Origin: Halobacteriales archaeon YIM A00010
Lineage (GTDB): Archaea > Halobacteriota > Halobacteria > Halobacteriales > Haloarculaceae
Length of the DNA: 64,000 bases
Assembly: GCA_025041175.1 (NCBI GenBank)
Contig: JAKCFJ010000006.1
Coordinates: 62,001-126,000, forward strand
Reading direction: 5' to 3'
Shown: positions 1-64,000 of the stretch, in pieces
How the letters are laid out: every line of letters begins with the position of its first letter
Numbering within the stretch: the stretch's first letter is position 1
The notes under the pieces: generated by a model
Database searches by the model: none
What the model was told of the DNA's origin: nothing
Seen by the model: only the letters and a program-made list of their open reading frames with translations
Translations under genes and position numbers: made by a program

Positions 1-2526
1 GTGAATCGTCTCTGCATCAAGGACACGCTGGCCGAGCGAACGCTGGGCGTCGAGTCCAGCGAGGTCGACGTAGACGGGGATGAGTTGCTCGCGAATCGTC
101 TTGCCGGTTGCATCTTCGAAGGCGACTTTGTAGACGAATGTGATGCCAGGTTGGTCGACAAATGGCAGAAGCTTCATTCCGGTCTTCCCCGCGCGCTGTT
201 CCTGCTGGAGAACCAGATCACGGAGGTCCTGTAGAACATCCGCGTCCGGAGAGAGGTACTCGATTCCGTCGTGATCGATGGCGAAATCGCGGCTGAAGGT
301 GAACGGACCCAGCGTCTCAGGCTGTCCACTGTCAGTCACTTCAGGTGGGACTTCTGCCTCGTACAGCTGGCTTCCGCGTTTCTCGACAGAGCCCTCGAAC
401 GCCTCGATAGCTCGGGTGAAGAACTCCCGGATCTCCTGTTCACTTCCGAAAACGTCCTCTGAGTCGTCGACGATCGATTGAATCTCTTGTCGACTCTCGG
501 CGTCGAATGTACTGCAGTCGATGAGACTCCGTTCGTACCACTCGAGGAGTGTCTGTTCACGCTCTTCCATTAACTCCTCAAGTTCCTCTTTCGTGGCCGA
601 GGCTGGTTCCTGGTTCTGAACGGATTTCATCAGGAGGGAGTCGATGTTGACGTCGTCCAGCATCCCGAGGACGTCCGCCGTCGCGCCGACTTTCGATCGG
701 ATCTCCTCGACCTTGTCCTGGAGTAGCTCGAAAATTTCGGACTCTCGTGTGCCATCGAACTGGAAGTTCCATACCTTGACCTCCTTATCCTGGCCGTAGC
801 GATGGATCCGACCGATACGCTGTTCGAGACGGTTCGGATTCCACGGGAGTTCGTAGTTGACCATGATGTGGCAGCTGTGCTGGAGGTCGATACCCTCACT
901 AGCTGCATCCGTCGCCATTAGTAGTCGCGACTTCCCGTAGTTGAATTCGTCCTCAATCTGAGCTCGCTCGTCTTTGTTCACATCCCCGTGGATGGTCAAG
1001 ATCTCATCTGCCCATGGCTCGTCGGCGAAGAGATCAAGGAGATAGTCAAGCGTATCGCGGTACTCGGTGAACAAAATGAGCTTCTCGTCTGGGTGCTCCT
1101 CGAAGAGCTGTTCGATGTAGCGCTTGACTTTCCGGGCTTTGGTATCGACCGGGAGGTCCTTGGCCATCGTAACGAGTTCCTGCAGCGTGTCGATTTCCTT
1201 CTGGAGTGCTTCGTCACCCTGGGCGACCGTGAGCCGTTCGAGTTCCTGCTCCGCCTGTTCACGGTCAGTGTCCTCCAGGTCCTCGCCTTCGAGGTAGGCC
1301 GTCGCATCGGTCGAGAGACCTCGCTCGTCGGGTTCAAGCAGCCCGTGAAGGCGTCGTCGGAGTGTCTCTCGAATCGCGCCTACGCTGCTCACAAGCCGCT
1401 TTTGCATGAGCGCCATCGCGAAGCCGACAGCGGGCTCGTTCAATTGGTCAGATCGGTTGTAGACCTTGCGGACGTACTCGGTTACGCGCTCGTACAGTTG
1501 CTCCTCTGCAGGAGACATCGAGACGGTGGCCGTCTGGACATCTCGTTCGGGGAAGATGCGCTCCCCGTTATCGTCGTAGATGGTCTCCTTCCCGCGCCGG
1601 ATCATGACGCGGTTCACCGTCTCCCGAGTGAGATCCTGGTCCTCAGCGACGAGGAACGGGTCGATGTAGCTGACCAGCGACCGGAACGCCTCCCCCTTGC
1701 CGTCGTGCGGCGTCGCACTCAGTAACAGCAGGGATTCAGAGTGATTGGCGACGCGTTCGGCCATAAGCGAGGTTTTGCTGGGGGACTCGCCCCGCTTGCT
1801 GGCCTTGTGAGCTTCGTCGATGACGGCGACGTCCCAGAAGGCATCCTCGATCTCAGACTGGAACTCGTCTTGACGGAGGAACGCCATGCTGGTGACCAGA
1901 CGAAGTCCTTCCTGATCCCAGATGTTCGCTTCCTCGCCAAGTCGTCGACGTTCGGCGTCGACCCACTGGCGGTCTGCCACCGTGAGGTCGATATCGAAGA
2001 ACCGCTCCATATCCCGGATCCACTTCTTCTGGAGGTGCGCGGGAACGAGGAAGAGGACGCTGTTGGCTCGATTTCGGGCTTCGAGTTCTTTGAGGATGAG
2101 CCCCGCCTCGATGGTCTTCCCCAGACCGACGTCGTCGGCGATGAGTGCTCGCTGGCGAAGCTTCTGCATCACCTGGTTCACACAGGCGAGCTGATAGGGT
2201 TCGAGGCGTACGAGCGAGTTCGAGATGCTCAGGAGCTGCCCCTGCTCGTGGGCCATCTTGAGCTGGAGTGCTTCTGTTCGGAGGTCGAACCACTCCGACG
2301 AGACTGCTTCGTACCGGGGGTGGAGATCGGTCACCTGGTCTTTGAGGGTATCGAGTGCATCTCTGCTTGGTTCGACGGAGACATGGTCAAGACAGACCGT
2401 CTTTGCACAGTCACCCTCGACGTACGCACGCAGGTATGGTAGGTCGCCAACCTCGTAAGTTCGAATGACTTCAGCTGTCTTGCCGTTAAGCTTGACTCGG
2501 TCACCCGGTTCGAATTCTGTGCTCAT
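1..2526 (-). CDS. brxHII: BrxHII, SNF2/DEAH-type helicase of BREX type 5 (3' end beyond window)
   Basis: Superfamily 2 DNA helicase/ATPase. Reading the minus strand from ATG at 2526, the frame stays open to the window edge, giving about 842 residues without the C-terminus. Motifs seen in order: Walker A DDVGLGKT near residue 131-138, DEAH at about 237-240, SATP (motif III), then the second RecA lobe with TEYRDTLDYL, ATDAASEGIDLQ and QRIGRIHRYGQ. This is the SNF2-like layout of BrxHII and of the related DISARM helicase DrmD. It stands 15 bp downstream of pglX on the same strand, so the two are probably co-transcribed. Type 5 BREX is the type that combines brxHII with two brxC genes, matching the rest of the locus. 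The helicase family is certain; the BrxHII name rests on context. Confidence 0.9.
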   Translation of the reverse strand, partial: MSTEFEPGDRVKLNGKTAEVIRTYEVGDLPYLRAYVEGDCAKTVCLDHVSVEPSRDALDTLKDQVTDLHPRYEAVSSEWFDLRTEALQLKMAHEQGQLLSISNSLVRLEPYQLACVNQVMQKLRQRALIADDVGLGKTIEAGLILKELEARNRANSVLFLVPAHLQKKWIRDMERFFDIDLTVADRQWVDAERRRLGEEANIWDQEGLRLVTSMAFLRQDEFQSEIEDAFWDVAVIDEAHKASKRGESPSKTSLMAERVANHSESLLLLSATPHDGKGEAFRSLVSYIDPFLVAEDQDLTRETVNRVMIRRGKETIYDDNGERIFPERDVQTATVSMSPAEEQLYERVTEYVRKVYNRSDQLNEPAVGFAMALMQKRLVSSVGAIRETLRRRLHGLLEPDERGLSTDATAYLEGEDLEDTDREQAEQELERLTVAQGDEALQKEIDTLQELVTMAKDLPVDTKARKVKRYIEQLFEEHPDEKLILFTEYRDTLDYLLDLFADEPWADEILTIHGDVNKDERAQIEDEFNYGKSRLLMATDAASEGIDLQHSCHIMVNYELPWNPNRLEQRIGRIHRYGQDKEVKVWNFQFDGTRESEIFELLQDKVEEIRSKVGATADVLGMLDDVNIDSLLMKSVQNQEPASATKEELEELMEEREQTLLEWYERSLIDCSTFDAESRQEIQSIVDDSEDVFGSEQEIREFFTRAIEAFEGSVEKRGSQLYEAEVPPEVTDSGQPETLGPFTFSRDFAIDHDGIEYLSPDADVLQDLRDLVLQQEQRAGKTGMKLLPFVDQPGITFVYKVAFEDATGKTIREQLIPVYVDLAGLDAQRSLGQRVLDAETIH

Positions 2527-2541
2527 CGATGATATAGTGAG

Positions 2542-5500
2542 TTAGTTGACAACCTTGTCTTCTACAATCTCCGGGACAATCTTCTTCTCAGCAAGAGGCA
2601 AGATATTGATCGCTACGCCGTGCTTTTTGACAGGGTCGTACCCCGATGTTAGCACCTCGGCGAGCGCTCGCTCTTGCCAGTCGGAAGGTATTGCCTTTGA
2701 GAGCTCGTTGCACTTCTCCCTGATTTCCTCACCTAGTTCTACGTCATCATCAGTTTCGGCAGCTAACTCAGCGAGAAGTTTAATTTCCCCTTCAAGTCCC
2801 CCACGAGGTTCACCGTTATCGAGGTAATCCTCTCCTTTGCTGAAGTAGTAATTCATGAAGAATATTCCATTACTGCCGTAATGAGTTGAGCCTACAAGAT
2901 CGTCGAAGTATGGGAAGAGGTCGTACAGGTGAGCCTCAATAGGTTGATCTGCATCTTCGCTATACGCCATACATGCGGTTTCGAGATCTTGCAGTGCATC
3001 GATCCACTCGTCCCTATTCTCATTCACTCGTTCAAGGAACGTAGGGCTAAACAGATCCTCGAATTCCTCGGTATCCATCTCATTAACAAGTTGATCAAGC
3101 GTTTCTAGTCTTTCTTCTGTCCGGTTACGGAACTCTGCGACCTTTGGAGTCAGCTCCTCTGCGAGATTCTGCACCTCATCATCCCAGTCCCGAGGATGTT
3201 CAGAACTCAATTCCAGGGCCGCTTCCTGGAACTTATCAATCTGAGCGAGAGCACTTTCATAGCGTTCGTACTCTTCTGCGGCCTCTACTTGTTCTGTAGT
3301 TGAAAGCGATCCATCGGATCGCCGCTGATTGGCGGCGTTTTGTCGCTTTCGATATTCATTCTTCAATGGTTCCAGATATCTTGACTCAATCCGGTCGAAT
3401 AGACTAGCATCAAGTTGCCGGTAATCAACCAAACAGGCAAATCCCTCGCCTGTAGGGTCTGATACGAGCCGTTCAGTTGTTAGTCGCCACAGGACCGGTG
3501 TGTTTTCGAACCGACTGAGGTGATACTCAAGGAGGTCATCCTCAACCCACGCTTGTATATTGGGATAGGCTCCAGACTCTGGTTGCTGGTCTCCAAGTTT
3601 TTGATCAGCCTCTGCCAGCCGATCCTGAGCATACTCACCAAAAATCTGGATGAATTCATCTTCTATTCGGTCGATTAAATTCATCTCCTGGTCTGATTCA
3701 AATGTCAATGGAACTACGCCATCTTCATCTTTATTGACAATATCAATGATAACATGAAGGAGGAGATCTTTGATTAGGTTCCCAAAGTTTTCCGGTGGTT
3801 CTGTAATGGAACTTGGGTCAAATTCTCGAGATTCGTATGGATCTTGATTAGTTCTCAACTGAATTTCGGTGAGTATTTTCTCCTCTGTATTAGAGTCTAT
3901 GTCAAAGAAATCTATCAGCGTCTGATCAATCTCACTCGCCGCGTTTTCAAGCGCCAGCTGTAATTCTTCTTGATAGCGAGCAGCATGCACTCCTAATTCA
4001 TCCAAACTGTTCGATGAGTCACCACTATTTTTTGGACTGGGAAGTGATTTTCCTTCTAGCGTATCCTGATGTGGATGATCGTACCAAAATCCTGTCTGGT
4101 ACCCTTCGAGAACATCTAATAGCATTGGACAGGTGTAGTATGGAGATTTAAAATCATATTTCCGCATAGCTAATAATACATTGAGCAATTGTTTGGAATG
4201 TTCTTCTAAAATAGATAATTCTGAAAGCTGTTCAAACCAAGGCACTCTTGAAATCTCCCCCACATTCCAATGACGACCCGTCGTTTGCGCAATCATCAAA
4301 TAGGTGAATAAATGACTATTGGCATACGCTAGAACATTCCACGGGTTTTCTTCTGGGATGAATACCATCCCAGTATCACTAAAGATCGAATTTTTATTTA
4401 GATAGCCAAAACGCCGACCTCCTTCTTTAATTCGGTTAAATGCTAACGCTTCGTTAAAATAGTATCTCTCATTACGTAAATATGATCCTTTGAAACGACG
4501 AACTTCAGTTCCATTATCACCCCAACCAACCACACTATTTATTCTAGGAATGATCCACGCATCTACTCCTCCTTTAGCGAATGGAACCCAGTGATCAGTT
4601 TCAACCTCCCAAAACTGCCTTGTGAAACGGTTATCATAACCAGTTTGCATACCGACTTTAGCAACGCCTAGGCTATCTCTTTCTACTCTGCCATTATCTG
4701 CGTCAAATACTGTCTTAGATTCATAAAGTGATCGGAGTTCAAGAGGTACCCAGTACGACATTGCAGAGCCGGGGATTTTTGAGAATTCTGACAATTGGCG
4801 TTCGTATCTTCTTTGAATCCCATCATCGTCAATCGGATTTTCATATGCGGCTTGTAGGAATTTCTCTTCTTTCTTCTCCCGGCTTATGTCATGGAGGCGG
4901 TAGAATTCGGCGAGGGAGTCATCTCCTTGAGTTTCTCCAGATCGAACAATTGTACCGACTGTTCTCACGGTCGCATTATCCAGAACTCCCATCCCGTATT
5001 CGGCCAGAAAGTCAAATGCACCCCGGTCTCCAACGAAGTCTTCACGGAATTGTTCGAATGTCCGCTTAAACATAAATGTACGTGGAATTAACATTCCAAT
5101 TCTGCCAGCTGGTCGTACTAAGTTCTCACAAACCTCAAAGAAATTAATATAGAATTCAGCATTATACTTATACTTGCTTTCGACATACTCTTGGACCGAA
5201 TCTGGCATTCTATTGCGAGACCCATATGGCGGATTCATTAATGCAACATCATAATCTTGTGACAAAATGACAAGAACCTTAAGAAAGCTCTTCAGGTCCT
5301 GAGCTAAGAATGATTCCCCATTTCGATGTTCATCTACTTCTCGATGAAGATTTTTCAAAAAGTTATTAAGACTACCAGGGCCAGAAATAGATTCCATCAA
5401 AGTCGGCTGTTCTTCCATCGTAAACTCATCTGCTAGGGTACCTCTCACATCCAGAAGTGATCCGAGACCCTGCACATTCTCGAACGCACCTAGAATCTCT

Positions 5501-6783
5501 TCAAGAGCTCTACGAACTTCTGGTTGGTCGCCGGCTACTTCATCGAAAACTTCTGATGCCGCTTCCACGTTAGCGATCTTGGCGTCAGCACAAACAATGC
5601 CGACCTCTGGCATCTCAAAATCGTCTTTACCTTCTTCTTCTGACCGTCCACGAGCTTTGAGGTAGAGATTGAATGCTGCTAGCTGACAGGCTCGTAGGTC
5701 AAGGTCAATACCGTATAGATTGTGTCGAAGAATCTTCTTAGGAATTTCTGTACGGTCCAGGTTCGGACACTCACGGCGCCAGATTCGTTCAAGAACATCA
5801 AATGCATACAATAAGAAGTGCCCACTACCACAAGCGGGGTCAATTACCCGTATCTCTTTTGGCTCATCAAAGTCTGGAGCTTCGCCTTCCTCTTCCGTGG
5901 GAACGAGATAAGTGCTGAAATCGGCCAGAGATTGCGTTTTGTTAGGAGAGATATCTCTGAATTTCCGTTTTTTTGTTGGGTAGTGCTGCTGTTCTTCGAT
6001 TGTAGATAGTAGCTCACCTTTGGATTCAAGATACATTTTGGTGAGGCTGTTATCGGTGAGCATCCGAACAACCCAATGTGGTGTGTAAAACTGGTTTGCT
6101 GGTGGAACGTCCGCCGGGGCTAAGCCTTCCCGGTCACCTTTACGGCGGAGATCGTCAAGTTTTGAGGCGTTGTAGTACTCATATACCCAGCCGAGGACAT
6201 CATCTGCACGCCATACTTCATCAGGAATGTCATCGAGCTTCCGACAAAGTTCTTCGAAAATATCGACATCAGGATAAATGATGCTGTAAGGCGACTCGGG
6301 ATCAAAGAGAATCTCAATTTCGTCAGTTAGGTTAACACAGGCCTTGTCATATGCCTCAATCTTGGCCTCATCAGGGCCAAGGTACTGTTCATTTTCCAAT
6401 TTTTCAGCCGCCGGAGTGGTACCAGAATCACCGAACTGTGTGACAGGCCGATCGATGAACCCACGCACTTCCATACAGCGGAGGGAAGTAAGACGATTGA
6501 CGATCGTATATCCAACCCCCATCACGTATCGCTCGAATTTCTCCTCCCAGGATTTATTGTCATCCTCGCGCTCAACTGCCTTGACGATCTCTGCTCGGGT
6601 ATCCGCTTCCTCACCAATGAGGTCCTCGCCACCCTTCTCATTGTTCAACTCGTAGGTATGCTCGAGTTGGTACTCGATATCCGCCTCGACATTATCTCGA
6701 AGTTCGGTGACGATGGCTTCGAGGTGTTCGCGCTCTGACTTATCCAGCTGGGACTTCGTCGGAAGAGAAGATTGACCTGACAT
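2542..6783 (-). CDS. pglX: PglX, BREX N6-adenine DNA methyltransferase
   Basis: Large SAM-dependent methyltransferase of about 1413 residues that marks host DNA in BREX so that it escapes exclusion. SAM-binding motif I DPACGSGHFLL lies at about residues 315-325 and catalytic motif IV NPPY at about 517-520. A long C-terminal half, about 900 residues, carries the target-recognition and helical regions usual for PglX. The frame is open 63 codons further upstream, but ATG at 6783 (MSGQSSLPTK) is chosen because the residues before it do not look like PglX and that DNA reads as a pglZ remnant on the other strand. The middle of the gene (about 3.7-6.0 kb) is visibly AT-richer than its ends, as expected if the recognition segment has been exchanged by recombination. 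Confidence 0.93.
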   Translation of the reverse strand: MSGQSSLPTKSQLDKSEREHLEAIVTELRDNVEADIEYQLEHTYELNNEKGGEDLIGEEADTRAEIVKAVEREDDNKSWEEKFERYVMGVGYTIVNRLTSLRCMEVRGFIDRPVTQFGDSGTTPAAEKLENEQYLGPDEAKIEAYDKACVNLTDEIEILFDPESPYSIIYPDVDIFEELCRKLDDIPDEVWRADDVLGWVYEYYNASKLDDLRRKGDREGLAPADVPPANQFYTPHWVVRMLTDNSLTKMYLESKGELLSTIEEQQHYPTKKRKFRDISPNKTQSLADFSTYLVPTEEEGEAPDFDEPKEIRVIDPACGSGHFLLYAFDVLERIWRRECPNLDRTEIPKKILRHNLYGIDLDLRACQLAAFNLYLKARGRSEEEGKDDFEMPEVGIVCADAKIANVEAASEVFDEVAGDQPEVRRALEEILGAFENVQGLGSLLDVRGTLADEFTMEEQPTLMESISGPGSLNNFLKNLHREVDEHRNGESFLAQDLKSFLKVLVILSQDYDVALMNPPYGSRNRMPDSVQEYVESKYKYNAEFYINFFEVCENLVRPAGRIGMLIPRTFMFKRTFEQFREDFVGDRGAFDFLAEYGMGVLDNATVRTVGTIVRSGETQGDDSLAEFYRLHDISREKKEEKFLQAAYENPIDDDGIQRRYERQLSEFSKIPGSAMSYWVPLELRSLYESKTVFDADNGRVERDSLGVAKVGMQTGYDNRFTRQFWEVETDHWVPFAKGGVDAWIIPRINSVVGWGDNGTEVRRFKGSYLRNERYYFNEALAFNRIKEGGRRFGYLNKNSIFSDTGMVFIPEENPWNVLAYANSHLFTYLMIAQTTGRHWNVGEISRVPWFEQLSELSILEEHSKQLLNVLLAMRKYDFKSPYYTCPMLLDVLEGYQTGFWYDHPHQDTLEGKSLPSPKNSGDSSNSLDELGVHAARYQEELQLALENAASEIDQTLIDFFDIDSNTEEKILTEIQLRTNQDPYESREFDPSSITEPPENFGNLIKDLLLHVIIDIVNKDEDGVVPLTFESDQEMNLIDRIEDEFIQIFGEYAQDRLAEADQKLGDQQPESGAYPNIQAWVEDDLLEYHLSRFENTPVLWRLTTERLVSDPTGEGFACLVDYRQLDASLFDRIESRYLEPLKNEYRKRQNAANQRRSDGSLSTTEQVEAAEEYERYESALAQIDKFQEAALELSSEHPRDWDDEVQNLAEELTPKVAEFRNRTEERLETLDQLVNEMDTEEFEDLFSPTFLERVNENRDEWIDALQDLETACMAYSEDADQPIEAHLYDLFPYFDDLVGSTHYGSNGIFFMNYYFSKGEDYLDNGEPRGGLEGEIKLLAELAAETDDDVELGEEIREKCNELSKAIPSDWQERALAEVLTSGYDPVKKHGVAINILPLAEKKIVPEIVEDKVVN

Positions 6784-6820
6784 AGTATGCCGTTCTTGTC
6801 TTCTATGTAAAAACGAGTCT

Positions 6821-6844
6821 ACATCAAAGTTCCCTTGACGTCCG
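6821..6844 (+). repeat. Promoter-proximal repeat, copy 1
   Basis: A 24-base stretch whose core is ACATCAAAGTTCCCTTG. It recurs at 9985-10008 in the same orientation with one mismatch, 61 bp before brxA. Here it lies 11 bp upstream of the pglZ remnant, so both copies stand before the first gene of a brx-type transcription unit. It may be a promoter or operator of BREX. Confidence 0.6.
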
Positions 6845-6854
6845 TTGACCTGCT

Positions 6855-7026
6855 CTGAAATCACAAGAATTTCAAAGACTAATTCCCCGACGAACACACA
6901 GAGGCGGTTCAGTTTGTCTGGTGGGATGATGGGGGGCATTTCCGTAAAATCGTCTCTGCTACAGCAGATCAAATAGGCGTCAGGTTCTCTGAAGCAGAAC
7001 GGCCCCCACTTGAGCTACGAAAAATA
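6855..7026 (+). pseudogene. 5' remnant of a second, divergent pglZ
   Basis: Reading plus from 6883 gives FPDEHTEAVQFVWWDDGGHF and, further on, ADQIGVRFSEAERPPLELR. These line up without gaps with residues about 20-66 of the intact PglZ at 18827 (FPDEHATAVRVVWWDEGGHL and ADQIGVGFSAAERFPLELR). Upstream, CTG AAA TCA CAA at 6855 resembles the first codons of pglZ (ATG AAA TCG CAA). About 30 bp are missing after it, and TAA at 6880-6882 stands where the intact gene has GAA. Similarity ends near 7026. The many silent differences from the intact copy show that it came from a related but different BREX locus. Confidence 0.85.
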
Positions 7027-7044
7027 CAGTCATCCTCTTACTCG

Positions 7045-9336
7045 TTATCCGTTCATCACTTTTCCAAGTCGGTTGATGTCCTCCAACAAGTCGGTTTCAA
7101 GTTGCTCAATGTCGGGCTGTTCATCCATTAGGGAATCGCATACGAGAGTGTCGAGTTTCCTCCTAGGACTGTCCTCATCATCAAGAGCTTCTTCCAGTTG
7201 GTGACGGAATAGGTCCCATTCAACACCCGCTACCTCATCGTAGGCGTCAATCATCCCGTCAACCTGCTCTCGCGTAAGCTTCGATGGGTCAAGAACCGTG
7301 ACACGGCGCAACTGCCGAGTCTTGTACTTCCCACGTGCACCTCGAACCTCCGCTCGATAGCCGAATAGGGGAACGAATCCGAGTGAGGAGTTCAACCAGG
7401 CAGCAACTACCTTACCGGCCTCTCGCGGAGTGACGGATTCCCCATCTGTGGTTTCGAGTTCAGGAATATCCACAGGGAACCAGACCGAGCCTGTTGCGGG
7501 CTGTTCTGGCGCAGTTGCGGTGATCCTCATCGAGTGGTAGAAGTCCCCACCTTCAGTAACCAGCAAGCTCCCAGTCTTGTAGTTGAACGGTTCTGTTACC
7601 TTCAGATTCGTATCTTCGTAAACCCACTGTACATCATCCTCCTCGAGTTTCATCTTGTTGATGGTACTGGTGTTGACGGTCCAATCTGCCTCTCCATCAG
7701 GCTCGTCATCCACAACTTGATAGCCAGCAGGCTTGATATTTTTCAGGAACAGGTGAACATCAGCAAAGTCATCAAGCTTCGAGGTTACGTTGTCCAGATT
7801 TACTCCGTAGGGCGCTTCTTGCGAAGAGAGAATCCCTTCAAGCGAGAGCATCAGACGAACAAGGTCTGGTTCTCGATAGGCGGCGTAGCGATACCAGTTA
7901 TCGGTGTGGTTGTTCAGGAAGGCGGCAGGGAAGGACTTGGATGCCCCTAACTTTGTCATACCACTGAACAAATTTAGGGCGTTGGGCTCCCGAATCGAGA
8001 TGTTAGACTTCTCCGTTCGGTTCAACTTCTGCGCTATCTCCCTCGCCTGAGCAAAGTCAATATCCTTGTCAACGTGCGTAACGACGGTTCCCCTACCGTT
8101 CGACTCTCCGTCTCCCAGTTTGCGGGCCACTATCTGAATTTCCCGAAGGGCCGTATCTTCCGACCAAGCCGGTAAACCCGGTCCCCACGAGACCAGCATA
8201 TGCTCAACGTGATAGTTCTCTGCCAGCATTTCACGGACTGCATCCCACGAATAGCGATTTACGATGGCTGTGGGGAGGACAAGTGCGAGACGTCCGCCCT
8301 CTTTGAGATGTTGATGACCAAGTAGAACGAAAGGTGCGGCTAACCCAGTCTGCCCAGTCATATCCTCGTTGTGAGCGCGGGCGTACTCATTGACCTTTGA
8401 CATATTGAGGATCTCAGTCGCTCGGTCTTTACGAGTGAAGGGAGGGTTCATAATGACAACATCATAGTCTTTGTCAACCCGAATTTCTTCCCTTTCAGCA
8501 GACACTTCCATCGACTGCTTGCCCGGTCCAATCGAATCCCCCTCCATTCGTTGTTGGACTTGGAGGGAGTTGGAGTGGGGATTCAGTAGGTCGAGTGAAC
8601 CGAGTCGAGGTGATGTGTTCGCTGGATCTGAGACAGGGACGTGGTACACTCCACTACTTCGGAACTGTCCCCGTGGCCTCTGCATTGCCAGATTCACGAT
8701 GGTTAGGTGAGCGGCGTAACTCATCGCGTCAAGGCCAGTCAAGTCCTCCTCAATGAACCGGCGGTGAATATCATCTAGTGAGTCTATATCGTTATCCTCC
8801 TCGATGGCGTCCGGCAAAGCGAGTGACAATTTTCTCCCGTATGAGCTGTTCGGGAGAGTCCCCGACCCACAGGCGAAGTCAGCCACCTTGTCGTCCCACT
8901 TCTCTACTGCCAGCCACGCAAGAAGATCGGACGACGGGATGCGCGTGTAGTAAGTTGCGAAGTTCTTGGCGAGCGTTTTTCCGAGAGCCGAGTGATAGAT
9001 GCGGCCCGAAAGGTCCTGTTGTAGCAGGCCCGACCGGGAGACAACATACTGAGCGGCGTCGTATATTTCTTCGAGAGCTGTTTCGGAGTCCTGTCCTGTG
9101 GGGAGGATATCCAGTACGTTAATGGCGTGGAGGAAGATATTTTCATAATTGATCTGATATGCTTCCTCGAATGCGGTGGTCATCGCCTCCCGCCAAGACC
9201 CTTCAGACCGCTTCAGCCGCCTGAGGCTATCAAGGTCTTCCGACTGACGAAGCACACCGTAGAAACTGGTCGCGTCGAACAGAATCAGACCGCCGCTGGT
9301 CAAATTCTCTCGAACGCTATCGTCATTATTCGACAC
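7045..9336 (-). CDS. N6-adenine DNA methyltransferase of nested restriction-modification unit
   Basis: DNA methyltransferase of about 763 residues. SAM motif I ADFACGSGT lies at about residues 152-160 and catalytic motif IV NPPF at about 297-300. The N-terminal helical region and the long C-terminal part with a probable recognition domain resemble type I HsdM or type IIG enzymes. GTG at 9336 is chosen as start; it overlaps the stop of the nuclease-like gene at 9326-9889 by 11 bp. An ATG further upstream would lie deep inside that gene. It is only distantly similar to the neighbouring PglX. Both genes of the pair run opposite to brxA and separate it from pglX, so they look like an inserted module. 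A role as an accessory BREX modification subunit cannot be excluded. Confidence 0.8.
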   Translation of the reverse strand: MSNNDDSVRENLTSGGLILFDATSFYGVLRQSEDLDSLRRLKRSEGSWREAMTTAFEEAYQINYENIFLHAINVLDILPTGQDSETALEEIYDAAQYVVSRSGLLQQDLSGRIYHSALGKTLAKNFATYYTRIPSSDLLAWLAVEKWDDKVADFACGSGTLPNSSYGRKLSLALPDAIEEDNDIDSLDDIHRRFIEEDLTGLDAMSYAAHLTIVNLAMQRPRGQFRSSGVYHVPVSDPANTSPRLGSLDLLNPHSNSLQVQQRMEGDSIGPGKQSMEVSAEREEIRVDKDYDVVIMNPPFTRKDRATEILNMSKVNEYARAHNEDMTGQTGLAAPFVLLGHQHLKEGGRLALVLPTAIVNRYSWDAVREMLAENYHVEHMLVSWGPGLPAWSEDTALREIQIVARKLGDGESNGRGTVVTHVDKDIDFAQAREIAQKLNRTEKSNISIREPNALNLFSGMTKLGASKSFPAAFLNNHTDNWYRYAAYREPDLVRLMLSLEGILSSQEAPYGVNLDNVTSKLDDFADVHLFLKNIKPAGYQVVDDEPDGEADWTVNTSTINKMKLEEDDVQWVYEDTNLKVTEPFNYKTGSLLVTEGGDFYHSMRITATAPEQPATGSVWFPVDIPELETTDGESVTPREAGKVVAAWLNSSLGFVPLFGYRAEVRGARGKYKTRQLRRVTVLDPSKLTREQVDGMIDAYDEVAGVEWDLFRHQLEEALDDEDSPRRKLDTLVCDSLMDEQPDIEQLETDLLEDINRLGKVMNG

Positions 9337-9889
9337 CCTCAAGCACCTCCTCAATATCAGCCGCAATAGAGTCGGCGTTCGGATGCCGAGCAAGGTGGGA
9401 GACGAACTGCTCAATGGAGTCGCTCACTCGCTCCACCGCTTCATCGAGTTCCTCCTCATCAAGCGCCTCACCTGCGTATCGGCTAATCAACTCTGGAAGT
9501 TCACTAATCCCCGTGCCCTCTATTCTAACGATCTCCTTGTCAGAGGACATCGACTGAATGAGCACTTCCAAGCTGGCATCCTTGAGTGCCTGTTTCACTT
9601 CAAGAGTAGAGGGCGCAACGAGTCCTCCTTCTGTGACTTCCGATGGGAAGATGACACCGAAGGTAATCTCACAAACTCCCTCATCAAGCCGGTCCCCTAT
9701 TTGCTCAACGAGTTCTTGCCGATTTCCTTCCTTCTTCATTTCGATGATCACACGAACACCTCGTTCAACGAGATATATGTCTGGTATATCTCCTTTTATT
9801 TGGACAAGTGATGCGTTCGACACCCCATATTCTCCAAGAATTTCAGAGAGGGCAACATTAGCGGTCTCCTCTCTCACTTTCTGCGACAT
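9326..9889 (-). CDS. PD-(D/E)XK nuclease-like protein paired with methyltransferase
   Basis: 187-residue protein starting at ATG 9889. Residues 35-52 read IPDIYLVERGVRVIIEMK, so D37, E50 and K52 form the D-x12-E-x-K core of PD-(D/E)XK nucleases. The C-terminal half is an acidic helical region, probably for contact with its partner. The stop overlaps the start of the methyltransferase gene by 11 bp, so the two are translationally coupled. Such a pairing suggests the restriction and modification subunits of one system. The protein is short for a complete type II enzyme and could be a non-cutting regulatory subunit or a truncated nuclease. Fold assignment is by eye. Confidence 0.6.
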   Translation of the reverse strand: MSQKVREETANVALSEILGEYGVSNASLVQIKGDIPDIYLVERGVRVIIEMKKEGNRQELVEQIGDRLDEGVCEITFGVIFPSEVTEGGLVAPSTLEVKQALKDASLEVLIQSMSSDKEIVRIEGTGISELPELISRYAGEALDEEELDEAVERVSDSIEQFVSHLARHPNADSIAADIEEVLEGVE

Positions 9890-10068
9890 GATAAGAGAAA
9901 GGGTCGGTTAGACATATAAAGGTCGTTATGACGTTTTTCAGCCATAATATCCGCCAATCTTATCTCCTACCTCAAAATGGACCAACATCAAAGTTCCCTT
10001 GCCGTCCGCTCATTCGCCTCGAAATCGTCACAAAAACTTCTAAGTAGATACCACGGTCTCGTCATAGT
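9890..10068. promoter_or_regulatory. Divergent promoter region between the nuclease/methyltransferase pair and brxA
   Basis: 179 bp between two diverging transcription units. It holds the second copy of the 24-base repeat at 9985-10008 (CATCAAAGTTCCCTTGCCG). AT-rich stretches near 9895-9950 and 10031-10048 could serve as TATA elements for the two directions. No Shine-Dalgarno sequence stands right before ATG 10069, consistent with leaderless transcription in haloarchaea. Confidence 0.45.
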
Positions 10069-10908
10069 ATGGCTACAGGTCGAAACGGGGATTTGGATTC
10101 ATGGGTCCCATCTCTCGTCGGGACACTCCCCGAATCGAAAATCACGATGGCTTTAACTCGGTGTGGTCTCCAGACCGACCGAACGCACGAGATCTCCTCT
10201 CTCTACGCGGACGAACTCGACTGGACCTCGGTGAAAGAAATCTGGTACGAGGACCGCGTTGCGAATCGGAGTAGTCGAAACAGTTCGAAGTCTCTGCTCA
10301 TTGCTATTCGAGCACGTCTTCAGTCAGCTAGTGAAGGACTTCCTTCGGTTCTGCTGCTCCCAGCAATCCTGGACCAATGTCGAAATGAACGCGATCAGGC
10401 ACAGGTCCTCTTCCTCTATCTCGTCAACCACGACGGGCTGGCTCGCTATGTCGTCCACGAGTACCTCCACCGACTGATGAAACAAGGACCCTCCGCACTC
10501 GACTTCGAGACGGATACTGTTCTTAGCATTCTCGACGAGTTCCGCGACAAGGCTGGCGAACCGCTAGAGTACTCGGAATCCACACAGAAACGGTGGGTAC
10601 AGGGGCTCAGATCTGCCCTCAGGGATATCGGTGTACTCGAAGGAAAGACTGAGACCATGGGTAAACCACCAAAGGTCGGCGACGTGCCCCTCCAGGTCGC
10701 GGCCTACTACTCCTGGGCCCTGAGCGGCGACGAGTGGCTCACGAAGCCGATTGGCTGGCTCTACCTGTTCCAGTCCGAAGAGTACTGGGAACCCCAGAGT
10801 AAGCGTCTGGCCGGATATGAGGGGTGGACACACCACGAAGCTCGGAGTCGTGTCTGGTTCGAACCCGTCGACGACTTCTACACGAATCTCTCGGAGGGGC
10901 CGGCGTGA
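10069..10908 (+). CDS. brxA: BrxA-like BREX protein
   Basis: 279-residue protein at the head of the plus-strand BREX operon. BrxA (DUF1819) is a small helical, DNA-binding protein conserved in BREX types 1, 3, 5 and 6. Seen here: the opening helical region (ESKITMALTRCGLQ), a central helical segment (VLFLYLVNHDGLARYVVHEY) and a C-terminal winged-helix-like stretch near SGDEWLTKPIGWLYLF. No signal peptide or membrane segment. Its stop overlaps a possible GTG start of brxC at 10905. The assignment rests on position and general pattern rather than a single diagnostic motif; the length is somewhat above that of bacterial BrxA. Confidence 0.75.
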   Translation: MATGRNGDLDSWVPSLVGTLPESKITMALTRCGLQTDRTHEISSLYADELDWTSVKEIWYEDRVANRSSRNSSKSLLIAIRARLQSASEGLPSVLLLPAILDQCRNERDQAQVLFLYLVNHDGLARYVVHEYLHRLMKQGPSALDFETDTVLSILDEFRDKAGEPLEYSESTQKRWVQGLRSALRDIGVLEGKTETMGKPPKVGDVPLQVAAYYSWALSGDEWLTKPIGWLYLFQSEEYWEPQSKRLAGYEGWTHHEARSRVWFEPVDDFYTNLSEGPA

Positions 10909-10913
10909 CTTCC

Positions 10914-13900
10914 ATGAAGGACCTGTTCGAGAAACACGACGCGACCTTCGAGGAGTCGATTCGCATCGACCGGAAGTTCGAGGAGGACGAAGACAGAGCC
11001 GCTCATCGCGACCAGCTCTACCGCCACTACCTCGACACCTACCACATCACAAAGGCTTCAGAAAACTATCTCAAGGACTTCTTCGCTCGAATCCACGGCC
11101 ACGACGAGGAGATGCGCAAGGGAGCCAATCACTGGCTCTACGGGTACTACGGGAGCGGGAAGAGTCACCTGCTGACGGTCCTCAACCTCCTCACCGCGTC
11201 TGCAGATCTCGAAGAGGAAGACAGAGAGGAGGTCTGGAATCGGCTGGATTCGGATGGTTCCTACACCGAGCTCTTCGATACCTGGTCCTCGATGCTCGAC
11301 GAGTACCGTCTCGTCCCTCTCCCGATCAACCTCCTGAAGTACCAAAGCGTCCGGGAGCAGAGCTTCAGTGAAATCATCCTCCAAGCAGTCTATCAAGCAC
11401 GAGGCCTCTCGAACCGACTTGACGTCGCATTCTTCGAGGAGTGGTACCAGAATCAGGGAACGTGGGACCAACGTGATGACCTCACGAAAGAGATCCTCCA
11501 AGACGAAGACGTTCCAAACGCGCAACAGTACTCGTGGGACGACGTCCAGCAGTACCGAATCCTCTCCGACCTCGTCCTGGAGGAACTCGTCGAACGAGAG
11601 ACGGGCACCGCAGATGGGTTGACAGACATCCAACGGCAGGATATCGGGCAGCGGATGGCTGTCGAAGCCGTTGAGGCGTATCGACAAGACCTCGAAGCGG
11701 CGTCGGAGAAACCAGTCAAGATCGTCCTCCTCGTGGACGAGGTGACGCTGTTCATTGGTGGAAACTACCAGCGTCTCTCGGAACTCAACGCACTCGCGGA
11801 AAGTATCGATACGATTGGCGATGGAGACATCCAGATGGTCGCGACGGCGCAGTCCGAAATCGAGGACGTCCGACCGGGACTTGCCGCGAAGCAACTCGAC
11901 TTCGGGATTCTCAAGGACCGATTCCCACACCAGTACCACCTGCCAAGTCATCACGTCGGAGAAATCGTCCAGCGTCGCCTCCTCGAGAAGACCGAAGAGG
12001 GAGCAGACTGGGTTGAGTCAGAAGCACTGACGGCGCGGGTACATCCGACCTCCACGTTCGTCTACTCAGAGGTTGGACAAAACACAGAGCCACCTCTCAA
12101 TCGAGTAGACGAAGACAAGTTCGTAAAGTTCTATCCGCTCCTACCTTATCAGCCGGCGCTCTTCCTAGAGATTCTCTCGAATCTTCGGAACGAGTTGGCC
12201 GACTCGACGAAGTCGATCTTCTCAGGAACAGCGAGAGCAATTCTCGCCATCGTCGCCGGACTCCGGGACCGCTGGATGCGCGACGAGAAGAAAGACGAGC
12301 TGTCCCTCATCAGTCTCGTCGACTTCTATGACCTGATTCAATACGAACTCGAGGACATCATCCCCAACGAGATCGAAGTTCTAGAAGAGATTGAAGACGA
12401 CGAGAACACGACTGATTTCGATCTCAAGGTCGCAAAAGCAGTCTTACTCCTATCGTACGTGCCCGATTCAGTCCCACAGAACGACGCCAACATCGCGGTT
12501 GCAGTGATGGACGACCTTAACGGCCAGCCGCGGACGACTGTCCGAAACCAGGTCCAGAATTCACTGGAGAACCTCGACAAGTACATCAGGCCAAACACGG
12601 CCGAGGACGGGCCTCTACTCCGAATCACGGATCGAGAGGAACGAGAGATCATCGAAGAGGCACGCAAAAATCGCGAGAACCCAGATTGGGACGAGATTAT
12701 CGCTGCTCTCGACAACGAACTTTGGGCAGACATCCGTCCTCGCCTGAACCTGCCAACGTCGGTTCCCTACGGCGGAGACGGTGACAACTACCCCATCTCG
12801 TATAGCTTCTCCATCGATGGGCAACCACTAGATGGGGATGACGAGCACGAGAGTGCGCTCGAAGCATCCATCGTTATCCGGGGCGTGCGACCTGATGTCG
12901 ACTCTAAGAAAGTCAACGAGGGAACGATCTACTGGTCGGTCAAGGAGGATGGATTGGATGATCTCCGAAGCCAGCTCATCGAGTGGTGGTCGTTCCACAA
13001 AGCGACGGCCGAGACGGAGACACCCGATACGATAGCCCGAGACGTCGACGATGCAGCGGACAGGGTGAAAAGTAAGCTCGCGAGCGCACTCAAAGATGGC
13101 TCGTACAAGGTTGAATCTCAGGAACCCCGTGGTCTCGAGTCTGCGGTCAAAGAGTGCATCAACCGTGCCTATCCCTCGTTCTTCCACCCCGTCATGCTCG
13201 AGGTGGACCAGAGCTACCTCTCGGAGCTAAAACGACTCGACGACGACGAGGAGTACCCGGAGTGGGCACAGAAAATCGATGTCCCAACACCAGATGCGGA
13301 GGTGTCCACGATGGGGACGATTGCGAAAGAGATTCGAGGCGCCGTCGGTCGAACGCTGGTCGACCATGACAACGAGATGGGTCTGCCAGCGCTCTTCGAG
13401 AAGATCACCGAGGAGACGCCGTTCTACGGGGAGGTCAAACCGGCAGTAACGGCGGTCCTCTGGGGGCTGTGTCGCGCGGGAGAGTTCCGTCCCGTTGCAG
13501 AGGACGGAGAGGCTCTCGCCGCGGATGAACTGCTGACGCTCTCTCAACAGATGGAGATCAAGCTGCGTACGGCACCGTCGTCGACGTCGCTCAAGGAACA
13601 GTTCATCGATGCTGGAATCATCGACCCGATTCAGACGGTCGACGAGGGAATTGTTGCTCTCGAAGAACTGAACGAGTCGATGAAGAGACGAGCACGAACG
13701 CTTGCAGAGACGACAGAAGTCAGTACAGAGACTGAACTGGAGAACGATGCGCTCGTCTCTCTGGTAGCGGCGTTCAGTAATACTCTCTCCGAAATGGCAG
13801 ATACTGCAGAATCTCGCGTCGAAGCAATCACTGCAGACGATACGGATTGGGAGAAAGTAATCGATCAGGTGGCGAGTGACGAAGAGTGGATATCTGCGGT

Positions 13901-14606
13901 GGAAGAGCGATGGGAATCCAGAGAACCCTACCTGTTACAACTCGACGGTCTGCTACGGTTCAGCGAACTGGAAATCGAATGGCTTGGCCAATCGTTCTAC
14001 GACGCACTGAACCAACTAACCCAACAACTCAACGCAGAATCTAGTCGGGAGTGGTGGACACAGGAAGGATGGCAGTCCTTTGATCAGTCACTGGACGCTC
14101 GGTTGACTGCTATCGCGGCACTTGAAGAGGATTGGTCAGCTCAGGTAGCGGAGACCGACGCGAAATCACTAGCGACGGACCTTGAGGAGCATCAATGGCT
14201 GATTCCGCCGTTACAGCTTCCAGAGCATAGCGTTCATGATGGATTTCAGTCCGGATATCTCCGCCCACTACGGCACTTCAGGGATACCAATGAGGATATC
14301 CAAGCCTGCGTTAGTGCGCTGACGAACCGAGAGCCCGGAACCCATGATGAGCGCGCGTTGAAACGAGCACTCGGGACAGTGTCCTCGACGACGGATTGGG
14401 ACAGCCTTACTGAAGACCGAGTTGACACATATCGAGAAAAGCACGAGACTGTAGAACAGCTAGTCGGTGGGACTCACCCCGACGAAATTGAAGGAGTAGG
14501 TGTGCTATTCGGCGATGAGTCTGCACTCAAGGGACAATTTGAGCGTATCGTGAAGTCGAGGAAGCCGACGATCGAGCAGGTCGATGGAGGTGTGGTTATC
14601 AAATGA
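10914..14606 (+). CDS. brxC: BrxC, large BREX P-loop ATPase (first copy)
   Basis: ATPase of about 1230 residues. Walker A YYGSGKSHLL lies near residues 78-87 and Walker B IVLLVDEVTLF near 270. A long, acidic, helix-rich C-terminal region follows. BrxC/PglY proteins of this size are core BREX components and probably form a multimeric complex with PglZ and PglX. The frame extends upstream inside brxA; the best starts are ATG 10914 or GTG 10905, the latter overlapping the brxA stop as GTGA. The gene overlaps brxB by 4 bp at its 3' end. The second brxC at 15222 is distantly related, and the presence of two copies is the hallmark of type 5. Confidence 0.9.
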   Translation: MKDLFEKHDATFEESIRIDRKFEEDEDRAAHRDQLYRHYLDTYHITKASENYLKDFFARIHGHDEEMRKGANHWLYGYYGSGKSHLLTVLNLLTASADLEEEDREEVWNRLDSDGSYTELFDTWSSMLDEYRLVPLPINLLKYQSVREQSFSEIILQAVYQARGLSNRLDVAFFEEWYQNQGTWDQRDDLTKEILQDEDVPNAQQYSWDDVQQYRILSDLVLEELVERETGTADGLTDIQRQDIGQRMAVEAVEAYRQDLEAASEKPVKIVLLVDEVTLFIGGNYQRLSELNALAESIDTIGDGDIQMVATAQSEIEDVRPGLAAKQLDFGILKDRFPHQYHLPSHHVGEIVQRRLLEKTEEGADWVESEALTARVHPTSTFVYSEVGQNTEPPLNRVDEDKFVKFYPLLPYQPALFLEILSNLRNELADSTKSIFSGTARAILAIVAGLRDRWMRDEKKDELSLISLVDFYDLIQYELEDIIPNEIEVLEEIEDDENTTDFDLKVAKAVLLLSYVPDSVPQNDANIAVAVMDDLNGQPRTTVRNQVQNSLENLDKYIRPNTAEDGPLLRITDREEREIIEEARKNRENPDWDEIIAALDNELWADIRPRLNLPTSVPYGGDGDNYPISYSFSIDGQPLDGDDEHESALEASIVIRGVRPDVDSKKVNEGTIYWSVKEDGLDDLRSQLIEWWSFHKATAETETPDTIARDVDDAADRVKSKLASALKDGSYKVESQEPRGLESAVKECINRAYPSFFHPVMLEVDQSYLSELKRLDDDEEYPEWAQKIDVPTPDAEVSTMGTIAKEIRGAVGRTLVDHDNEMGLPALFEKITEETPFYGEVKPAVTAVLWGLCRAGEFRPVAEDGEALAADELLTLSQQMEIKLRTAPSSTSLKEQFIDAGIIDPIQTVDEGIVALEELNESMKRRARTLAETTEVSTETELENDALVSLVAAFSNTLSEMADTAESRVEAITADDTDWEKVIDQVASDEEWISAVEERWESREPYLLQLDGLLRFSELEIEWLGQSFYDALNQLTQQLNAESSREWWTQEGWQSFDQSLDARLTAIAALEEDWSAQVAETDAKSLATDLEEHQWLIPPLQLPEHSVHDGFQSGYLRPLRHFRDTNEDIQACVSALTNREPGTHDERALKRALGTVSSTTDWDSLTEDRVDTYREKHETVEQLVGGTHPDEIEGVGVLFGDESALKGQFERIVKSRKPTIEQVDGGVVIK

Positions 14607-15229
14607 CGTCGACGCGAAACCCGCTCAAGAGATTCACCAAAGAGTTGGTCGACTTCGCAAGTGGCGAACGACGGGGAATTCGAAATCCCTTCGTCATGGT
14701 TCCGGTCGAACCATCTGTTGAACATCGCGTGACCGAACGGTTGATTCGATGGGCGGATCCCGAGACACCAGATACACTGACAAACTGGGTTGACGTCGAG
14801 GATCAGGCTGGCAACGAACTCAAAGTCGAGTGTGTTCGGCTAGACCATCTGATGCCTGAAACGCACGTTTTCGAGACCACCCTCGACCTCGGGCCGCTTG
14901 AGCGAACCACCACCAAAGCAGTGACGGAGACGCTCGAAACGAGTCTAGCTGACGAACTCATCGGGAAACTCGTCGATGAACAACTCAAAGGCGAGAATGC
15001 GCAGCAACATATCCTCCTGCTGCTGAACCTCGGAAGCCTCTATCCGTTCACCCGCGCCTCAGAGTTGCTCGATGAGATGGATCGCCGAAACGTGAACTCC
15101 ACAATCGGAATCCCGTTCCCTGGTCGGATCAGAGGAGGGAAATTGAGCTTCTTCAACGAGGACGCTCGCCACTACTACCCAGCCCACCGAATTGACGAGA
15201 AGATCACTGAGGTGTATCTCGATGATTGA
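14603..15229 (+). CDS. brxB: BrxB-like BREX protein
   Basis: 208-residue protein between the two brxC genes, overlapping the first by ATGA and the second by 8 bp. BrxB (DUF1788) is a small soluble protein of BREX types 1, 5 and 6 whose exact role is unknown. The sequence shows the family pattern: an N-terminal region with PFVMVPVEPSVEH, a central LDHLMPETHVFETT, and a C-terminal strand-loop pattern HILLLLNLGSLYPFTRASELL followed by IPFPGRIRGGKLSFFNED. The part LLNLGSLYPFTRAS...IPFPG is like the NTPase-like fold predicted for BrxB. No membrane segment. Confidence 0.85.
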   Translation: MTSTRNPLKRFTKELVDFASGERRGIRNPFVMVPVEPSVEHRVTERLIRWADPETPDTLTNWVDVEDQAGNELKVECVRLDHLMPETHVFETTLDLGPLERTTTKAVTETLETSLADELIGKLVDEQLKGENAQQHILLLLNLGSLYPFTRASELLDEMDRRNVNSTIGIPFPGRIRGGKLSFFNEDARHYYPAHRIDEKITEVYLDD

Positions 15230-18200
15230 TACGACACTTGAATCACTGTTTGCTCGCTCGCCGACGCGAGAACTCGAAGAAGTACAGAAAGTCAACGAAG
15301 TCGGCCAAGCCGAACGCGACATCGACGAGTTCTACGAGACTGATAGCGCTCGAAAGGTACTCACAGAACTTGGAGAGATTGTCGACAGCACAGGATCACA
15401 GCCTCGGTTCCGGTACGTCCATGCCACCTTCGGGTCTGGGAAAACACACCTCCTGAAACTAATCGGAATCGCGACTGGCGAGATTGAGGGACTCGAAACC
15501 GTCGCCCCAAAGCTTTCGAGTCAATTCTCCGGGTTCAAGGAATTCAGAGACCGACTCAATTCGTCCCACATTGACCACCTTGTTCCTCTGTTCATGAACC
15601 TCCTCGACCGGGACAAGGTTCGTGACTCGACGCTCTCACTCCTGATCTACGAGGAGCTGGGGAATCAACTCAACTACCCGACTGACCCGCTCTGGTTACT
15701 TGAGTGGGTGTGGGCCTTAGAAATCGAGCACGGGCTCTGGGAGGCCGTACGCTCAGTAGATCACAACGGAATGTCGCTGCAGGAAGCTGCACAAGACAAG
15801 GCCGCGCTTCGTCCCTGGCTCTATGAAGCTCTTCCCGAGATGGACGAGACTGATGGCACGCCCTACGCAACGGAAGAAGGCGTCAAGGAATCGATCGAGC
15901 AAGCCTCAGGCCAAATCAGTACTGAAGCGTTCACGCCCGATGAACTCGTAGAACGACTGGACCGAACAAAGCGCTACTTGCAGGAATCGGGCGAGACGTA
16001 CGAGTTCCTCATTGGACTCGACGAAGTCGCCATCTACGTCGGTGACCAGCAACACCGCTATCGGGAGTTTATCGAGACTGTAGAGACACTTATTGATGGA
16101 GTTAATCCACCGATAGTCGCGACTGGTCAATGGTCAATACGAGATAACCAGCAGGATTTCGTCGGTGAAGTCGACGATGAGGCGTGGTACACGAACGAGG
16201 TAATGTTGAGTGGTGCCGATACCGAGATCATCGTCAGAAAGCGATGGCTCCGAAAGTCAGATTCCGGCACGGAAACGGTACACGGCTTGTTTGAGCGAGC
16301 TCCTGATTTCGAACCAGAGCTTGCCGACGCTTCCGAATACACCGACGTCGGAGATCCTCTGGAGGCGTACCCCTTCCGTGAACATGACCTCTGGTTGCTC
16401 CGTGAGGTCATGCAGAGCCTCAAGAAAGAAGACTTGGAAGTGGACAGGGAGTATGTACAGGGACGCGCACTGCTGATTCTCGTCCGTTCTCTCTTCACGA
16501 GCTTCGATTGGGCCCAGAAAGAACCGGGAGCGATCGTTGCGTGGGATGAAATCTATGACCTAATTGAGCGCGAAACGATGGACATTCCGGGATGGGCTAA
16601 GGACCAGATCCAGAAAATCGAGAACACGACTGACGAGATGGGAGTGAGCGTCGCGAAGGTCCTCTATCTCCTTGGCCAAGTCGACGCCGTCCCGACAACG
16701 AAGGAAAACATCACGCGGCTTCTGGTTGGTTCAGTAGATACTGACATCGATCAACTCGAAAGCGATGTCGAGAAAGCCCTCGAAGCGCTGATGGAGGACA
16801 ACTTCGTTCGAACCGACGAGAGTGTCCAACCGCAGACATATAGAATCCTGTCGAAGGAGATTGTCGAATTCTGGGATCAGGTCCACCGAGAGGCAGCAGG
16901 GCTTCCCAAACACCAAGTTCGCTACAATATCGAGGATCTTCTTCGAGAGGCTGACCGTGGTCGGTTGACTGCCGATGATTCGCTCCGCACGCGGAACATC
17001 GATGGGATCTCCGACGCGCCGTACACGTTCCGCTACACCGTATTAGATCAGGTCGATGCATCACCGGAACCCCGTTTCGATGGTGTGGTTGCCAGAGTAC
17101 TCGCAGCAGACTCGGATACAATAGAAGAATCGCGAACGACATGGCAGGAAGCAAACGCTGGTGAGCAAGGAGTTGAAGATGTCCTTGTCGTTATTGAGCT
17201 TTCGGAGGGGCTTCGCGAAAGTATTCGGCATCTGATTGCGTTGGATACGTTATTGGAACCGGGTGCAAGCGCAGATCTCCGGATCGAGCAACAACAAGAG
17301 GAGGAGACTGTCGAAGATGAGATCGAAGAACTCCTCTATGCAGCGAAGCTCTATACGCCAGACCATACCACGACGCGAGGGACCTATCTAAGCAACATCG
17401 ATAGTGTGCTCGCTGATGCTGTCAGGGATAAGTTCAATAACAGGAAGACGCTCGATACGCGGCTGCAGGAGGTCGACGACGCTCGCACCCTCTTCGAGTT
17501 CTTCAATGGGAATGGTACGTGGCCGTTCTCAGCCGACGACGCAGAAACGCTCGGAGTCAAAACAGTTCCGAGAGAAATCAGTGATGGGTGGGTTGAAGAG
17601 TTCCTCAACGATTACGCTGGAGAGGAATTGGTGAGCGGAGAGACTGTCCTCGAAGAAATCGCGGGTCGGCGTGGGAAATATCTCGGCACGCCACGCGAAG
17701 CACTCGCCGCGCTTCTGATCACGCTCGCCGCGGCAAACAAAATCGAGATCAGACGCGATGGTGTCCGTATCGAGGACCCGGGCGAAATCGGGCGTGGAAT
17801 GCGGCGGCTTTCCGATATCCGGGACATCGATATTGGATTCGATCCCGTGGACATTGAGGGCAGTAGCAATCTAAAGGCGGTCTATCAGTCTCTCCGAGGA
17901 TTCGCACCGCAAGGGAACGATCCAACCGCTTGGCTCTCCAATCTCGCATCCTGGGCAGAGGAGAATAGTTCGGATATTCGGAATACCTGTGCTCGTGTAG
18001 ATCTCGAATTCGACGAGGAAATCACGCTGGATGCGCTTCGTGACGCGTTAGAATCAGGGATGGCAGGTGGCGAACTTGACGATGCAGTATTAACTGAATC
18101 ACCAGTACCAACGCAGGCAGAGTGGTTCCACAAAGCAGAACCATTATTCGAGGGAGATGAGCCGCTCTGGGACGAGTTCGACAGTACACTCGAGACGATG

Positions 18201-18830
18201 CGGGCACTGTACCCTGATGCTGCGATTACCTACAAGATGGAGGATGCCGTTGATGGGTCACGCATCCCTTCCAAGGAAAGCCTCACTAAACTCCAGACAG
18301 AGGCTCATGACTTCCGCGCCTCACAGATTAGTGAACTCCATCATCTTCTCACGGGAACCACACCTGAAGCGGATTCGATCTCGGACTTCTGTTCAGCGGT
18401 CGAGCAAGTGTTTCTGGATCACGATGTAATCGTGGATATTGATACCGCCACCGAGACGATTTCAGGAGTGACTTTCGAGTCGCTCAGAGAACTCGATGAG
18501 ATTGCGGCATCCGCGGAAGACATCTCCGAATCAGATATCGCATCAGGAAACGCAGTCAGTCAGCGAAGCAGCTCACGAGAATCTCGGTACGTCATTACGA
18601 AGCAGGTGAAACGTGCGCTAAGCGGGCCAGACCTCGTCACATCGTCTCGAGCAGATGCGTTGGTAAAACAGGCCGATGCAAAGCTCCAGTCAAAAGACGA
18701 TGACGAGGACGACGAAGACGATGAAGACCAAGAGGGCGATGGACAATCAGTCGACGAGCTCTGGGCAGAGGTAACAGAACCAGGTGACGGAACTATCGTG
18801 GTTATCGATACAGAGGAGGGAGACCGATGA
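15222..18830 (+). CDS. brxC: BrxC2, second large BREX P-loop ATPase
   Basis: 1202-residue ATPase starting at ATG 15222, overlapping the brxB stop. Walker A ATFGSGKTHLLKL lies at about residues 68-80 and Walker B LIGLDEVAIYVG near 265-276. An extended helical region follows, ending in an acidic low-complexity stretch (DDDEDDEDDEDQEGDG) close to the C-terminus. It shares with the first BrxC only the overall plan and the P-loop. Type 5 BREX systems encode two such ATPases, which may form a mixed complex. Its stop overlaps the pglZ start as ATGA, so expression is coupled. Confidence 0.9.
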   Translation: MIDTTLESLFARSPTRELEEVQKVNEVGQAERDIDEFYETDSARKVLTELGEIVDSTGSQPRFRYVHATFGSGKTHLLKLIGIATGEIEGLETVAPKLSSQFSGFKEFRDRLNSSHIDHLVPLFMNLLDRDKVRDSTLSLLIYEELGNQLNYPTDPLWLLEWVWALEIEHGLWEAVRSVDHNGMSLQEAAQDKAALRPWLYEALPEMDETDGTPYATEEGVKESIEQASGQISTEAFTPDELVERLDRTKRYLQESGETYEFLIGLDEVAIYVGDQQHRYREFIETVETLIDGVNPPIVATGQWSIRDNQQDFVGEVDDEAWYTNEVMLSGADTEIIVRKRWLRKSDSGTETVHGLFERAPDFEPELADASEYTDVGDPLEAYPFREHDLWLLREVMQSLKKEDLEVDREYVQGRALLILVRSLFTSFDWAQKEPGAIVAWDEIYDLIERETMDIPGWAKDQIQKIENTTDEMGVSVAKVLYLLGQVDAVPTTKENITRLLVGSVDTDIDQLESDVEKALEALMEDNFVRTDESVQPQTYRILSKEIVEFWDQVHREAAGLPKHQVRYNIEDLLREADRGRLTADDSLRTRNIDGISDAPYTFRYTVLDQVDASPEPRFDGVVARVLAADSDTIEESRTTWQEANAGEQGVEDVLVVIELSEGLRESIRHLIALDTLLEPGASADLRIEQQQEEETVEDEIEELLYAAKLYTPDHTTTRGTYLSNIDSVLADAVRDKFNNRKTLDTRLQEVDDARTLFEFFNGNGTWPFSADDAETLGVKTVPREISDGWVEEFLNDYAGEELVSGETVLEEIAGRRGKYLGTPREALAALLITLAAANKIEIRRDGVRIEDPGEIGRGMRRLSDIRDIDIGFDPVDIEGSSNLKAVYQSLRGFAPQGNDPTAWLSNLASWAEENSSDIRNTCARVDLEFDEEITLDALRDALESGMAGGELDDAVLTESPVPTQAEWFHKAEPLFEGDEPLWDEFDSTLETMRALYPDAAITYKMEDAVDGSRIPSKESLTKLQTEAHDFRASQISELHHLLTGTTPEADSISDFCSAVEQVFLDHDVIVDIDTATETISGVTFESLRELDEIAASAEDISESDIASGNAVSQRSSSRESRYVITKQVKRALSGPDLVTSSRADALVKQADAKLQSKDDDEDDEDDEDQEGDGQSVDELWAEVTEPGDGTIVVIDTEEGDR

Positions 18831-20980
18831 AATCGCAACCGACTACGACACTCGAAAACCAAGCGGAAGCCCATCTCGAGGATGAATTCCCTGATGAACA
18901 CGCAACGGCTGTTCGGGTCGTCTGGTGGGACGAGGGGGGGCACCTCCGGGAGGTTGTCCGTGCTGCAGCTGACCAGATTGGAGTAGGATTCTCGGCGGCA
19001 GAACGGTTCCCTCTCGAACTGAGGAGAATCGCAGCGAAAGAACCGGAATCCCCCCACGTCTGGTACATCCCGGAAGCGAAAACAGTCGAAGATTCAGAGG
19101 AGGGGCTGATTGAGCGGGACTGGTTCAGAGACATCCGTGAAACTGGCGGTGAAATCGAACTCACAATCGAACAGCTGACTGCCGAGCTGTATAAGGTGAA
19201 TCCCTGGGACATCTACGATGTTGAACGAGGAACGGAGTCTGATCGCGAAACTGCAGCGAATGTAATCAAGAATCAGTTTGCAAGCGGTGGGATTCCACGC
19301 TACGGAGATCTAATCGGTGAGATCATCACCAAGGGAGAGGGCCAGATTTTAGAGCATCTCCTCGAGGGAGGATGGCCAGAAATTGACCGGGATGACGAGA
19401 CGATCGCCCGGGTACAAAAATCACTGAAAGACAGGCACGTCGCTCCTGCAGACAGTGCTGAGACACCGGAGGAGATCGAGGACGTCGTCTGGAAGTGGGC
19501 TGTTGCCCGTTGGCTCGTCGCCGAAGGAATAGATGTCGACGCATTCCCCGATGGCTATGGAAACGTGGGTAGCACTCTCGGCGACATTAACCCGCTAAAA
19601 CGAATTGTCGATACCCGACAGAGCACGCGGTTGGCAGAACGCTATCTGAGCGAGAGCTACTGGGAACGTGTAATCGAAGCGTACGGAGATGTTTGGGAGC
19701 TCGCGGCGTGTCCGGTTGACGGGGCACTTGACGCAGCACTGTGGGATGCGTGGCTGGAATCATTAGAAGAGGAGAAGTACACGAAATGTATCGAATGTGC
19801 GAACGAGCGCCAACGAGCCCTTGAGGTGTATCCGGACGATATTTCGTGGACGACGCTCTGGAAACAGGCCGAACAAGTGGCCAAGCTGGAATCACGGTTT
19901 GCAGCTTGGGAAGAACGTCCTAAATCGTTCGACCCCTTCAACCAGTATTCCGCTCAGGATGATGGGACCTGGAAGATCGACTACGGGGTACTGGAACTCG
20001 AGATAACTGGCGAACCCGAACAAGATAGACTGCTCAACTCCCACCCGGCGACGGGAACACTCCCCGAGCTTCGCTCCGAGCTCTTGGAGACGCGGTATAT
20101 GAACTATCTCGAGGAGATGAGTGAGGCAGTAATCAGTTCGTTCAGTACTGGATCTCCTTTGGCGGGGAAAGACGCTGCCTACGAGTGGTGGACTGACAAC
20201 GAGAATGATCTCGCAACAGGGGAGACAGTCGCCCTGTTCCTGATCGATGCGCTGCGGTTAGACCTCGCTCGGGAGCTGGCTAACCGTCTTCGAGAAGACT
20301 ATTCGATCACCGAAGATACCAGGGTTAGCACGCTTCCGTCAGAAACCAAGTTCGGAATGGCTGCACTCACGCCGGGGCGAGCTCATAGGTTCCGTATCAA
20401 ACTCCGGAACGGGAAGCTATCTGTCGAACGGGGTGGCCAACGCCTCGACAACAAAGGAAATCGAGTGAAAGTCCTCGAACGAGAGGGATGGGACGTGCCG
20501 GAAGACAGCGATTCGGGGTGGCAGCGTAACCAAATCGCCTACTACGACAAAGACATCGACGACATTGGAGAAAACGAGCTCGACAATCCAGAGAGCTACT
20601 TCACCGATTACATCGACGAACTTTACGATCTGATCACTGAGGAACTTGAGAACGGGAACAGGGATCGGATCTACGTCGTGACGGATCACGGGTTCGTCCT
20701 GTTACCGAAAGGGACTACGATGGAATCGATTTCCAGTTACGACGGCGATGGCGAAGTGAAATATCGGCGAATCGCTGGAGACGACATTGAAGACGCAGGG
20801 ACAGGCGTCCGAGTTACGGGTCAGACACCCGGGACAGAATATCTGAACACGTCAGTTCGATTGCTCGCCAAACCTCGGCAGTACAACAGCAAAAGCGGGC
20901 TAACCGACACCAGCTATTACCACGGTGGGATCCTTCCACAGGAATGTATGCTGAACTTCCTCCGGATTGAGAAGGAATAG
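18827..20980 (+). CDS. pglZ: PglZ, alkaline-phosphatase-superfamily BREX protein
   Basis: 717-residue protein with the PglZ domain (PF08665), whose core is related to alkaline phosphatases and phosphodiesterases. The first metal-site region is LFLIDALRLDLARELANRL at about residues 471-489 and the second is RIYVVTDHGFVLLP at about 616-629; D, DxR and TDHG are the expected metal-binding positions. The N-terminal region (VVWWDEGGHL) is family-specific and is what identifies the remnant at 6855. PglZ is present in every BREX type and is essential for defence in studied systems. It is the last gene of the coupled operon. Confidence 0.93.
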   Translation: MKSQPTTTLENQAEAHLEDEFPDEHATAVRVVWWDEGGHLREVVRAAADQIGVGFSAAERFPLELRRIAAKEPESPHVWYIPEAKTVEDSEEGLIERDWFRDIRETGGEIELTIEQLTAELYKVNPWDIYDVERGTESDRETAANVIKNQFASGGIPRYGDLIGEIITKGEGQILEHLLEGGWPEIDRDDETIARVQKSLKDRHVAPADSAETPEEIEDVVWKWAVARWLVAEGIDVDAFPDGYGNVGSTLGDINPLKRIVDTRQSTRLAERYLSESYWERVIEAYGDVWELAACPVDGALDAALWDAWLESLEEEKYTKCIECANERQRALEVYPDDISWTTLWKQAEQVAKLESRFAAWEERPKSFDPFNQYSAQDDGTWKIDYGVLELEITGEPEQDRLLNSHPATGTLPELRSELLETRYMNYLEEMSEAVISSFSTGSPLAGKDAAYEWWTDNENDLATGETVALFLIDALRLDLARELANRLREDYSITEDTRVSTLPSETKFGMAALTPGRAHRFRIKLRNGKLSVERGGQRLDNKGNRVKVLEREGWDVPEDSDSGWQRNQIAYYDKDIDDIGENELDNPESYFTDYIDELYDLITEELENGNRDRIYVVTDHGFVLLPKGTTMESISSYDGDGEVKYRRIAGDDIEDAGTGVRVTGQTPGTEYLNTSVRLLAKPRQYNSKSGLTDTSYYHGGILPQECMLNFLRIEKE

Positions 20981-21060
20981 TAGCCAGAGCAATCCTGAGC
21001 AATTCACTACTGTGTTTACAACCTCAAGTCTTGTTGCAGCCTATGAAGAACCACTAACAA

Positions 21061-21612
21061 ATGACCGAATCTGAGGTGAAAGTCGTCAATATTGCAGCGT
21101 TGGGCACACTCGGGATCAAAGTCGATATCGAACAAATCGTTGAAGATGCCGGGCCCCCGGTGGCTAACTTCGATCCGGAATACAATGCTGCGTTCGTCCG
21201 GTTCGAGGAACATGGAGAGCTGATTATTCTCTACACCTCTGGGAAGTACATTCCCTGTGGAGGAGACGAATTCGAGAGGATGCACCAAGTGAATGCAGAG
21301 TTTCTTGATTTCATCGCAAATCTCGGGATAACTGTTGACGAACTCACTCTGGAGGTGAAAAACGTCGTCAGCGTCGGTAACCTCCATCACGAGATCGATC
21401 TCAATACATTGACGATCGGACTCGACTTGGAACAAACAGAATGCGAACCAGAGCAGTTCCTAGGCTTGGTTTACCGACCATCAGGCACCCGTTGTATCCT
21501 CCTTGTGTTTGTCAGCGGCAAAGTGGTAATCACAGGGAGACGAAGCGAGGAAGAGGACAATCAGGCGTTTAAATCGCTTCAATCGAAGTTAGAAGGCCTA
21601 GAACTCATTTGA
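21061..21612 (+). CDS. tbp: Divergent TATA-box-binding protein (TBP) paralogue
   Basis: 183-residue protein made of two repeats in the TBP saddle pattern. Repeat 1 runs from VKVVNIAALGTLGIKVDIE to about residue 93. Repeat 2 starts at VKNVVSVGNLHHEIDLNTL and has EQFLGLVYR and VFVSGKVVITGRRSEEE, the counterparts of EQFPGLVYR and F-SGK-V-TGAK in canonical TBP. Repeat 1 is eroded (PEYNAAFVRFEEHGELIILY, YTSGKYIPCGG). Haloarchaea often carry several TBPs and TFBs that direct alternative promoter sets. It starts 80 bp after pglZ on the same strand, so it may be read with the BREX operon and direct its own expression programme. Family is sure; the link to BREX is inference. Confidence 0.85.
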   Translation: MTESEVKVVNIAALGTLGIKVDIEQIVEDAGPPVANFDPEYNAAFVRFEEHGELIILYTSGKYIPCGGDEFERMHQVNAEFLDFIANLGITVDELTLEVKNVVSVGNLHHEIDLNTLTIGLDLEQTECEPEQFLGLVYRPSGTRCILLVFVSGKVVITGRRSEEEDNQAFKSLQSKLEGLELI

Positions 21613-21690
21613 GAAGGATCGACTAGGAACAGCCTGAGAAGTGCTCTGTCATGGGTCGGAATTATCACTGGTGGACGGACATAGCAAAAT

Positions 21691-22332
21691 ATGGTCGATG
21701 TCGAGTGGGCTTTGAGTCAGCTTGGGCAAGTCTTCCACTCTGAGGACCATCTCAAGTTGGCTCTCGGAGCTGAGCTCGCCCAGATGTATGGTAATGAACG
21801 AGTTCGACTAGAATGGAATCCAGAGCCGGGTGTCAGAGTCGACATCGGAGTACGACGGGGAGATGTCACAATTCCTGTCGAGATAAAATACAAAACGAAA
21901 CAAGCGACCGTCAAAGACGCCGTTTTTGAGGAGACCTTCCAGTTGAAAACACAGGATGCACACGATCGCGCCCACTACCGCTTTCTTCGCGATATCAACC
22001 GTGTAGAGCAGATTGTCTCCAACCAAGGTAGATACGGGTATGCGGTTCTTCTAACAAATGACTCGAACTATTGGACTTCACCGGCAGGTCAAGCCCTTTA
22101 TGACGAGTTTCGGATTCACGAAGGGCGCGAATTTGGTGAAGGGAAATTGAACTGGCGAGAGCAACGAGATTGGATGTCGAAGAGCGGTGAGGACGCCCCG
22201 ATCAACTTGGTAGGCCTGTACGTCGCTGAATGGACTCGCTATGAGTATCGTGAGGATATTAGTGTCTCGTCAAACTCAGAGTTTCAAAGTCTGGTACTCA
22301 GGGTGGATACACAGGTGGCAGTGGACGAGTGA
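21691..22332 (+). CDS. PD-(D/E)XK nuclease-like protein
   Basis: 213-residue protein. Residues 48-66 read VRVDIGVRRGDVTIPVEIK, so D51, E64 and K66 give a D-x12-E-x-K catalytic core. An N-terminal helix (LKLALGAELAQMY) precedes it, and a further strand (GRYGYAVLLTND) follows, as in restriction-endonuclease-like folds. No partner methyltransferase lies next to it; its neighbours are the TBP paralogue 78 bp upstream and an insertion sequence downstream. It may be a defence effector added to the BREX island, or an orphan restriction enzyme protected by BREX methylation. Confidence 0.65.
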   Translation: MVDVEWALSQLGQVFHSEDHLKLALGAELAQMYGNERVRLEWNPEPGVRVDIGVRRGDVTIPVEIKYKTKQATVKDAVFEETFQLKTQDAHDRAHYRFLRDINRVEQIVSNQGRYGYAVLLTNDSNYWTSPAGQALYDEFRIHEGREFGEGKLNWREQRDWMSKSGEDAPINLVGLYVAEWTRYEYREDISVSSNSEFQSLVLRVDTQVAVDE

Positions 22333-22438
22333 GATAATACGAGCAGGTCTACCCGAACTGGCAACTCCAACGAGGACTGCATCCTCAAAGGTGAGTGTCA
22401 AGTTCTCACTCAAATTATTGGGAATCACTACATACCTT

Positions 22439-22573
22439 ATGCTTCAGTATGCTACAGTAGTTCAAATTCCTACGGTTGAAGGAGAAAAGCACATTATAGC
22501 TGAACTTGGATCAGGGAGGATACTCGTTTGCGACTACCCAGAGGATTCTTCACCGGCCGTGTTTAGACGCTAG
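22439..22573 (+). CDS. Small hypothetical protein
   Basis: Possible 44-residue product (MLQYATVVQIPTVEGEKHII...) with an amphipathic, protein-like sequence. It ends 43 bp before the insertion sequence and could be the remaining 3' part of a longer gene, since the same frame is open upstream to 22241. No family recognised. Confidence 0.3.
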   Translation: MLQYATVVQIPTVEGEKHIIAELGSGRILVCDYPEDSSPAVFRR

Positions 22574-22616
22574 TAAGAGCGGCTAAATGTCTAACTTGTT
22601 AGAAAATAGGACAAGA

Positions 22617-23376
22617 GGCACTGCTAGATTGAGGTTGAACTGAACGGAGTTCCTCGAGGGAAGTAGGATGCTGTTCGAAGATCTCCACGTCGAGGTAACG
22701 GGTTCTTCTGACGTACCGTTTTTGGACAGTGACCGAACACGCACGCCAGTCTGGCTGATCAGGCTGGCGTGCGCTGCTCATGCAGCGGCGGCCTCGTTGG
22801 CGGAGTGTCGCGATCTCTGCGAGTGGTTCGGCGTCAGCCGAACCCGAGCAACCATTCAGCACTGGTATCAGTCCTACGCAGGTTATTACGAGCAGGACTT
22901 CACCGTCGAGCCCGAACGCATCGCGGTTGATGAGAAACAAGTCCAGCTCGAGGAGGAACAGACGGCGTGGTTGTACGCAGCGATCGATGTCGACTCGAAA
23001 GTCGTGCGTGGAGCACGACTTTCGAGACATCGTGGCCGAGACCCCGCTGAGACCTTCTTAGAGGAACTCAAAGAGAAACACCGCGTCGCAGACGCGGAGT
23101 TTCTCGTCGATGGGATGGGTTATCTTACCGCCCTCGCTCGGACAGACCTCACGGGACATCTCGACTACTCCGACCGCAACATCGTTGAAAAGCTGTTTCA
23201 GACGTATACCATGCGTATCGAGCGATTTCACGAGACCTGGAACGCCAATCAAGCCGGCGCTGAGCGCTGGCTGACTGCCTACACCGCCTATTACAACCAC
23301 CACAGAAGTCACCAAGTCCTGGAGAATCAGTCCCCAATTGAGACACTCAAACGTGACGGTTCAATCTAGCAGTGCC
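22617..23376 (+). mobile_element. IS6-family insertion sequence
   Basis: 760-bp element bounded by perfect 16-bp terminal inverted repeats, GGCACTGCTAGATTGA at 22617-22632 and its complement at 23361-23376. It contains a single transposase gene. The flanking 8 bases (GGACAAGA and CTTATACA) do not match, so no target duplication is visible; flanks were probably rearranged after insertion. The same ends bound the MITE at 27487-27701. Confidence 0.93.
22668..23369 (+). CDS. IS6-family DDE transposase
   Basis: 233-residue transposase with an N-terminal helix-turn-helix (CRDLCEWFGVSRTRATIQHW) and a DDE/RNase-H catalytic domain: first Asp in WLYAAIDVDSK, second in FLVDGMGYL, and the Glu region near ERFHETW towards the C-terminus. 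The length matches IS6-family transposases of haloarchaea, which move by replicative transposition through cointegrates. The stop lies inside the right inverted repeat. The frame is intact, so the enzyme could also act on the related MITE. Confidence 0.9.
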   Translation: MLFEDLHVEVTGSSDVPFLDSDRTRTPVWLIRLACAAHAAAASLAECRDLCEWFGVSRTRATIQHWYQSYAGYYEQDFTVEPERIAVDEKQVQLEEEQTAWLYAAIDVDSKVVRGARLSRHRGRDPAETFLEELKEKHRVADAEFLVDGMGYLTALARTDLTGHLDYSDRNIVEKLFQTYTMRIERFHETWNANQAGAERWLTAYTAYYNHHRSHQVLENQSPIETLKRDGSI

Positions 23377-23570
23377 CTTATACAGATAATATCATAGAAA
23401 CAGATATCACTGGTAGAATGGGATGTCTGTCGGCTAGCTCCGTAGAGGACAACAAATGGATATCCTTGTCTTCTAGAAGTCTTTTGGGAAATTCTCTAAA
23501 ATCTATCAGCTGCGTACCGATTCGTTATGACTATGAAGTTCGTCGTATTAGTCACATATCAATCATAACA

Positions 23571-24074
23571 ATGACACACCACCAATCAATCGGAAGACGA
23601 AGTGCTCTCCGGGCCACAGGGAGCATCGCTCTCATGGGAGTGTTCGCTGGATGTCTGTCAGATGAACCGGAGAGCATCGAGAGGTGGCTCCTTGATGCAG
23701 AAAATTACGAAGGGACGATCGAGGACAAGACCGGCACGAAGTCGGTTGCTGTGACGGTCGGTCCGGAGAAAGAAGCCACGTCCGTACCATCACCAACATC
23801 TGGGAATGAGACGCACCAGCAGAGTTCCACTGAAAACGAATACACGTTCGCACCGGCCGCGATCAAGATCTCTCCGGAAACGACCGTCACGTGGAAATGG
23901 GAGGGGAGGGGAAATCACAATGTCGTTGCCACGGACGGAGAGTTCCACAGCGGTGAGCCCCAGGCGGGTGGGACCTTCACGCACACGTTCGAATCGGCTG
24001 GCACGAACTACTATTACTGTGAGCCCCACAAGGGGAGAATGAAAGGGGTGGTCGTCGTTGCTGATTCGACATGA
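23571..24074 (+). CDS. Halocyanin-like blue copper lipoprotein
   Basis: 168-residue product from ATG 23571 (MTHHQSIGRRSAL). A twin-arginine signal with lipobox (RRSALRATGSIALMGVFAGC) directs Tat export and lipid anchoring outside the cell. The cupredoxin domain shows the type 1 copper ligands: His in GNHNVVATDG, then Cys, His and Met in YYYCEPHKGRMKG. Halocyanins are small membrane-attached electron carriers. A frame upstream of 23571 is open but AT-rich and unlike signal sequence. The 3' end runs into a truncated second copy, showing a tandem duplication. Confidence 0.9.
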   Translation: MTHHQSIGRRSALRATGSIALMGVFAGCLSDEPESIERWLLDAENYEGTIEDKTGTKSVAVTVGPEKEATSVPSPTSGNETHQQSSTENEYTFAPAAIKISPETTVTWKWEGRGNHNVVATDGEFHSGEPQAGGTFTHTFESAGTNYYYCEPHKGRMKGVVVVADST

Positions 24075-24282
24075 CATTCTCCGGGCCGTAGGGATTGTCG
24101 CTCTCACGGAGGTGCTCGCTGGATGCATGTCGGAAGAAGATTCAACGGACAATGGACTGAAGAGGATCGAGAATTGGCTCTCTGAGACGGGAAATTACCA
24201 CGGCACGATCGAAGACAAGACCGCCACGAAATCAGTCATCGTGGAGTTGCCCGGAGCACAGTGGCAGAGACACGCGTCCTGA
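24058..24282 (+). pseudogene. Truncated tandem copy of the halocyanin gene
   Basis: The frame from 24058 gives ILRAVGIVALTEVLAGCMSE, then ENWLSETGNYHGTIEDKTATK and SVIVELPGAQ. This parallels the first half of the halocyanin just upstream (ALRATGSIALMGVFAGCLSD, then LLDAENYEGTIEDKTGTKSV). The cupredoxin domain with the copper ligands is missing, and the start and RR motif are lost (IRHDILRA). It is a leftover of a tandem pair. Confidence 0.75.
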
Positions 24283-24633
24283 GCCAAATGAAGAGCCACA
24301 TGGCCCGGTAGCTTAATCGGGGGCTCGTTTCGAACGGAGCTCGTCTTTCCACCCGGGAACTGGGTGGGCACTTCGGTCGCACGTCCAGCTCATCCACCAC
24401 GAACTGGGTGAGTTCCCCGGGTACTCACCGTCACCACTATTGGAGCGACTACTCGAAGACGTGCAAACGATTCACAACCAATCATCCAAGAAACACTCGC
24501 CACTGTATACAATCGAGGAATGAGGCTTAGCTAAAGACGCATGGCGTTGGACCACTGGTAAACCATTGAGAACCGCTGGGACCGTATCCAAGCCTATAAC
24601 CACTTGTCTGGTCACAATGATAAATACGTATTC
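24283..24633. other. Intergenic stretch with possible gene debris
   Basis: 350 bp without an intact gene. From about 24385 to 24522 one plus frame reads HHELGEFPGYSPSPLLERLL and ends SKKHSPLYTIEE before a stop, which looks like the tail of a lost protein of unknown family. The start of the stretch (CCCGGTAGCTTAATCGG) only superficially resembles a tRNA 5' half. Confidence 0.4.
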
Positions 24634-25137
24634 ATGCGCTCCCATCTGCTCCTCGGGCTTTTGCTTCTGGTAGGTCTCACGGGCTGTATGGCAATTCCTT
24701 CCAGCGAACCGACACTACAGGAACAACCTATCCACGTGAATCAGACAAATACAGCGAACACGACTCATACCTTCGAACTGTGGATGGCCGAATACCCTCT
24801 TACTCAAGTCCAGGCCCATATGGCCAACCGAAGTGACTATACCATGGATATGGGGGAGGCAGCAGTCAGTAGCACTAACACTAGAGATCTCCAGTTAACG
24901 TCGTCCTTGAGCTTCCCCAATCAGTCCATCCTTCATGGCCGGTATACTTTGAGCCCAGGGGAGACTCAAACGTTGACCATATCCGAGCCGTATCCCGATA
25001 CCGTATTTGTCGTTGTGGTCTACGATGCTGACAGCGTGGAAGGATGGGTCGAAATCTCCTGCGGGGATGGGGTATTAACCAGATTCAAAGTCAGGAATTA
25101 CAATCAGACGCCAAATGGAGGGATGAGTTGTGGCTGA
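24634..25137 (+). CDS. Hypothetical secreted lipoprotein
   Basis: 167-residue protein from ATG 24634 with a Sec-type lipoprotein signal (MRSHLLLGLLLLVGLTGC, lipobox LTGC). The mature part is rich in Thr, Asn and Ser and has a beta-strand pattern (GRYTLSPGETQTLTI, TVFVVVVYDADSV) such as an Ig-like or cupredoxin-like fold would have; no metal ligands are evident. Its stop overlaps the GTG of the next lipoprotein gene, suggesting a two-gene unit. No family recognised. Confidence 0.7.
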   Translation: MRSHLLLGLLLLVGLTGCMAIPSSEPTLQEQPIHVNQTNTANTTHTFELWMAEYPLTQVQAHMANRSDYTMDMGEAAVSSTNTRDLQLTSSLSFPNQSILHGRYTLSPGETQTLTISEPYPDTVFVVVVYDADSVEGWVEISCGDGVLTRFKVRNYNQTPNGGMSCG

Positions 25138-25970
25138 ACGGATGCCAACACGACGTACAGTAATCGCGGCGGGCCTTGCATGTCTCTCCTCGGGCTGTTC
25201 GTCGTTCCAGCAGTCGAACTCTCAGGGCGACGGCTGTAGCTACGAAGCTACCACGAAGCCGTTCTCTCCCGTGGAAGAACTGCCGCCCAATTACAGCTCA
25301 CCTCAGCATGAGCTGGCACTCCGCGCAATTCGTCAGGAAACTGTGACTGCGTTCTATGGGCCACGCCCGCTGAAGAATGACTCGTTTGTGGTCAAAGACG
25401 GCACCTTTTACAGGGTTATCCTTATCGATACTCACACGGCGCAACTGCCGGCCCTCGTGATGACCGTTACATGGAAGTCTGGCCGACAGCCTCCCGAGGA
25501 TGCGACACTCCACTCATTCACAGACCTTCCACAGGCAGATAGACTCGCGCTCCGTTCGATCGTGTATGGCGGTATTTACCGTTCGCAAACACATCCAGAG
25601 ACATCACTGGTTCACTCCGAGTCGCCGGTTCCGTACGAATGGTATTCAAGAGTCAGTCGGTATTCAAGTCAGTCATCAGTCATCGAGATACTATGCGGCG
25701 AACGCTCAGACGTTCCGGGAACAGATCGTCGACGAGCATCTTGTTCGACTCGACGACCTCACATCTAAAGAGCAAGCAATCCTGGATGAAGCGATCGATG
25801 GAGGGTACAAGAAACAGACCCAGTCTCGTTTCCCGCCATATCATCGCTTGCGGGATCGACTTCCGAACCATACGATTCCAGAGTCAGGTGGGAAGTGGTT
25901 CATCGAATACAAGGGAGAACGGTATGGACTCGATCTCGGCTTTGTCTATCAAGGGGTTGAGGGTATTTGA
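25130..25970 (+). pseudogene. Lipoprotein gene broken by tandem duplications
   Basis: Tat lipoprotein signal TRRTVIAAGLACLSSGC opens the frame (GTG 25130, or ATG 25142). The frame reads on as a haloarchaeal extracellular protein (PPNYSSPQHELALRAIR) to about 25675 and then changes. The second half continues in another frame to 25970 (FREQIVDEHLVRLDDL ... KWFIEYKGERYGLDLGF). At the break, GGTATTCAAG occurs twice (25641-25650, 25659-25668), and TCAGTCA is repeated head to tail (25669-25675, 25676-25682). The 18-bp duplication keeps the frame; the 7-bp one shifts it. Removing both restores WYSSQSSRYYAANAQ. Confidence 0.75.
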
Positions 25971-26378
25971 TACATCATCAAGTTATTCCAACAATGGAGA
26001 GCTGAGGTACTCATCAGTGGGGACTGTGCTGGGTGTGCCATCGGGAGTACGCTGCCCACATTCGGACGAAAGACGATCTGCTTCGATCCCAATATCAATA
26101 TTCTATCAGTAGAGTTCGGAAACAACACCTGGATTGGCTTACTTTCCAAGGATGGCGTCGCAACGCTATTCCCGTAATTCGTCAGTTATCACTGGATTTG
26201 TCTTTGAATTCGATGCGTCAGCGTGATGGAGACGGTACTCACGACCAGATCAGCATGAACTGGTCGTCGCTTTCCAACGACACCGAAAACTGGTCCGAAC
26301 GTCCGATCGAGAAACACTCACCGATACTGTCAAAGCGACTCTTTGGGATCAACAATTGCTACGCACCAGCGATGCTAG
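25971..26378. other. Degenerate intergenic region
   Basis: 408 bp without an intact gene. A plus-frame stretch ending at 26383 (HELVVAFQRHRKLVRTSDRE, then TLTDTVKATLWDQQLL) looks like protein but lacks a start, and the upstream part lies in a different frame. Probably debris of a lost gene. Confidence 0.4.
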
Positions 26379-27221
26379 TTAGTCATCTGCGAGTGCGGCC
26401 CGATCACCAGTCGTGTTCGCATTTACGTCCGTCGGTTCATACAACCAAGCGCGCTTCCAGGTCTGATCGACATCAGCCATGTAGAGGGTGCAGTCAAACG
26501 TCAGGTCGAGATCATAGGCTGTAGCGAGGTGGTCGACGAGCGATGAGTCCAACGAACACTCGTGACAGAACGAGACATCCCAGTCGGGGTACTCGATCTC
26601 CTGAAACGAGAGTTTCTCTTGGGCGAAGTTGAAGCCACAACTCCCGTCAAGTTCGAGAACGAACTCCGTGGCTTCCGAGACGTCCTCGAAAACCGTCGTA
26701 TCGGGTGGATTGTCACTGATTTCGTCCATCGAGGCGGTGAGTTCCGCATTGCAGAGGGAGTCGTCCGCGCGACACTGAAGCGCGTACGTGTCGCCGTCGT
26801 CCACCCGGTCGAATGACGAGGTCGCTTTCCGGAAATGCGAGAAATACCCACCACACAGCCCCAGTACGCTCGACGAAGTGTCTGATCGGAGCGTATAGTA
26901 GGCGCGGCGATGTTGGCCGTTTTTCGGAACTGTCACGCTGATGCGACAGAGCATCTCATTGGTGTGGATCCGTGGGACTGGAACAGGGCCGAACTTCGTC
27001 ACTGAGAAATCACACGCACACATGCTGAGCATCCCGGTTCCCGTATCACGAATCTCCTCGGCACTAACGCACCTAGGCAAGAGCTGATTAAGTTGTTCGA
27101 GTGGCACTCGATAGTTCACCGTTATCCGTTTATTTGTCCATGATTCGACATTGAGTGGCTGATGGAAGACCCGTCCGAGGCGCTCTTGGAGCGAGCGTGC
27201 ATGCTGCACTTGTTGATTCAT
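26379..27221 (-). CDS. DUF2071/YqjF-like protein
   Basis: 280-residue protein from ATG 27221. It resembles DUF2071/acetoacetate-decarboxylase-like proteins: VNYRVPLEQLNQLLPRCV near the start, central strands (CACDFSVTKFGPVPVPRIHTNEML) and a long region with YYTLRSDTSSSVLGLCGGYF. The function of the family is unknown; the fold is a beta-barrel that in relatives binds small ligands. No signal or membrane segment. An in-frame GTG or ATG further upstream (27251) would add 10 residues. It stands alone, facing the debris at 25971-26378. Confidence 0.65.
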   Translation of the reverse strand: MNQQVQHARSLQERLGRVFHQPLNVESWTNKRITVNYRVPLEQLNQLLPRCVSAEEIRDTGTGMLSMCACDFSVTKFGPVPVPRIHTNEMLCRISVTVPKNGQHRRAYYTLRSDTSSSVLGLCGGYFSHFRKATSSFDRVDDGDTYALQCRADDSLCNAELTASMDEISDNPPDTTVFEDVSEATEFVLELDGSCGFNFAQEKLSFQEIEYPDWDVSFCHECSLDSSLVDHLATAYDLDLTFDCTLYMADVDQTWKRAWLYEPTDVNANTTGDRAALADD

Positions 27222-27486
27222 GCTAATATCACCTATGGTGACTATACACATAAAATTTCGGCCTTATATAGTTGAAAACGTTACATCATACTAGCGGAAT
27301 AGTGACTAATTGATAGCAGTGATCAAACAGACGTTCATGAATCGACCAATTGTTCAATCACTGAACAGCAATCTAAATAATAAATAAGTTATACATTCGT
27401 CAGCCGTTTTTATTCGGCGACAACTTGAACCATACATGCGTATGGCCAGCCAGATTTAGCATGAAATTAGATGATTTATAAATATA

Positions 27487-27701
27487 GGCACTGCTAGATT
27501 GAGGGGAAACCGATAGATGGCGTCGGGGTAACTCATTCAATCCCTGCTCCGTTGCTGCACTATTATCACCGAGTGAACAACGGTGGATTGCTGAAGTGGT
27601 CGTTTTCGACGGTATGAGCTGATTCCTTGCCTAGCCAGTATGTTATCACTGGTCTAACCATCCCGCTTCCTTCCGGTGGTTTAATCCAATCTAGCAGTGC
27701 C
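27487..27701 (+). mobile_element. 215-bp MITE related to the IS6-type element
   Basis: The ends are GGCACTGCTAGATTG (27487-27501) and its complement CAATCTAGCAGTGCC (27687-27701), identical to the outer 15 bases of the insertion sequence at 22617. The 185-bp interior has no coding capacity and no visible similarity to that transposase. It is therefore a non-autonomous element that the IS transposase could mobilise. The flanks do not form a target duplication. Confidence 0.88.
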
Positions 27702-28506
27702 GGCACGGGATGGACGACAAATATTCTACTTCACAGCGCAGGGAGATGAACTGGCAAAGTGGAACAAGGCGTTAGATGAGGTGACAGATGTAGAGTGGAC
27801 GACAATCGATCTGGCCAACGTTCGGAGCATGGATAGAGCGATCCAGATTCCAGACCTTGAAAGTGTCCAACAACTATCTTCGGATGCTCCCGACCCGTCT
27901 GGGCACGATCACGAATCGTACGGAGCGGCGATCGACGTGCAGCCAATCGATCTGTATCGCGGAGCTGGGACTGCTCACCTGTGGTACGTTGTCGACGACG
28001 TCGAAATCCTCCGTGATCTACTTGCATTCGGGGTTAAGCGATGGGGTCAACTCCGAAACCTACTCGAGCGAGGTCGACACGAATTTGTCCCCGCCGAACA
28101 GAGCGATATTGAGAGAATTGAACAAGACGCGAGGGCACTCGAAGAGTTCGTCCAGTCGTGGCGCATCGGCCAGGGGAAACCGGTTGACCGGTCTGTACTC
28201 GAATCATCAGGAGCGATAAGCGATACATTCCTTGACCGGGTGGCTACACTCGCTGCAGAACTCAACGGGGACGCAGAGGAACTCATCGACGCATTATATG
28301 CTGGTGAAGTTAACCGGTTTCGGAGTGGCAAGGCAGAGGAGTTAGAGGAGTATCTCAGGGAAAATGAGTATATTGTGACCCAGGAACCACTGGATGACGA
28401 GCAGATCAGGCTGCGGATGGTAGAGCGGTTAGTTGAGGGCGGTGTCCCCCCTGACCAGGCGAATGAGAGAGCAACCACTCTGTTATCACGAATAGCGAGT
28501 CAATAG
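27697..28506 (+). pseudogene. C-terminal remnant of an SMC-like ATPase, truncated by MITE
   Basis: 269-residue reading frame whose only start (GTG 27697) lies inside the right terminal repeat of the MITE. The first native residues, ARDGRQIFYFTAQGDELAKW, match the strand after the D-loop of SMC/YhaN-like ATPases (usually R-Q-V-x-x-F-T). The Walker A, coiled-coil and Walker B parts have therefore been cut away. The rest is helical and acidic and ends with MVERLVEGGVPPDQANE. Large SMC-like ATPases of this kind are common in defence islands. The fragment cannot bind ATP on its own. Confidence 0.65.
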
Positions 28507-28572
28507 AACGCGCATTGATTCAGGTGAGATATTTGACGATAAGCAGACAAGTAAGAACAGCAAACACAGTAG

Positions 28573-30560
28573 ATGGCAGACGTTGACGTTGTTCTTTTCG
28601 AGAACCAGATATTGGCTCTCTCTGACTTTCTTTGGGAGGCTATCGGTGATGATGAACCGGTACGGGGCTTGTAGTTCAAGTCCTGAAGGTCTTCGCTGTC
28701 TGGTTTCGTGTGCTGCCTGGAGTTTAGGTCGAATTCTGCAGCGATTGTGTCTGCGTTGTCGGTGTACGGGGGGTATGAAAGGACGACGGGAAGGGCGTAT
28801 CCGTTTCAGTGAAGGAGGTAATCGACGAGAACGACGTGGCAAACGTCATCAAGCATGTTCTCGAAATCTTCGCTGAAGAGGAAGGCCGACCAGCTCGGTA
28901 CCGTTATCCATCGCCTCGCCGAACTTAGACCCTCGAACGACGAACGGGTGGCATTCATTGATCGAGTGAGTCAGATACCAGGAGAGGAGTCAACGGCAGA
29001 TGATCTCTGTGAGGGATTTCTCCAAGTACATCCGGAGACAATGCAGCGATACGACAGCGTAGTCGGCGAAGCCTTATCCCCCTATTCTAACGATCGAATC
29101 CGACGTTGTCACGCAATTCACCAGATCCATATATTTGAGGTCAGAATAGCTCAACCATGTGGGATGAGGCGGATTACAGTCTTCCTGAACTTGTCGACAT
29201 GGCAGTGGACTGTATCGATCCTGGATCTGAAGACCGGCGGGTATCTGGCTCTGAAAACATTAGTCGGTTTGAACAGCTCGTACCGATCCTGATGGAAGAG
29301 GTTGGTATCGATCCTATAGAATATCGGATTTCCGAGTCAACGTTCCGAGTCGAACTCTGCGATTTTCTCAATGATATCAAACACGAAGATGATCCAGGTA
29401 CATACTTCCTCGAAAATACCGGTGAACTACATCGACGGATCGGCACCAAAGACCAAAAGCAGTACAGTATCGGGTTTCCGTTAAATCGTAAATTCAACCC
29501 GCGAAGAAAACAGGAGTCCTACAAATCACTGGGGCACGAAATCGAGCGGATTAGCAGACGGCAGTGGCTGTCTGAATTCAAAGAGGTGGCTGAGGAAATA
29601 GAGCAGAATGAAAGCCATCAACACGAGGATAACCCCTTTACAGACTTCATGGAACAGGTCCCCAACAATTTCTCGCACCGTAACTATACCTTCTGGAAAT
29701 TCGATCTTAATGCGAGAGATGAACAATTCGTGGTTGACCGTCTGGAAAAACTTCTTGGCTACCTACTTGGCCGGATCAACGCAGCCGCATACGTAAACCA
29801 GACTGAGGGTAGGAGTGCATCGAGGTTAATCTGACCTTCCGGCTGGAGCGATTTACGCCATCCATTCATATATATCGTCTTTGAGAAAGGCGATTACTCC
29901 AAATTTTACTATGAGGAGGACATCTCACCACGGAAGCGGTTTAAGGTGATGAATCATCGTACTCGACGTTTTGATATCCACTTTGGCAAATTCCCTGCAA
30001 TCGAATACCCCTTAGACCCTCTAGAGGAGCGAATCGTAGAGACAGTCCGTCGATTCCAGTCAGCAATCACAGAACCCAGCAGGGAAGGTTCATTCCTGGA
30101 ATACTGGCGGGGCATCGAGGCACTCACCCTAACAACTGAGAACGAGGGGATGGACGCGGTAATTCGCCGTGCAGAAGCACCTATAGAACCCTCGGATCAA
30201 GACTTCTTCCGGTACCGGCTCAAACGCACACGGGAGAAAAGAAATCTCCTCGTCCATGATGGCGTCGATATCTCTGTAACAAAGCAGGACCAGAATCTGC
30301 TGAAAACCGTATTAGAGAGCCTGATATGGATGTACTGTGAAAACTTTGAGGACTGGTCAAAGGACAACTTTCGCTTCGTACTGGAAAACGTGGGACACAA
30401 TGAAGGAAGTCTCGAAGAGGCCCGAAAGGATCTAGCCCGGAAGACAGAGCTACTGGATACCCTCTTAGACGCGAAAAGATACGAAGAAACCGTCTTCTTC
30501 GCACTCAAGCAGCGGTACGGCGACACGCTCCAGGCACACAGTTCCGAGAGCTCGTGCTAA
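28573..30560 (+). pseudogene. Shattered gene for a large HEPN (ApeA-like) domain protein
   Basis: Protein-like pieces follow one another in changing frames. MADVDVVLFENQILALSDFL starts at 28573 (stop 28672), DENDVANVIKHVLEIFAEEE lies near 28830, and QLGTVIHRLAELRPSNDERV begins near 28888. Frame 29157-29834 follows. After its TGA, VFEKGDYSKFYYEED and the C-terminal part run to 30560. The last part has SFLEYWRGIEALTLT and REKRNLLVHDG, the R-x4-H signature of HEPN RNases, in an ApeA-type arrangement. The whole would be a protein of about 650 residues. At least three frame changes make it non-functional, unless the intact C-terminal 204 residues (ATG 29949) are still made. Confidence 0.6.
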
Positions 30561-30666
30561 AAGCGGCTGTGAGGAACGTCGAACTCGCTTCTTGACTCCA
30601 GTCAGTACAGGTGGTTTTGTGGCAGTTCACCGAACACTTATTTTGTCGAAGGCCAACTCGTGACGT

Positions 30667-31089
30667 ATGGATCGTGCAAATATCGTCCAAATCGTGGCTG
30701 GTGCAGTTGGTGTGCTCGCCACATATGCTGTCGCTCCTCCGGGCGAAAATATCCTCACATTAGGCGTTCTTCGGTTGGATCCCGCTCTCGCGGTTATCAC
30801 AGGCTTTGTCTTCCTCACTTTCTGGGGGATTGCAATGAGTGTTCGTCGTTTGACCGCGTTCCAGGCCCGTGTCGAATCGCTGCGGTTCAATCCGACGGAA
30901 GTCGCTGTAATCTGCAGTCTCTCACTAGCTGCTGGTGCGCTAGCATACATGCAGACAGGCTTAACAGGTGTTTCACTCGTTGCCACCGTGGTAGTCAGCG
31001 TTCTCCTTACGGTGGTCGTGTTAACGGGTGGGTTTATTCTATTCCATCGTTTCGGTCGGGGACGTCTCGGTACCGAAAATACAGGCTGA
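30667..31089 (+). CDS. Small four-helix membrane protein
   Basis: 140-residue protein from ATG 30667 with four predicted membrane helices: IVQIVAGAVGVLATYAVA, ALAVITGFVFLTFWGIAM, VAVICSLSLAAGALAYM and LVATVVVSVLLTVVVLTGG. Helices 2 and 3 are separated by a charged loop (SVRRLTAFQARVESLRF). The C-terminus is basic and ends cytoplasmic. No family recognised; such proteins are common in haloarchaeal accessory DNA. Confidence 0.7.
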   Translation: MDRANIVQIVAGAVGVLATYAVAPPGENILTLGVLRLDPALAVITGFVFLTFWGIAMSVRRLTAFQARVESLRFNPTEVAVICSLSLAAGALAYMQTGLTGVSLVATVVVSVLLTVVVLTGGFILFHRFGRGRLGTENTG

Positions 31090-31245
31090 CCCGTTCTTTA
31101 TATCGGTCCGTTGTAAACGTAAGTGATCGCCTTATTCATATAGGTGAGAAAAATAATAAGAAGAAGCTGGTTTCATTCTGTGTCTAAACAAAGCCAATTG
31201 GTTCTAATGTCCTCGTGCATAAGGAAATCACCTGCCTGACTTCAG

Positions 31246-31776
31246 CTATTGTGATAACCACTCCCGGATTTCACTTTTAGCGGCTTTTTCGGTCGGGAGC
31301 GGCACATCGAGCGTTAGTCTCCGCTTAGCCTCGGTTCCGTATGTAGCGACGCTCGCTGGCGTTCGTGCCGACGGTTCTGTCCAAATTGTTGGTTTCCTGT
31401 CTTCGACTATCCCTGCCACCCGGACGACTTCATACTCAACAGTCGTTCCGAGGTCATCTATGAGTTCATCCAATAGGTACTCAAACAACCCATGTTGCGG
31501 GAGCGGTATCACTACAGAAGGGTACCAATTCAAAACATCTGGATCGAATGCTACCAGAACTTCCTCCGAATCCGCAAACAGTGCTTGCACGGTGTCTTCG
31601 GGTGGATCGCTGGTTATCGGTGGGTCTGCACCTTCTGGAATGCTCAACCGGTAGAGCTTCTGGTACGGAGCGTCCTCGTCTTCCGTCAATTGTCGATCAA
31701 GCATTTCGAATGTCCAGCCCTTGGTACGCAAGACCTGACTCTGCGTGAAGAGTCGTTTCACCACGGCTGGACTCAC
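31246..31776 (-). CDS. Hypothetical protein
   Basis: 176-residue soluble, acidic protein starting with GTG at 31776. Alternating strands and acidic loops (LFADSEEVLVAFDPDVLNWY, TVEYEVVRVAGIVED) suggest an alpha/beta domain. No motif or family recognised. It stands convergent to the membrane protein at 30667 and divergent from a gene stub at 31795. Confidence 0.5.
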   Translation of the reverse strand: MSPAVVKRLFTQSQVLRTKGWTFEMLDRQLTEDEDAPYQKLYRLSIPEGADPPITSDPPEDTVQALFADSEEVLVAFDPDVLNWYPSVVIPLPQHGLFEYLLDELIDDLGTTVEYEVVRVAGIVEDRKPTIWTEPSARTPASVATYGTEAKRRLTLDVPLPTEKAAKSEIREWLSQ

Positions 31777-31794
31777 CAGCGGTTCGAACTGCTG

Positions 31795-31970
31795 GGATCG
31801 TTCTCCATCCCGTACAGATTGCGGCCCTATACACAGTTGCGGGTACAGCTGGGCTCGCGATCATGCAGGGGTTATCGATCGATCAGATCGGTGGTGAGAG
31901 CGCGAGTGCGCTGCTGGTGAGTGCGTGGCTGCCAGCCATCCTTGCAGCCGCCTGGTGGCATCAGCGGTAG
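31795..31970 (+). pseudogene. 3' stub of a membrane-protein gene
   Basis: An open frame without its own start reads IVLHPVQIAALYTVAGTAGL, then AIMQGLSIDQIGGESASALL, and ends VSAWLPAILAAAWWHQR before TAG at 31968. Two hydrophobic segments indicate the end of a multi-span protein. ATG 31864 could start only 35 residues. The rest of the gene is absent, so this marks a deletion or recombination junction. Confidence 0.5.
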
Positions 31971-32018
31971 TTCAGGAACTGCGCGAGCACATTGAGGAAC
32001 TGATTGAGCGTTCACCGG

Positions 32019-32774
32019 ATGTGCCGTCTTCGTTTGAGTGAGTATCCCTCCCTGATTAAGCCGAAACAGCTACGATGGCTCGGCCAGCGCCTAGACGGTA
32101 TGGTCGACGCTGCTGAGACCCCGGACACATCTGACGGTGGTGCAGAGGATGCGTTCGCTATCGGCGCTGTGGTCCACGACCGTGAGGACGACAACCCCAA
32201 CGATGCGATCGTGGTGAATCGCCCCTCGAAGACGGCTACCGAGTGGATCGCCCGTCGAGGCTCTTGGTCGGAAAAGACCGTCGCTGAGGACAATCCCGAG
32301 TATCCGGCTGACGCGCCAGTCATCGTGGTGGTGTTTGCCGACGCACTGCAAGCGGCCTTCCCCGACTGGGAGGAAGACGCCCCGCTGGCGCTCACCGCGA
32401 TCAACGAATCGGACGCCTCACACTACTCGTTCCCCGCGCCACGTCTCAGACGGATCGACTCCTCACCCGGTGACGAGTCGCCACCCACAGCGAGCAACGA
32501 GCAGGAGCCGGCTGCCGCTCCGGACACCGCCGATGATGGAGTCGTCCCTGCGTCCGACGAACCGCCTGTCACGGCGGCTGACCTCTCGGCGTCAATGCGC
32601 GCACTCAAAGAACGGCTCGAAGACGGGGGCATGACCGTCGAGAGTGAGTCGGATGGCCAGGCGCTGCAAGCGACGAAACTTGGCGATACCTACCGCGTGC
32701 GCCCTGGAGAAATCATCAAGGGCGACGGAGCCTTGCGTGCCCAGCTTGCCTCGATCGTCGACGAGTACGAGTGA
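32019..32774 (+). CDS. Haloarchaeal hypothetical protein
   Basis: 251-residue protein from ATG 32019. The ordered N-terminal half (IVVNRPSKTATEWIARRGSW, PVIVVVFADALQAAFPDWE) is followed by a disordered Pro/Asp/Ala-rich linker (about residues 145-190). A C-terminal helix-strand segment (LSASMRALKERLEDGGM) follows. The pattern is that of conserved hypotheticals on haloarchaeal plasmids; no function known. The region 5' of this start does not look coding. Confidence 0.6.
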   Translation: MCRLRLSEYPSLIKPKQLRWLGQRLDGMVDAAETPDTSDGGAEDAFAIGAVVHDREDDNPNDAIVVNRPSKTATEWIARRGSWSEKTVAEDNPEYPADAPVIVVVFADALQAAFPDWEEDAPLALTAINESDASHYSFPAPRLRRIDSSPGDESPPTASNEQEPAAAPDTADDGVVPASDEPPVTAADLSASMRALKERLEDGGMTVESESDGQALQATKLGDTYRVRPGEIIKGDGALRAQLASIVDEYE

Positions 32775-32825
32775 GCACGTAGGCGAGCTGCCCTTATGCA
32801 TGGCGAATGATCATTCACAGAGAAG

Positions 32826-33467
32826 ATGGACCAAACCCTGTATCGGATCGCACTTGAGTACGAGATTGCGGATCAATTCGCTGAGCAGCTTCCACCGGAC
32901 TACGCTGAAGGGACAGATATTGACTCGCTCGCAGACGATCGTTGTTTGATTGCAGAGCCGGACCTCGTGCTGTTCCCAACAGTGGCCCTCCCCTCTGATA
33001 CCGATCTATCAACGCTCGAATCTCGGCTCTCTCCTGTGGATCTCTCGAAACCAGCAGAGATCGGGATTACTCGCGAGTAAATCCAACTCGAGCAATTTGA
33101 TGAACAGACCCGTCTGTTGGTGAGTATCCGACCCACGTTCGACATTGAGGCGTTACAGCGGGAGGTGGCAGAGTACGTTCGGGGGGTCGGTGGAGAGATT
33201 CACACGGCGACGATCCCACACATCACTCGCCGGGATATCCCTCAAAGCTATTTCACTCTCCATGATCTGAGTGCGCCAGCGGCAGTTCGACGTCGACGCG
33301 GCCTATTTGGGCGCTTTCGGAGCTATCTTACCGCATTCTTTCGTCCTGATGGGGCTGCTGTCCTTCCGTTTGGCCTCATCAACACGGATGCTTCTCTCTA
33401 TGCTGAAACACCGCAATTGACGGTAACAGACGTTGCTTCGCCACCGAGCACGGCGATACTCCCGTGA
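32826..33467 (+). pseudogene. Hypothetical gene interrupted by an in-frame stop
   Basis: Two reading frames in the same phase, 32826-33080 (84 residues, MDQTLYRIALEYEIADQF) and 33081-33467 (IQLEQFDEQTRLLVSIRPTF onwards), are separated only by TAA at 33078-33080. Sequence on both sides continues smoothly, so this was probably one gene of about 213 codons. A separate second gene could begin at GTG 33120. No family recognised; the C-terminal part has a basic patch (RRRRGLFGRFRSY). Confidence 0.5.
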
Positions 33468-33512
33468 AAACGTGCATGAGGAGATCGCGGTCACTGGTCG
33501 TGGAGGAGGTTG

Positions 33513-34691
33513 TCAACACGAATTCCGAATTGCTGTGAAAAAGGTGTGAAGATCTGTTATACCACAGCTGACGACCGAAAACGGCACTGTTAGTTCTTCT
33601 TTCGTCTCTGTCTGAGGATCCTTTTTTCCTAATTGGAACGCATACTCATCCCACGGTGTTGAGGCCAGCCCTAGCCAGGCAGTCATAGGTTGTTTTCGCG
33701 GCGTGAGCCAACAGATGCCGATATCTTCCCATTCTCCTTCAGTCGACACGTGGTCTGGGGCCGACTCGAGGAGTGAATGGATCTCAGTGAGTCGATCCAC
33801 GTTGTTCGCTGTGATCGGGACGGTGACAAACTCAGGTCGTTCACCTTCTTTCCCCTTACTGAGCTTCAGATACCGCGCTCCGGTGGGCGATTCGATGTGT
33901 TGGAGCGCTCGAATCGTTTGATGATGGCGTTTGCTCAGCCAGATGTGGTGGAGGGGTTTCCATGACGTGCTGTCGATGGTGGTCCCAGCTGCCGACTGTT
34001 GGTTGATGACTGGCTGCCCGGAGTGCTCGCCAGTTACGACGGTTCGCTGCTCTTTGCCACGCTCGAAGGCCGCACGAAGCTCTTGTTCGTACTCCGTGAG
34101 GAGCTCATCTGGGAATGGGATCTTTACCTCGACAGGGGGGTTAGTCTCGATCGCATCAACGGGCCAGGAGAGTCCGTCATAGCCCCGCATTCGTGGGAGG
34201 GAGCGTGGCCAAACGGGTTGGATATCCCCGAGTTCGACATCAAACCCTGAATAATGCTGTTTTGAGAGCCAGAGGACGCTGAATCCGTCGTCGTAGTAGT
34301 CGTGATCAGTCGCCAGCACGTTTTTCGTGTTGTTGCGGTGCTGGACTTCAACGGCGATCCCGTGGCCAAGCGGATGTCGTGGCTCTGGAAACCTTACAAG
34401 CACGTCAGCCCGCCGGTTTCCAACACTGGCTTCGAGCTCGATCGTCGCGTTTGGGTATTCGGTCTGAAGTTTTGAGAATGCGATGAGCTTCATCCGTCGA
34501 TGGGCATCGGACTCGCCTGTGCAGTCCACGGCCGTCTGATGACGAAAATGCCGTGCGATGAATGAACCGGCCCGTCGATGAGAGTCAACGACAGTGAGGG
34601 AGCGGTTGCAGCGAGGGCAGGCAATCGGATCGCCGGTTGACGCTTGGTGGGGCAACACACGAGCTCCGCTTCTGAGTGCAATGAACGGCAT
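33513..34691 (-). CDS. CoiA-like zinc-finger nuclease
   Basis: 392-residue protein with the CoiA layout. The N-terminal zinc-binding part has C25-x2-C28 (ACPRCN), the ARHFRH pair near H48/H51 and C57, followed by SDAHRRMK. The nuclease core follows: D96 in RRADVLVRF, then E115-V-Q117 in GIAVEVQHRN, a D-x18-E-x-Q variant of PD-(D/E)XK typical of this family. The C-terminal 250 residues hold further alpha/beta sequence of unknown role. CoiA proteins take part in DNA uptake and recombination in bacteria; in archaea such genes sit mostly on mobile DNA. It stands alone, divergent from 34861. Confidence 0.75.
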   Translation of the reverse strand: MPFIALRSGARVLPHQASTGDPIACPRCNRSLTVVDSHRRAGSFIARHFRHQTAVDCTGESDAHRRMKLIAFSKLQTEYPNATIELEASVGNRRADVLVRFPEPRHPLGHGIAVEVQHRNNTKNVLATDHDYYDDGFSVLWLSKQHYSGFDVELGDIQPVWPRSLPRMRGYDGLSWPVDAIETNPPVEVKIPFPDELLTEYEQELRAAFERGKEQRTVVTGEHSGQPVINQQSAAGTTIDSTSWKPLHHIWLSKRHHQTIRALQHIESPTGARYLKLSKGKEGERPEFVTVPITANNVDRLTEIHSLLESAPDHVSTEGEWEDIGICWLTPRKQPMTAWLGLASTPWDEYAFQLGKKDPQTETKEELTVPFSVVSCGITDLHTFFTAIRNSC

Positions 34692-34860
34692 TATCCACCT
34701 CTACGCTCCCTGTTTTCCAGATTGAACATCTCATACATCATATATACAGTAACTATATTTTTATATTTAAATTATTCTACTAGGATAGAATTAGCGGGAA
34801 ATATAGGCTTTCGTTTATTGAAATATAAAAACGGGGCAGTAGTATATCTCACCAACCAAG

Positions 34861-35484
34861 ATGCTCCCAGCTAGGAATCTGACTGATAGTCAACGAAGAT
34901 TGCTTTTAGAATATTTAGATTTAAAAAGGGACGTTGAATTAGGTGTAAAAGACCCAATATGGTTCACACTTGTCCTTGCAGGAGAGAAGCCGGGCTGTTT
35001 GATTTCTTCCAACCATCCAATAAGAGAGGAATCCCATACATCATTTTCTGTAAAAGAGATGATTAACGAATTCGATCTCGTATATAGTGAACTAGGCGGA
35101 TCGTTAGATGTTGCACGGTTTCCATGGCGGATCGAAATGCTTCCTTCCAACGATCAGAACCTGTGCCCTGAAGCATGTCTTCGTCGAGCTGGGGCCTTCT
35201 ATGGTTACCCAGAGGAGGATGTCACATATTTCATTGACGCGGGTCCGTGGGAGACCTATCCGACGGATCTAGTCGAAGCAGGAACAATTCAACCAGAAGA
35301 GGCGGCTTATATGATGCTGCTTCCTCAACGGTACGATGTCACAGAACACTATGAACGCGCGATAACAGCCGGAAAGCGTATCCGACAGTCGATTACGGAG
35401 CAGTCTAAACAGTGGGAATTAAAGGAGATTGATAACTACGCAGATTGGCTCTATCAGAGGTTGCTTGAACGGACTACTTCTTAA
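34861..35484 (+). CDS. Hypothetical protein
   Basis: 207-residue soluble protein starting at ATG 34861, preceded by about 150 bp of very AT-rich DNA likely to hold its promoter. The sequence is mixed alpha/beta (PIWFTLVLAGEKPGCLISSN, DVTYFIDAGPWETYPTDLVE) and ends in a long charged helix (QWELKEIDNYADWLYQRLLE). No recognisable motif. Codon use is less GC-rich than in most neighbours, a sign of transfer. Confidence 0.6.
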   Translation: MLPARNLTDSQRRLLLEYLDLKRDVELGVKDPIWFTLVLAGEKPGCLISSNHPIREESHTSFSVKEMINEFDLVYSELGGSLDVARFPWRIEMLPSNDQNLCPEACLRRAGAFYGYPEEDVTYFIDAGPWETYPTDLVEAGTIQPEEAAYMMLLPQRYDVTEHYERAITAGKRIRQSITEQSKQWELKEIDNYADWLYQRLLERTTS

Positions 35485-35662
35485 GAATACAAGGATCGTC
35501 TTCGACTCATTCGTTATCTTTCGTTGGCATTCCTAGCGACCCACCTATCTCTGACTATAAACATCCGATCAGGAGGAATCCAATCGGAGATTTGGGCACT
35601 ACAAGCCTGAAACTCCCCCCGCTTGGGAGTCCTGACTATTCGTTGGATGGGTGGGTGTCAAA

Positions 35663-35782
35663 TCATTTATGACGCCCTCTTATATGACAAGGCCGACAGA
35701 TGTTGTTGCCCTTCCCATCGCCAATGATACGATCATTGAGCTCGCTCTGTCTTTTGCCACAGTAATCACATTTCTTTCCCAT
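35663..35782 (-). CDS. Small zinc-finger protein
   Basis: 39-residue protein from ATG 35782 with two CxxC pairs (KKCDYCGKRQ and NNICRPCHIR) that would bind one zinc ion, and a basic C-terminus (IRGRHK). A strong Shine-Dalgarno sequence, GGAGGTGA, lies 5 bases before the ATG and decides this start over longer versions. Proteins of this size with two zinc knuckles are frequent and conserved in haloarchaea; most have unknown partners. Confidence 0.7.
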   Translation of the reverse strand: MGKKCDYCGKRQSELNDRIIGDGKGNNICRPCHIRGRHK

Positions 35783-35940
35783 TGTTATCACCTCCATTTC
35801 GGGTTGAGTCGCCACCGTTACGGTGACCGAGTACCTGTGAATCCATGCTTCGCTCTGAGAAGCACCGGTTGGGTGGTGACGCACCCAGCCACTTTCTCCG
35901 TGGCACGGCGCTTCTCAACCACATCTATGAGCGCCAACAC

Positions 35941-35963
35941 TATAAAAGTTTGCAATACGCAAA
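35941..35963 (+). promoter_or_regulatory. TATA box with adjacent palindrome
   Basis: TATAAAAG at 35941-35948 is followed directly by the perfect inverted repeat TTTGC-AATAC-GCAAA (35949-35963), about 80 bp before the small helix-turn-helix gene at 36043. TGCGTA recurs at 35998 and 36031. The arrangement suggests an operator, possibly bound by that gene's own product. Confidence 0.45.
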
Positions 35964-36042
35964 GTATGTTCGGCATTTCGAACTAGCCTGCCGATATGCG
36001 TAATTCACTTAGCGCTTCGCCAAGTACTATTGCGTAGGTAGC

Positions 36043-36279
36043 ATGAGAAGTAGTATGACGATCGAGATCACCGGTTCGATGGAAGCGTTGCTTGATTGGT
36101 TCGCAGATCAGCCGTGTTCGTGCGCCACAATCGGGCATATCGAGAACGAGCTCGAATACACCCGTGAGACGATTCGGTCGAATTTGAAAGTGCTCATGGC
36201 AGGGGATCACGCTGAACAACGGTACAAGCCCACTGGGGAATACCGACTGATCAGTGATCCTCGGACGAACGATAAGTGA
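36043..36279 (+). CDS. Small winged-helix DNA-binding protein
   Basis: 78 residues from ATG 36043 (or ATG 36055, MTIEITG). The centre, CSCATIGHIENELEYTRETIRSNLKVLM, reads as a helix-turn-helix with recognition helix TRETIRSNLKVL. A wing (EQRYKPTGEYRLI) closes the domain. Similar one-domain regulators accompany haloarchaeal mobile DNA. A palindrome overlaps its likely promoter, which suggests autoregulation. Confidence 0.65.
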   Translation: MRSSMTIEITGSMEALLDWFADQPCSCATIGHIENELEYTRETIRSNLKVLMAGDHAEQRYKPTGEYRLISDPRTNDK

Positions 36280-36625
36280 GAGCCTAGAGAATGGGGTCCT
36301 CCAAACGTATCAACCTAGTTCAATCGAAGCTGAGAATCTGATTGATGGGGGTATGTCGCTACGAAACGAGAATTTCAAAGCAGATTTCAAACATGCTGGG
36401 TCTTCTGAATAGCATGACACTACTCTCAGAAGTCGGCCAATGGGACGCCCTTAGCTGGTGCATCATGTGTGTCAGGAAATTCTGACATATGTATATCTTA
36501 CATTTACACCTAAAAAATGTACCAGTTTAATATACATATCCTATCGTTATTCTGTTTGGTCGGTTGTCACAGTTCACATCGGTGGAGGCGGACAGCCTGT
36601 CAAGGGACAGCCGAATGCGAGACTT
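36280..36625. other. Intergenic region, no gene seen
   Basis: 346 bp between a plus-strand and a minus-strand regulator gene. The second half (36480-36560) is AT-rich. No convincing coding frame, repeat or RNA structure was found. Confidence 0.5.
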
Positions 36626-36877
36626 CTAGGGTGGGCTGTCGGTGATATGGAGTTCGTCATTGACGGCGTAGAGGTAGCCTTTCGAGAGCAGCCGATCGAG
36701 TACGTTGTGCACAACAGAGGCCTCGAGGTCAATCTCGGTAACTGTATCGACGGCAATCGATCGCGAGAAGCTGTCATTGACCGGCTCGTACTCCTTGTAC
36801 AGCCGCTCAAGTGCGGCTTCTTCAATCGGACCGAGTGGCGTCTGCTGGTTCCGCATAGCAGATTGAATGGGGGCCAT
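36626..36877 (-). CDS. Small winged-helix protein
   Basis: 83 residues from ATG 36877. The order of helices (IEEAALERLYKEY, TVTEIDLEASVVHNVLDRLLSKGYL) and a short wing (YAVNDELHITDS) fit a single winged-helix domain with recognition helix EASVVHNVLDRLL. Probably DNA-binding. The longer plus-strand frame over it (36458-36901) has poor composition and is a shadow. Confidence 0.55.
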   Translation of the reverse strand: MAPIQSAMRNQQTPLGPIEEAALERLYKEYEPVNDSFSRSIAVDTVTEIDLEASVVHNVLDRLLSKGYLYAVNDELHITDSPP

Positions 36878-36917
36878 TATCGAGACTGTTTGGGATTATA
36901 GGATTTGGGCGAGAAAA

Positions 36918-37302
36918 CCCACGACTTCAGTCCTGTCTCTTACCCATAAGTCCGTGGTGTTCCAGAAGGGCTTTCGGCCTCTCTTGGCGATGATCTACGA
37001 ACAAATTGGGCAAACTGATACTGTCGGACAGAGATGATTGAATATCAGCTGCTGGTAACCGCCCGACAGCAGCCGGATATTCTGTCTCATTCTGTACGTG
37101 GCCCTGTCCGATAGTATGAGACGGGACACGACGGAGCATACCGGTCACGGGGAATGCTCGAAGCGGGCTGTGCTCACAGCTGGAATCGCTTCTCACTCCG
37201 AGCAAGACCGTCAAGTATCGGTGTTTTCGTCTTCTCTCGCCACAGGGACATTCCATGCTGGCGGTTCAACTTATGGGTAAGAGACAGGACTAAAGTCGTG
37301 GG
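36918..37302. mobile_element. Foldback MITE-like element with nested inverted repeats
   Basis: Terminal inverted repeats of 34 bp (36918-36951 and 37269-37302) differ at one base and begin CCCACGACTT. Inside lie two further inverted repeats: ATACTGTCGGACAG at 37018-37031 with CTGTCCGATAGTAT at 37104-37117, and a hairpin 37040-37054 / 37067-37082. No protein-coding frame is convincing and no target duplication is visible. The outer bases resemble end sequences of IS200/IS605-type elements of haloarchaea. Confidence 0.75.
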
Positions 37303-37341
37303 AGGATGTCACAATTCAAATATCGGATGCAGTAGGAATAT

Positions 37342-37665
37342 TTACTCGTCTTGATGGTGTTCACGAATTCGGGACGCTTCGCGGGCAATCTCCTCCGGCG
37401 TCATCGCATCGAGATCTCTTGAGATACCCTCGGCTTCGTCGTGGAGTTCGACGAGCTCACGATTGCGAGTTTCTTGTGGGATTTCGTCGATTGCAGTGTA
37501 CCCACTCCCTTCATCATCCGAGGGAGGATGCATCCAATCCCCTTCTCCGCGAAGGTCCACGGTAACGACGTCCTCTTCATCTACCTCGTCTTCGGGGGGC
37601 AGTTCGAATGATTCTGGAGGTGGCTCTCCGAACGTGTCCGTTTCGTTTTTACTATCGTCGTCCAT
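37342..37665 (-). CDS. Small, highly acidic protein, last gene of the ART operon
   Basis: 107 residues, strongly acidic (EDEVDEEDVVTVDLRGEGDW), disordered at the start, and helical at the end (MTPEEIAREASRIREHH). It lies 51 bp downstream of the ADP-ribosyltransferase-like gene on the same strand. Its size, charge and place would suit an antitoxin or immunity partner, but no family is recognised and halophilic proteins are acidic in general. Confidence 0.6.
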   Translation of the reverse strand: MDDDSKNETDTFGEPPPESFELPPEDEVDEEDVVTVDLRGEGDWMHPPSDDEGSGYTAIDEIPQETRNRELVELHDEAEGISRDLDAMTPEEIAREASRIREHHQDE

Positions 37666-37715
37666 TAAGAAAAACTAGATGCTGAAGCGTTAAAAAATCT
37701 GCGTTGAGAACTAGT

Positions 37716-39020
37716 TTACACCTCATCATACTCGAGGTCAAGCGTCACATCCGTGCCACTACTATCGAGCACAGAGCGAACGACGGAAAACACGCTCGCG
37801 TTCGATGCCTCTTCGAATCGATCGTCAGCGATGCAGGACTCGAACCAGTGTTTGAGGCGAGTCGTTCCGGCAGTTGTTTCTGGATGCTGTCCAGCTCTAT
37901 CCATCGGCCGGAGGAGCTCATAGATCCGATCATGGGTCTCAGCGCTGTACATCGATGGTGCATCGAGCGCGCTGAACAGCTCTTGGGCATTTTGTGACGC
38001 AATATCTTGATGTCGTGGGCCGGTAAATTGGAGGCCAGCAGCGGGAACACGAATCTTGTCACCGACGATGTGGATCTCCCCTTCGTCTAGCCCCCCAGGT
38101 TTGAGCACGTCGATCGCAATCGCGGTATCGTCCGGTGTCGCGCGATGGCTGATCCGGTACGCCTCCGCCCAGTGATCACCGACACCGACATCGATGGAAT
38201 GGTTCGACGTTGAGACGGTGGGGAACTGATATTCGCTCGCAGTCGGATTATCGATAAGCTGGGCTGTCAGTGCTTCGTTGCTGTGGCGGATGCCCCGATG
38301 CACCATTACGCTCGCATTCCCGTCAGAATCCGTCGGCATATGCTCTCGTAGGAACGATCGTGAGATCCGAGTCGCATCGCGGTAGACGTCGATCTCAGCA
38401 TCGTCTGGTGGGATCTCCTGGGCGGCTTTTCCATCGTCCCGGACAGGAGCGCTGATTCCGAGTGCTTTTTTTGCGATCAGCTCAAGCGTTTCGGCCTCTT
38501 CGCCACCACTTGATCCCTTCCACCTGTTCATGAGATCGTATACTCGATCGACAGGCTCCGTTCCATGCTTATCTTCGAGGCTCTCTCGAACCTCGTCTGC
38601 TTCTGAATAGGTGAACGTCGGATACGTCGTATTCGTCTCAGAATTATGAATATCCTCACAGGCGGTTGTCTCGGAGAGAGTGATGTCGAACTCGGCCTCG
38701 ATCTTCTCTGGAGCAATGGTGTCGAGATCGACGTCCACTGATGTCGTGTCGGTTGGCCCAAGATAGCGGGCGGCGTCATTCGTCTCGATCGAACGGCTCT
38801 CCTCCGTCCAATCGTCGAAGCGATCTTCAGAGACCGTGATCGTCGCAGGGTCGTCAGCTGTTGCACCCGCATCTGATGCTTCGTCTGTGGCTGCCTGCTC
38901 GGCACGTTTGACCGCCTCCTGGACGGTTTCGATGGCTTCGCGGCGTTCCTCTTCGGGCGGTTGTCGGCTTTCGTACTCGTCGCTACGATCTGGCCCTCCA
39001 GTATTGTGTTTCCCGCCCAT
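37716..39020 (-). CDS. Protein with C-terminal ADP-ribosyltransferase-like domain
   Basis: 434 residues. The N-terminal half is acidic and probably flexible, with one coiled-coil-like helix (REAIETVQEAVKRAEQAA). The C-terminal half shows the signature of arginine-type mono-ADP-ribosyltransferases in order: R242 in VMVHRGIRH, S270-T-S272 in FPTVSTSN, and the ExE pair E313/E315 in LDEGEIHI. In known members these bind NAD+ and catalyse transfer of ADP-ribose. Such domains occur in toxins, phage head proteins and defence effectors. The start ATG overlaps the stop of the upstream gene (shared base 39020), so the two are coupled. Target and activity unknown. Confidence 0.6.
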   Translation of the reverse strand: MGGKHNTGGPDRSDEYESRQPPEEERREAIETVQEAVKRAEQAATDEASDAGATADDPATITVSEDRFDDWTEESRSIETNDAARYLGPTDTTSVDVDLDTIAPEKIEAEFDITLSETTACEDIHNSETNTTYPTFTYSEADEVRESLEDKHGTEPVDRVYDLMNRWKGSSGGEEAETLELIAKKALGISAPVRDDGKAAQEIPPDDAEIDVYRDATRISRSFLREHMPTDSDGNASVMVHRGIRHSNEALTAQLIDNPTASEYQFPTVSTSNHSIDVGVGDHWAEAYRISHRATPDDTAIAIDVLKPGGLDEGEIHIVGDKIRVPAAGLQFTGPRHQDIASQNAQELFSALDAPSMYSAETHDRIYELLRPMDRAGQHPETTAGTTRLKHWFESCIADDRFEEASNASVFSVVRSVLDSSGTDVTLDLEYDEV

Positions 39021-39781
39021 CAGCTGGCGTCCTGGACGCTGAGAGCAACCTCAATCTCCTCGCTAAACTCAGCGTATTGGTTCTCAATCTCCGTGGCTGA
39101 TGTGGACCGAGGCGAGAGCTCACGCAGCCATCGCAAGCCGGAGGCGGCGACGACGCTATCAGGCATTCGAGAGAGGTAGAGCGGCGACAATAGTCCGATA
39201 AGGAATATCGTGTCCACCGACGTTCCCTCGAGTTCCCCAGCGACGATCTCAAGATCGTCTTGGAGTTCCGTGAGTCCTGCCCCGCCCGTTATATATTGGA
39301 CGCCGTAGAAGGCACACTGGTCGACTTCAAGCTCTTTGAACGTCTGGTAGCAAATCTCGCGCTCGCTCGGCGTGATTCCTTTGATGAGCGGGATGATCTC
39401 GGTAGGAGCGTCATGGAGTTGATTGGTCATCCATGCTGTTCCTTCCATTACTTGGATCACGTTCTCGCGGCGTTCCGCCACCGAGTGTTCCTCGTAGGTT
39501 GCGACATCGGTTGGAATGTGGTAGTCAGGAGCGAACGCTTCCACGATGTCTAGCTCGCGCTGCCACGAGATGAGGTTGAGCAGTTCATCTGAGACAGTTG
39601 TTGTCGTGATTACAGAGGTCTTGTCGCCGCAATAGGAGTGTGCTGTTTCACCCTGTGTTTCTGCTAGTTTTCGTGCATCGACGATATCAACGAGTATGGC
39701 TGATGGGCGAGCAGAGCGGATGAATTCGTGGTGCGCTGCTTGGGCTTCCACCCGTGGTACGAGCCCGATTATCTTATCCAT
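39020..39781 (-). CDS. TIM-barrel protein resembling TGT/DpdA enzymes
   Basis: 253 residues from ATG 39781, first gene of the operon with the ADP-ribosyltransferase-like protein. The order of strands and motifs, APDYHIPTDVATYEE, EIIPLIKGITPSEREICYQT, CAFYGVQYITGG, DTIFLIGLLSPLYLSRMPDS and VVAASGLRWLRE, recalls the barrel of tRNA-guanine transglycosylases and their DNA-modifying relatives (DpdA). The zinc site of true TGT (CxCxxC...H) is absent. The assignment is tentative; it could be another TIM-barrel enzyme. No membrane segment. Confidence 0.45.
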   Translation of the reverse strand: MDKIIGLVPRVEAQAAHHEFIRSARPSAILVDIVDARKLAETQGETAHSYCGDKTSVITTTTVSDELLNLISWQRELDIVEAFAPDYHIPTDVATYEEHSVAERRENVIQVMEGTAWMTNQLHDAPTEIIPLIKGITPSEREICYQTFKELEVDQCAFYGVQYITGGAGLTELQDDLEIVAGELEGTSVDTIFLIGLLSPLYLSRMPDSVVAASGLRWLRELSPRSTSATEIENQYAEFSEEIEVALSVQDAS

Positions 39782-39820
39782 TGATAGATCCCACTATAGA
39801 ATCATTTTAGTATTTTTTGA

Positions 39821-39988
39821 TGCAGATTTATTGGCCACGATTTTGCCCAGACCGGCACGGAGCACTGGTCGAACCACCGCCCGATTCCCTCTGAGAGTCT
39901 GACCGCCAATACCGGGTTGTATCTTCTCGGCTGGCTCGTCCTCCTGGCAGCGCTCGCATCACTGCTCGGCTTTGACGGACTATTCTAG
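39821..39988 (+). pseudogene. 3' stub of a membrane-protein gene
   Basis: An open frame without a start, preceded by TGA, reads HDFAQTGTEHWSNHRPIP, then one membrane helix (LYLLGWLVLLAALASLLGF) and TAG at 39986. It is the end of a lost membrane protein, in the same style as the stub at 31795, and marks another junction where foreign DNA was joined. Confidence 0.5.
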
Positions 39989-40026
39989 CAAGAGTGGTCG
40001 TATCCGCCCGAGAAAACAGAGGCTCG

Positions 40027-40794
40027 CTAGGGAAGCGATTCGCATGCTTGCCCATCACTGTCTGCATCGAGTCGGTGGGGATCTTCTTCAGGATTGTTCT
40101 GCTCGAAGAACGTCTGGGCCTCGCTCTGGGTGTCGAAATCAGAGCACGCCACGTCTGTAGACGGTTGGGTGGTCGCTGTCGGGGTACCGGTCGAATCCGA
40201 TTCGAAGCCCCACACGCCGCGCTCATCAGTCTGTGCGGACGACTCTACTTGGTAGAACTCATCACGGAAAGAGAACGACGAGTCATACACACGCGCTAAG
40301 CCCTTTTCGAGCAGTAGCTGATTGACATTCGATCCGTCACGGTAGATGTAGGCCAATAACCGACCGAAACTCCCCCGTTCATCCGATTCAGGATCAGTAA
40401 CGACGCGGATCTGCTCGCCGTCAAGCTGGCCGCGCGCGTATTCTTTGGCTTCTTGCCCCCAGTTTAGCAGCCAATCCCTCCCCTCGGTCGTGTCTGGAAT
40501 TCCGGGGTATTCGCTCGGATCTTCATTCGAGGCGATCGTCTCTGGGGTATCAACCCCCAGCAATCGGATCGTGTCCTCCTCCCCATTCTCGAACTCGACT
40601 TCCATCGTATCCCCATCGATGACGCGTGTGACGGTTGCTGTGCGGGTATCGCTCCCGTCGGGTGGCGAGAGAGCCGTCTCGGTGTCAGGTGATGTCGAAG
40701 TTGTCGGGGAGCCGGTCTGTGACTCCTCAACGCATCCAGCAAGAGGAGCACTGATGAGGAGCACCACGACGACGAGCACCTTGGGCTGAATCAT
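40027..40794 (-). CDS. Secreted thermonuclease-like lipoprotein with excalibur domain
   Basis: 255 residues. The lipoprotein signal ends LLISAPLAGC (C21), followed by a Ser/Thr/Pro-rich linker. The staphylococcal-nuclease domain covers about residues 52-190: VTRVIDGDTMEVEF, IRLLGVDTPE (R77, D82, E85) and GRLLAYIYRDG (R135), which supply the calcium-binding Asp residues and the catalytic Arg/Glu/Arg. The C-terminal excalibur domain has LDADSDGQACE, a calcium-binding DxDxDG motif. It would degrade DNA or RNA outside the cell while attached to the membrane. The gene stands alone, convergent with a gene stub. Confidence 0.9.
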   Translation of the reverse strand: MIQPKVLVVVVLLISAPLAGCVEESQTGSPTTSTSPDTETALSPPDGSDTRTATVTRVIDGDTMEVEFENGEEDTIRLLGVDTPETIASNEDPSEYPGIPDTTEGRDWLLNWGQEAKEYARGQLDGEQIRVVTDPESDERGSFGRLLAYIYRDGSNVNQLLLEKGLARVYDSSFSFRDEFYQVESSAQTDERGVWGFESDSTGTPTATTQPSTDVACSDFDTQSEAQTFFEQNNPEEDPHRLDADSDGQACESLP

Positions 40795-40869
40795 GTCCTA
40801 AGAGATCTATGACCAGTGGTCTTGATCGTCACTGTTCGTGCGCCGCTGAGGAGTGGAGGATCATCACGC

Positions 40870-41802
40870 TCAAACGATCTCCTCGAACGCGGTTCGTGCA
40901 TACTGTTCAACTGCCGCTCCACGTCCCTCTGTGGTATCGAGATTGGGTTGGAGGTTGCTGAAGGTCTGGAGCCACTGTCGGAACTCATACAGCGTGCTGC
41001 GCCGTTCATAGCCCGCTGGGAGGTCCCGAACTGATCGATAGCCGCTCACAAACCGGGCTTGGATCGTGGGTGTATCGAGGTCCGCGAGCTGCCGCTCGAG
41101 CAGAGTGACGGCGATCGTGACTTGCAGCTCCGACGGGCCAGCCATCACGTCTTCCCAGTCGATAATGGCACTGATTGCTGGCGTCGAATCGGTCGTCACG
41201 AGGACGTTCAGTGGATTGAGGTCCTCGTGGATTACCGTTGACTCAAACGAACGGGCTAACTCTCCCTGTCGATCGTGATACCAGTCTCGTGCTGGATGCG
41301 TGAGATCTGCGACCGGTGTTTGCTCAAGACGCTCGATCGCTTGCTCAATCTCGACATCGAACTGGTCCTGCCAACGCCGAGTATCGTCCAAGACCCGCAG
41401 TTCGTCATCGATCACTTCCAACTCACCGAACCGATCGAATGAGAACGTCTCGTGAACGAGCGCGAGATAGCGGCCCAGCTGCTCGATCATGTTTCCCTGC
41501 TGTGCCGTCGATAGCGAGTCATCGGTCTCCGACAACACGGTGCCGTCGATGTGCTCCATCAGAATATAGGGTGGAATATCGCCGCCTGGCTCAGTGACGC
41601 GACTACTCACGGCCGGAACAGGAACGGCTGTCCCCTCAAGTCGCGTGAGCACCGTCGCTTCGACCGCGAGATTGCGAAGAGCAGTCGCTTCGGATGGGAG
41701 TGCCGTGCGATAGATCTCACTGGCGTCGGGATCGTCCTCGTCTATCTTTGCGAGTTTGACCACGTACTCTGGCCGATCGTCATCGTCGGTGGACTCCGAC
41801 AT
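40870..41802 (-). CDS. Aminoglycoside-phosphotransferase-family kinase, 5' end rearranged
   Basis: About 310 residues with the APH (PF01636) core: VVKLAKI in the N-lobe, YILMEHIDGTVL at the hinge, catalytic VIHEDLNPLNVLV (HxDxxxxN) and metal-binding IIDWEDVMAGP. Members phosphorylate small molecules such as antibiotics, homoserine or choline-like compounds; the substrate here is unknown. ATG 41802 or 41805 is the first start. The frame stays open further upstream (RGFAFFV just before MSES) without a start until a stop near 41950. The DNA there consists of short direct repeats, so the native N-terminus seems to be lost. Confidence 0.8.
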   Translation of the reverse strand: MSESTDDDDRPEYVVKLAKIDEDDPDASEIYRTALPSEATALRNLAVEATVLTRLEGTAVPVPAVSSRVTEPGGDIPPYILMEHIDGTVLSETDDSLSTAQQGNMIEQLGRYLALVHETFSFDRFGELEVIDDELRVLDDTRRWQDQFDVEIEQAIERLEQTPVADLTHPARDWYHDRQGELARSFESTVIHEDLNPLNVLVTTDSTPAISAIIDWEDVMAGPSELQVTIAVTLLERQLADLDTPTIQARFVSGYRSVRDLPAGYERRSTLYEFRQWLQTFSNLQPNLDTTEGRGAAVEQYARTAFEEIV

Positions 41803-41879
41803 CACAAAGAACGCGAACCCGCGTGACGACTGCGAAGCTGGTGTGAGCTGGGCACGTGAGCTGATAGTGTCACAGGCGG

Positions 41880-41989
41880 CGGTGAAGGTATTGAGCCGTT
41901 CGCCATAGTCTAAGACGAGCGGTGAAGGTATTCTAACCAGCGGTCACGTCTTGACATCTAAGACGAGACTGTCAACCAGCGGTCACGTC
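41880..41989. repeat. Interleaved short direct repeats
   Basis: Three pairs of direct repeats are interleaved: CGGTGAAGGTATT at 41880-41892 and 41920-41932, TCTAAGACGAG at 41909-41919 and 41957-41967, and AACCAGCGGTCACGTC at 41935-41950 and 41974-41989. Spacings of about 40-48 bp suggest successive tandem duplications by slippage. They separate the APH-type gene from the PadR gene and include the probable former 5' end of the kinase gene. Confidence 0.75.
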
Positions 41990-42004
41990 GGTTGAGAGAT
42001 GATG

Positions 42005-42280
42005 TCACTCGGTGCCGTATTGGGCCTCCCAGTCGTTGCGGGCGTCGATCTCGCGCTCTCCACGACGGGTGAGCGTGTAGTAGTTCGTCCGCCGGTCGCG
42101 TTGACCCTTCTCGACCAATCCCTTCTCCACGAGCGTGTCGAGGTTCGGGTACAGACGCCCGTGGTGGATTTCCTTTTCGTAGTAGTCTTCGAGTTCGTCT
42201 TTGATCGCCAGACCGTGTGGTTCGTCTCGGCCACCGATCACGTACAGCAGGTCCCGTTGAAAGCCCGTCAGATCATGCAT
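42005..42280 (-). CDS. PadR-family transcriptional regulator
   Basis: 91-residue single-domain winged-helix protein. It has the PadR pattern: LTGFQRDLLYVIGG, HGLAIKDELEDYYEKEIHHG, RLYPNLDTLVEKGLVEKG and the wing RTNYYTLTRRGEREI. Haloarchaeal PadR-like proteins of this size act as dimeric repressors. The start is ATG 42280, with an AT-rich promoter stretch right upstream (42290-42325). It may control the kinase gene downstream, from which the repeats now separate it. Confidence 0.85.
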   Translation of the reverse strand: MHDLTGFQRDLLYVIGGRDEPHGLAIKDELEDYYEKEIHHGRLYPNLDTLVEKGLVEKGQRDRRTNYYTLTRRGEREIDARNDWEAQYGTE

Positions 42281-42427
42281 ACTTATCTAGAGATAGGAAA
42301 TATCATATTATATTCTTTTTGTATCGATCGTTCGTTGGGTAGGTGGTTCACTCGCGGCCGTGGGTTGCGTGCAGATGACGGGGGCGATATCGGTGAGATA
42401 CCCCTTGCGTTTTGTAGAGGTTGCCAG

Positions 42428-43510
42428 CTATTCGACGGTGAGCAGCGGTTCGGTCTCGAACTCCACCCCGGTTCCGGCGTCGCTCGATCGGTAGATAGCA
42501 GCGAGCACCTGCTGGGACGTGAGCGCCTGCTCAGGCGTGGCGAGCGACGATTCGGTGCCAGCGATCGCGTCGATGAAGCGGCGTTGTTCGATCCGGTATG
42601 CGTCGTCGTCGCGGGTCGTGATCGTGCTGTCGGAGAAATGCGGTGCGCCGCTGGCGGCCGTCTCGAAGATTGACAACTCCCCTGTTTGGAGATCGAGACG
42701 TGCCCCAGCATCCTCGCCGTGGAGCACGAACGTGGTGTTCGGAGGGCGGTTGGCCGCCCACGCGACGTCAAGCGAGACCGTTGCGTCGTTCTCACATCGG
42801 ATGAACGCGCTCGCGGAGTCATCAACGTCGAATGGTCCGTCCCCATCCGTGCCGTGCATATCGAGATACGTGTAGTCCAACCGATCCCCGAACACCGATC
42901 GCGTCACCCCCGATACGTCCGCCACGGCCGGAAACCCAAAGACGTACAGCGCAAGATCGATCGCGTGCGCCCCGATGTCGACGAGCGCACCGCCACCGGC
43001 CGTGGACTTGTTCGTGAACCACGATCCCCGACCGGGAATCCCGCGTCGGCGGAGATAGTTCGCCTCGATGTGGTACACATCACCGAACCGGCCATCTTGG
43101 AGATAGTTCATCAGCACGTCGACGGGCCGGGCGACTCGGTTGTGAAACCCGACCCGACAGACCGACTCGGCGTTCCGAGCCGCGCGCACGATGTGCTGTG
43201 CACTCTCGACAGTGTGGGCGAGTGGCTTCTCAATGAGCACGTTGAGTCCGCTCTCGAGCGCGTCGACCGCGTACGCCTCGTGATACCGGTTCGGCGTCGT
43301 GATGATCACCGCGTCGACGTGGTCGTACAGCGCCTCGTGAGCGTCGAACGTCGGCACCTCGAACTGGTCTTCGAATCGGTGACGGGTGCGCTCGGCGATG
43401 TCCATGCCACCGACAAGCGTCGCCGGCACCTGGCTAGCGAGGCTGTGTAGTTGCTCAGCGTGGTAGCGGCCGATGGTTCCGAGGCCAACGATGCCGATCC
43501 GCTTACTCAT
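42428..43510 (-). CDS. Gfo/Idh/MocA-family NAD(P)-dependent oxidoreductase
   Basis: 360 residues from ATG 43510. The N-terminal Rossmann fold opens RIGIVGLGTIGRYHAEQL (GxGxxG), and LIEKPLA is the conserved EKP motif of the family. The C-terminal alpha/beta half holds GGGALVDIGAHAIDLALYV with the usual D/H catalytic pair. Such enzymes oxidise or reduce sugars, inositols or related compounds. It is the last gene of the five-gene overlapping operon 45399-42428 and overlaps the zinc-ribbon gene by 8 bp. Frames reaching further upstream lie within that gene and are not used. Confidence 0.9.
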   Translation of the reverse strand: MSKRIGIVGLGTIGRYHAEQLHSLASQVPATLVGGMDIAERTRHRFEDQFEVPTFDAHEALYDHVDAVIITTPNRYHEAYAVDALESGLNVLIEKPLAHTVESAQHIVRAARNAESVCRVGFHNRVARPVDVLMNYLQDGRFGDVYHIEANYLRRRGIPGRGSWFTNKSTAGGGALVDIGAHAIDLALYVFGFPAVADVSGVTRSVFGDRLDYTYLDMHGTDGDGPFDVDDSASAFIRCENDATVSLDVAWAANRPPNTTFVLHGEDAGARLDLQTGELSIFETAASGAPHFSDSTITTRDDDAYRIEQRRFIDAIAGTESSLATPEQALTSQQVLAAIYRSSDAGTGVEFETEPLLTVE

Positions 43511-43772
43511 CCGCCGACCCCTCCACGATCCAGTGGTCGAGGGCTGCCGCATCAATGACCACCACCCGTTGACAGCGCATACACCGGAAGACGGTCTCAA
43601 TGAAGGACGCTGGAGCACCAACTAACGGATTGTTGTGCTGGCAATCTTCATGAGGACAAATGGCTGCTCCGAATACATTACTGTCTGGTGTCACCATACA
43701 GTGCTCGGTGGTGATCCGCCGACACCAGTATTCGTTATTGAACTGATCGGGATTTACCATGCCGTTATTCAT
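43503..43772 (-). CDS. Small double-zinc-ribbon protein
   Basis: 89 residues from ATG 43772. Cysteine pairs and a His, YWCRRITTEHC, ICPHEDCQHNN and FRCMRCQRVVV, would make one or two zinc ribbons. It overlaps the upstream PadR-like gene by 8 bp and the downstream oxidoreductase by 8 bp, so all three are coupled. A role as an adaptor or regulator of the operon is possible. No family recognised. Confidence 0.65.
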   Translation of the reverse strand: MNNGMVNPDQFNNEYWCRRITTEHCMVTPDSNVFGAAICPHEDCQHNNPLVGAPASFIETVFRCMRCQRVVVIDAAALDHWIVEGSADE

Positions 43773-44160
43773 CGCTATCACCTTGAGCAGCGATCGATCG
43801 CGATCGCCCACTAGCGACCGTATAGCGCAATCGCATGGGTTCACCGTCGCCGAGCATTGTCTCCTGCAGGTCGACGGTCGAGCGAAACCAGCTGTGGTAG
43901 TGGCGGAGGGCGTGGCGTCCCTCTTCTGTAATTTCATACCGAGGCGTCCCCTCATCGATGCTGTTTTTCGCAACGAGGACCCGTTCAACCAATGTATTGA
44001 GGTGCAAATACAGTCGTCTATACGTGAACGTAATCCCCATTTCCACTTCCAGCGTGGCTTTGATGTCAACGTCGCGCTGGGGCTCGTCGTGGGAGACGAT
44101 CGTTAATATATCGCGCTGGATAGCGTCTAACTCCGTAAATCGGTTGTCGTAGGTTGTCAT
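43765..44160 (-). CDS. PadR-like winged-helix regulator
   Basis: 131 residues. LDAIQRDILTIVSHDEPQRD, VDIKATLEVEMGITFTYRRL and YLHLNTLVERVLVAKNS give the helix-turn-helix; the wing is TPRYEITEEGRHALRHY. A C-terminal tail of 40 residues may serve dimerisation. It overlaps the deacylase gene by one base (TGATG) and the zinc-ribbon gene by 8 bp. It is probably the local regulator of this operon. Confidence 0.8.
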   Translation of the reverse strand: MTTYDNRFTELDAIQRDILTIVSHDEPQRDVDIKATLEVEMGITFTYRRLYLHLNTLVERVLVAKNSIDEGTPRYEITEEGRHALRHYHSWFRSTVDLQETMLGDGEPMRLRYTVASGRSRSIAAQGDSDE

Positions 44161-44948
44161 CAGTGATCTCCGAGTATCCCGGTCAACGTCGCTGCATAGC
44201 CAAACTGCTCTTCATACCCGTCCGCGGACAGCAATACCGGGTAGAACGTCTCCTCGGCGGTGACGGCAGTATCGTCGAGTGAAGCGAACGGCGTTCCAAC
44301 AGGCACGGCCTCGAAGTTCTCCACAAGGACCTCACACGACGCTGCGCGTTCTTTGGGAATGGGTTCCTGCAACCCATAGATCGAGGTGACACGTTTTTCA
44401 ACGGGCGGCTGTGCCCGTGCACCCGTCACCGCGAGGAACTCACGAATGAGCTGGACGGCGTTCTCGCTCGCCTGCTCGCTTCCCTGTCGGCCACACTCGA
44501 TTTCGATCACTGGCGTGTGATGTACCAGCGCGTTCTCGACGCACTCGCCCGTCTCGACCACCCGCTCGATCGAGAGGTACGGGCAGATCGCTGTGGTCGC
44601 AGGACCTAACTCCTTGACGATCGCGAACGGCCGCTCATCTGATCGGGTCGAATGCAACGAGAGGGTCAAACAGCCTCGCAACTCGTCCAACAACCGGGCG
44701 GCGAGCTGTCGTTCGTGAGCCTCGGCTGTGGGCGAACCAGGAAACACCCGGTTCATGTCGACGTCGACGTAGCGCTCGCCCTGCGCGAGCGCTGCTTCGT
44801 TGGCAATAATGCACTTCACTGGCCGTCTGAGCGGCGGTCGTTCGTCAAGCAATGTTTCGATCGCCTGTGCGCCACAGGGTTCGTCCCCGTGAATCGCACC
44901 GACGATTGCCAGCCGGGGCTCGCCCTGGCCGAGCGTCTCAACGCGCAT
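44160..44948 (-). CDS. Succinylglutamate desuccinylase/aspartoacylase-family deacylase
   Basis: 262 residues from ATG 44948 (or 44954). Zinc carboxypeptidase-like fold of the AstE/AspA family: zinc ligands in GAIHGDEPCG, substrate-binding VDMNRVFPG, third ligand in LTLSLHSTRS, and the catalytic Glu in VIEIECGRQG. Members hydrolyse N-acyl amino acids. The substrate is unknown; a Gfo/Idh oxidoreductase in the same operon suggests a small-molecule pathway. The start overlaps the end of the upstream gene. Confidence 0.85.
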   Translation of the reverse strand: MRVETLGQGEPRLAIVGAIHGDEPCGAQAIETLLDERPPLRRPVKCIIANEAALAQGERYVDVDMNRVFPGSPTAEAHERQLAARLLDELRGCLTLSLHSTRSDERPFAIVKELGPATTAICPYLSIERVVETGECVENALVHHTPVIEIECGRQGSEQASENAVQLIREFLAVTGARAQPPVEKRVTSIYGLQEPIPKERAASCEVLVENFEAVPVGTPFASLDDTAVTAEETFYPVLLSADGYEEQFGYAATLTGILGDH

Positions 44949-45399
44949 CCCCATCACCGTCCGTAGCTTCAGTGTATTCTGTCGGTGGCTGTTCGTGCGG
45001 GTCGTAGCTGCGCCGAGCGACCGCTGCCACGCTCCCAACGGGCATGAGGTTCCGGATCGGCCCGTGCCGGCGGCGCAGCTGGTCTTCGGTGAGATCTGGA
45101 TCGAGTTCGATCAGCTCGGTCCACTCGTCGGTCTGCTCGCTGCAGGTCTCAAAGCGCCAGCCGAGCGGATCAAGCTGCTCGCGAACAGCGGCGATCTCGT
45201 CGATTGCGGGGTCGAGCGCGATCAATTCGGAGACGTTGCGGATTTCGCCGTATGTCTGTCGCAGGGTTGCTGCGGTGGCGTCTGGGTTCAACCGGGCGAC
45301 CGAGATCCACTCGTCGGCCTGCACACAGTAATGGTCGAACCGCCACCCGAGGACGTCGGCTTGGTCAACGATCGTATTGGTCGGTCGTGGTCTGCTCAT
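44938..45399 (-). CDS. Protein with two internal repeats, first gene of the operon
   Basis: 153 residues from ATG 45399. Two repeats of about 45 residues are visible: LGWRFDHYCVQADEWISVAR then LNPDATAATLRQTYGEIRN, and LGWRFETCSEQTDEWTELIE then LDPDLTEDQLRRRHGPIRN. The duplicated unit has Trp, Asp-Glu-Trp and Gly-x-Ile-Arg-Asn as fixed points. No known family. The reading frame is open further upstream to 45759, but that part is Arg/Ser-rich and unlikely to be translated. Confidence 0.6.
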   Translation of the reverse strand: MSRPRPTNTIVDQADVLGWRFDHYCVQADEWISVARLNPDATAATLRQTYGEIRNVSELIALDPAIDEIAAVREQLDPLGWRFETCSEQTDEWTELIELDPDLTEDQLRRRHGPIRNLMPVGSVAAVARRSYDPHEQPPTEYTEATDGDGDAR

Positions 45400-45849
45400 C
45401 CATGCCTCGGCACGGAGTCGAACCGTGCTGCTCCAACGAGGCTGCGTGATTGACGGAAGAGTGATGAGAGAACAGGGGCGAACAGCTGGTCCAGCGCGGT
45501 GGGTGCTGACCATGTCAATGGGTGCCCCAGTTGCGATGGGCCACACTGCTCGCCAACGGAGCGAGAGGGTGCTGACACCCCGGCTCCCGCTTCTGAAGGA
45601 GCCATCGGCGTACTGGTCTCTCACGACGGCCCGCCGCCGATGGGTGCTGATCCGAGATGAGGGAATCCATTGCGGGTCCCCTGGACATCGATGGTCGTTG
45701 GCTGGCAATACGGTAGGAGCGGTCCCGTGCGACCGCCCCACCAGACGAATTGAATGCATATGTTAAATTACTTGCGATATTAATTTATTTATTGTATTTT
45801 TCTACAGATTTCACTGTATCTATGGCGTATTCACCCCTGTCTCTATCAG
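45400..45849. other. Intergenic region, no gene seen
   Basis: 450 bp. The first 360 bp are GC-rich with open frames on both strands of poor composition (Arg/Pro-rich). 45760-45830 is very AT-rich and lies beyond the 3' end of the zinc-ribbon gene, so it may hold the terminator of the tfb unit. The promoter of the operon starting at 45399 must lie in the first part, but no clear TATA box was recognised. Confidence 0.4.
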
Positions 45850-46359
45850 TTATGAGTAATCATGGAGGAGTACAGCGGCGATGTGGGGGCGCTGGATACG
45901 TAAGCCCGTAGTGGTGTAGGTTGGATAGCGTTGCACTTCGCGGATGAGGTAGTCAGTGGGGAGCCTGCAGGTGTCTTTTCGAATTTCAGCTTTCAGTGAG
46001 GCAGTCTCCTTACCTTGTTCATCGAACATCTCCTCACGGACCCATCCTCTCGAGGCCTGACGGAACTGAAGCCACGCTCCGCCCTCGAAAAACAGCCGGG
46101 CCGTCGTCAGTCCCTCCTCGTCAGTCTGGAGAGAGTGATCGACGATCGCTGGCGGGCGCTCGATATACGTCTCTGGTGGTTGGTGAGTGGATCGGGTAGC
46201 ACACTCCGGGCAGGTGTACTCGGCGTCTTCGCCACCCCGATAGTTGATGCGTGGTGCCCGGTGAGCCGGGAAGGAATGCTTGCAGTTCGGACACGTGATC
46301 TGGTTAACGGTCCTGCTATCGACGGTCGGATCGGTCTTCTGTGGTGGTGAATTACCCAT
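45850..46359 (-). CDS. Zinc-ribbon protein co-transcribed with tfb
   Basis: 169 residues. The N-terminal zinc ribbon has CPNCKHSF and CPECATRS separated by 25 residues. A C-terminal domain (TARLFFEGGAWLQFRQASRG, CRLPTDYLIREVQRYPTY) is beta-rich. Its start overlaps the tfb stop by 8 bp, so it is translated with that factor and may be its partner or regulator. No family recognised. Confidence 0.6.
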   Translation of the reverse strand: MGNSPPQKTDPTVDSRTVNQITCPNCKHSFPAHRAPRINYRGGEDAEYTCPECATRSTHQPPETYIERPPAIVDHSLQTDEEGLTTARLFFEGGAWLQFRQASRGWVREEMFDEQGKETASLKAEIRKDTCRLPTDYLIREVQRYPTYTTTGLRIQRPHIAAVLLHDYS

Positions 46360-47251
46360 TGTCTAACAACTCTCGATAATGTTCTCTGATAGTCATCCGC
46401 GTAACATCAGCAACGTTGCTGATCTCCTGTTGTGTGAGTCGTTTATCCGTCTCGTAAGAAGCAGCATACAATGCCGCGGCGGCGAGTCCAGCGGGACGTT
46501 TCCCGCTCGTATATTGGGTCCCCACGACGGATTCGAGGTGATCACGAGCCTGTCGATGGACCGCTTGGGAACAGTCAAGTTGCGAGGAAAACCGTGGGAG
46601 ATAAGCGATCGGATTGGTGGGTTCGATCGCTAAGCCTAGCTCGGTGGCAATTATTCGATATGCACGCCCAATCTCTTGACGGCCCACACGAGCGACTGTC
46701 GCCATTTCATCGAGCGTTCGAGGAATTCCTTCCTGGCGGGCCGCCGCATACACACAAGCAGTAGCAACAGCTTCGATTGACCGCCCGATCAGGAGATCTT
46801 TGGCATGTGCTCGCCGATAGATGACGCTCGCAGTCTCACGCGCGGGTTGGGGCAAGCCGAGTGTGCTTGCCACCCGGTCGACTTCCCCAAGCGCCTGTTT
46901 GAGATGCCGCTCTGTGGAATTACGAGTCCGATAGCGCTCGTTCCATTTCCGCAGCCGCTGGACCTTCTTACGCTGGCGTGAGGATAGAGAGTTACCGTAG
47001 GCGTCTGTGTTCTGCCATCCGATGGTAGTCGACAACCCCTTGTCGTGCAGCATCTGGGTTGTCGGCATACCAACTCGACTCTTTTGGTTGTTCTCCTGGG
47101 CGTCGAACGCACGCCACTCCGGACCGCGATCGATTGCCTTCTCCTCAACTACCAGTCCACATTTCTCACAGACCGTCTCACCGTGTCCGTTATTGGTCGT
47201 TAACCGCCCATCACACTCCGGACAGAGGGATTGAGTAGAGGTGGATTGCAT
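46352..47251 (-). CDS. tfb: Transcription initiation factor B (TFB) paralogue
   Basis: 299 residues from ATG 47251; a GTG three codons earlier is also possible. The N-terminal zinc ribbon has CPECDGRL and CEKCGLVV, followed by the B-linker with GPEWRAFD and MPTTQMLHDKGLSTTIGW. Two cyclin-like repeats follow (LGLPQPARETASVIYRRA ..., QARDHLESVVGTQY ...), the second with the recognition helix QEISNVADVTRMTIREHY. It recruits RNA polymerase to TATA/BRE promoters. The B-reader sequence is less conserved than in housekeeping TFBs, so it is probably a specialised paralogue. Divergent from 47583. Confidence 0.93.
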   Translation of the reverse strand: MQSTSTQSLCPECDGRLTTNNGHGETVCEKCGLVVEEKAIDRGPEWRAFDAQENNQKSRVGMPTTQMLHDKGLSTTIGWQNTDAYGNSLSSRQRKKVQRLRKWNERYRTRNSTERHLKQALGEVDRVASTLGLPQPARETASVIYRRAHAKDLLIGRSIEAVATACVYAAARQEGIPRTLDEMATVARVGRQEIGRAYRIIATELGLAIEPTNPIAYLPRFSSQLDCSQAVHRQARDHLESVVGTQYTSGKRPAGLAAAALYAASYETDKRLTQQEISNVADVTRMTIREHYRELLDNG

Positions 47252-47582
47252 ATCAATCACCTATGATACGAACACAAAGTCTGATTTATCGGAATCACCA
47301 GTCCGCCGGATCGTCTAACCCGTACAGTCACCAGTTGGGTGATGAGGTGTCGATAGGCCATGCGATGTTCAGAACATCTTTATCATCCCTCACCATAAAT
47401 GTTCTGTTCATCCATGACTAATGAATAAGTCCATATGTGTTATCGACGGGATGATACTGATGATACAGCGTTTCCAGCCTCTAGTATACAGTCAGACAAC
47501 GCTTAGTTAGGGTCATATCTATTCACATTTGTTCAGAACATTCAGTAGAAACTGTTACGTATGAGGAGAACATAGGCTGATC
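47252..47582. promoter_or_regulatory. Divergent promoter region with TGTTCAGAACA palindromes
   Basis: 331 bp between tfb and the winged-helix operon. ATGTTCAGAACAT at 47365-47377 and TGTTCAGAACA at 47530-47540 are palindromes. A partial copy, ATGTTCTGTTCAT, lies at 47399-47411. The last complete site is about 43 bp before ATG 47583, and the other two stand between the promoters. The winged-helix protein encoded at 47583 is the natural candidate to bind them. Confidence 0.6.
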
Positions 47583-48719
47583 ATGCCCCGGCCGAACGAT
47601 ACCTCATCTCGTCCAACCAGCGTGCTCGTTCGAGCTGGCGAGATCCTACGGGTGTTAAAGCCAGCAACACTCGGAACGTTACTCACCGTCTATGAAGATA
47701 ACTCCCTCACCCAGGAGGAGATCGCTGAGAGTGTTAGAAGCGGTCGATCGACCATCACAAAATATCTTCGCTCGCTCGATGATCTTGGACTCATCGAGAG
47801 TCATGCATCGCAGTATCCAGTTACCTCTACTGGAGAAACCGTTATTAGTCATATCGCCAGCATGGTCGATCAGGTGTGGAATGGATTGAGTACTGTCGAC
47901 TGGACTGATGAGAACGACAAGGCAGAATTGGCAACATATCTAGAGCCACTGTGTGGCTCTCGAAAAATATCGATCGAATCATATTTTATCCTATATTCGA
48001 TATATACAAGAAGTGGCACTACTGGATTGTTGGGGCGGCCACAGTCCGTCCGGTTGGAAGACATCGTTCTCGATGTAGAAACACGCCAGTATGAGAGAGA
48101 CGAGCAGACGTCAACCGAACAAATTCGAGGGAAACTTGAGCGCTTCGCTGCTGAAGACGCGATCATTTTCGAAGACCAGCAAGCGACACTCACTGAAAAA
48201 GGTCAACAGCAGGGTCGGGTATTAGATGATCTAGCACGGTTCCTTGAGGAATACCAGCCGGAGACGAGCACCAGTGACGAGAGGGACGGACATCATCACA
48301 CCGCTACCTCGTCTACTGAAGACACTACTGCTGGAACACCTGTTGATACATCGTCCACTCCATCTGATTCAGGGAGCCTTGCTCAACAGATCCAGCCGCA
48401 TGGATTCCTGGGTCGGGAGCCAGTCTCCATCGAAGAGGATGAAGTACCTCCGCAAGAGACACCAACCGCGATCCCAGTATTCTGTATTCGGTCAGCGTCA
48501 GACGATACTGAGGATGCTTCACGATCGTCACTAACCCCTGTTGTGCCATTCACATCAATGACTGCGAACGAATTGATGGATCACATCAGCACAGTCGTGC
48601 GTGAACACGACGGGGAGGTCCAGCTAGAGCCGTTCTGGATGCCACGAATCGGAGAGCAGTTCTATCCCGTGGAACCGGCCGACGTTTCTATCTCAGATTC
48701 ATCGGGAGGTCCGTCATGA
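47583..48719 (+). CDS. Winged-helix regulator with C-terminal unknown domain
   Basis: 378 residues. N-terminal winged helix: LGTLLTVYEDNSLTQEEIAE, SGRSTITKYLRSLDDLGLIE and the wing HASQYPVTSTGETV. A second helical region (LERFAAEDAIIFEDQQATLT) precedes a disordered Ser/Thr/Asp linker (about residues 225-270). A C-terminal domain with PVVPFTSMTANELMDHISTV follows. It overlaps the next gene by 4 bp (ATGA). It is probably an autoregulator acting on the palindromes upstream. The family is known only as a haloarchaeal regulator type. Confidence 0.75.
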   Translation: MPRPNDTSSRPTSVLVRAGEILRVLKPATLGTLLTVYEDNSLTQEEIAESVRSGRSTITKYLRSLDDLGLIESHASQYPVTSTGETVISHIASMVDQVWNGLSTVDWTDENDKAELATYLEPLCGSRKISIESYFILYSIYTRSGTTGLLGRPQSVRLEDIVLDVETRQYERDEQTSTEQIRGKLERFAAEDAIIFEDQQATLTEKGQQQGRVLDDLARFLEEYQPETSTSDERDGHHHTATSSTEDTTAGTPVDTSSTPSDSGSLAQQIQPHGFLGREPVSIEEDEVPPQETPTAIPVFCIRSASDDTEDASRSSLTPVVPFTSMTANELMDHISTVVREHDGEVQLEPFWMPRIGEQFYPVEPADVSISDSSGGPS

Positions 48720-50170
48720 CCACACAACATCTGTCCCATTCTATCACCGTGGAACTGGGACCGACATTCGGCTCAGACATCGACCGGGTCCGTAAGAGCC
48801 AGGTCAGCTGGTTAGATGGGATGACTGTGAGCAACGACCCAATTTTCGCCGTTGAACAACCGGTTGAGTTGGTTGGGGTAAGCGCGAGCGGGTCGTCTGA
48901 CACTAGTGTCCCTCTACCCTCTCCCGCGTCATCACTCACATTCGTTCCGGCTGGCGAACGAAAGACCCGAGGCATCATGCCCGATTCCCACATCGTCAAT
49001 CAGCTTCGATCGAATGGATCGACAGGGATGTGCGTCGACTCGTTATCTCGCTCCGTGCTGATAACAGATGTCGATGAGCGCACAGTCATTGACGCAATTC
49101 AAGCACAAGCCGATGTCAATACGGACAGTCTCAATGCTCTCAAACGCGATCTCCTTGTTCCGAAATTTTACGACGACCTTCCCCAGGCGAAAGCCTCGCA
49201 AGCAACAGCCCTGCTCAAAAAGAACGTTCGGCGTCACGAGCGCGAACACGTTCGATGTCTTCTAAACCCTGAAACCGCCATCTGGAACGAGCTCGAAGTG
49301 TACTGGCGGTCGGTCCTCCTCGGGAAGAATCCCCGTACCTGGAATGATCCATCATTTCTTTCTCGCTTTGCCGATCTGTATACGATTCCCAGCCAGTATA
49401 CGATCGAACTGCTTGCGATGGCTCGTGAGAGATATGCGGCAGCCGATTCAGCCGTCGAACAGGCGGTCAAATCGGAGGTCGCATCCCAGCGTGGGACTGA
49501 GCAAGTGCTCTTGCAACGCTTTCGAGACCACGGCATTGACCAAGACACCCTTATCGAACTGTTACGATCGCCTGTCAGCGAGCAGTACACCGACCTCTGG
49601 CTGATGTACATTCTAACCGAGCTGCAGGCTGGCCGATCGTTGGATAAAATCGAGGTCGACCAGTTCCATACGACGTATTCTCCGTCACTTGCTGCATACG
49701 ATGGGGCTGTCGGTGATCAAAAAACACAGAGTTTGTTTGCTGGGTTCATGCGCGAGTGGATGATCGGACCGGTCTTTGAACTCGTCCGGCTCACGTTCAC
49801 CGATGGCCAATTTGTACTTGAGCGCGCATGGTATTCGATGAATCCGGATATTTCGGACGCTGAGTGTCTTCTTGCCGTGCGACGAGCTTTGTTCCAACGA
49901 GAATTCATAGCTACGTTCGGGGTTGAAAGTGGGCTCGATGATCTCCGTATGGACCGACAAATGGCCGTTGAACGGACGATCCATGATGAGTCGTTCAAAA
50001 CGGAGGTGCTCTTTGATCGGTCCGTGCCATCTTCGGATCAACTCTCCACAGATGTCAAAACAGCGTACGAATCAACAGCGAGCACGTTGCTTGGACCACA
50101 CGCGACAACGGATGATCTCTGCACCTGGCTGAACGATCCTCAGTATGGATTCACAGATCATTCGACGTGA
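48716..50170 (+). CDS. Large hypothetical protein
   Basis: 484 residues, soluble and mainly helical after residue 110 (ALKRDLLVPKFYDDLPQAKA, IELLAMARERYAAADSAVEQ). No catalytic motif, signal or membrane segment was recognised. Translationally coupled with the regulator upstream and with the Tat-exported protein downstream by 4-bp overlaps, so the three are probably made together. The function is unknown. Confidence 0.65.
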   Translation: MTTQHLSHSITVELGPTFGSDIDRVRKSQVSWLDGMTVSNDPIFAVEQPVELVGVSASGSSDTSVPLPSPASSLTFVPAGERKTRGIMPDSHIVNQLRSNGSTGMCVDSLSRSVLITDVDERTVIDAIQAQADVNTDSLNALKRDLLVPKFYDDLPQAKASQATALLKKNVRRHEREHVRCLLNPETAIWNELEVYWRSVLLGKNPRTWNDPSFLSRFADLYTIPSQYTIELLAMARERYAAADSAVEQAVKSEVASQRGTEQVLLQRFRDHGIDQDTLIELLRSPVSEQYTDLWLMYILTELQAGRSLDKIEVDQFHTTYSPSLAAYDGAVGDQKTQSLFAGFMREWMIGPVFELVRLTFTDGQFVLERAWYSMNPDISDAECLLAVRRALFQREFIATFGVESGLDDLRMDRQMAVERTIHDESFKTEVLFDRSVPSSDQLSTDVKTAYESTASTLLGPHATTDDLCTWLNDPQYGFTDHST

Positions 50171-50628
50171 CCATAGTTCAAGAGAGACCAATGACCAATC
50201 GCAACACACAATCGACTGAATCGATCCTCGATCGTGAGGGACGCGGCCCGTCTTGTAGTCGCCGTCAACTCCTCATCTATGCAACTACGCTCGTTAGTAC
50301 CACTGGCACGACAGTCAGCGGCATAGTGAATGCAGCCGAAACCGCCGAGAAACACAATTCATCTGATAAAAATACAGGTGGTAATAAATCCAATATCGCA
50401 GAGTTCGATAAAGTATTACGGGTGAAAGGGACTGGATCAGGTGCTAATTCCTATTATATCGAGGCAAGTGCCACAATCCGCCAGATAGGATACGCACAGC
50501 AAGGTCAAGACGACACTGCCGCCACAGGGTCCGTTCAGAAGGGTGAGTCCGATTTGTACGGATTCAACGGGTGGGTCCGGAGGATTTCTACTCGTGGGAG
50601 CGTTAAATACCATACATATGACCAATAA
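50167..50628 (+). CDS. Tat-exported small protein
   Basis: 153 residues from GTG 50167, overlapping the upstream stop; ATG 50191 is an alternative. The signal has SCSRRQLLIYATTLVSTTGT, a twin-arginine motif followed by a hydrophobic stretch; no lipobox cysteine. The mature part (EFDKVLRVKGTGSGANSYYI, then EASATIRQIGYAQQ) is beta-rich and probably extracellular. No family recognised. Downstream 50629-50766 is AT-rich and likely contains the terminator and the next promoter. Confidence 0.65.
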   Translation: MTIVQERPMTNRNTQSTESILDREGRGPSCSRRQLLIYATTLVSTTGTTVSGIVNAAETAEKHNSSDKNTGGNKSNIAEFDKVLRVKGTGSGANSYYIEASATIRQIGYAQQGQDDTAATGSVQKGESDLYGFNGWVRRISTRGSVKYHTYDQ

Positions 50629-50766
50629 GTACCGTGTACTGTACTGGGTATTATGATATTCATCTATCGTTCTAATAAATAATATATTGTAATAGTTGTG
50701 TAGATACAACTATGTCTACATCAGATAGCAACTGTTATCGGTATGCAGGTATATAACACATAACTA

Positions 50767-52155
50767 ATGACGAATCGATCAGCATATCTCACCGTTCCAG
50801 GCCCATCGGTGACGTCGGTCCTTCTCAACATTCCATATGTGCTGAGTCTGTCGTCCGACCCGCCGCCAGTTATTCTCATGGATGTCCACGACTACGAACG
50901 CCTTCGGGCAGAGACGCTCCAAGATACGGGTGACAACAAGAAAGCGCCCTATCTGCTGATGGCCTTCGACGATCTCCGTCGACGGGATTTCCTTCGTCTC
51001 ATCGATTACGCGGACTTGTACCCAGCATCCGTTCAGGAATTGTATCTTGAGCAAAACCAAGAGCTGCTGGCTGACACACCGGAATGGGTTCACCGGCAAA
51101 TGGCGATGGAGGGAACTGCTGGCTGGATCGACTACGGACGAGGCGAGTACCAAGAGGGATTCCGTGCGAGTCTCGGTGAAGACCCAGCTGCATTCGATCA
51201 GCTTCGACAGGCGGAACACCGACCGCTTCGGAGGTTAAAGAGCGGTACTGGCGATCCAGAGAGTATCAACGAAAAGATTCTCAGTAGAGGGGTTGCAGCA
51301 CTGGCAGTCCGACGTCGGGCAGACCATGTTCTAGATCTCGATGTTCAAGGTGTTATTACGGGGCCTGAATACTATCTGCTTGGTGACTTTCTGACAGCCA
51401 CGCAATCGCGGCAGCATTCCGAGGTACCTGTTGAGCAAACGACCGCGGGTGCTAACGTGATCGATACCGATGCGGACCATTTAGCCACCTTAGACCCTGT
51501 CAATCATGTCGCGGGGATGCCTCCGAAGACTATCACTCACATCCGAGATGTGTTAGACACTGTAGGCGAACTTGCCACGGAGATCACTGGAACCCAACAC
51601 GACGATTGGTTTGTTCTCGGCCCTACGTTCGCGCTTCCCCAGTACAACGGGTTATTCAACCTCGATCGTATCCGTATGCAGATGAACAATGGGATCGATG
51701 CGAATACCCTTGCCGAGGAAACTATCTCCGCACTCACTACGCTCGAACGGAGAGCAGACGACGATACGCTTTCCCCAAATAAACGGTACTACGAGGCCGA
51801 GGCTCTCGCTGAGCGACGTGTTGATTCATCTCCTTACGGCAACATACAGGGCGATGAGCTGGCCGAGTTGCTTGAGTACACACTCACGTTGTCGGATCAT
51901 TCGCCAACGCTTCGAACACTGACCGATGAGAAGGGTATTTCTGAGGCGGCTGTATTCGTCGCGGCGAGCATTATGAGTGATCCAGTTCGACGGTATGATA
52001 CCGATACTGTGTATCGTCGGGCGATGGAGCTTATAACTAGAGTTGCCCCACCATCGGTTGACCACCAAGAGCTCAAGATGCTTCGGAAGGAACGGCGGAC
52101 CGATACCTGGGATGAACACACCGATTGGTTCGAAACCGTTGATCGCGCCCGGTGA
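50767..52155 (+). CDS. Large hypothetical protein
   Basis: 462 residues, soluble and acidic. The N-terminus (YLTVPGPSVTSVLLNIPYVL, PPPVILMDVHDYERLRAET) looks like an alpha/beta domain; the rest is helical. No motif recognised. An AT-rich promoter region of 138 bp precedes it. It follows the regulator operon in the same direction and may belong to the same accessory set. Confidence 0.6.
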   Translation: MTNRSAYLTVPGPSVTSVLLNIPYVLSLSSDPPPVILMDVHDYERLRAETLQDTGDNKKAPYLLMAFDDLRRRDFLRLIDYADLYPASVQELYLEQNQELLADTPEWVHRQMAMEGTAGWIDYGRGEYQEGFRASLGEDPAAFDQLRQAEHRPLRRLKSGTGDPESINEKILSRGVAALAVRRRADHVLDLDVQGVITGPEYYLLGDFLTATQSRQHSEVPVEQTTAGANVIDTDADHLATLDPVNHVAGMPPKTITHIRDVLDTVGELATEITGTQHDDWFVLGPTFALPQYNGLFNLDRIRMQMNNGIDANTLAEETISALTTLERRADDDTLSPNKRYYEAEALAERRVDSSPYGNIQGDELAELLEYTLTLSDHSPTLRTLTDEKGISEAAVFVAASIMSDPVRRYDTDTVYRRAMELITRVAPPSVDHQELKMLRKERRTDTWDEHTDWFETVDRAR

Positions 52156-52221
52156 TCGGACTCCACTCCGTCGGCACGACTGTCACAACGATCAAAACGA
52201 CTGGGTGGGTACATCGCACCT

Positions 52222-52758
52222 ATGACGATTCTCCCAGCGACGTATTGTCCGGACTGTGGACAAAAACTAACCACGGACGTCTACGAAGGCGATCGACAGC
52301 CGTACTGTAAGGATTGTGACCGAATGTTTTGGCAGCAGCCGATCCCGTGTGCCGACATTGTGGTTGTCGATAGAGATCGAGTACTGCTCATCAAGCGAGC
52401 GCTCCCCCCTCACGTCGGGACGTGGGCACTCCCCGGTGGGATCATCGACATTGACGAATCGCCTCAAGAGGCTGCTGCCCGCGAACTTCACGAGGAGACG
52501 ACCATTGGGGTTGATCCGGACGATCTCGTACTCTTCGATACATACGACGTTGCTGCCTCCGAGGGCTGGCACAATATCGTCATTAGCTTCGCCATCAGGT
52601 CTGAGCACACGAGTGGGACGCCAGCTCCTGGTACCGACGCACAGGCGGCACAGTTCTGGACGCTCGACGAACTCCGCGCATCCACGGAGACCCTGCGTCC
52701 CACCCCCGACGACGAAGCACAGATCACTGCTGGGATCGAAACGCTCGAACACTATTGA
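52222..52758 (+). CDS. Nudix hydrolase with zinc ribbon
   Basis: 178 residues. The N-terminal zinc ribbon has CPDCGQKL and CKDCDRMF. The Nudix box is GGIIDIDESPQEAAARELHEE followed by TTIG, with the metal-binding REx2EE complete. This layout is that of small NudC/ADP-ribose-pyrophosphatase-like enzymes, which cleave nucleoside diphosphates linked to another group. Its paralogue lies opposite at 52839-53366; the two share the zinc ribbon, IPCAD and PPHVGTWALPGG regions. The substrate cannot be told. Confidence 0.92.
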   Translation: MTILPATYCPDCGQKLTTDVYEGDRQPYCKDCDRMFWQQPIPCADIVVVDRDRVLLIKRALPPHVGTWALPGGIIDIDESPQEAAARELHEETTIGVDPDDLVLFDTYDVAASEGWHNIVISFAIRSEHTSGTPAPGTDAQAAQFWTLDELRASTETLRPTPDDEAQITAGIETLEHY

Positions 52759-52838
52759 CATAGGATGATGTCCTCAGTACAGACACAGACTTCCAGGTGA
52801 TCGCGCTGTACTGACCTTACTGTCAGTGGTTACTCCGT

Positions 52839-53366
52839 TTAGAATTCATCAATCGCTGCTCGGATATGCGCTGCATCATCGGGTTCAGGTCGGAGTTCCT
52901 GTTTCGAGGCTCGAAGCGTATCCAGTGACCAAAACTGGGCGTCACTCGCATCACCCCCCGCAGTTGGCTCACCACTCACATCCGCAACCTGGACAGCGTA
53001 GGTGTACCCAGCATTATACCAGCCTTGCGGCGCAGCAGCCGCGTACCCTGTGATGAGCGTCAGGTTATGGGGCACGACGCGGAGTCCCGTCTCTTCGTGA
53101 AGTTCGCGGGCGGCAGCCTCCTCTGGGGGTTCACCCGCTTCGATGACGCCACCAGGAAGGCCCCATTTCCCGACGTGGGGCGGGTTGGTCCGTTCGATGA
53201 GAAGCACCTGCTCGCCGTCGATGACCGCGACGTCAGCGCACGGGATCGGGCGCTGGAAGACGATCCGATCACACTCCTCACAGTACGGGCGGTCTTTCCC
53301 CTCGAACCACTGGCTCTCAAGCTTGCTCCCACAGTCCGGGCAATATGTCGCCCTGAAAGACGTCAT
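52839..53366 (-). CDS. Nudix hydrolase with zinc ribbon (paralogue)
   Basis: 175 residues. Zinc ribbon CPDCGSKL and CEECDRIV; Nudix box GGVIEAGEPPEEAAARELHE followed by ETG, complete. It is clearly homologous along its whole length to the protein at 52222 and was copied in inverted orientation, but the sequences have diverged too far for a recent duplication. Convergent to its partner with 80 bp between the stops. Confidence 0.92.
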   Translation of the reverse strand: MTSFRATYCPDCGSKLESQWFEGKDRPYCEECDRIVFQRPIPCADVAVIDGEQVLLIERTNPPHVGKWGLPGGVIEAGEPPEEAAARELHEETGLRVVPHNLTLITGYAAAAPQGWYNAGYTYAVQVADVSGEPTAGGDASDAQFWSLDTLRASKQELRPEPDDAAHIRAAIDEF

Positions 53367-53471
53367 AGTAGGTCGTCACACGCACTCGGTATAGAGGTAT
53401 CATTGTGGCTCGACTGGACACGAAGAGATACAATGGTATGATCGGCCATACGACCTAGTGAGTGATACGTG

Positions 53472-54008
53472 ATGGCGCACAACATCCTGATCACCGGCCC
53501 ACCGCGCATCGGGAAAACCACCGTGCTTCAGCGGGTCACGGACCGTCTGACAGACGAGGGCTACCATGTGGGTGGGGTGTACTGCCCAGAGTGTCGTGTC
53601 GACGGCGACCGTGTCGGCGTCGATCTGGTGGATATTATGACTGGCGAGAGGAGTACACTTGCCCATGTCGATCGGACCGACGGCCCGAAGGTGGGACGCT
53701 ACCGCGTCAATGTTGATAACGTCGACACGATGTATACCGCAGCCTTCCAGCGCGCCTTCGAGGACGCTGACATCGTGATCGTCGATGAGATCGCCCCGAT
53801 GCAAACGTACAGTGAGGCCTTCCCTGATCAGGTCCGGCGAATCCTTAGTGCCGAGCTTCCAGTGCTTGCGACCATCAAGGCCGAGTCAACCGATGGGATC
53901 ATCGGCGAGGTTAAACAGCGGGATGACATCGAGCTCATTGAGGTAACTGAGAAGACGCGTGATGAACTACCAACATTGCTTACAGACTCATTGCTGAAAT
54001 ACGTCTGA
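53472..54008 (+). CDS. THEP1-type nucleoside triphosphatase
   Basis: 178 residues from ATG 53472 (GTG 53469 just before). Walker A ITGPPRIGKTTVL opens the protein; VGGVYCPECRVDG and VGVDLVDIMTGERSTLAHV follow; Walker B is ADIVIVDEIAPM. This is the THEP1/DUF265 NTPase family, found across archaea and in vertebrates, which hydrolyses NTPs and has no settled role. Length and motifs are complete. Stands alone. Confidence 0.92.
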   Translation: MAHNILITGPPRIGKTTVLQRVTDRLTDEGYHVGGVYCPECRVDGDRVGVDLVDIMTGERSTLAHVDRTDGPKVGRYRVNVDNVDTMYTAAFQRAFEDADIVIVDEIAPMQTYSEAFPDQVRRILSAELPVLATIKAESTDGIIGEVKQRDDIELIEVTEKTRDELPTLLTDSLLKYV

Positions 54009-54036
54009 GAGAGGGATGCTCGCTGTCTTAGTTGTA

Positions 54037-55185
54037 TCAATCTGTGATGTGTTCCGCTACAACCGCCCGAATTTCCCTTTTGAATCTGGCTATTCCGTAT
54101 CTCTCTTTGATATCTGGAAGGGATTCCCGAAGATCCATCGCTAATTGAGGTTTCTGTAGTATCTGCTCTACTTTGTGTATCGCATCATTTTCATTTTCAT
54201 AAACCAAATTTGAATTATAACCAATAATTTCGTTCTGACCACCGTTATTGGGGACGATCGGTATCATTCCAGCTGCAACCATCTCGGCTACGGCTATTCC
54301 AAAGTGCTCTCCGAGCATGGTATGCAGCCCAAATTTATGAGTGTTCAACAGGGTTATCAAATTCTCTCGTGAGAGGTCGCCTTCATAAAATAGATAATCT
54401 TTCGCTTCAGCGTGCTCCCGAACGGTGTCAACGTATGCCGTATCTTTACCGGCTACACCAACGATATGTAAATGGATATCGTGACCCCGAGACACTAACT
54501 CATCGACAATCCTGATCCCTTGTAATATGTTTTTTGACGGATGGATCCGACCGACCATAGCGAACCCCTCCTCACGAGATGACCACTCCGGGGTGGGCTT
54601 GAACTGTTTAGTATTCACAGGTGGATATATTACGTCTGGATGAAACCCGTGTAATCGTTGAACATAGTCAGCGGTCCACTCAGAATTAGCAACTATCTTT
54701 CCATTCCTAAATTTGCTCTTTGAGTATCCCAGTATTTTGTTGCACACGGAATCGTGTCCTCGCATTTTGAGATATCTGTACTGACCAACATCAGCACTTT
54801 CGTAGGTGTACGCCTGATTGAGCTGTGGAAAATGGATATATTCGATGCTATTCTCCCCGCCACATATCTCGTTTTGAGTAGAGATTACGATCTCCTCACC
54901 GTCGATCCTTTGTTTGATCAGCCGTCGAATACAGCTTGTATATGTTTGATGTGAGAAATTGTTTATTAATAGTGATGATACTATCTTATTTGGAATTGTT
55001 TTATGCTCTATTTCATCTTGGTTAACATTCGTTCCGAAAAAATCATTGTGTTCGCCAATATCGAATTCGTTTATTGTAAGAAGAGTAATACAGTGATCCG
55101 TTTGTAATGCTTCGAGCACGCCCATACAAACGGCTTCACAGCCACTCATCCTCATTGATGGATGAACAACCGTAATGTCTGCCAT
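54037..55185 (-). CDS. Group 4 glycosyltransferase
   Basis: 382 residues from ATG 55185. GT-B fold: the nucleotide-sugar lobe starts at EGFAMVGRIHPSKNI. LHIVGVAG follows, then E-x7-E in MLGEHFGIAVAEMVAAGMIPIV, and the NEIIG loop. The N-terminal acceptor lobe begins ITVVHPSMRMSGCEAVCMG. It transfers sugar from an activated donor to a glycan or lipid. No membrane helix. The base composition is clearly AT-richer than on its left, starting an island that runs to about 61 kb. Divergent from the synthetase gene at 55288, so both could share a regulator. Confidence 0.88.
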   Translation of the reverse strand: MADITVVHPSMRMSGCEAVCMGVLEALQTDHCITLLTINEFDIGEHNDFFGTNVNQDEIEHKTIPNKIVSSLLINNFSHQTYTSCIRRLIKQRIDGEEIVISTQNEICGGENSIEYIHFPQLNQAYTYESADVGQYRYLKMRGHDSVCNKILGYSKSKFRNGKIVANSEWTADYVQRLHGFHPDVIYPPVNTKQFKPTPEWSSREEGFAMVGRIHPSKNILQGIRIVDELVSRGHDIHLHIVGVAGKDTAYVDTVREHAEAKDYLFYEGDLSRENLITLLNTHKFGLHTMLGEHFGIAVAEMVAAGMIPIVPNNGGQNEIIGYNSNLVYENENDAIHKVEQILQKPQLAMDLRESLPDIKERYGIARFKREIRAVVAEHITD

Positions 55186-55287
55186 ATACAGGGATCTTAT
55201 TCCATTCTAAATAAGCTATTTCTCTATTTTAATTATGTATATGAATATATAGAAAAACTCAATGCAAAGCATATAGGATTGAGGTGT

Positions 55288-57117
55288 ATGTCCGGTATCG
55301 TAGCGATAGTCGATAGAGGTAGACACGTTTCATCCGATCTGCTGCGAGATCTCTTAGATACTATGGATTATCGAGGCCACGATGGACAAGACAGTGTTAC
55401 TGATGGACATATAGGATTTGGCCATCAACACTTCTACACGACTCCTGAAGCGGTGGGTGAACGACAACCACTTGTTGATGATGGATATGCCCTAACGTTC
55501 GACGGACGGATCGATAATCGTAGAGAGATAATCCACACATTGGAGTCACTAAGTGGGGAGGAGTCCGATGCGAGAATCATTATAGAATTGTACAAAGAAC
55601 ATGATGGCTGTAGCTTTTTGACTGATCTCGTCGGGGCTTATGCATTTGCACTCTACGATAGCTATAACGAGAAAGTGATACTAGCGCGGGATAAAGTCGG
55701 AATTCGGCAACTATATTATTCAGTTATTGATAACGAAATCATTGCTGCTTCCGATATCAAATCAATACTTCGCCATCCATCGGTGGAGATCCGTATCAAT
55801 GAAGGACTACTCGCAGAGCATTTATTCGATAGTGTTTCAACGATAGGAGAAACCTTCTATGAGGGTATCCAGTATACCATACCAGGGACATATGTAACCA
55901 TCACGCAAGATGGGATCACACACAATCGGTACTGGGACCCTTCCGAACTAGAGGGAACGCTTAGTGGTGATAGCGAGCAGTTGGTGGAGATATTCCTAAA
56001 TAAGCTTGAAAGAGCAACCAAGTGCAGGCTGAGAACCAGAACAAATCCGGGGGTGATGATGAGCGGCGGTCTCGACTCAACCGCGATCGTGGCTGCGATA
56101 GACCGACTCGGGATTGATACAGTACCTACGTTCACTCACATCTATACTGAAGATATTGGCGATTGGGATGGTGAGGTAAAACGGATCGCAGAGATGGAAG
56201 AGCGGTTCGGAATACACAATGAGAAGCTGGTGATAGATGATGAGACAGTGCTGAAAACGCCGGAGATATACAGTACCCCGTTAGTGGAGGGTCCAATCAT
56301 CACCCCGACTCAAGCGATCACAGAGTCATTGTATGACCGAGCGAAACAATGGAACTGTACCGTCTTGCTCACTGGGAGAGGAGGAAATCGATTTGATGGG
56401 AGTCGGTTCACATACGCTGATTTGTTCTTAAATCGAAAGTATAGAACATGGCTGGCTCATGGGCGAGCAGACGATCTCTCATTGGCACAATTGGCGCTGT
56501 GGTATACTATGGCACCAATTTTACTGAATAAAATCACTAGCATTCATAATATTCATCGTGCGAATGGAGAAAAAGATCACGAGTCTATATACACCGAATC
56601 ATTCATCGAACAAGCCCAGATACGTGAGAGAGCCAATGACAACGGTGATGGCGTTACGTTTCACAGCATAGAAAAGCAGCTAGCATACAATAACCACCAT
56701 TATTCTAATAAAAACTTCTGGATTGCGATTAGCAGACAGACGGCACTCAATAAGGGAATCCAACTTAGATATCCATTGTTGGATTCCCGCATCGTAGAAT
56801 TCTTCTACGCGATCCCGTCAGAAATGTGGGCACAGAAAGGAGTGAAGAAGAACCTATTCCGGTCAGCATTTGGAGATATACTTCCAGAACGAGTCATTTC
56901 CCAAGAATCGAATACCGATGTCAATTTTGACGCTATGATCCATAATGATGAACAATTAATAGGTATGTTAAGGAATTCGTCCAACCTTGTGAATAACGGA
57001 GTAATATCCCCCGCAAATCTTGAACAGGAAATAGATGCATATAGGAATGAGGATCGATCAGTGATGGATATCTGGAAACTAGCATCTATCGAGATGTGGC
57101 TCGACACCGTAGTCTAA
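55288..57117 (+). CDS. Asparagine-synthetase-like amide synthetase lacking Cys2 (copy 1)
   Basis: 609 residues from ATG 55288 (MSGIVAIVDR); an upstream ATG at 55162 would add AT-rich, unlike sequence. The N-terminal Ntn/glutaminase-like domain (about 1-205) keeps the AsnB pattern, YRGHDGQDSVTDGHIG and FDGRIDNRREI, but position 2 is Ser instead of the Cys nucleophile. The C-terminal domain has the ATP PP-loop VMMSGGLDSTAIV (S259-S264). Loss of Cys2 means that it cannot take ammonia from glutamine. The related lasso-peptide cyclases and beta-lactam synthetases likewise form amides within a substrate after adenylation. It heads an AT-rich row with the S9 peptidase and a second copy. Confidence 0.85.
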   Translation: MSGIVAIVDRGRHVSSDLLRDLLDTMDYRGHDGQDSVTDGHIGFGHQHFYTTPEAVGERQPLVDDGYALTFDGRIDNRREIIHTLESLSGEESDARIIIELYKEHDGCSFLTDLVGAYAFALYDSYNEKVILARDKVGIRQLYYSVIDNEIIAASDIKSILRHPSVEIRINEGLLAEHLFDSVSTIGETFYEGIQYTIPGTYVTITQDGITHNRYWDPSELEGTLSGDSEQLVEIFLNKLERATKCRLRTRTNPGVMMSGGLDSTAIVAAIDRLGIDTVPTFTHIYTEDIGDWDGEVKRIAEMEERFGIHNEKLVIDDETVLKTPEIYSTPLVEGPIITPTQAITESLYDRAKQWNCTVLLTGRGGNRFDGSRFTYADLFLNRKYRTWLAHGRADDLSLAQLALWYTMAPILLNKITSIHNIHRANGEKDHESIYTESFIEQAQIRERANDNGDGVTFHSIEKQLAYNNHHYSNKNFWIAISRQTALNKGIQLRYPLLDSRIVEFFYAIPSEMWAQKGVKKNLFRSAFGDILPERVISQESNTDVNFDAMIHNDEQLIGMLRNSSNLVNNGVISPANLEQEIDAYRNEDRSVMDIWKLASIEMWLDTVV

Positions 57118-57230
57118 GCATTACTGCCAATAACCATCGAAAACAGTCGGTATCTGTTTTTCGTGTGTATTTTACTACTAACTAGTTTATTTTCGATATA
57201 TTTATTTGTGGGTGCAATATACCCTATCGT

Positions 57231-59006
57231 ATGAATCTAGAGCGCTTTTTCAACGAGTTATTCTCTCTCCCAGAGACAGTCGATTTTCGTGTCTCACCCA
57301 ACGGCAAGACTGTCGCATTCCGTGAGACAGGATCAAAAGGTGGTCGGATCTGTCTGTGGTCGCTAACTGAAGACGCAGTCCAGACCACGTCGCCGTGGTA
57401 CGAAGGGGGACTACAGTATAAGATATCGTGGTGTCCGCAGGGGCAACGGGTTTATTACTACGTAGAAGATGAGCACGGCCCCGATATTTATGCGCTCGCA
57501 CCTAGTGGCGACGTTACTACGATTGTCGCTGATGATGCTCACCACTATCTCGCGGACCTTCATCCATCCGGTGAGTGGCTCCTATACAGTTCGTCAGCTA
57601 CAGATCACCTTCAAAAAAAGAACATCAAGACCGACACAGCAGAGGCGTGGGGTCCCTCTGATTTCTCCGACCCATCCATTGTCGCCCGTTTTGACCATAC
57701 TGGTGAGCGTATCCTCATCATGCGAAATCCGACAGATGATCTTCAGAATCAGGATCTGTTCATCCACTCAAGCGATGGTACCGAGCAAAGAAGGGTACCG
57801 GTAACCGATACTGGAGACCGATCGTTCGGGACGGGGTGGCATCCCGAGGGTGATCGAATTCTTATGACATCCAATACAGAAAAACGGCCGGGAATCTTCG
57901 ATCTCCGGACAAACGAGATTGACTGGTTCGGTGCACAGGGATCACGGGAATATCCACTTGGGTTTTTCCCGAGCGGGACAGCATTTGCGACGATCAACAC
58001 AAGCGATAACCCCGTTGTTTATGAAATGGATGGAACCCGCCATGTGCTCACACCAGACACGGGCTGTTACGAAATCATCTATACGGCTCGTCGAGATATT
58101 TTCTTTCCGGAGGATGCCTTACTCCTCACACAAAGTGCAACGGATTACCCACCAGCTCCTGTACGCTATGATCATGAATCTAAGGGCGTACAACCGTTGT
58201 TTGACTATCCGATCTCGGACAGTGCTTGCAACCGACTAACAGCCGCTGAGACGGTCTCGATCCCTGTCTCGGAGGGCACAGTTCCAGGACTGCTCTACCC
58301 CAACTCCGAGCCCGGACCAGGAATCGTGCTTATCTATGGTGATTCCTCTGGAGATATTGCACAGTCATTTGACCGGCAGGCTCAGGCGTTTGCCGCCACA
58401 GGATATACAGTGCTCAGAGCTGCTACGCGTGGTAACCGGTTCACAACCCAAGAACACGACGATTTCGCTGCCGCCGGGCGTTGGCTCGCTGAGCAACCAA
58501 GTGTACAGCATGAACAGGTCGGCGTCTTCGGCCACTCTCACGGAGCGCATAACGTCCTAATGCAGTTGATCAACTATCCCGACGTCTGGGATGCAGGCAT
58601 TGCATGGAACGGCGTGGCCGATCTTCACGAGTTTCGTGAACACCCCGATGCGGCCGAAGCGTATTGGCGACCACTCGGTGATCCAGAGACGAATCAGGAG
58701 CGATGGCAAGCCAATAATCCTATTGATCGGATTGAGGAGCTCAGAGCGCCGCTACTGCTATATTACGGGACAGAAGATACGGAGCGGGTTACGACGGGAC
58801 GCAATTTCCGCGATGAACTCATAGCCTCTGGTTGGACCGAAGGGCCAGAGGGTAGTTTCGAGTATGTAGAAGGCGAAGGCGAAGGCCACTATGACGAGAC
58901 ACCGTCTCGACAGGCTGATCGATGGACGCTCTTTGTCGAATTTATCAACCGACGATTGGCAGATCAGTCCAATCTACAGGACGATACATATTCTCACAAC
59001 CGATAA
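57231..59006 (+). CDS. S9-family (prolyl oligopeptidase-like) serine peptidase
   Basis: 591 residues. The N-terminal beta-propeller (about 15-340) shows repeats such as PNGKTVAFRE, PQGQRVYYYVED and HPSGEWLLYSS. The alpha/beta-hydrolase domain carries the catalytic triad S436 in VFGHSHGAH, D516 in YYGTEDTERV and H553 in GEGHYD. No signal peptide, so cytoplasmic. It sits between two asparagine-synthetase-like genes in the same direction, with gaps of 113 and 67 bp. S9 enzymes with a propeller include lasso-peptide isopeptidases (AtxE2), which are encoded beside the cyclase. It could equally be an ordinary oligopeptidase. Confidence 0.88.
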   Translation: MNLERFFNELFSLPETVDFRVSPNGKTVAFRETGSKGGRICLWSLTEDAVQTTSPWYEGGLQYKISWCPQGQRVYYYVEDEHGPDIYALAPSGDVTTIVADDAHHYLADLHPSGEWLLYSSSATDHLQKKNIKTDTAEAWGPSDFSDPSIVARFDHTGERILIMRNPTDDLQNQDLFIHSSDGTEQRRVPVTDTGDRSFGTGWHPEGDRILMTSNTEKRPGIFDLRTNEIDWFGAQGSREYPLGFFPSGTAFATINTSDNPVVYEMDGTRHVLTPDTGCYEIIYTARRDIFFPEDALLLTQSATDYPPAPVRYDHESKGVQPLFDYPISDSACNRLTAAETVSIPVSEGTVPGLLYPNSEPGPGIVLIYGDSSGDIAQSFDRQAQAFAATGYTVLRAATRGNRFTTQEHDDFAAAGRWLAEQPSVQHEQVGVFGHSHGAHNVLMQLINYPDVWDAGIAWNGVADLHEFREHPDAAEAYWRPLGDPETNQERWQANNPIDRIEELRAPLLLYYGTEDTERVTTGRNFRDELIASGWTEGPEGSFEYVEGEGEGHYDETPSRQADRWTLFVEFINRRLADQSNLQDDTYSHNR

Positions 59007-59073
59007 AACCACCCATTCAAGTGAAGAATAAACATGAATTGCATTTAATATTGATGATGTATTATGCAATAGT

Positions 59074-60891
59074 ATGTCGGGTATCGTTGCGATGTTCGAT
59101 AGGGAGGAATATGTCTCAGATGACCTGATACATAGTTTATTAGATTCGATTGATTACCGAGGGCACGACGGTAGAGGAAGTATCACAAAGGGCCATATTG
59201 GCCTTGGACATCAGCATTTCTATACGACCCCCGAAGTGGTTGGCGAAGACCAGCCAATTGGTGGGAATGGATACCTACTAACCTTCGATGGGCGTATTGA
59301 TAACCGGTCTACCCTCAAAGACAGCTATTCGTTTATCACTACATCGCAGACAGATGCTCAGATATTCTTGCAGATGTGCGCCAAGATGTCTGTTGATACA
59401 GCTCTTCAGAAGATCGTCGGCGCGTTTGATTTTGCTCTGTGGGACCAAAACGATTTGAAGCTCATTGTTGGACGAGATAAAACGGGTATTCGACGGCTGT
59501 ATTACTCTGATCAGGAGGACTTTTTTGTGGCATCCACCTCGATTGAACCACTACTACAACATGAGCGCGTTGTAGAGCAGGTGAATGAAGAGAAGTTGTG
59601 TAGGTTTTTGACGAAGACGCTTAAGACAAACTCCTGTGAGACGTTTTATAGTGGAATTTCTTATTTAAAGCCAGGGGCCTACCTCACTGTTACTCATGAG
59701 GGAGTAGATCAGCACCGGTATTGGGACCCATCCGATTTGGAAGGGACGCTCACTGTGGATCGAGAGCAGGTCGAAGACATGTTTCGAAAACGTCTTGCAG
59801 CAGCCATTCGCAGTAGATTGCGGACGCGCTCTCCACCTGGTGTGATGATGAGTGGTGGTCTCGATTCCATCGCAATAGCCCGTGTGAGCCAGAAATACCT
59901 TAAACGACCAGTACGGGCTTATTCTATCATATACGACGAGGATGACAGAGGAGAAATTCCCACAGAGTATGAACGGATACATCTAGTAAAGTCAAAATAT
60001 GATATTGATGTATTCGAAATGAATAGCGAAAAATCGTTTGACCACATATCTACCTTTGAAAAGCTAGCACGTGGAAGTCCCTGCTATCCCGAATCAGCTT
60101 ACAACAGTCAGAGATTATTTAAAAAAGCATATGAACGAGGTGATCAGGTTCTTCTTACGGGGTACGGAGGGAACTTCTGGGAAGGAAATAGATTATACTA
60201 CCCGGATCTGCTTAAACGCAAGAGGTTTTTGAGGCTTCTTTCCTCAATGCAGTCCGATTCGGAGCAGATACGTCATCTTCTAAAGATAGCACTTATATTC
60301 AATATTTTCAGAGGACAGTCAGAGCCATTCATAGATAGCTCAAATATTATACAGTGGTCCGGATGGGGGGACAGATGTATTAATATCCTCGAAGATACAA
60401 CTCCATATCCGCAAGACAAAGCAGACTCATTCACGCGTTTAGAGCTTCGAAGCGTGTATCATATGTATCGAGACCAATTTATGCGAACTGCATTTTCGAA
60501 TATCGAAGATTTAGCCATTCAGCACAAGATCGAACGTAGACATCCACTGCTAGATTCACGAGTGGTAGAACTGTTGTTCTCCATGCCGATCGGGAATCTA
60601 TTTGATGGAAGATATAAGAGCGTTTTTCGAGATTCATTGGAAGGTGTTCTTCCAGAGCCAATCCTACAAATAGAACCAGACTGGGGAATCGAATCGCGGA
60701 CAAAGAGGGATGATAGGAAGATATTCGAGTTCACAGTATCATATCTATCGAACTCAGAACTAGAGCGGCGAAATATCTTGAATAATAAAACACTTTCTAA
60801 GGGAATACACGGATATTTTAAAGATAATAAGTATGGGCTGTCATTATGGAGGTTGCTCATAGCGGAAGCATGGTTAAAAAACGTTGATTAA
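59074..60891 (+). CDS. Asparagine-synthetase-like amide synthetase lacking Cys2 (copy 2)
   Basis: 605 residues, homologous along its length to the protein at 55288. The N-terminal domain opens MSGIVAMFDREEYVSDDL, again with Ser at position 2, then YRGHDGRGSITKGHIGLGHQ and FDGRIDNRSTL. The PP-loop is VMMSGGLDSIAIA (S260-S265). The C-terminal part differs most (for example HPLLDSRVVELLFSMP compared with YPLLDSRIVEFFYAIP). Two related synthetases flanking one peptidase suggest related substrates or a two-step assembly. Codon use is AT-rich as in copy 1. Confidence 0.85.
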   Translation: MSGIVAMFDREEYVSDDLIHSLLDSIDYRGHDGRGSITKGHIGLGHQHFYTTPEVVGEDQPIGGNGYLLTFDGRIDNRSTLKDSYSFITTSQTDAQIFLQMCAKMSVDTALQKIVGAFDFALWDQNDLKLIVGRDKTGIRRLYYSDQEDFFVASTSIEPLLQHERVVEQVNEEKLCRFLTKTLKTNSCETFYSGISYLKPGAYLTVTHEGVDQHRYWDPSDLEGTLTVDREQVEDMFRKRLAAAIRSRLRTRSPPGVMMSGGLDSIAIARVSQKYLKRPVRAYSIIYDEDDRGEIPTEYERIHLVKSKYDIDVFEMNSEKSFDHISTFEKLARGSPCYPESAYNSQRLFKKAYERGDQVLLTGYGGNFWEGNRLYYPDLLKRKRFLRLLSSMQSDSEQIRHLLKIALIFNIFRGQSEPFIDSSNIIQWSGWGDRCINILEDTTPYPQDKADSFTRLELRSVYHMYRDQFMRTAFSNIEDLAIQHKIERRHPLLDSRVVELLFSMPIGNLFDGRYKSVFRDSLEGVLPEPILQIEPDWGIESRTKRDDRKIFEFTVSYLSNSELERRNILNNKTLSKGIHGYFKDNKYGLSLWRLLIAEAWLKNVD

Positions 60892-61131
60892 TCTAAATAT
60901 AGTCGAGATAATCTTCGCATTTTTCCACACTATATCATGCCCGTATTGGATGATTTTATATACAATGATTGAATGAGTTAAGCATGTGGTGTGGAAGAAA
61001 TGACTAAAGGTGATTCAGGAACAGATAGCGAAGACGCGGATAGTAATGTGGACTACGACAGTGTCGACGTGATGCAGACCCGAACGCTAACGCTGTTGCG
61101 TCGGTGGGTAAGCCAAAAAGTACCTTAACAA

Positions 61132-61599
61132 ACCAGCGTCTTCTACAACCCCACTCTGTGGGCTTTCGCAAGCTACAACCTCACACGGCGGGGCCAGCGC
61201 GAGATCGACGCCGATATCCATATCGACGTTCGGGAGATTCACGAACACTTCGCTCCTGGTTCGTTCGACTCGGCAGTTCTTGATCCGTCGTTCGATCCTG
61301 GCCGAGCTGCAAAACTGTATGAGGGGTGGCACGGACAGGAATACTGCAACGCCCGTGATGCTGTTGGTTCGCTGGTCCGTCGGGGCGGAACGGTCGTCGA
61401 ACTCGGCTGGAACAGCTACAGCCTTGGCGACAAGGGATGGGAAACGGCCACCTGGTACGTCTATCCACAGGCGTCATTCAAGAGCGATGTCCACCTCACA
61501 GTCGATCAACGAATAACCAGACTTCACTCGGAGAGGTGGCCCATGCCTGACGGTTGTCGCGACGAATCCGACATGGGGATTCGTCTATTCAAAGAATGA
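61132..61599 (+). pseudogene. Remnant of a DNA methyltransferase-like gene
   Basis: An open frame without a start reads NLTRRGQREIDADIHIDVRE, FAPGSFDSAVLDPSFDPGRA, VRRGGTVVELGWNSYSLGDKG, and ends GIRLFKE before TGA at 61597. The order DPSF (a variant of motif IV DPPF/Y) followed by RRGGTVVELGW fits the second half of a small adenine methyltransferase. Upstream in the same phase is a possible 42-residue frame (ATG 61000, TAA 61126), so an in-frame stop also separates any N-terminus. The SAM-binding motif was not found. Confidence 0.5.
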
Positions 61600-61627
61600 A
61601 TCGGAGCAGTCCGTCACCCCTGACTGG

Positions 61628-61972
61628 ATGCGAGTCACAGGAAAGGACTATGCTGGATATTATCAAGAACAGCTGCTCTACAGGTGTGCCTCACAGGTTG
61701 GCTATCCTCCACATACGCTGCCGACTATCGTGTATGCGCCATTGGTGATTGATTGGTCCGGTGCAAAACTATCAAAAACCCTCCACGTTGAAGAGGATGC
61801 CTATGAATATCTACCATCGTACCTCATTAATTTCCGAGAGTTTAATAACACCCTTGGGGAAGACGGCATACAGATGTTGTACAACGAGACAAGGCGATGG
61901 ATGAACGAACCGTATCGGTTATTCAGAAACTATTCGGTCTATTACTTCATGGAGTTGTTTAACAATGAGTGA
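61628..61972 (+). CDS. Class I aminoacyl-tRNA-synthetase-like C-terminal fragment (KMSKS motif)
   Basis: 114 residues from ATG 61628. IVYAPLVIDWSGAKLSKTLH contains GAKLSKT, like the KMSKS/KLSKS ATP-binding loop of GluRS/GlnRS-type class I enzymes. RVTGKDYAGYYQEQLLYRCA before it and PYRLFRNYSVYYFMELF at the end look like a conserved family. The HIGH half is absent, and the frame continues upstream without a start into the methyltransferase remnant, so this may be a truncated gene. Its stop overlaps the ASCH gene by 8 bp, which suggests a conserved pair. Confidence 0.5.
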   Translation: MRVTGKDYAGYYQEQLLYRCASQVGYPPHTLPTIVYAPLVIDWSGAKLSKTLHVEEDAYEYLPSYLINFREFNNTLGEDGIQMLYNETRRWMNEPYRLFRNYSVYYFMELFNNE

Positions 61973-62372
61973 AATATTCATTAGTTTGAAACCGCGGTTT
62001 GCTACGATAATCGAGCAGCGTGAAAAGGACCACGAATTTCGCCAATACAAGCCCAAGCATCCGGTGACTAAATTGTGGACCTACGTTTCGGGAGATCAAT
62101 CCGAGCTCAGATACGTCCTCGAGGTCGACGAGCCGGTCGAATACCCAGATCCAGTCCCTGCAGGGGGGATTGGGAATGAGGAATTCAACGCTGGCAATAA
62201 AGAATCGACCTTCGCGTTCCCTATCACTCATCTTCACCGAATCGAGGACGAGCTACCCCTGTCCACGTTGAGAGACGAATTCGATTTTTACCCGCCGCAG
62301 AGATTTACATATGTTGGGCAGTATCCAGAGCTGGTAGAGCACGTAAGAGGGTCCACTGAGCAAATCTTCTAG
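61965..62372 (+). CDS. ASCH/PUA-like domain protein
   Basis: 135 residues. ASCH-like pattern: an initial strand (MSEIFISLKPRFATIIEQRE), a basic region KDHEFRQYKPKHPVTKLWTY, then LRYVLEVDEPVEYP and a closing strand (STFAFPITHLHRIEDELPLS). ASCH domains resemble PUA folds and bind RNA or modified nucleotides; some are ribonucleases. Translationally coupled with the synthetase-like gene upstream, which points to a nucleotide- or RNA-related task. Confidence 0.6.
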   Translation: MSEIFISLKPRFATIIEQREKDHEFRQYKPKHPVTKLWTYVSGDQSELRYVLEVDEPVEYPDPVPAGGIGNEEFNAGNKESTFAFPITHLHRIEDELPLSTLRDEFDFYPPQRFTYVGQYPELVEHVRGSTEQIF

Positions 62373-62497
62373 CACAGATAAGGACCAATGGTTGTATCGA
62401 ACTGATCATATCACATAACTCTTCAGTATTCACCTCTCGATCCATTTATCTCTAACAGGATATGCTGGCAATAGAGCTGATCGCCTGAACCCACTCC

Positions 62498-63940
62498 ATG
62501 ACGACTGACGACACTGATGCGGACGGCGGCGATGCATCGCTCCTGTTTGAAGAACAGCAAGACACGACGGACTGGCCGATACCCCGACTGTTTTGGGAGT
62601 ACGGACGTGACTACAGACCGCTCATTGCGGTCGCGCTGCTGGCATCGATCCTCGGGCCGATCGCAAGCCTGCTTCCCACATACCTGCTCAAGGTCGTGAT
62701 CGATGCGGTAATCCTCGATACCACGGGCTTTACGCTCCCACTCGTCCCGACCGACTGGTTTTCGACCACTCGATGGCGGCAGCTGTTGCTCTCGGTCGGA
62801 CTGATCGTCGGGGCAGCAGTAACGAGCACTGCTCTCGGGTGGGTTAGTAGCTGGGCGTGGGGCCGATTTGCCCAAACTGTCCAACACGTCGTGCGGACCG
62901 ACGCTTACGAGAAGATCCAGCGGCTCGGAATCGCCTTTTTCGATGATCAGCAGACCGGTCAGATCCTCAGTATCCTCAACGACGACGTGAACGAACTCAA
63001 CCGGCTGCTCGAACGGTTTCTAGATGATCTCCTTCGGATTGGAGCCCGGTTCATCGGCATCGCCGCGTTTCTGGTGTATCTGCACTGGCAGCTCGCGCTC
63101 CTCGCGTTGCTCCCAGTGCCGATACTGGCCGTGATGAGTCGGTGGTTCATTACGCAAATCCGGCCGAAGTACGACGACGTTCGCCAGCGGGTGGGTGTGC
63201 TCAACGCGCGGATCGAAAATAGCCTGAGCGGCATCACAGTCGTCAAGGCTTACACTGCAGAGCCGTTCGAGGCTCACCGCGTCGACGATGCGTCGAAACA
63301 ACTGCTCGATACCCGGTGGGACGTGATCACCACGCGCATCAGCTTCTTTCCCGCGATGAATATCGTCAACTGGCTCAGCTTCGGCGTGCTCGTGGTGATC
63401 GGCGGGCTGTGGATTCTCAACGGGCCGCCGTTGTTCTTCACCAAGCCGTTATCGGTCGGTACGCTCGTGGCGTTTCTCACCTATAATCGGCAGTTCACGG
63501 GACCGCTGATCCAAGCCGGGCATCTGGTCGATCTGTACCACGACGCTCGGGCCTCGGTGGTTCGCATTTTCGCGCTAAACGACTACGACATCGAGATCAA
63601 CGACCACGAGAACGCCCTCTCACCCGTCAACGTCGACGGTGCAGTCGCGTATGAAGACGTGACGTTTCGGTATGATGGCGATGATGAGCCAGCCGTCGAT
63701 GGGATCAGCTTTGAAGTCGAACCGGGGGCATTCGTCGGACTCGTTGGGCCGACCGGCTCGGGCAAAACGACCCTGACAAAGCTCCTCCCCCGATTCTATG
63801 ACCCAGACGAGGGAACGATCCGGCTCGAAAGTCCGGATACTATCGGCGCTGATTGCTGTTGGGGGCGAAAAGCTCAATCCGAGCGCAATCTGCGATCGAG
63901 CCGCGATCTCCCGAGACAGTTGGTACGACCACAAGGATGA
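62498..63940 (+). pseudogene. ABC exporter gene truncated in its nucleotide-binding domain
   Basis: The transmembrane part has helices at LIAVALLASILGPIASLLPT, LLLSVGLIVGAAVTSTALGW, FIGIAAFLVYLHWQLALLALL, WLSFGVLVVIGGLWIL and others. It is a type IV exporter with coupling-helix sequence RTDAYEKIQRLGIAFFDDQQTG. The nucleotide-binding domain has Walker A VGPTGSGKTTL and FYDPDEGTIRL. Native sequence then stops near 63826; the Q-loop, LSGGQ signature and Walker B are missing. The last 37 residues are out-of-frame translation of a regulator gene. The product cannot hydrolyse ATP by itself. Confidence 0.85.
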
Positions 63941-64000
63941 TCTGGAAACGTTTGGCGTGATCGAGAAGGTGGATCAAGCCGGGAATTCCCCGATGTACCG
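63831..64000 (+). CDS. Winged-helix regulator fragment fused after the ABC gene (continues beyond window)
   Basis: In a frame different from the exporter, from 63831, the DNA reads VRILSALIAVGGEKLNPSAI, CDRAAISRDSWYDHKDDL and FGVIEKVDQAGNSPMYR to the window edge. This is the winged-helix domain of a common haloarchaeal regulator type (SRDSWYDHKDDL is the recognition helix). Its start is not present, so it may be a fragment joined by the same recombination that truncated the exporter. Confidence 0.65.

Follow-up and report, generated by a model that had tools for sequence, protein, structure and literature searches.

A TbpC-like TATA-binding protein in haloarchaeal BREX-5 loci belongs to a family linked to DNA-methyltransferase defence modules

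Results

The window, a 64,000-nucleotide stretch of a contig of Halobacteriales archaeon YIM A00010, contains a complete BREX-5 gene set as annotated by PADLOC, consisting of brxA, brxB, two brxC/pglY genes, pglX, pglZ and brxHII; the related loci described below are likewise annotated as BREX-5. On the forward strand, brxA (10069-10908; Pfam and PADLOC) is followed by brxC/pglY (10824-14606), brxB (14603-15229), a second brxC/pglY (15192-18830) and pglZ (18827-20980; PglZ, 589 bits), each matched by PADLOC. The brxHII helicase gene (1-2526; BrxHII, 1472 bits), which extends beyond the window edge, and pglX (2542-6972 as the listed ORF, with a homology-based start near 6783; PglX, 2006 bits) lie on the reverse strand. 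Between pglX and brxA, an Eco57I/N6-type methyltransferase gene (789 aa) and an ORF of 187 aa occupy 7045-9889 of the reverse strand; in genome G380 a TBP stands in their place, giving the interval the look of a slot for accessory genes. A stop-containing remnant of a second pglZ copy (6871-7032, forward strand; residues 17-70 matched at 65% identity) lies in the gap between pglX and that methyltransferase gene, a trace of an older BREX system or of a rearrangement.

Downstream of pglZ, a forward-strand gene with an ATG start (21061-21612) encodes a divergent TBP of 183 aa. The 80-bp spacer that separates it from the end of pglZ at 20980 (20981-21060, forward strand) carries an A/T-rich box, GTGTTTACAACC, which is partly common to relatives and is a candidate promoter of the TBP gene itself. 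Pfam PF00352 (TBP) matched the protein twice (104.8 bits, E 2e-30), with 75 bits for repeat 2 and 32.7 bits for repeat 1, compared with ~104 bits per repeat for the chromosomal TBP, the only other TBP in the genome. An AlphaFold model (pLDDT 86.5) has Sulfolobus TBP (1mp9) as its best structural match, with a Z score of 19.6 and an rmsd of 2.0 over 175 residues, and also matches Pyrococcus TBP from the TBP/TFB/DNA complex 1ais (Z 17.6). The double Pfam match and the Z score of 19.6 show the saddle of two TBP repeats by which a TBP is recognised. A sequence-only reading of this DNA had placed a complete two-repeat TBP 80 bp behind pglZ, and the ORF, the Pfam matches and the structural model agree with it. 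The genome encodes many TFBs in addition to its two TBPs, and a 302-aa TFB paralogue lies 25 kb from the TBP gene on the same plasmid-like contig (46352-47260, reverse strand).

The four phenylalanines of canonical TBPs (F99, F116, F190 and F207, yeast numbering) are only half represented in the window protein: F99 is missing, F116 is replaced by Tyr, and F190 and F207 are present. Loss of the N-terminal Phe pair with retention of the C-terminal pair is the pattern of TbpC-like TBPs. The E-P-E-Q stirrup that contacts TFB (E186/P187/E188/Q189) is also present. Across 97 sequences, these stirrup residues and repeat-2 F190 and F207 are kept in at least 95%, with TFB-contact residues at ~97%. In repeat 1, Tyr replaces F99 in 68 of 90 sequences outside the BREX clade and F116 in 73 of 90, and N69, R105 and K120 are mostly retained in the family; the BREX clade itself lacks F99, has Tyr fixed at position 116 and mostly carries Arg in place of T124. 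Among BREX-linked copies, dN/dS is 0.06-0.20, the highest values falling on pairs that include the window copy, indicating that the family is under selection and not simply decaying. The sequence-only reading had called the first repeat eroded, which describes its score but not its history, as the change is family-wide and accompanied by purifying selection.

Established TBP-TATA structures orient the protein with its C-terminal repeat towards TFB and the upstream TATA half and its N-terminal repeat towards the downstream half. Since the stirrup and repeat 2 are kept and the repeat-1 Phe pair is lost, TFB recruitment should survive, with a change in how the downstream half is recognised or kinked.

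Directly 3' of the TBP gene lies a conserved partner ORF of 213 aa (21691-22332, forward strand), which is under purifying selection (dN/dS 0.04-0.09). Searches of Pfam, NCBIfam and PADLOC returned no match to it besides a marginal one to HEC-06, and its AlphaFold model (pLDDT 35) is too low in confidence for a fold assignment. A D51-x12-E64-x-K66 motif, with D51, E64 and K66 conserved in seven sequences, suggests at the motif level a putative PD-(D/E)XK nuclease. Two other BREX loci (L125 and L132) have the ORF without a TBP, placed between pglY and pglX; it is thus an accessory of BREX independently of the TBP. In relatives, the gene that follows it encodes a protein of ~1990 aa that has a sacsin-like ATP-binding domain; the window has a transposase-like integrase-core (rve) fragment at that place (22668-23369, forward strand).

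To find related loci, we used the window TBP protein to search 391 Halobacteria genomes and scanned the genome contigs. The closest relatives (52-88% identity), from several families of haloarchaea, occupy 11 loci that are all BREX-5 and fall into three layouts. In the first, pglZ is followed by the TBP gene and the 213-aa ORF (the window genome, Halorarius, Haloquadratum, Halobacterium and G217, whose copy is truncated). In the second, found in Natrinema pallidum, the TBP gene, the 213-aa ORF and a gene for a sacsin-like ATPase are divergent from the brxA of another BREX core. In the third, the TBP gene is divergent from pglX (G372, G093, G299, G319 and Halococcus dombrowskii). The Natrinema copies of the TBP and partner ORF are 75-80% identical, yet they adjoin a different BREX core (39% for BrxA). 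Besides the truncated copy of G217, that of G319 is disrupted and that of G299 apparently frameshifted. TBPs of other branches were found in three further BREX loci (G380, G050 and G336).

The linkage of TBP and BREX that had been proposed from the window is therefore borne out in several families, and the possibility that it is unique to this genome fails, with the closest relatives all in BREX-5 loci. The association is recurrent but optional: a TBP of this kind is present at 11 of 65 haloarchaeal pglZ loci, and 54 of the 65 pglZ copies are without one, counts that rest on ~65 full-length pglZ copies, with the surrounding DNA read for 48 and the remainder compared with the listed TBP coordinates.

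The next relatives (~36-46% identity) adjoin not BREX but other DNA-methyltransferase systems, either an Eco57I/type IIG methylase with a BrxHII/HmaA/DrmD-like SNF2 helicase or type I hsd genes. In 40 genomes selected for carrying divergent TBPs, from which both TBP classes were drawn, an N6_Mtase/Eco57I gene lies within 10 kb of 55 of 61 divergent TBPs, compared with 0 of 65 canonical-type TBPs, for which distances to methylase genes were taken from coordinates (Fisher p 2.5e-29; ~2% expected at random). Three of the six divergent TBPs outside this distance are BREX-linked. A survey of 101 family members found module markers within 8 kb of 83: 31 type IIG plus SNF2, 21 type I, 12 type IIG, 3 SNF2 alone and 16 BREX, of which L169, L170 and L175 rest on weaker BrxC/PglX matches and may be another system; the other 18 had none. 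The divergent, TbpC-like TBP family is near-exclusively linked to DNA-methyltransferase defence modules. The tie between TBP and BREX proposed from the window is thus real and recurrent, but it is not specific to BREX, being shared with such modules generally.

Seen from the methylase side, in genomes chosen for their TBP paralogues, a TBP lies within 10 kb of 19 of 39 strong Eco57I matches and 15 of 26 strong HsdM matches. The TBP is optional for the module, with about half of the related methylases and 11 of 65 pglZ loci carrying one, and its position within the module is variable, without a fixed place; in many cases the gene shares 4 nt with the helicase gene before it (gaps of -3) or is transcribed divergently from the methylase or hsd gene. 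A paired TFB adjoins the TBP at only 4 of 122 loci. In the family tree, context labels cluster by module type (35 changes, compared with 58.8 after shuffling; 0 of 200 shuffles as low), and the window TBP falls inside a clade of eight that are all BREX-linked (support 100/98). Outside Halobacteria, the family was not seen, matches there being at the level of canonical TBPs only.

Six type IIG plus SNF2 operons (L049, L073, L076, L078, L158 and L173) encode a pair of distinct TBPs: one gene separates methylase from helicase and the other follows the helicase. We rejected the idea that the SNF2-TBP pair is Mot1-like, as the helicase matches the BrxHII, HmaA and DrmD families of other defence systems.

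Many haloarchaeal plasmids carry family members; plasmid NC_012030 of Halorubrum lacusprofundi, for example, has an intact type IIG-SNF2-TBP module. On pNRC100 of strain NRC-1, VNG_RS12735 overlaps a helicase gene that itself lies behind a methylase gene split by ISH27-2 (L191, 493-9549). Its residues are Y99/Y116 and F190/F207; among the three full-length TBPs in the pNRC100 stretches that were read, it alone is without the N-terminal Phe pair, the others keeping all four Phe. From its position and these residues, we infer that VNG_RS12735 is tbpC. It is 83% identical to members of the type IIG plus SNF2 clade of the same family. Viruses also carry such genes: in halovirus HRTV-9, a family TBP lies 17 nt behind a type IIG restriction-modification (R-M) gene, and in HJTV-2 it adjoins genes for a winged-HTH protein, an N4-cytosine methylase, Trm112 and an Eco29kI-type nuclease. 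The two viruses hold their TBP and R-M genes at a similar spot of the genome, near ribonucleotide reductase. A search of viral contigs with P0001 returned no related loci. The TBP moves with the modules: the Natrinema pair stands beside a different BREX core, and both haloviruses carry the TBP with R-M genes.

The sequence-only reading had further proposed that brxA and the BREX genes are under this TBP as an orthogonal factor. A core-promoter-like element upstream of brxA, AACTTCTAAGTAG (10035-10047, forward strand), is conserved whether or not a relative has the TBP gene: it is present in the window, in G380, which has another TBP, and in G170, a genome without a family member, where the best TBP match is at canonical level only (E ~8e-19). 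TCTAAGTG is found at brxA in G356, G344, G214 and G127, and the best TBP matches in G170, G356 and G344 are all at canonical level (E ~1e-16 to 1e-19). Similarly, loci with the TBP (L042-L045) and without it (for example L138, L139, L142, L144 and L146) have the same promoter motif at pglX, CAACATTRAAG or CAATCTTCAAG. The same promoters with and without a TBP neighbour disfavour exclusive control of brxA or pglX, and, on this promoter comparison, exclusive control of brxA by the window TBP is unlikely. The proposal is not supported, given the shared brxA core promoter and the 54 pglZ copies that have no such TBP; a modulating role or other targets, such as the TBP gene itself or the partner ORF, may be compatible with the comparison.

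In aligned divergent intergenic regions, candidate TBP-specific boxes were conserved within close relatives only, with none shared across groups. No promoter is readable at type IIG genes, where the methylase start mostly lies immediately behind the end of another ORF. The brxA and pglX genes of BREX-5 have conserved, non-classical TATA-like boxes (TCTAAGTR; CAACATTRAAG, CAATCTTCAAG or TTGATGTA) that span very diverged loci with or without a TBP (L113, 4930; L139, 9429; L042, 10371).

Discussion

Our analysis suggests, at about even probability, that the window TBP, a BREX-linked member of the TbpC-like family, recruits TFB and regulates the mobile defence module that encodes it. We give even odds as well to the broader proposal that archaeal restriction and BREX modules bring their own general transcription factor, which would switch module genes through host TFB and RNA polymerase in the manner of a C protein. 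A TbpC-like protein would still recruit TFB, and hence RNA polymerase, while the TFB-distal half of the TATA element would be bound or kinked differently. This altered TATA binding could tune transcription of the module's own genes, with the protein acting as activator or repressor. Candidate targets are its own gene, a divergent methylase or hsd gene, and co-directional nuclease and ATPase genes behind the TBP. The likely purpose would be to time or autoregulate expression as the module arrives in a new host, a C-protein-like job.

With the same surfaces, the protein could instead be a competitor or silencer that occupies TFB or promoters without productive initiation, damping its own module or invading viral and plasmid genes. 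A kept TFB-contact surface combined with the loss of one DNA-kinking pair is what a dominant-negative factor would be expected to show, and the family is linked to defence modules; however, the consistent Tyr for Phe substitutions and mostly kept N69, R105 and K120 point to altered rather than abolished binding, and a purely antiviral role fits poorly with virus-borne copies that adjoin R-M genes. We regard silencing as unlikely, though it is the foremost of the alternatives.

Somewhat less probable again is a role outside transcription, in which the TBP fold would bend DNA or act as a sensor within the complex of the methylase, helicase or nuclease. RNase HIII makes use of TBP-like domains. 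The close association of the TBP with genes for SNF2 helicases and nuclease-like proteins would suit such a role, as would the TBPs known from TOTE/TALON systems (PMC12458937), but TFB-contact residues would then be free to drift and are instead conserved at ~97%, the TBP accompanies many unrelated enzyme types, and related systems persist at many loci without it.

That these genes are non-functional or decaying duplicates hitchhiking in defence islands, as was suggested for TbpC in 2014, seems improbable to us. An NRC-1 tbpC knockout had no visible phenotype (PMC2121645), TbpC was reported as untranscribed and possibly non-functional (PMC4230888), and three BREX-linked copies are broken, or apparently so. 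Against decay stand the low dN/dS values, the consistent Tyr substitutions beside a near-invariant TFB stirrup, and the methylase linkage, shared by none of the 65 canonical-type TBPs; the knockout may have been silent because the methylase gene adjoining NRC-1 tbpC is split by ISH27-2. Most improbable is an orthogonal TBP that drives the BREX operon from brxA: its favouring evidence is that the gene is divergent from brxA in one locus (Natrinema) and from pglX in five, but the same brxA core promoter recurs in three genomes whose TBP matches are at canonical level.

Why haloarchaea have several TBPs is an old question, and the TbpC-like proteins, one large class of them, had been left without a function and suspected dead. 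Their near-exclusive link to methylase-based defence gives the class a concrete candidate role and means that a general factor can belong to a mobile cassette; regulation of the module by its TBP, if true, would amount to a restriction controller based on a general factor, and to a function for the whole TbpC family down to its virus copies.

The literature that we searched, in which few subscription journals were covered, held no paper joining TBP and BREX in haloarchaea and none linking TbpC-like proteins to methylase-based defence. Within it, the TbpC-like family is already known and the methylase-defence linkage is the new part. TbpC-like haloarchaeal TBPs were described as having lost the N-terminal intercalating Phe pair and kept the C-terminal one (PLoS Genet 2014, PMC4230888). 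The window family has the same Phe pattern, and its BREX relatives in Halorarius and Halococcus are named 'TATA-box-binding protein C' by NCBI. The 2014 paper considered loss of function for TbpC and does not contain the word 'restriction', whereas the present analysis adds defence-module linkage and purifying selection.

Halobacterium TbpD is a TBP paralogue proposed to serve, with the TFB TfbA, a subset of promoters (PMC2121645). The TbpC-like family differs from such alternative TBPs, as the other full-length pNRC100 TBPs keep four Phe and canonical-type TBPs are without methylase linkage. TOTE (TPR-OB-TBP-effector) and TALON conflict systems also encode a TBP (PMC12458937), likewise beside nucleases, but by description they have other hosts and gene content, and in haloarchaea the family's linkage is to DNA methylases instead. 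The core genes in the window are those of known BREX type 5, to which the TBP and its 213-aa partner are optional accessories. The closest parallel in proposed role is with the C (controller) proteins of bacterial R-M systems, which are likewise small DNA-binding regulators inside a mobile R-M module and are proposed to time its expression; the TBP family, too, is a regulator-type protein encoded within R-M modules. C proteins are HTH (Xre-type) factors and the window protein has the TBP fold, so that the likeness lies in the proposed role and not in membership.

What the first reader, a model, noticed from the sequence alone, without database searches (positions are those of the whole stretch)
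54037..60891. AsnB-like / S9 peptidase / AsnB-like island: possible archaeal amide-forming natural-product cluster
Two asparagine-synthetase homologues both have Ser instead of the Cys2 nucleophile but keep the SGGLDS ATP site, so they cannot use glutamine. They flank a propeller-type S9 peptidase with a full triad (S436, D516, H553). In bacteria a glutaminase-dead AsnB homologue next to an S9 isopeptidase is typical of lasso-peptide clusters, which usually also have a transporter; an ABC exporter gene lies about 1.6 kb downstream. No precursor peptide, RRE (B1) or protease (B2) gene was found in the window, so the substrate could instead be a small molecule or glycan. The AT-rich composition indicates a transferred island.
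Basis: partly seen in the sequence, partly recalled or inferred. Interest (0 to 1): 0.75.

Follow-up and report, generated by a model that had tools for sequence, protein, structure and literature searches.

The report
Leaderless lasso-type peptide cluster in haloarchaea
A salt-loving archaeon carries ring-closing enzymes of the family that makes knotted "lasso" peptides, next to an overlooked 42-residue peptide gene that seems to need no leader, which suggests a simpler natural way of making ring-closed peptides than any I found described; no product has been observed.

Summary
In detail: two Ser2 (glutaminase-dead) AsnB homologues flank a propeller S9 hydrolase with an intact triad. In a tree both fall on the lasso-cyclase side, away from Cys2 amidotransferases, in one clade with AsnBs of other Halocatena species and one genome of another genus. 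It is conserved with the whole block in a second species and is under purifying selection (dN/dS 0.15; shifted frames 0.6 and 1.4). Each locus of this clade has a comparable 39-57 aa ORF nearby. These ORFs lack the YxxP...T leader seen beside other haloarchaeal lasso cyclases, and this genome lacks B1 and B2 above Pfam cut-offs. After Met removal, residue 1 is Gly/Ser/Thr/Ala and residue 8 (9 in one or two) is Asp/Glu: the lasso-ring signature at the very N-terminus. Best reading: a naturally leaderless lasso-type macrolactam RiPP with a C-terminal recognition tail. Ring closure, threading and the role of S9 are inferred. The nearby ABC exporter is truncated and outside the block; S9 belongs to a common haloarchaeal family.

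The parts
54037..55185 (-). GT4 family glycosyltransferase, divergent from AsnB1; part of the conserved block, role unknown
   Evidence: Pfam Glycos_transf_1 72 bits; 81% identical, same place, in L118; dN/dS 0.12
55288..57117 (+). AsnB1: glutaminase-dead (Ser2) AsnB homologue of the lasso-cyclase side
   Evidence: 82% identical in L118
57231..59006 (+). S9 hydrolase (beta-propeller plus alpha/beta hydrolase), triad S436/D516/H553
   Evidence: 84% identical in L118
59074..60891 (+). AsnB2: second Ser2 AsnB homologue, 36% identical to AsnB1
   Evidence: 79% identical in L118
61000..61128 (+). P1: 42-codon peptide gene, candidate leaderless precursor (MTKGDSGTDSEDADSNVDYDSVDVMQTRTLTLLRRWVSQKVP)
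   Evidence: 88% DNA identity to L118 against 30-65% in the intergenic flanks, dN/dS 0.146, Fisher p 0.0006; TATA-like box upstream
62498..63940 (+). Truncated ABC exporter; NOT part of the conserved block (its intact 83% relative lies beside another AsnB in L119)

Best explanation
The island makes a ribosomal peptide with a lasso-type macrolactam ring by a shortened pathway that needs no leader peptide. The 42-aa peptide is translated with its future ring at the very N-terminus. Methionine aminopeptidase removes Met1 because Thr/Ser/Gly/Ala follows. A lasso-cyclase-like AsnB adenylates the side chain of Asp/Glu8 with ATP and the free N-terminal amine attacks it, closing an 8-residue ring. Recognition is by the C-terminal part (Tyr-Asp region plus a basic stretch) instead of an N-terminal leader, so RRE (B1) and leader peptidase (B2) are dispensable and absent. 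The S9 hydrolase trims the tail or reopens the product. Shown: the gene block, selection on the peptide gene, the tree position of the synthetases, no B1/B2 above cut-off in this genome, recurrence of peptide plus AsnB. Inferred: that the peptide is the substrate, the ring, any threading, the role of S9, and why there are two AsnBs.
For: Tree: Cys2 AsnBs and the lasso side split at 100 (SH-aLRT); Halocatena AsnBs plus L042 form a clade at 99 inside the lasso side. P1 is under selection like the four large genes. Related or comparable small ORFs occur beside the other AsnBs of the clade: L058/L239, L057, L039, L240, L119, L042, and L038/L041 about 1 kb away. In all, residue 1 after Met is G/S/T/A and D/E stands at 8, or at 9 in L057 and, with the likelier start, L038/L041; background for D/E at 8 is 15% of 236 haloarchaeal ORFs. 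Other haloarchaeal members of the lasso side mostly have PqqD, Transglut_core3 and precursors with a YxxPx[LV]...T leader. Own genome: no PqqD, no B2 above cut-off. Lasso rings form at Asp/Glu 7-9 (PMC9266682). Pseudomycoidin is reported, by its title, to form in vivo without leader and leader peptidase (cited in PMC13003496 and PMC10885120).
Against: No product or expression data. P1 has Thr1, unusual for lasso peptides (Ser1 in L118). The ORFs beside L042, L038/L041 were picked with a filter that demands the pattern, and L119's has no known orthologue; only P1, P2 and P3 were chosen before the pattern was noticed. P1 is conserved in only two genomes. Two AsnBs for one peptide is unexplained. 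B1/B2 absence was tested genome-wide only for the window's genome. No direct evidence that S9 acts on the peptide; one S9 orthologue (L111) stands without AsnB.
Confidence: 0.55

Rival explanations
1. The small peptide is the substrate but the AsnB enzymes make another amide: C-terminal amidation, a Lys-Asp/Glu side-chain crosslink, or coupling to a second molecule. It would be a RiPP or conjugate but not an N-terminal macrolactam.
For: Two AsnBs per peptide suggest more than one bond; the peptides are rich in Lys and Asp/Glu. Beta-lactam synthetase and other AsnB relatives show that the fold makes different amides (PDB hits).
Against: The tree places these AsnBs with lasso cyclases, and D/E at residue 8-9 is kept across very diverged peptides.
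Confidence: 0.2
2. Ordinary lasso pathway in trans: the true precursor and the B1/B2 functions lie elsewhere in the genome, and the small ORF is an unrelated accessory peptide.
For: Some lasso-side haloarchaeal loci have no B1/B2 in the 20 kb read yet keep a classical precursor (L062, L294). One sub-cut-off Transglut_core3 match exists in the genome (24.1 bits, cut-off 26, in a 774-aa frame).
Against: No PqqD match in the genome; no leader-type precursor near any member of the clade; peptide ORFs recur beside the AsnBs.
Confidence: 0.1
3. The AsnBs amidate a small molecule, glycan or glycoprotein; the GT4 gene points to surface sugar chemistry and the peptide is regulatory.
For: A conserved GT4 gene is in the block and a GT4 homologue lies 7.5 kb from the L042 AsnB.
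Against: Both AsnBs lack the glutaminase Cys and fall outside the Cys2 amidotransferases; most clade loci have no adjacent GT.
Confidence: 0.1
4. The island is decaying: a transferred fragment of a lasso cluster without function.
For: Neighbouring exporter truncated; S. salina AsnB frameshifted and the L038 AsnB has lost the GxxK lysine and has only a 109-aa S9 remnant.
Against: dN/dS 0.12-0.18 for all four large genes and 0.15 for P1 between window and L118.
Confidence: 0.05

Closest known systems
Lasso peptide biosynthesis (precursor A, RRE B1, peptidase B2, cyclase C)
   Same: AsnB-type cyclase without the glutaminase Cys, on the lasso side of the tree; small residue followed by Asp/Glu at 8-9 in the presumed core; an S9 beta-propeller hydrolase nearby as in isopeptidase clusters.
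   Different: No leader, no YxxP/Thr-2 motif, no B1, no B2; presumed core at the extreme N-terminus with a C-terminal tail; two cyclases; threading unknown.
Classical haloarchaeal lasso-type clusters (e.g. Halopiger xanaduensis pHALXA01)
   Same: Homologous AsnB, same class of archaea; ABC exporter often near.
   Different: They carry PqqD, Transglut_core3 and, in most loci read, leader-type precursors, often with nucleotidyltransferase and HPr-kinase-like genes.
Pseudomycoidin (reported to form without leader and leader peptidase in vivo)
   Same: By its title, shows that a lasso cyclase can work on a leaderless core inside a cell (cited in PMC13003496 and PMC10885120).
   Different: The natural pathway has a B2 peptidase and tailoring genes (PMC8498205); the original paper was not held.
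Lasso isopeptidases AtxE2, SpI-IsoP (S9 / POP family)
   Same: Propeller plus alpha/beta hydrolase with Ser-Asp-His triad, next to a lasso-type cyclase.
   Different: Only 27.8 bits to the isopeptidase model with a 400-bit cut-off; nearest by sequence and predicted fold are acylaminoacyl and other S9 peptidases.

Membership tests
Lasso peptide biosynthetic cluster | AsnB-type C protein of lasso-cyclase descent | tested here: met
   Tree; NF033535 is the best NCBIfam model (249 and 219 bits) though below its 525-bit cut-off
Lasso peptide biosynthetic cluster | RRE / B1 (PqqD-like) protein | tested here: not met
   No PF05402 match in the genome
Lasso peptide biosynthetic cluster | B2 leader peptidase (Transglut_core3) | tested here: not met
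   Only a 24.1-bit match, cut-off 26, elsewhere in the genome inside a 774-aa frame
Lasso peptide biosynthetic cluster | Precursor with N-terminal leader (YxxP, Thr at -2) | tested here: not met
   No such ORF beside clade members; present beside other haloarchaeal lasso cyclases
Lasso peptide biosynthetic cluster | Small residue at 1 and Asp/Glu at 7-9 of the core | tested here: met
   Counting from residue 2 of the ORF, in all listed peptides; met only if the core starts right after Met
Lasso peptide biosynthetic cluster | Threaded isopeptide ring in the product | not testable with these tools
   needs LC-MS, MS/MS and NMR
Lasso isopeptidase (AtxE2 type) | Score above the curated NF033523 cut-off | tested here: not met
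   27.8 bits against 400
Lasso isopeptidase (AtxE2 type) | S9 fold with Ser-Asp-His triad | tested here: met
   S436, D516, H553 invariant; fold matches S9 peptidases
Lasso isopeptidase (AtxE2 type) | Hydrolysis of the isopeptide bond | not testable with these tools
   needs enzyme assay
Glutamine-dependent AsnB / polysaccharide amidotransferase | Cys2 nucleophile and placement with Cys2 AsnBs | tested here: not met
   Ser2 in both; opposite side of a split at 100

The most novel reading that the evidence does not exclude
A naturally leaderless branch of lasso-type RiPPs: the ring-forming residues sit at the N-terminus exposed by methionine aminopeptidase and recognition has moved to a C-terminal tail, so the pathway has lost B1 and B2 and needs only a peptide and a cyclase, with a dedicated S9 hydrolase in some loci.
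Probability: 0.5. Interest if true: 0.85.

Novelty: new variant of a known kind. Interest (0 to 1): 0.74.

Why it matters
The lasso pathways described in the reviews read here use a leader, an RRE and a dedicated peptidase before the ring closes. A natural version with only a peptide and a cyclase would show what the cyclase alone can do, give a minimal system for engineering ring-closed peptides, add an archaeal RiPP type that leader-based genome mining cannot find, and can be tested directly with two genes.

Tried and rejected
Rejected: AsnB1 start at 55162 (the upstream part looks like a promoter with a TATA-like box and carries a 2-nt indel against L118). ABC exporter as part of the cluster (truncated, not beside the L118 block). 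The 462-aa family at 50767 as a specific partner (multi-copy in Halocatena, up to 13 matches per genome). The 153-aa Tat-type protein at 50167 as precursor (not next to AsnB; no relative noticed near other AsnB loci). Polysaccharide amidotransferase reading (tree). Sister bacterial AsnBs L124 and L133 gave no clear leaderless peptide; L122 and L143 have leader-type precursors. The ORF annotated downstream of AsnB in Halocatena salina is the C-terminus of the same, frameshifted gene. P1 searched in 77 genomes of the family was found only in the window's genome and one other (that of L118); weaker hits look like chance.

Full report
WHERE IT IS. The window is part of a 219-kb contig (possibly a plasmid) of a 6.0-Mb haloarchaeal genome. 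A genome of the same genus, G361, matches Halocatena salina plasmid NZ_CP096021 in contig length and coordinates, so the genus is Halocatena.

OBSERVATION. The two AsnB homologues, the S9 gene, the motifs and the low GC are as described. AsnB1 starts at 55288. The divergent gene at 54037-55185 is a GT4 glycosyltransferase. NCBIfam ranks both AsnBs first as lasso cyclase (249 and 219 bits) but below the 525-bit cut-off; the S9 match to the lasso isopeptidase model (27.8 bits) is far below its 400-bit cut-off.

THE BLOCK IS A UNIT. In Halobacteriales archaeon YIM A00013 (L118) GT4, AsnB1, S9 and AsnB2 lie in the same order at 79-84% identity with different flanks. The ABC exporter is not there. 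In the window it is truncated and separated by diverged DNA. Its 83% relative sits beside another AsnB of the same genome (L119).

THE MISSED GENE. After AsnB2, DNA identity between the two species falls to 49-65%, is 88% over 61000-61128, then falls to 59%, 38% and 30%. That stretch is a 42-codon ORF, MTKGDSGTDSEDADSNVDYDSVDVMQTRTLTLLRRWVSQKVP (L118: MSKGDSGTDSEDQDSNVDYDNVDVMQTRTLTLLRRWISQRVP). dN/dS is 0.146, like the four large genes (0.12-0.18); the other two frames give 1.43 and 0.62. The excess of synonymous change has Fisher p 0.0006. A TATA-like box precedes it.

THE PATTERN. AsnB-S9 pairs recur in Halocatena as at least three diverged types, each kept between species or genomes (window/L118; L058/L239; L039/L240), though one S9 orthologue (L111) stands without AsnB. 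Small ORFs go with them: L058/L239 MGNDNNVLDSGTGKAPEYNKSDTVSLISLAQKGIKDKLIRK; L057 MGDKKKSKHDAGRGKTKEYDKAPDRRSVVTLTRQAVKNKLFK; L039 MSETGPHTEQKDHDQYDENRADNLVTQVKKKYSRIQRHLPR; L240 MSGKGNITEQKDAKQYDEKKNTTFGQVTEKYGLLKRHLPSSD; L119 MGTDHVKADGQYGSNDDDARLNVESDDPPEEIKELFELE; L042 MAYTGTEPDGGVGYVTADSPSVRDLVKRNVRRCISRVRGLF; L038/L041 MGQKMSTPPDSIEM..., about 1 kb from AsnB, dN/dS 0.26. In L039 the peptide lies after S9, in L240 between AsnB and S9, yet the two are clearly related. Without Met1, residue 1 is G/S/T/A and residue 8 is D/E (9 in L057; 8 or 9 in L038/L041 depending on the start). Background for D/E at 8 is 15% (n=236). P1, P2 and P3 were chosen before the pattern was noticed (0.15 cubed = 0.0035); L042 and L038/L041 were found with a filter for it, so they cannot count as independent proof. 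The sequence similarity between the peptide types is weak.

PHYLOGENY AND CONTRAST. In a 76-row tree, Cys2 AsnBs and the lasso side separate at 100; the Halocatena AsnBs and L042 form a clade at 99 inside the lasso side (quick tree, SH-aLRT only). Many of the best bacterial relatives outside this clade stand beside B1 and B2, and many haloarchaeal ones have leader-type precursors such as MSRESNDTYESPKVTEFGSVESLTESDKVGTGEDEYSG.... The window genome has no PqqD and only one sub-cut-off Transglut_core3 match elsewhere. In 146 genomes of the family the clade is confined to Halocatena and one genome of another genus (at least 642 bits; next 369); searches of 125 and 170 genomes of two other families gave at most 405 bits, and that locus has B1, B2 and a leader-type precursor.

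S9. The family occurs in 161 of 391 class genomes, and in the five plasmid neighbourhoods inspected it has no AsnB beside it. By sequence and predicted fold it resembles acylaminoacyl peptidases and other S9 enzymes (model pLDDT 69, so fold only). Its role here is open: tail trimming or opening of the ring.

MECHANISM. Published lasso biosynthesis removes a leader with B1/B2, then C adenylates Asp/Glu at 7-9 and the N-terminal amine closes the ring (PMC9266682). Here the N-terminus would be made by methionine aminopeptidase alone (established preference for small second residues; my own knowledge). Pseudomycoidin has been reported, by title, to form in vivo without leader and leader peptidase (cited in PMC13003496 and PMC10885120; paper not readable here). 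An artificial leader-to-follower swap works in graspetides (PMC13003496). I found no paper describing a natural leaderless lasso pathway in the held library; that library is incomplete. Archaeal lasso-peptide clusters as such are already known from genome mining (PMC12144867).

VERDICT. It works like a lasso pathway but is not filed as a lasso cluster, because B1, B2 and leader were tested and not met. New variant of a known kind; moderate confidence in the ring, lower in threading.

Noticed in passing
L043-L062, L292-L299 (other haloarchaea): Classical lasso-type clusters with PqqD, Transglut_core3, AsnB and leader-type precursors, often with a nucleotidyltransferase, an HPr-kinase-like gene and an ABC exporter, some with two AsnBs on opposite strands; the predicted cores often begin with Asn, Gln or Ser.
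   Followed up: partly
46352-52155: A TFB, HTH, 484-aa and 462-aa gene set; homologues lie near AsnB genes also in L057 and L119. The 462-aa family has no Pfam match and many copies per Halocatena genome.
   Followed up: partly
50167-50628: A 153-aa protein with a Tat-like signal (SRRQLLIYA) between the 484-aa and 462-aa genes; possibly a secreted small protein.
   Followed up: no
57195-57231 and upstream of AsnB1 and AsnB2: A short palindrome-like element (GGGTGCAATATACCC) between TATA-like box and start of S9, with related TGCAATA / TGCAAAG words before AsnB2 and AsnB1; possibly a shared operator.
   Followed up: no
L038 9158-12334 and L041: A related AsnB with a divergent APH-type kinase; frameshifted in Halocatena salina, and the L038 copy has lost the GxxK lysine: apparently decaying.
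   Followed up: partly
L040 (G000:C1) 7551-11260: Two adjacent, very diverged AsnB-like genes (655 and 578 aa) in the main replicon, with matches of similar arrangement in other Halocatena genomes.
   Followed up: no
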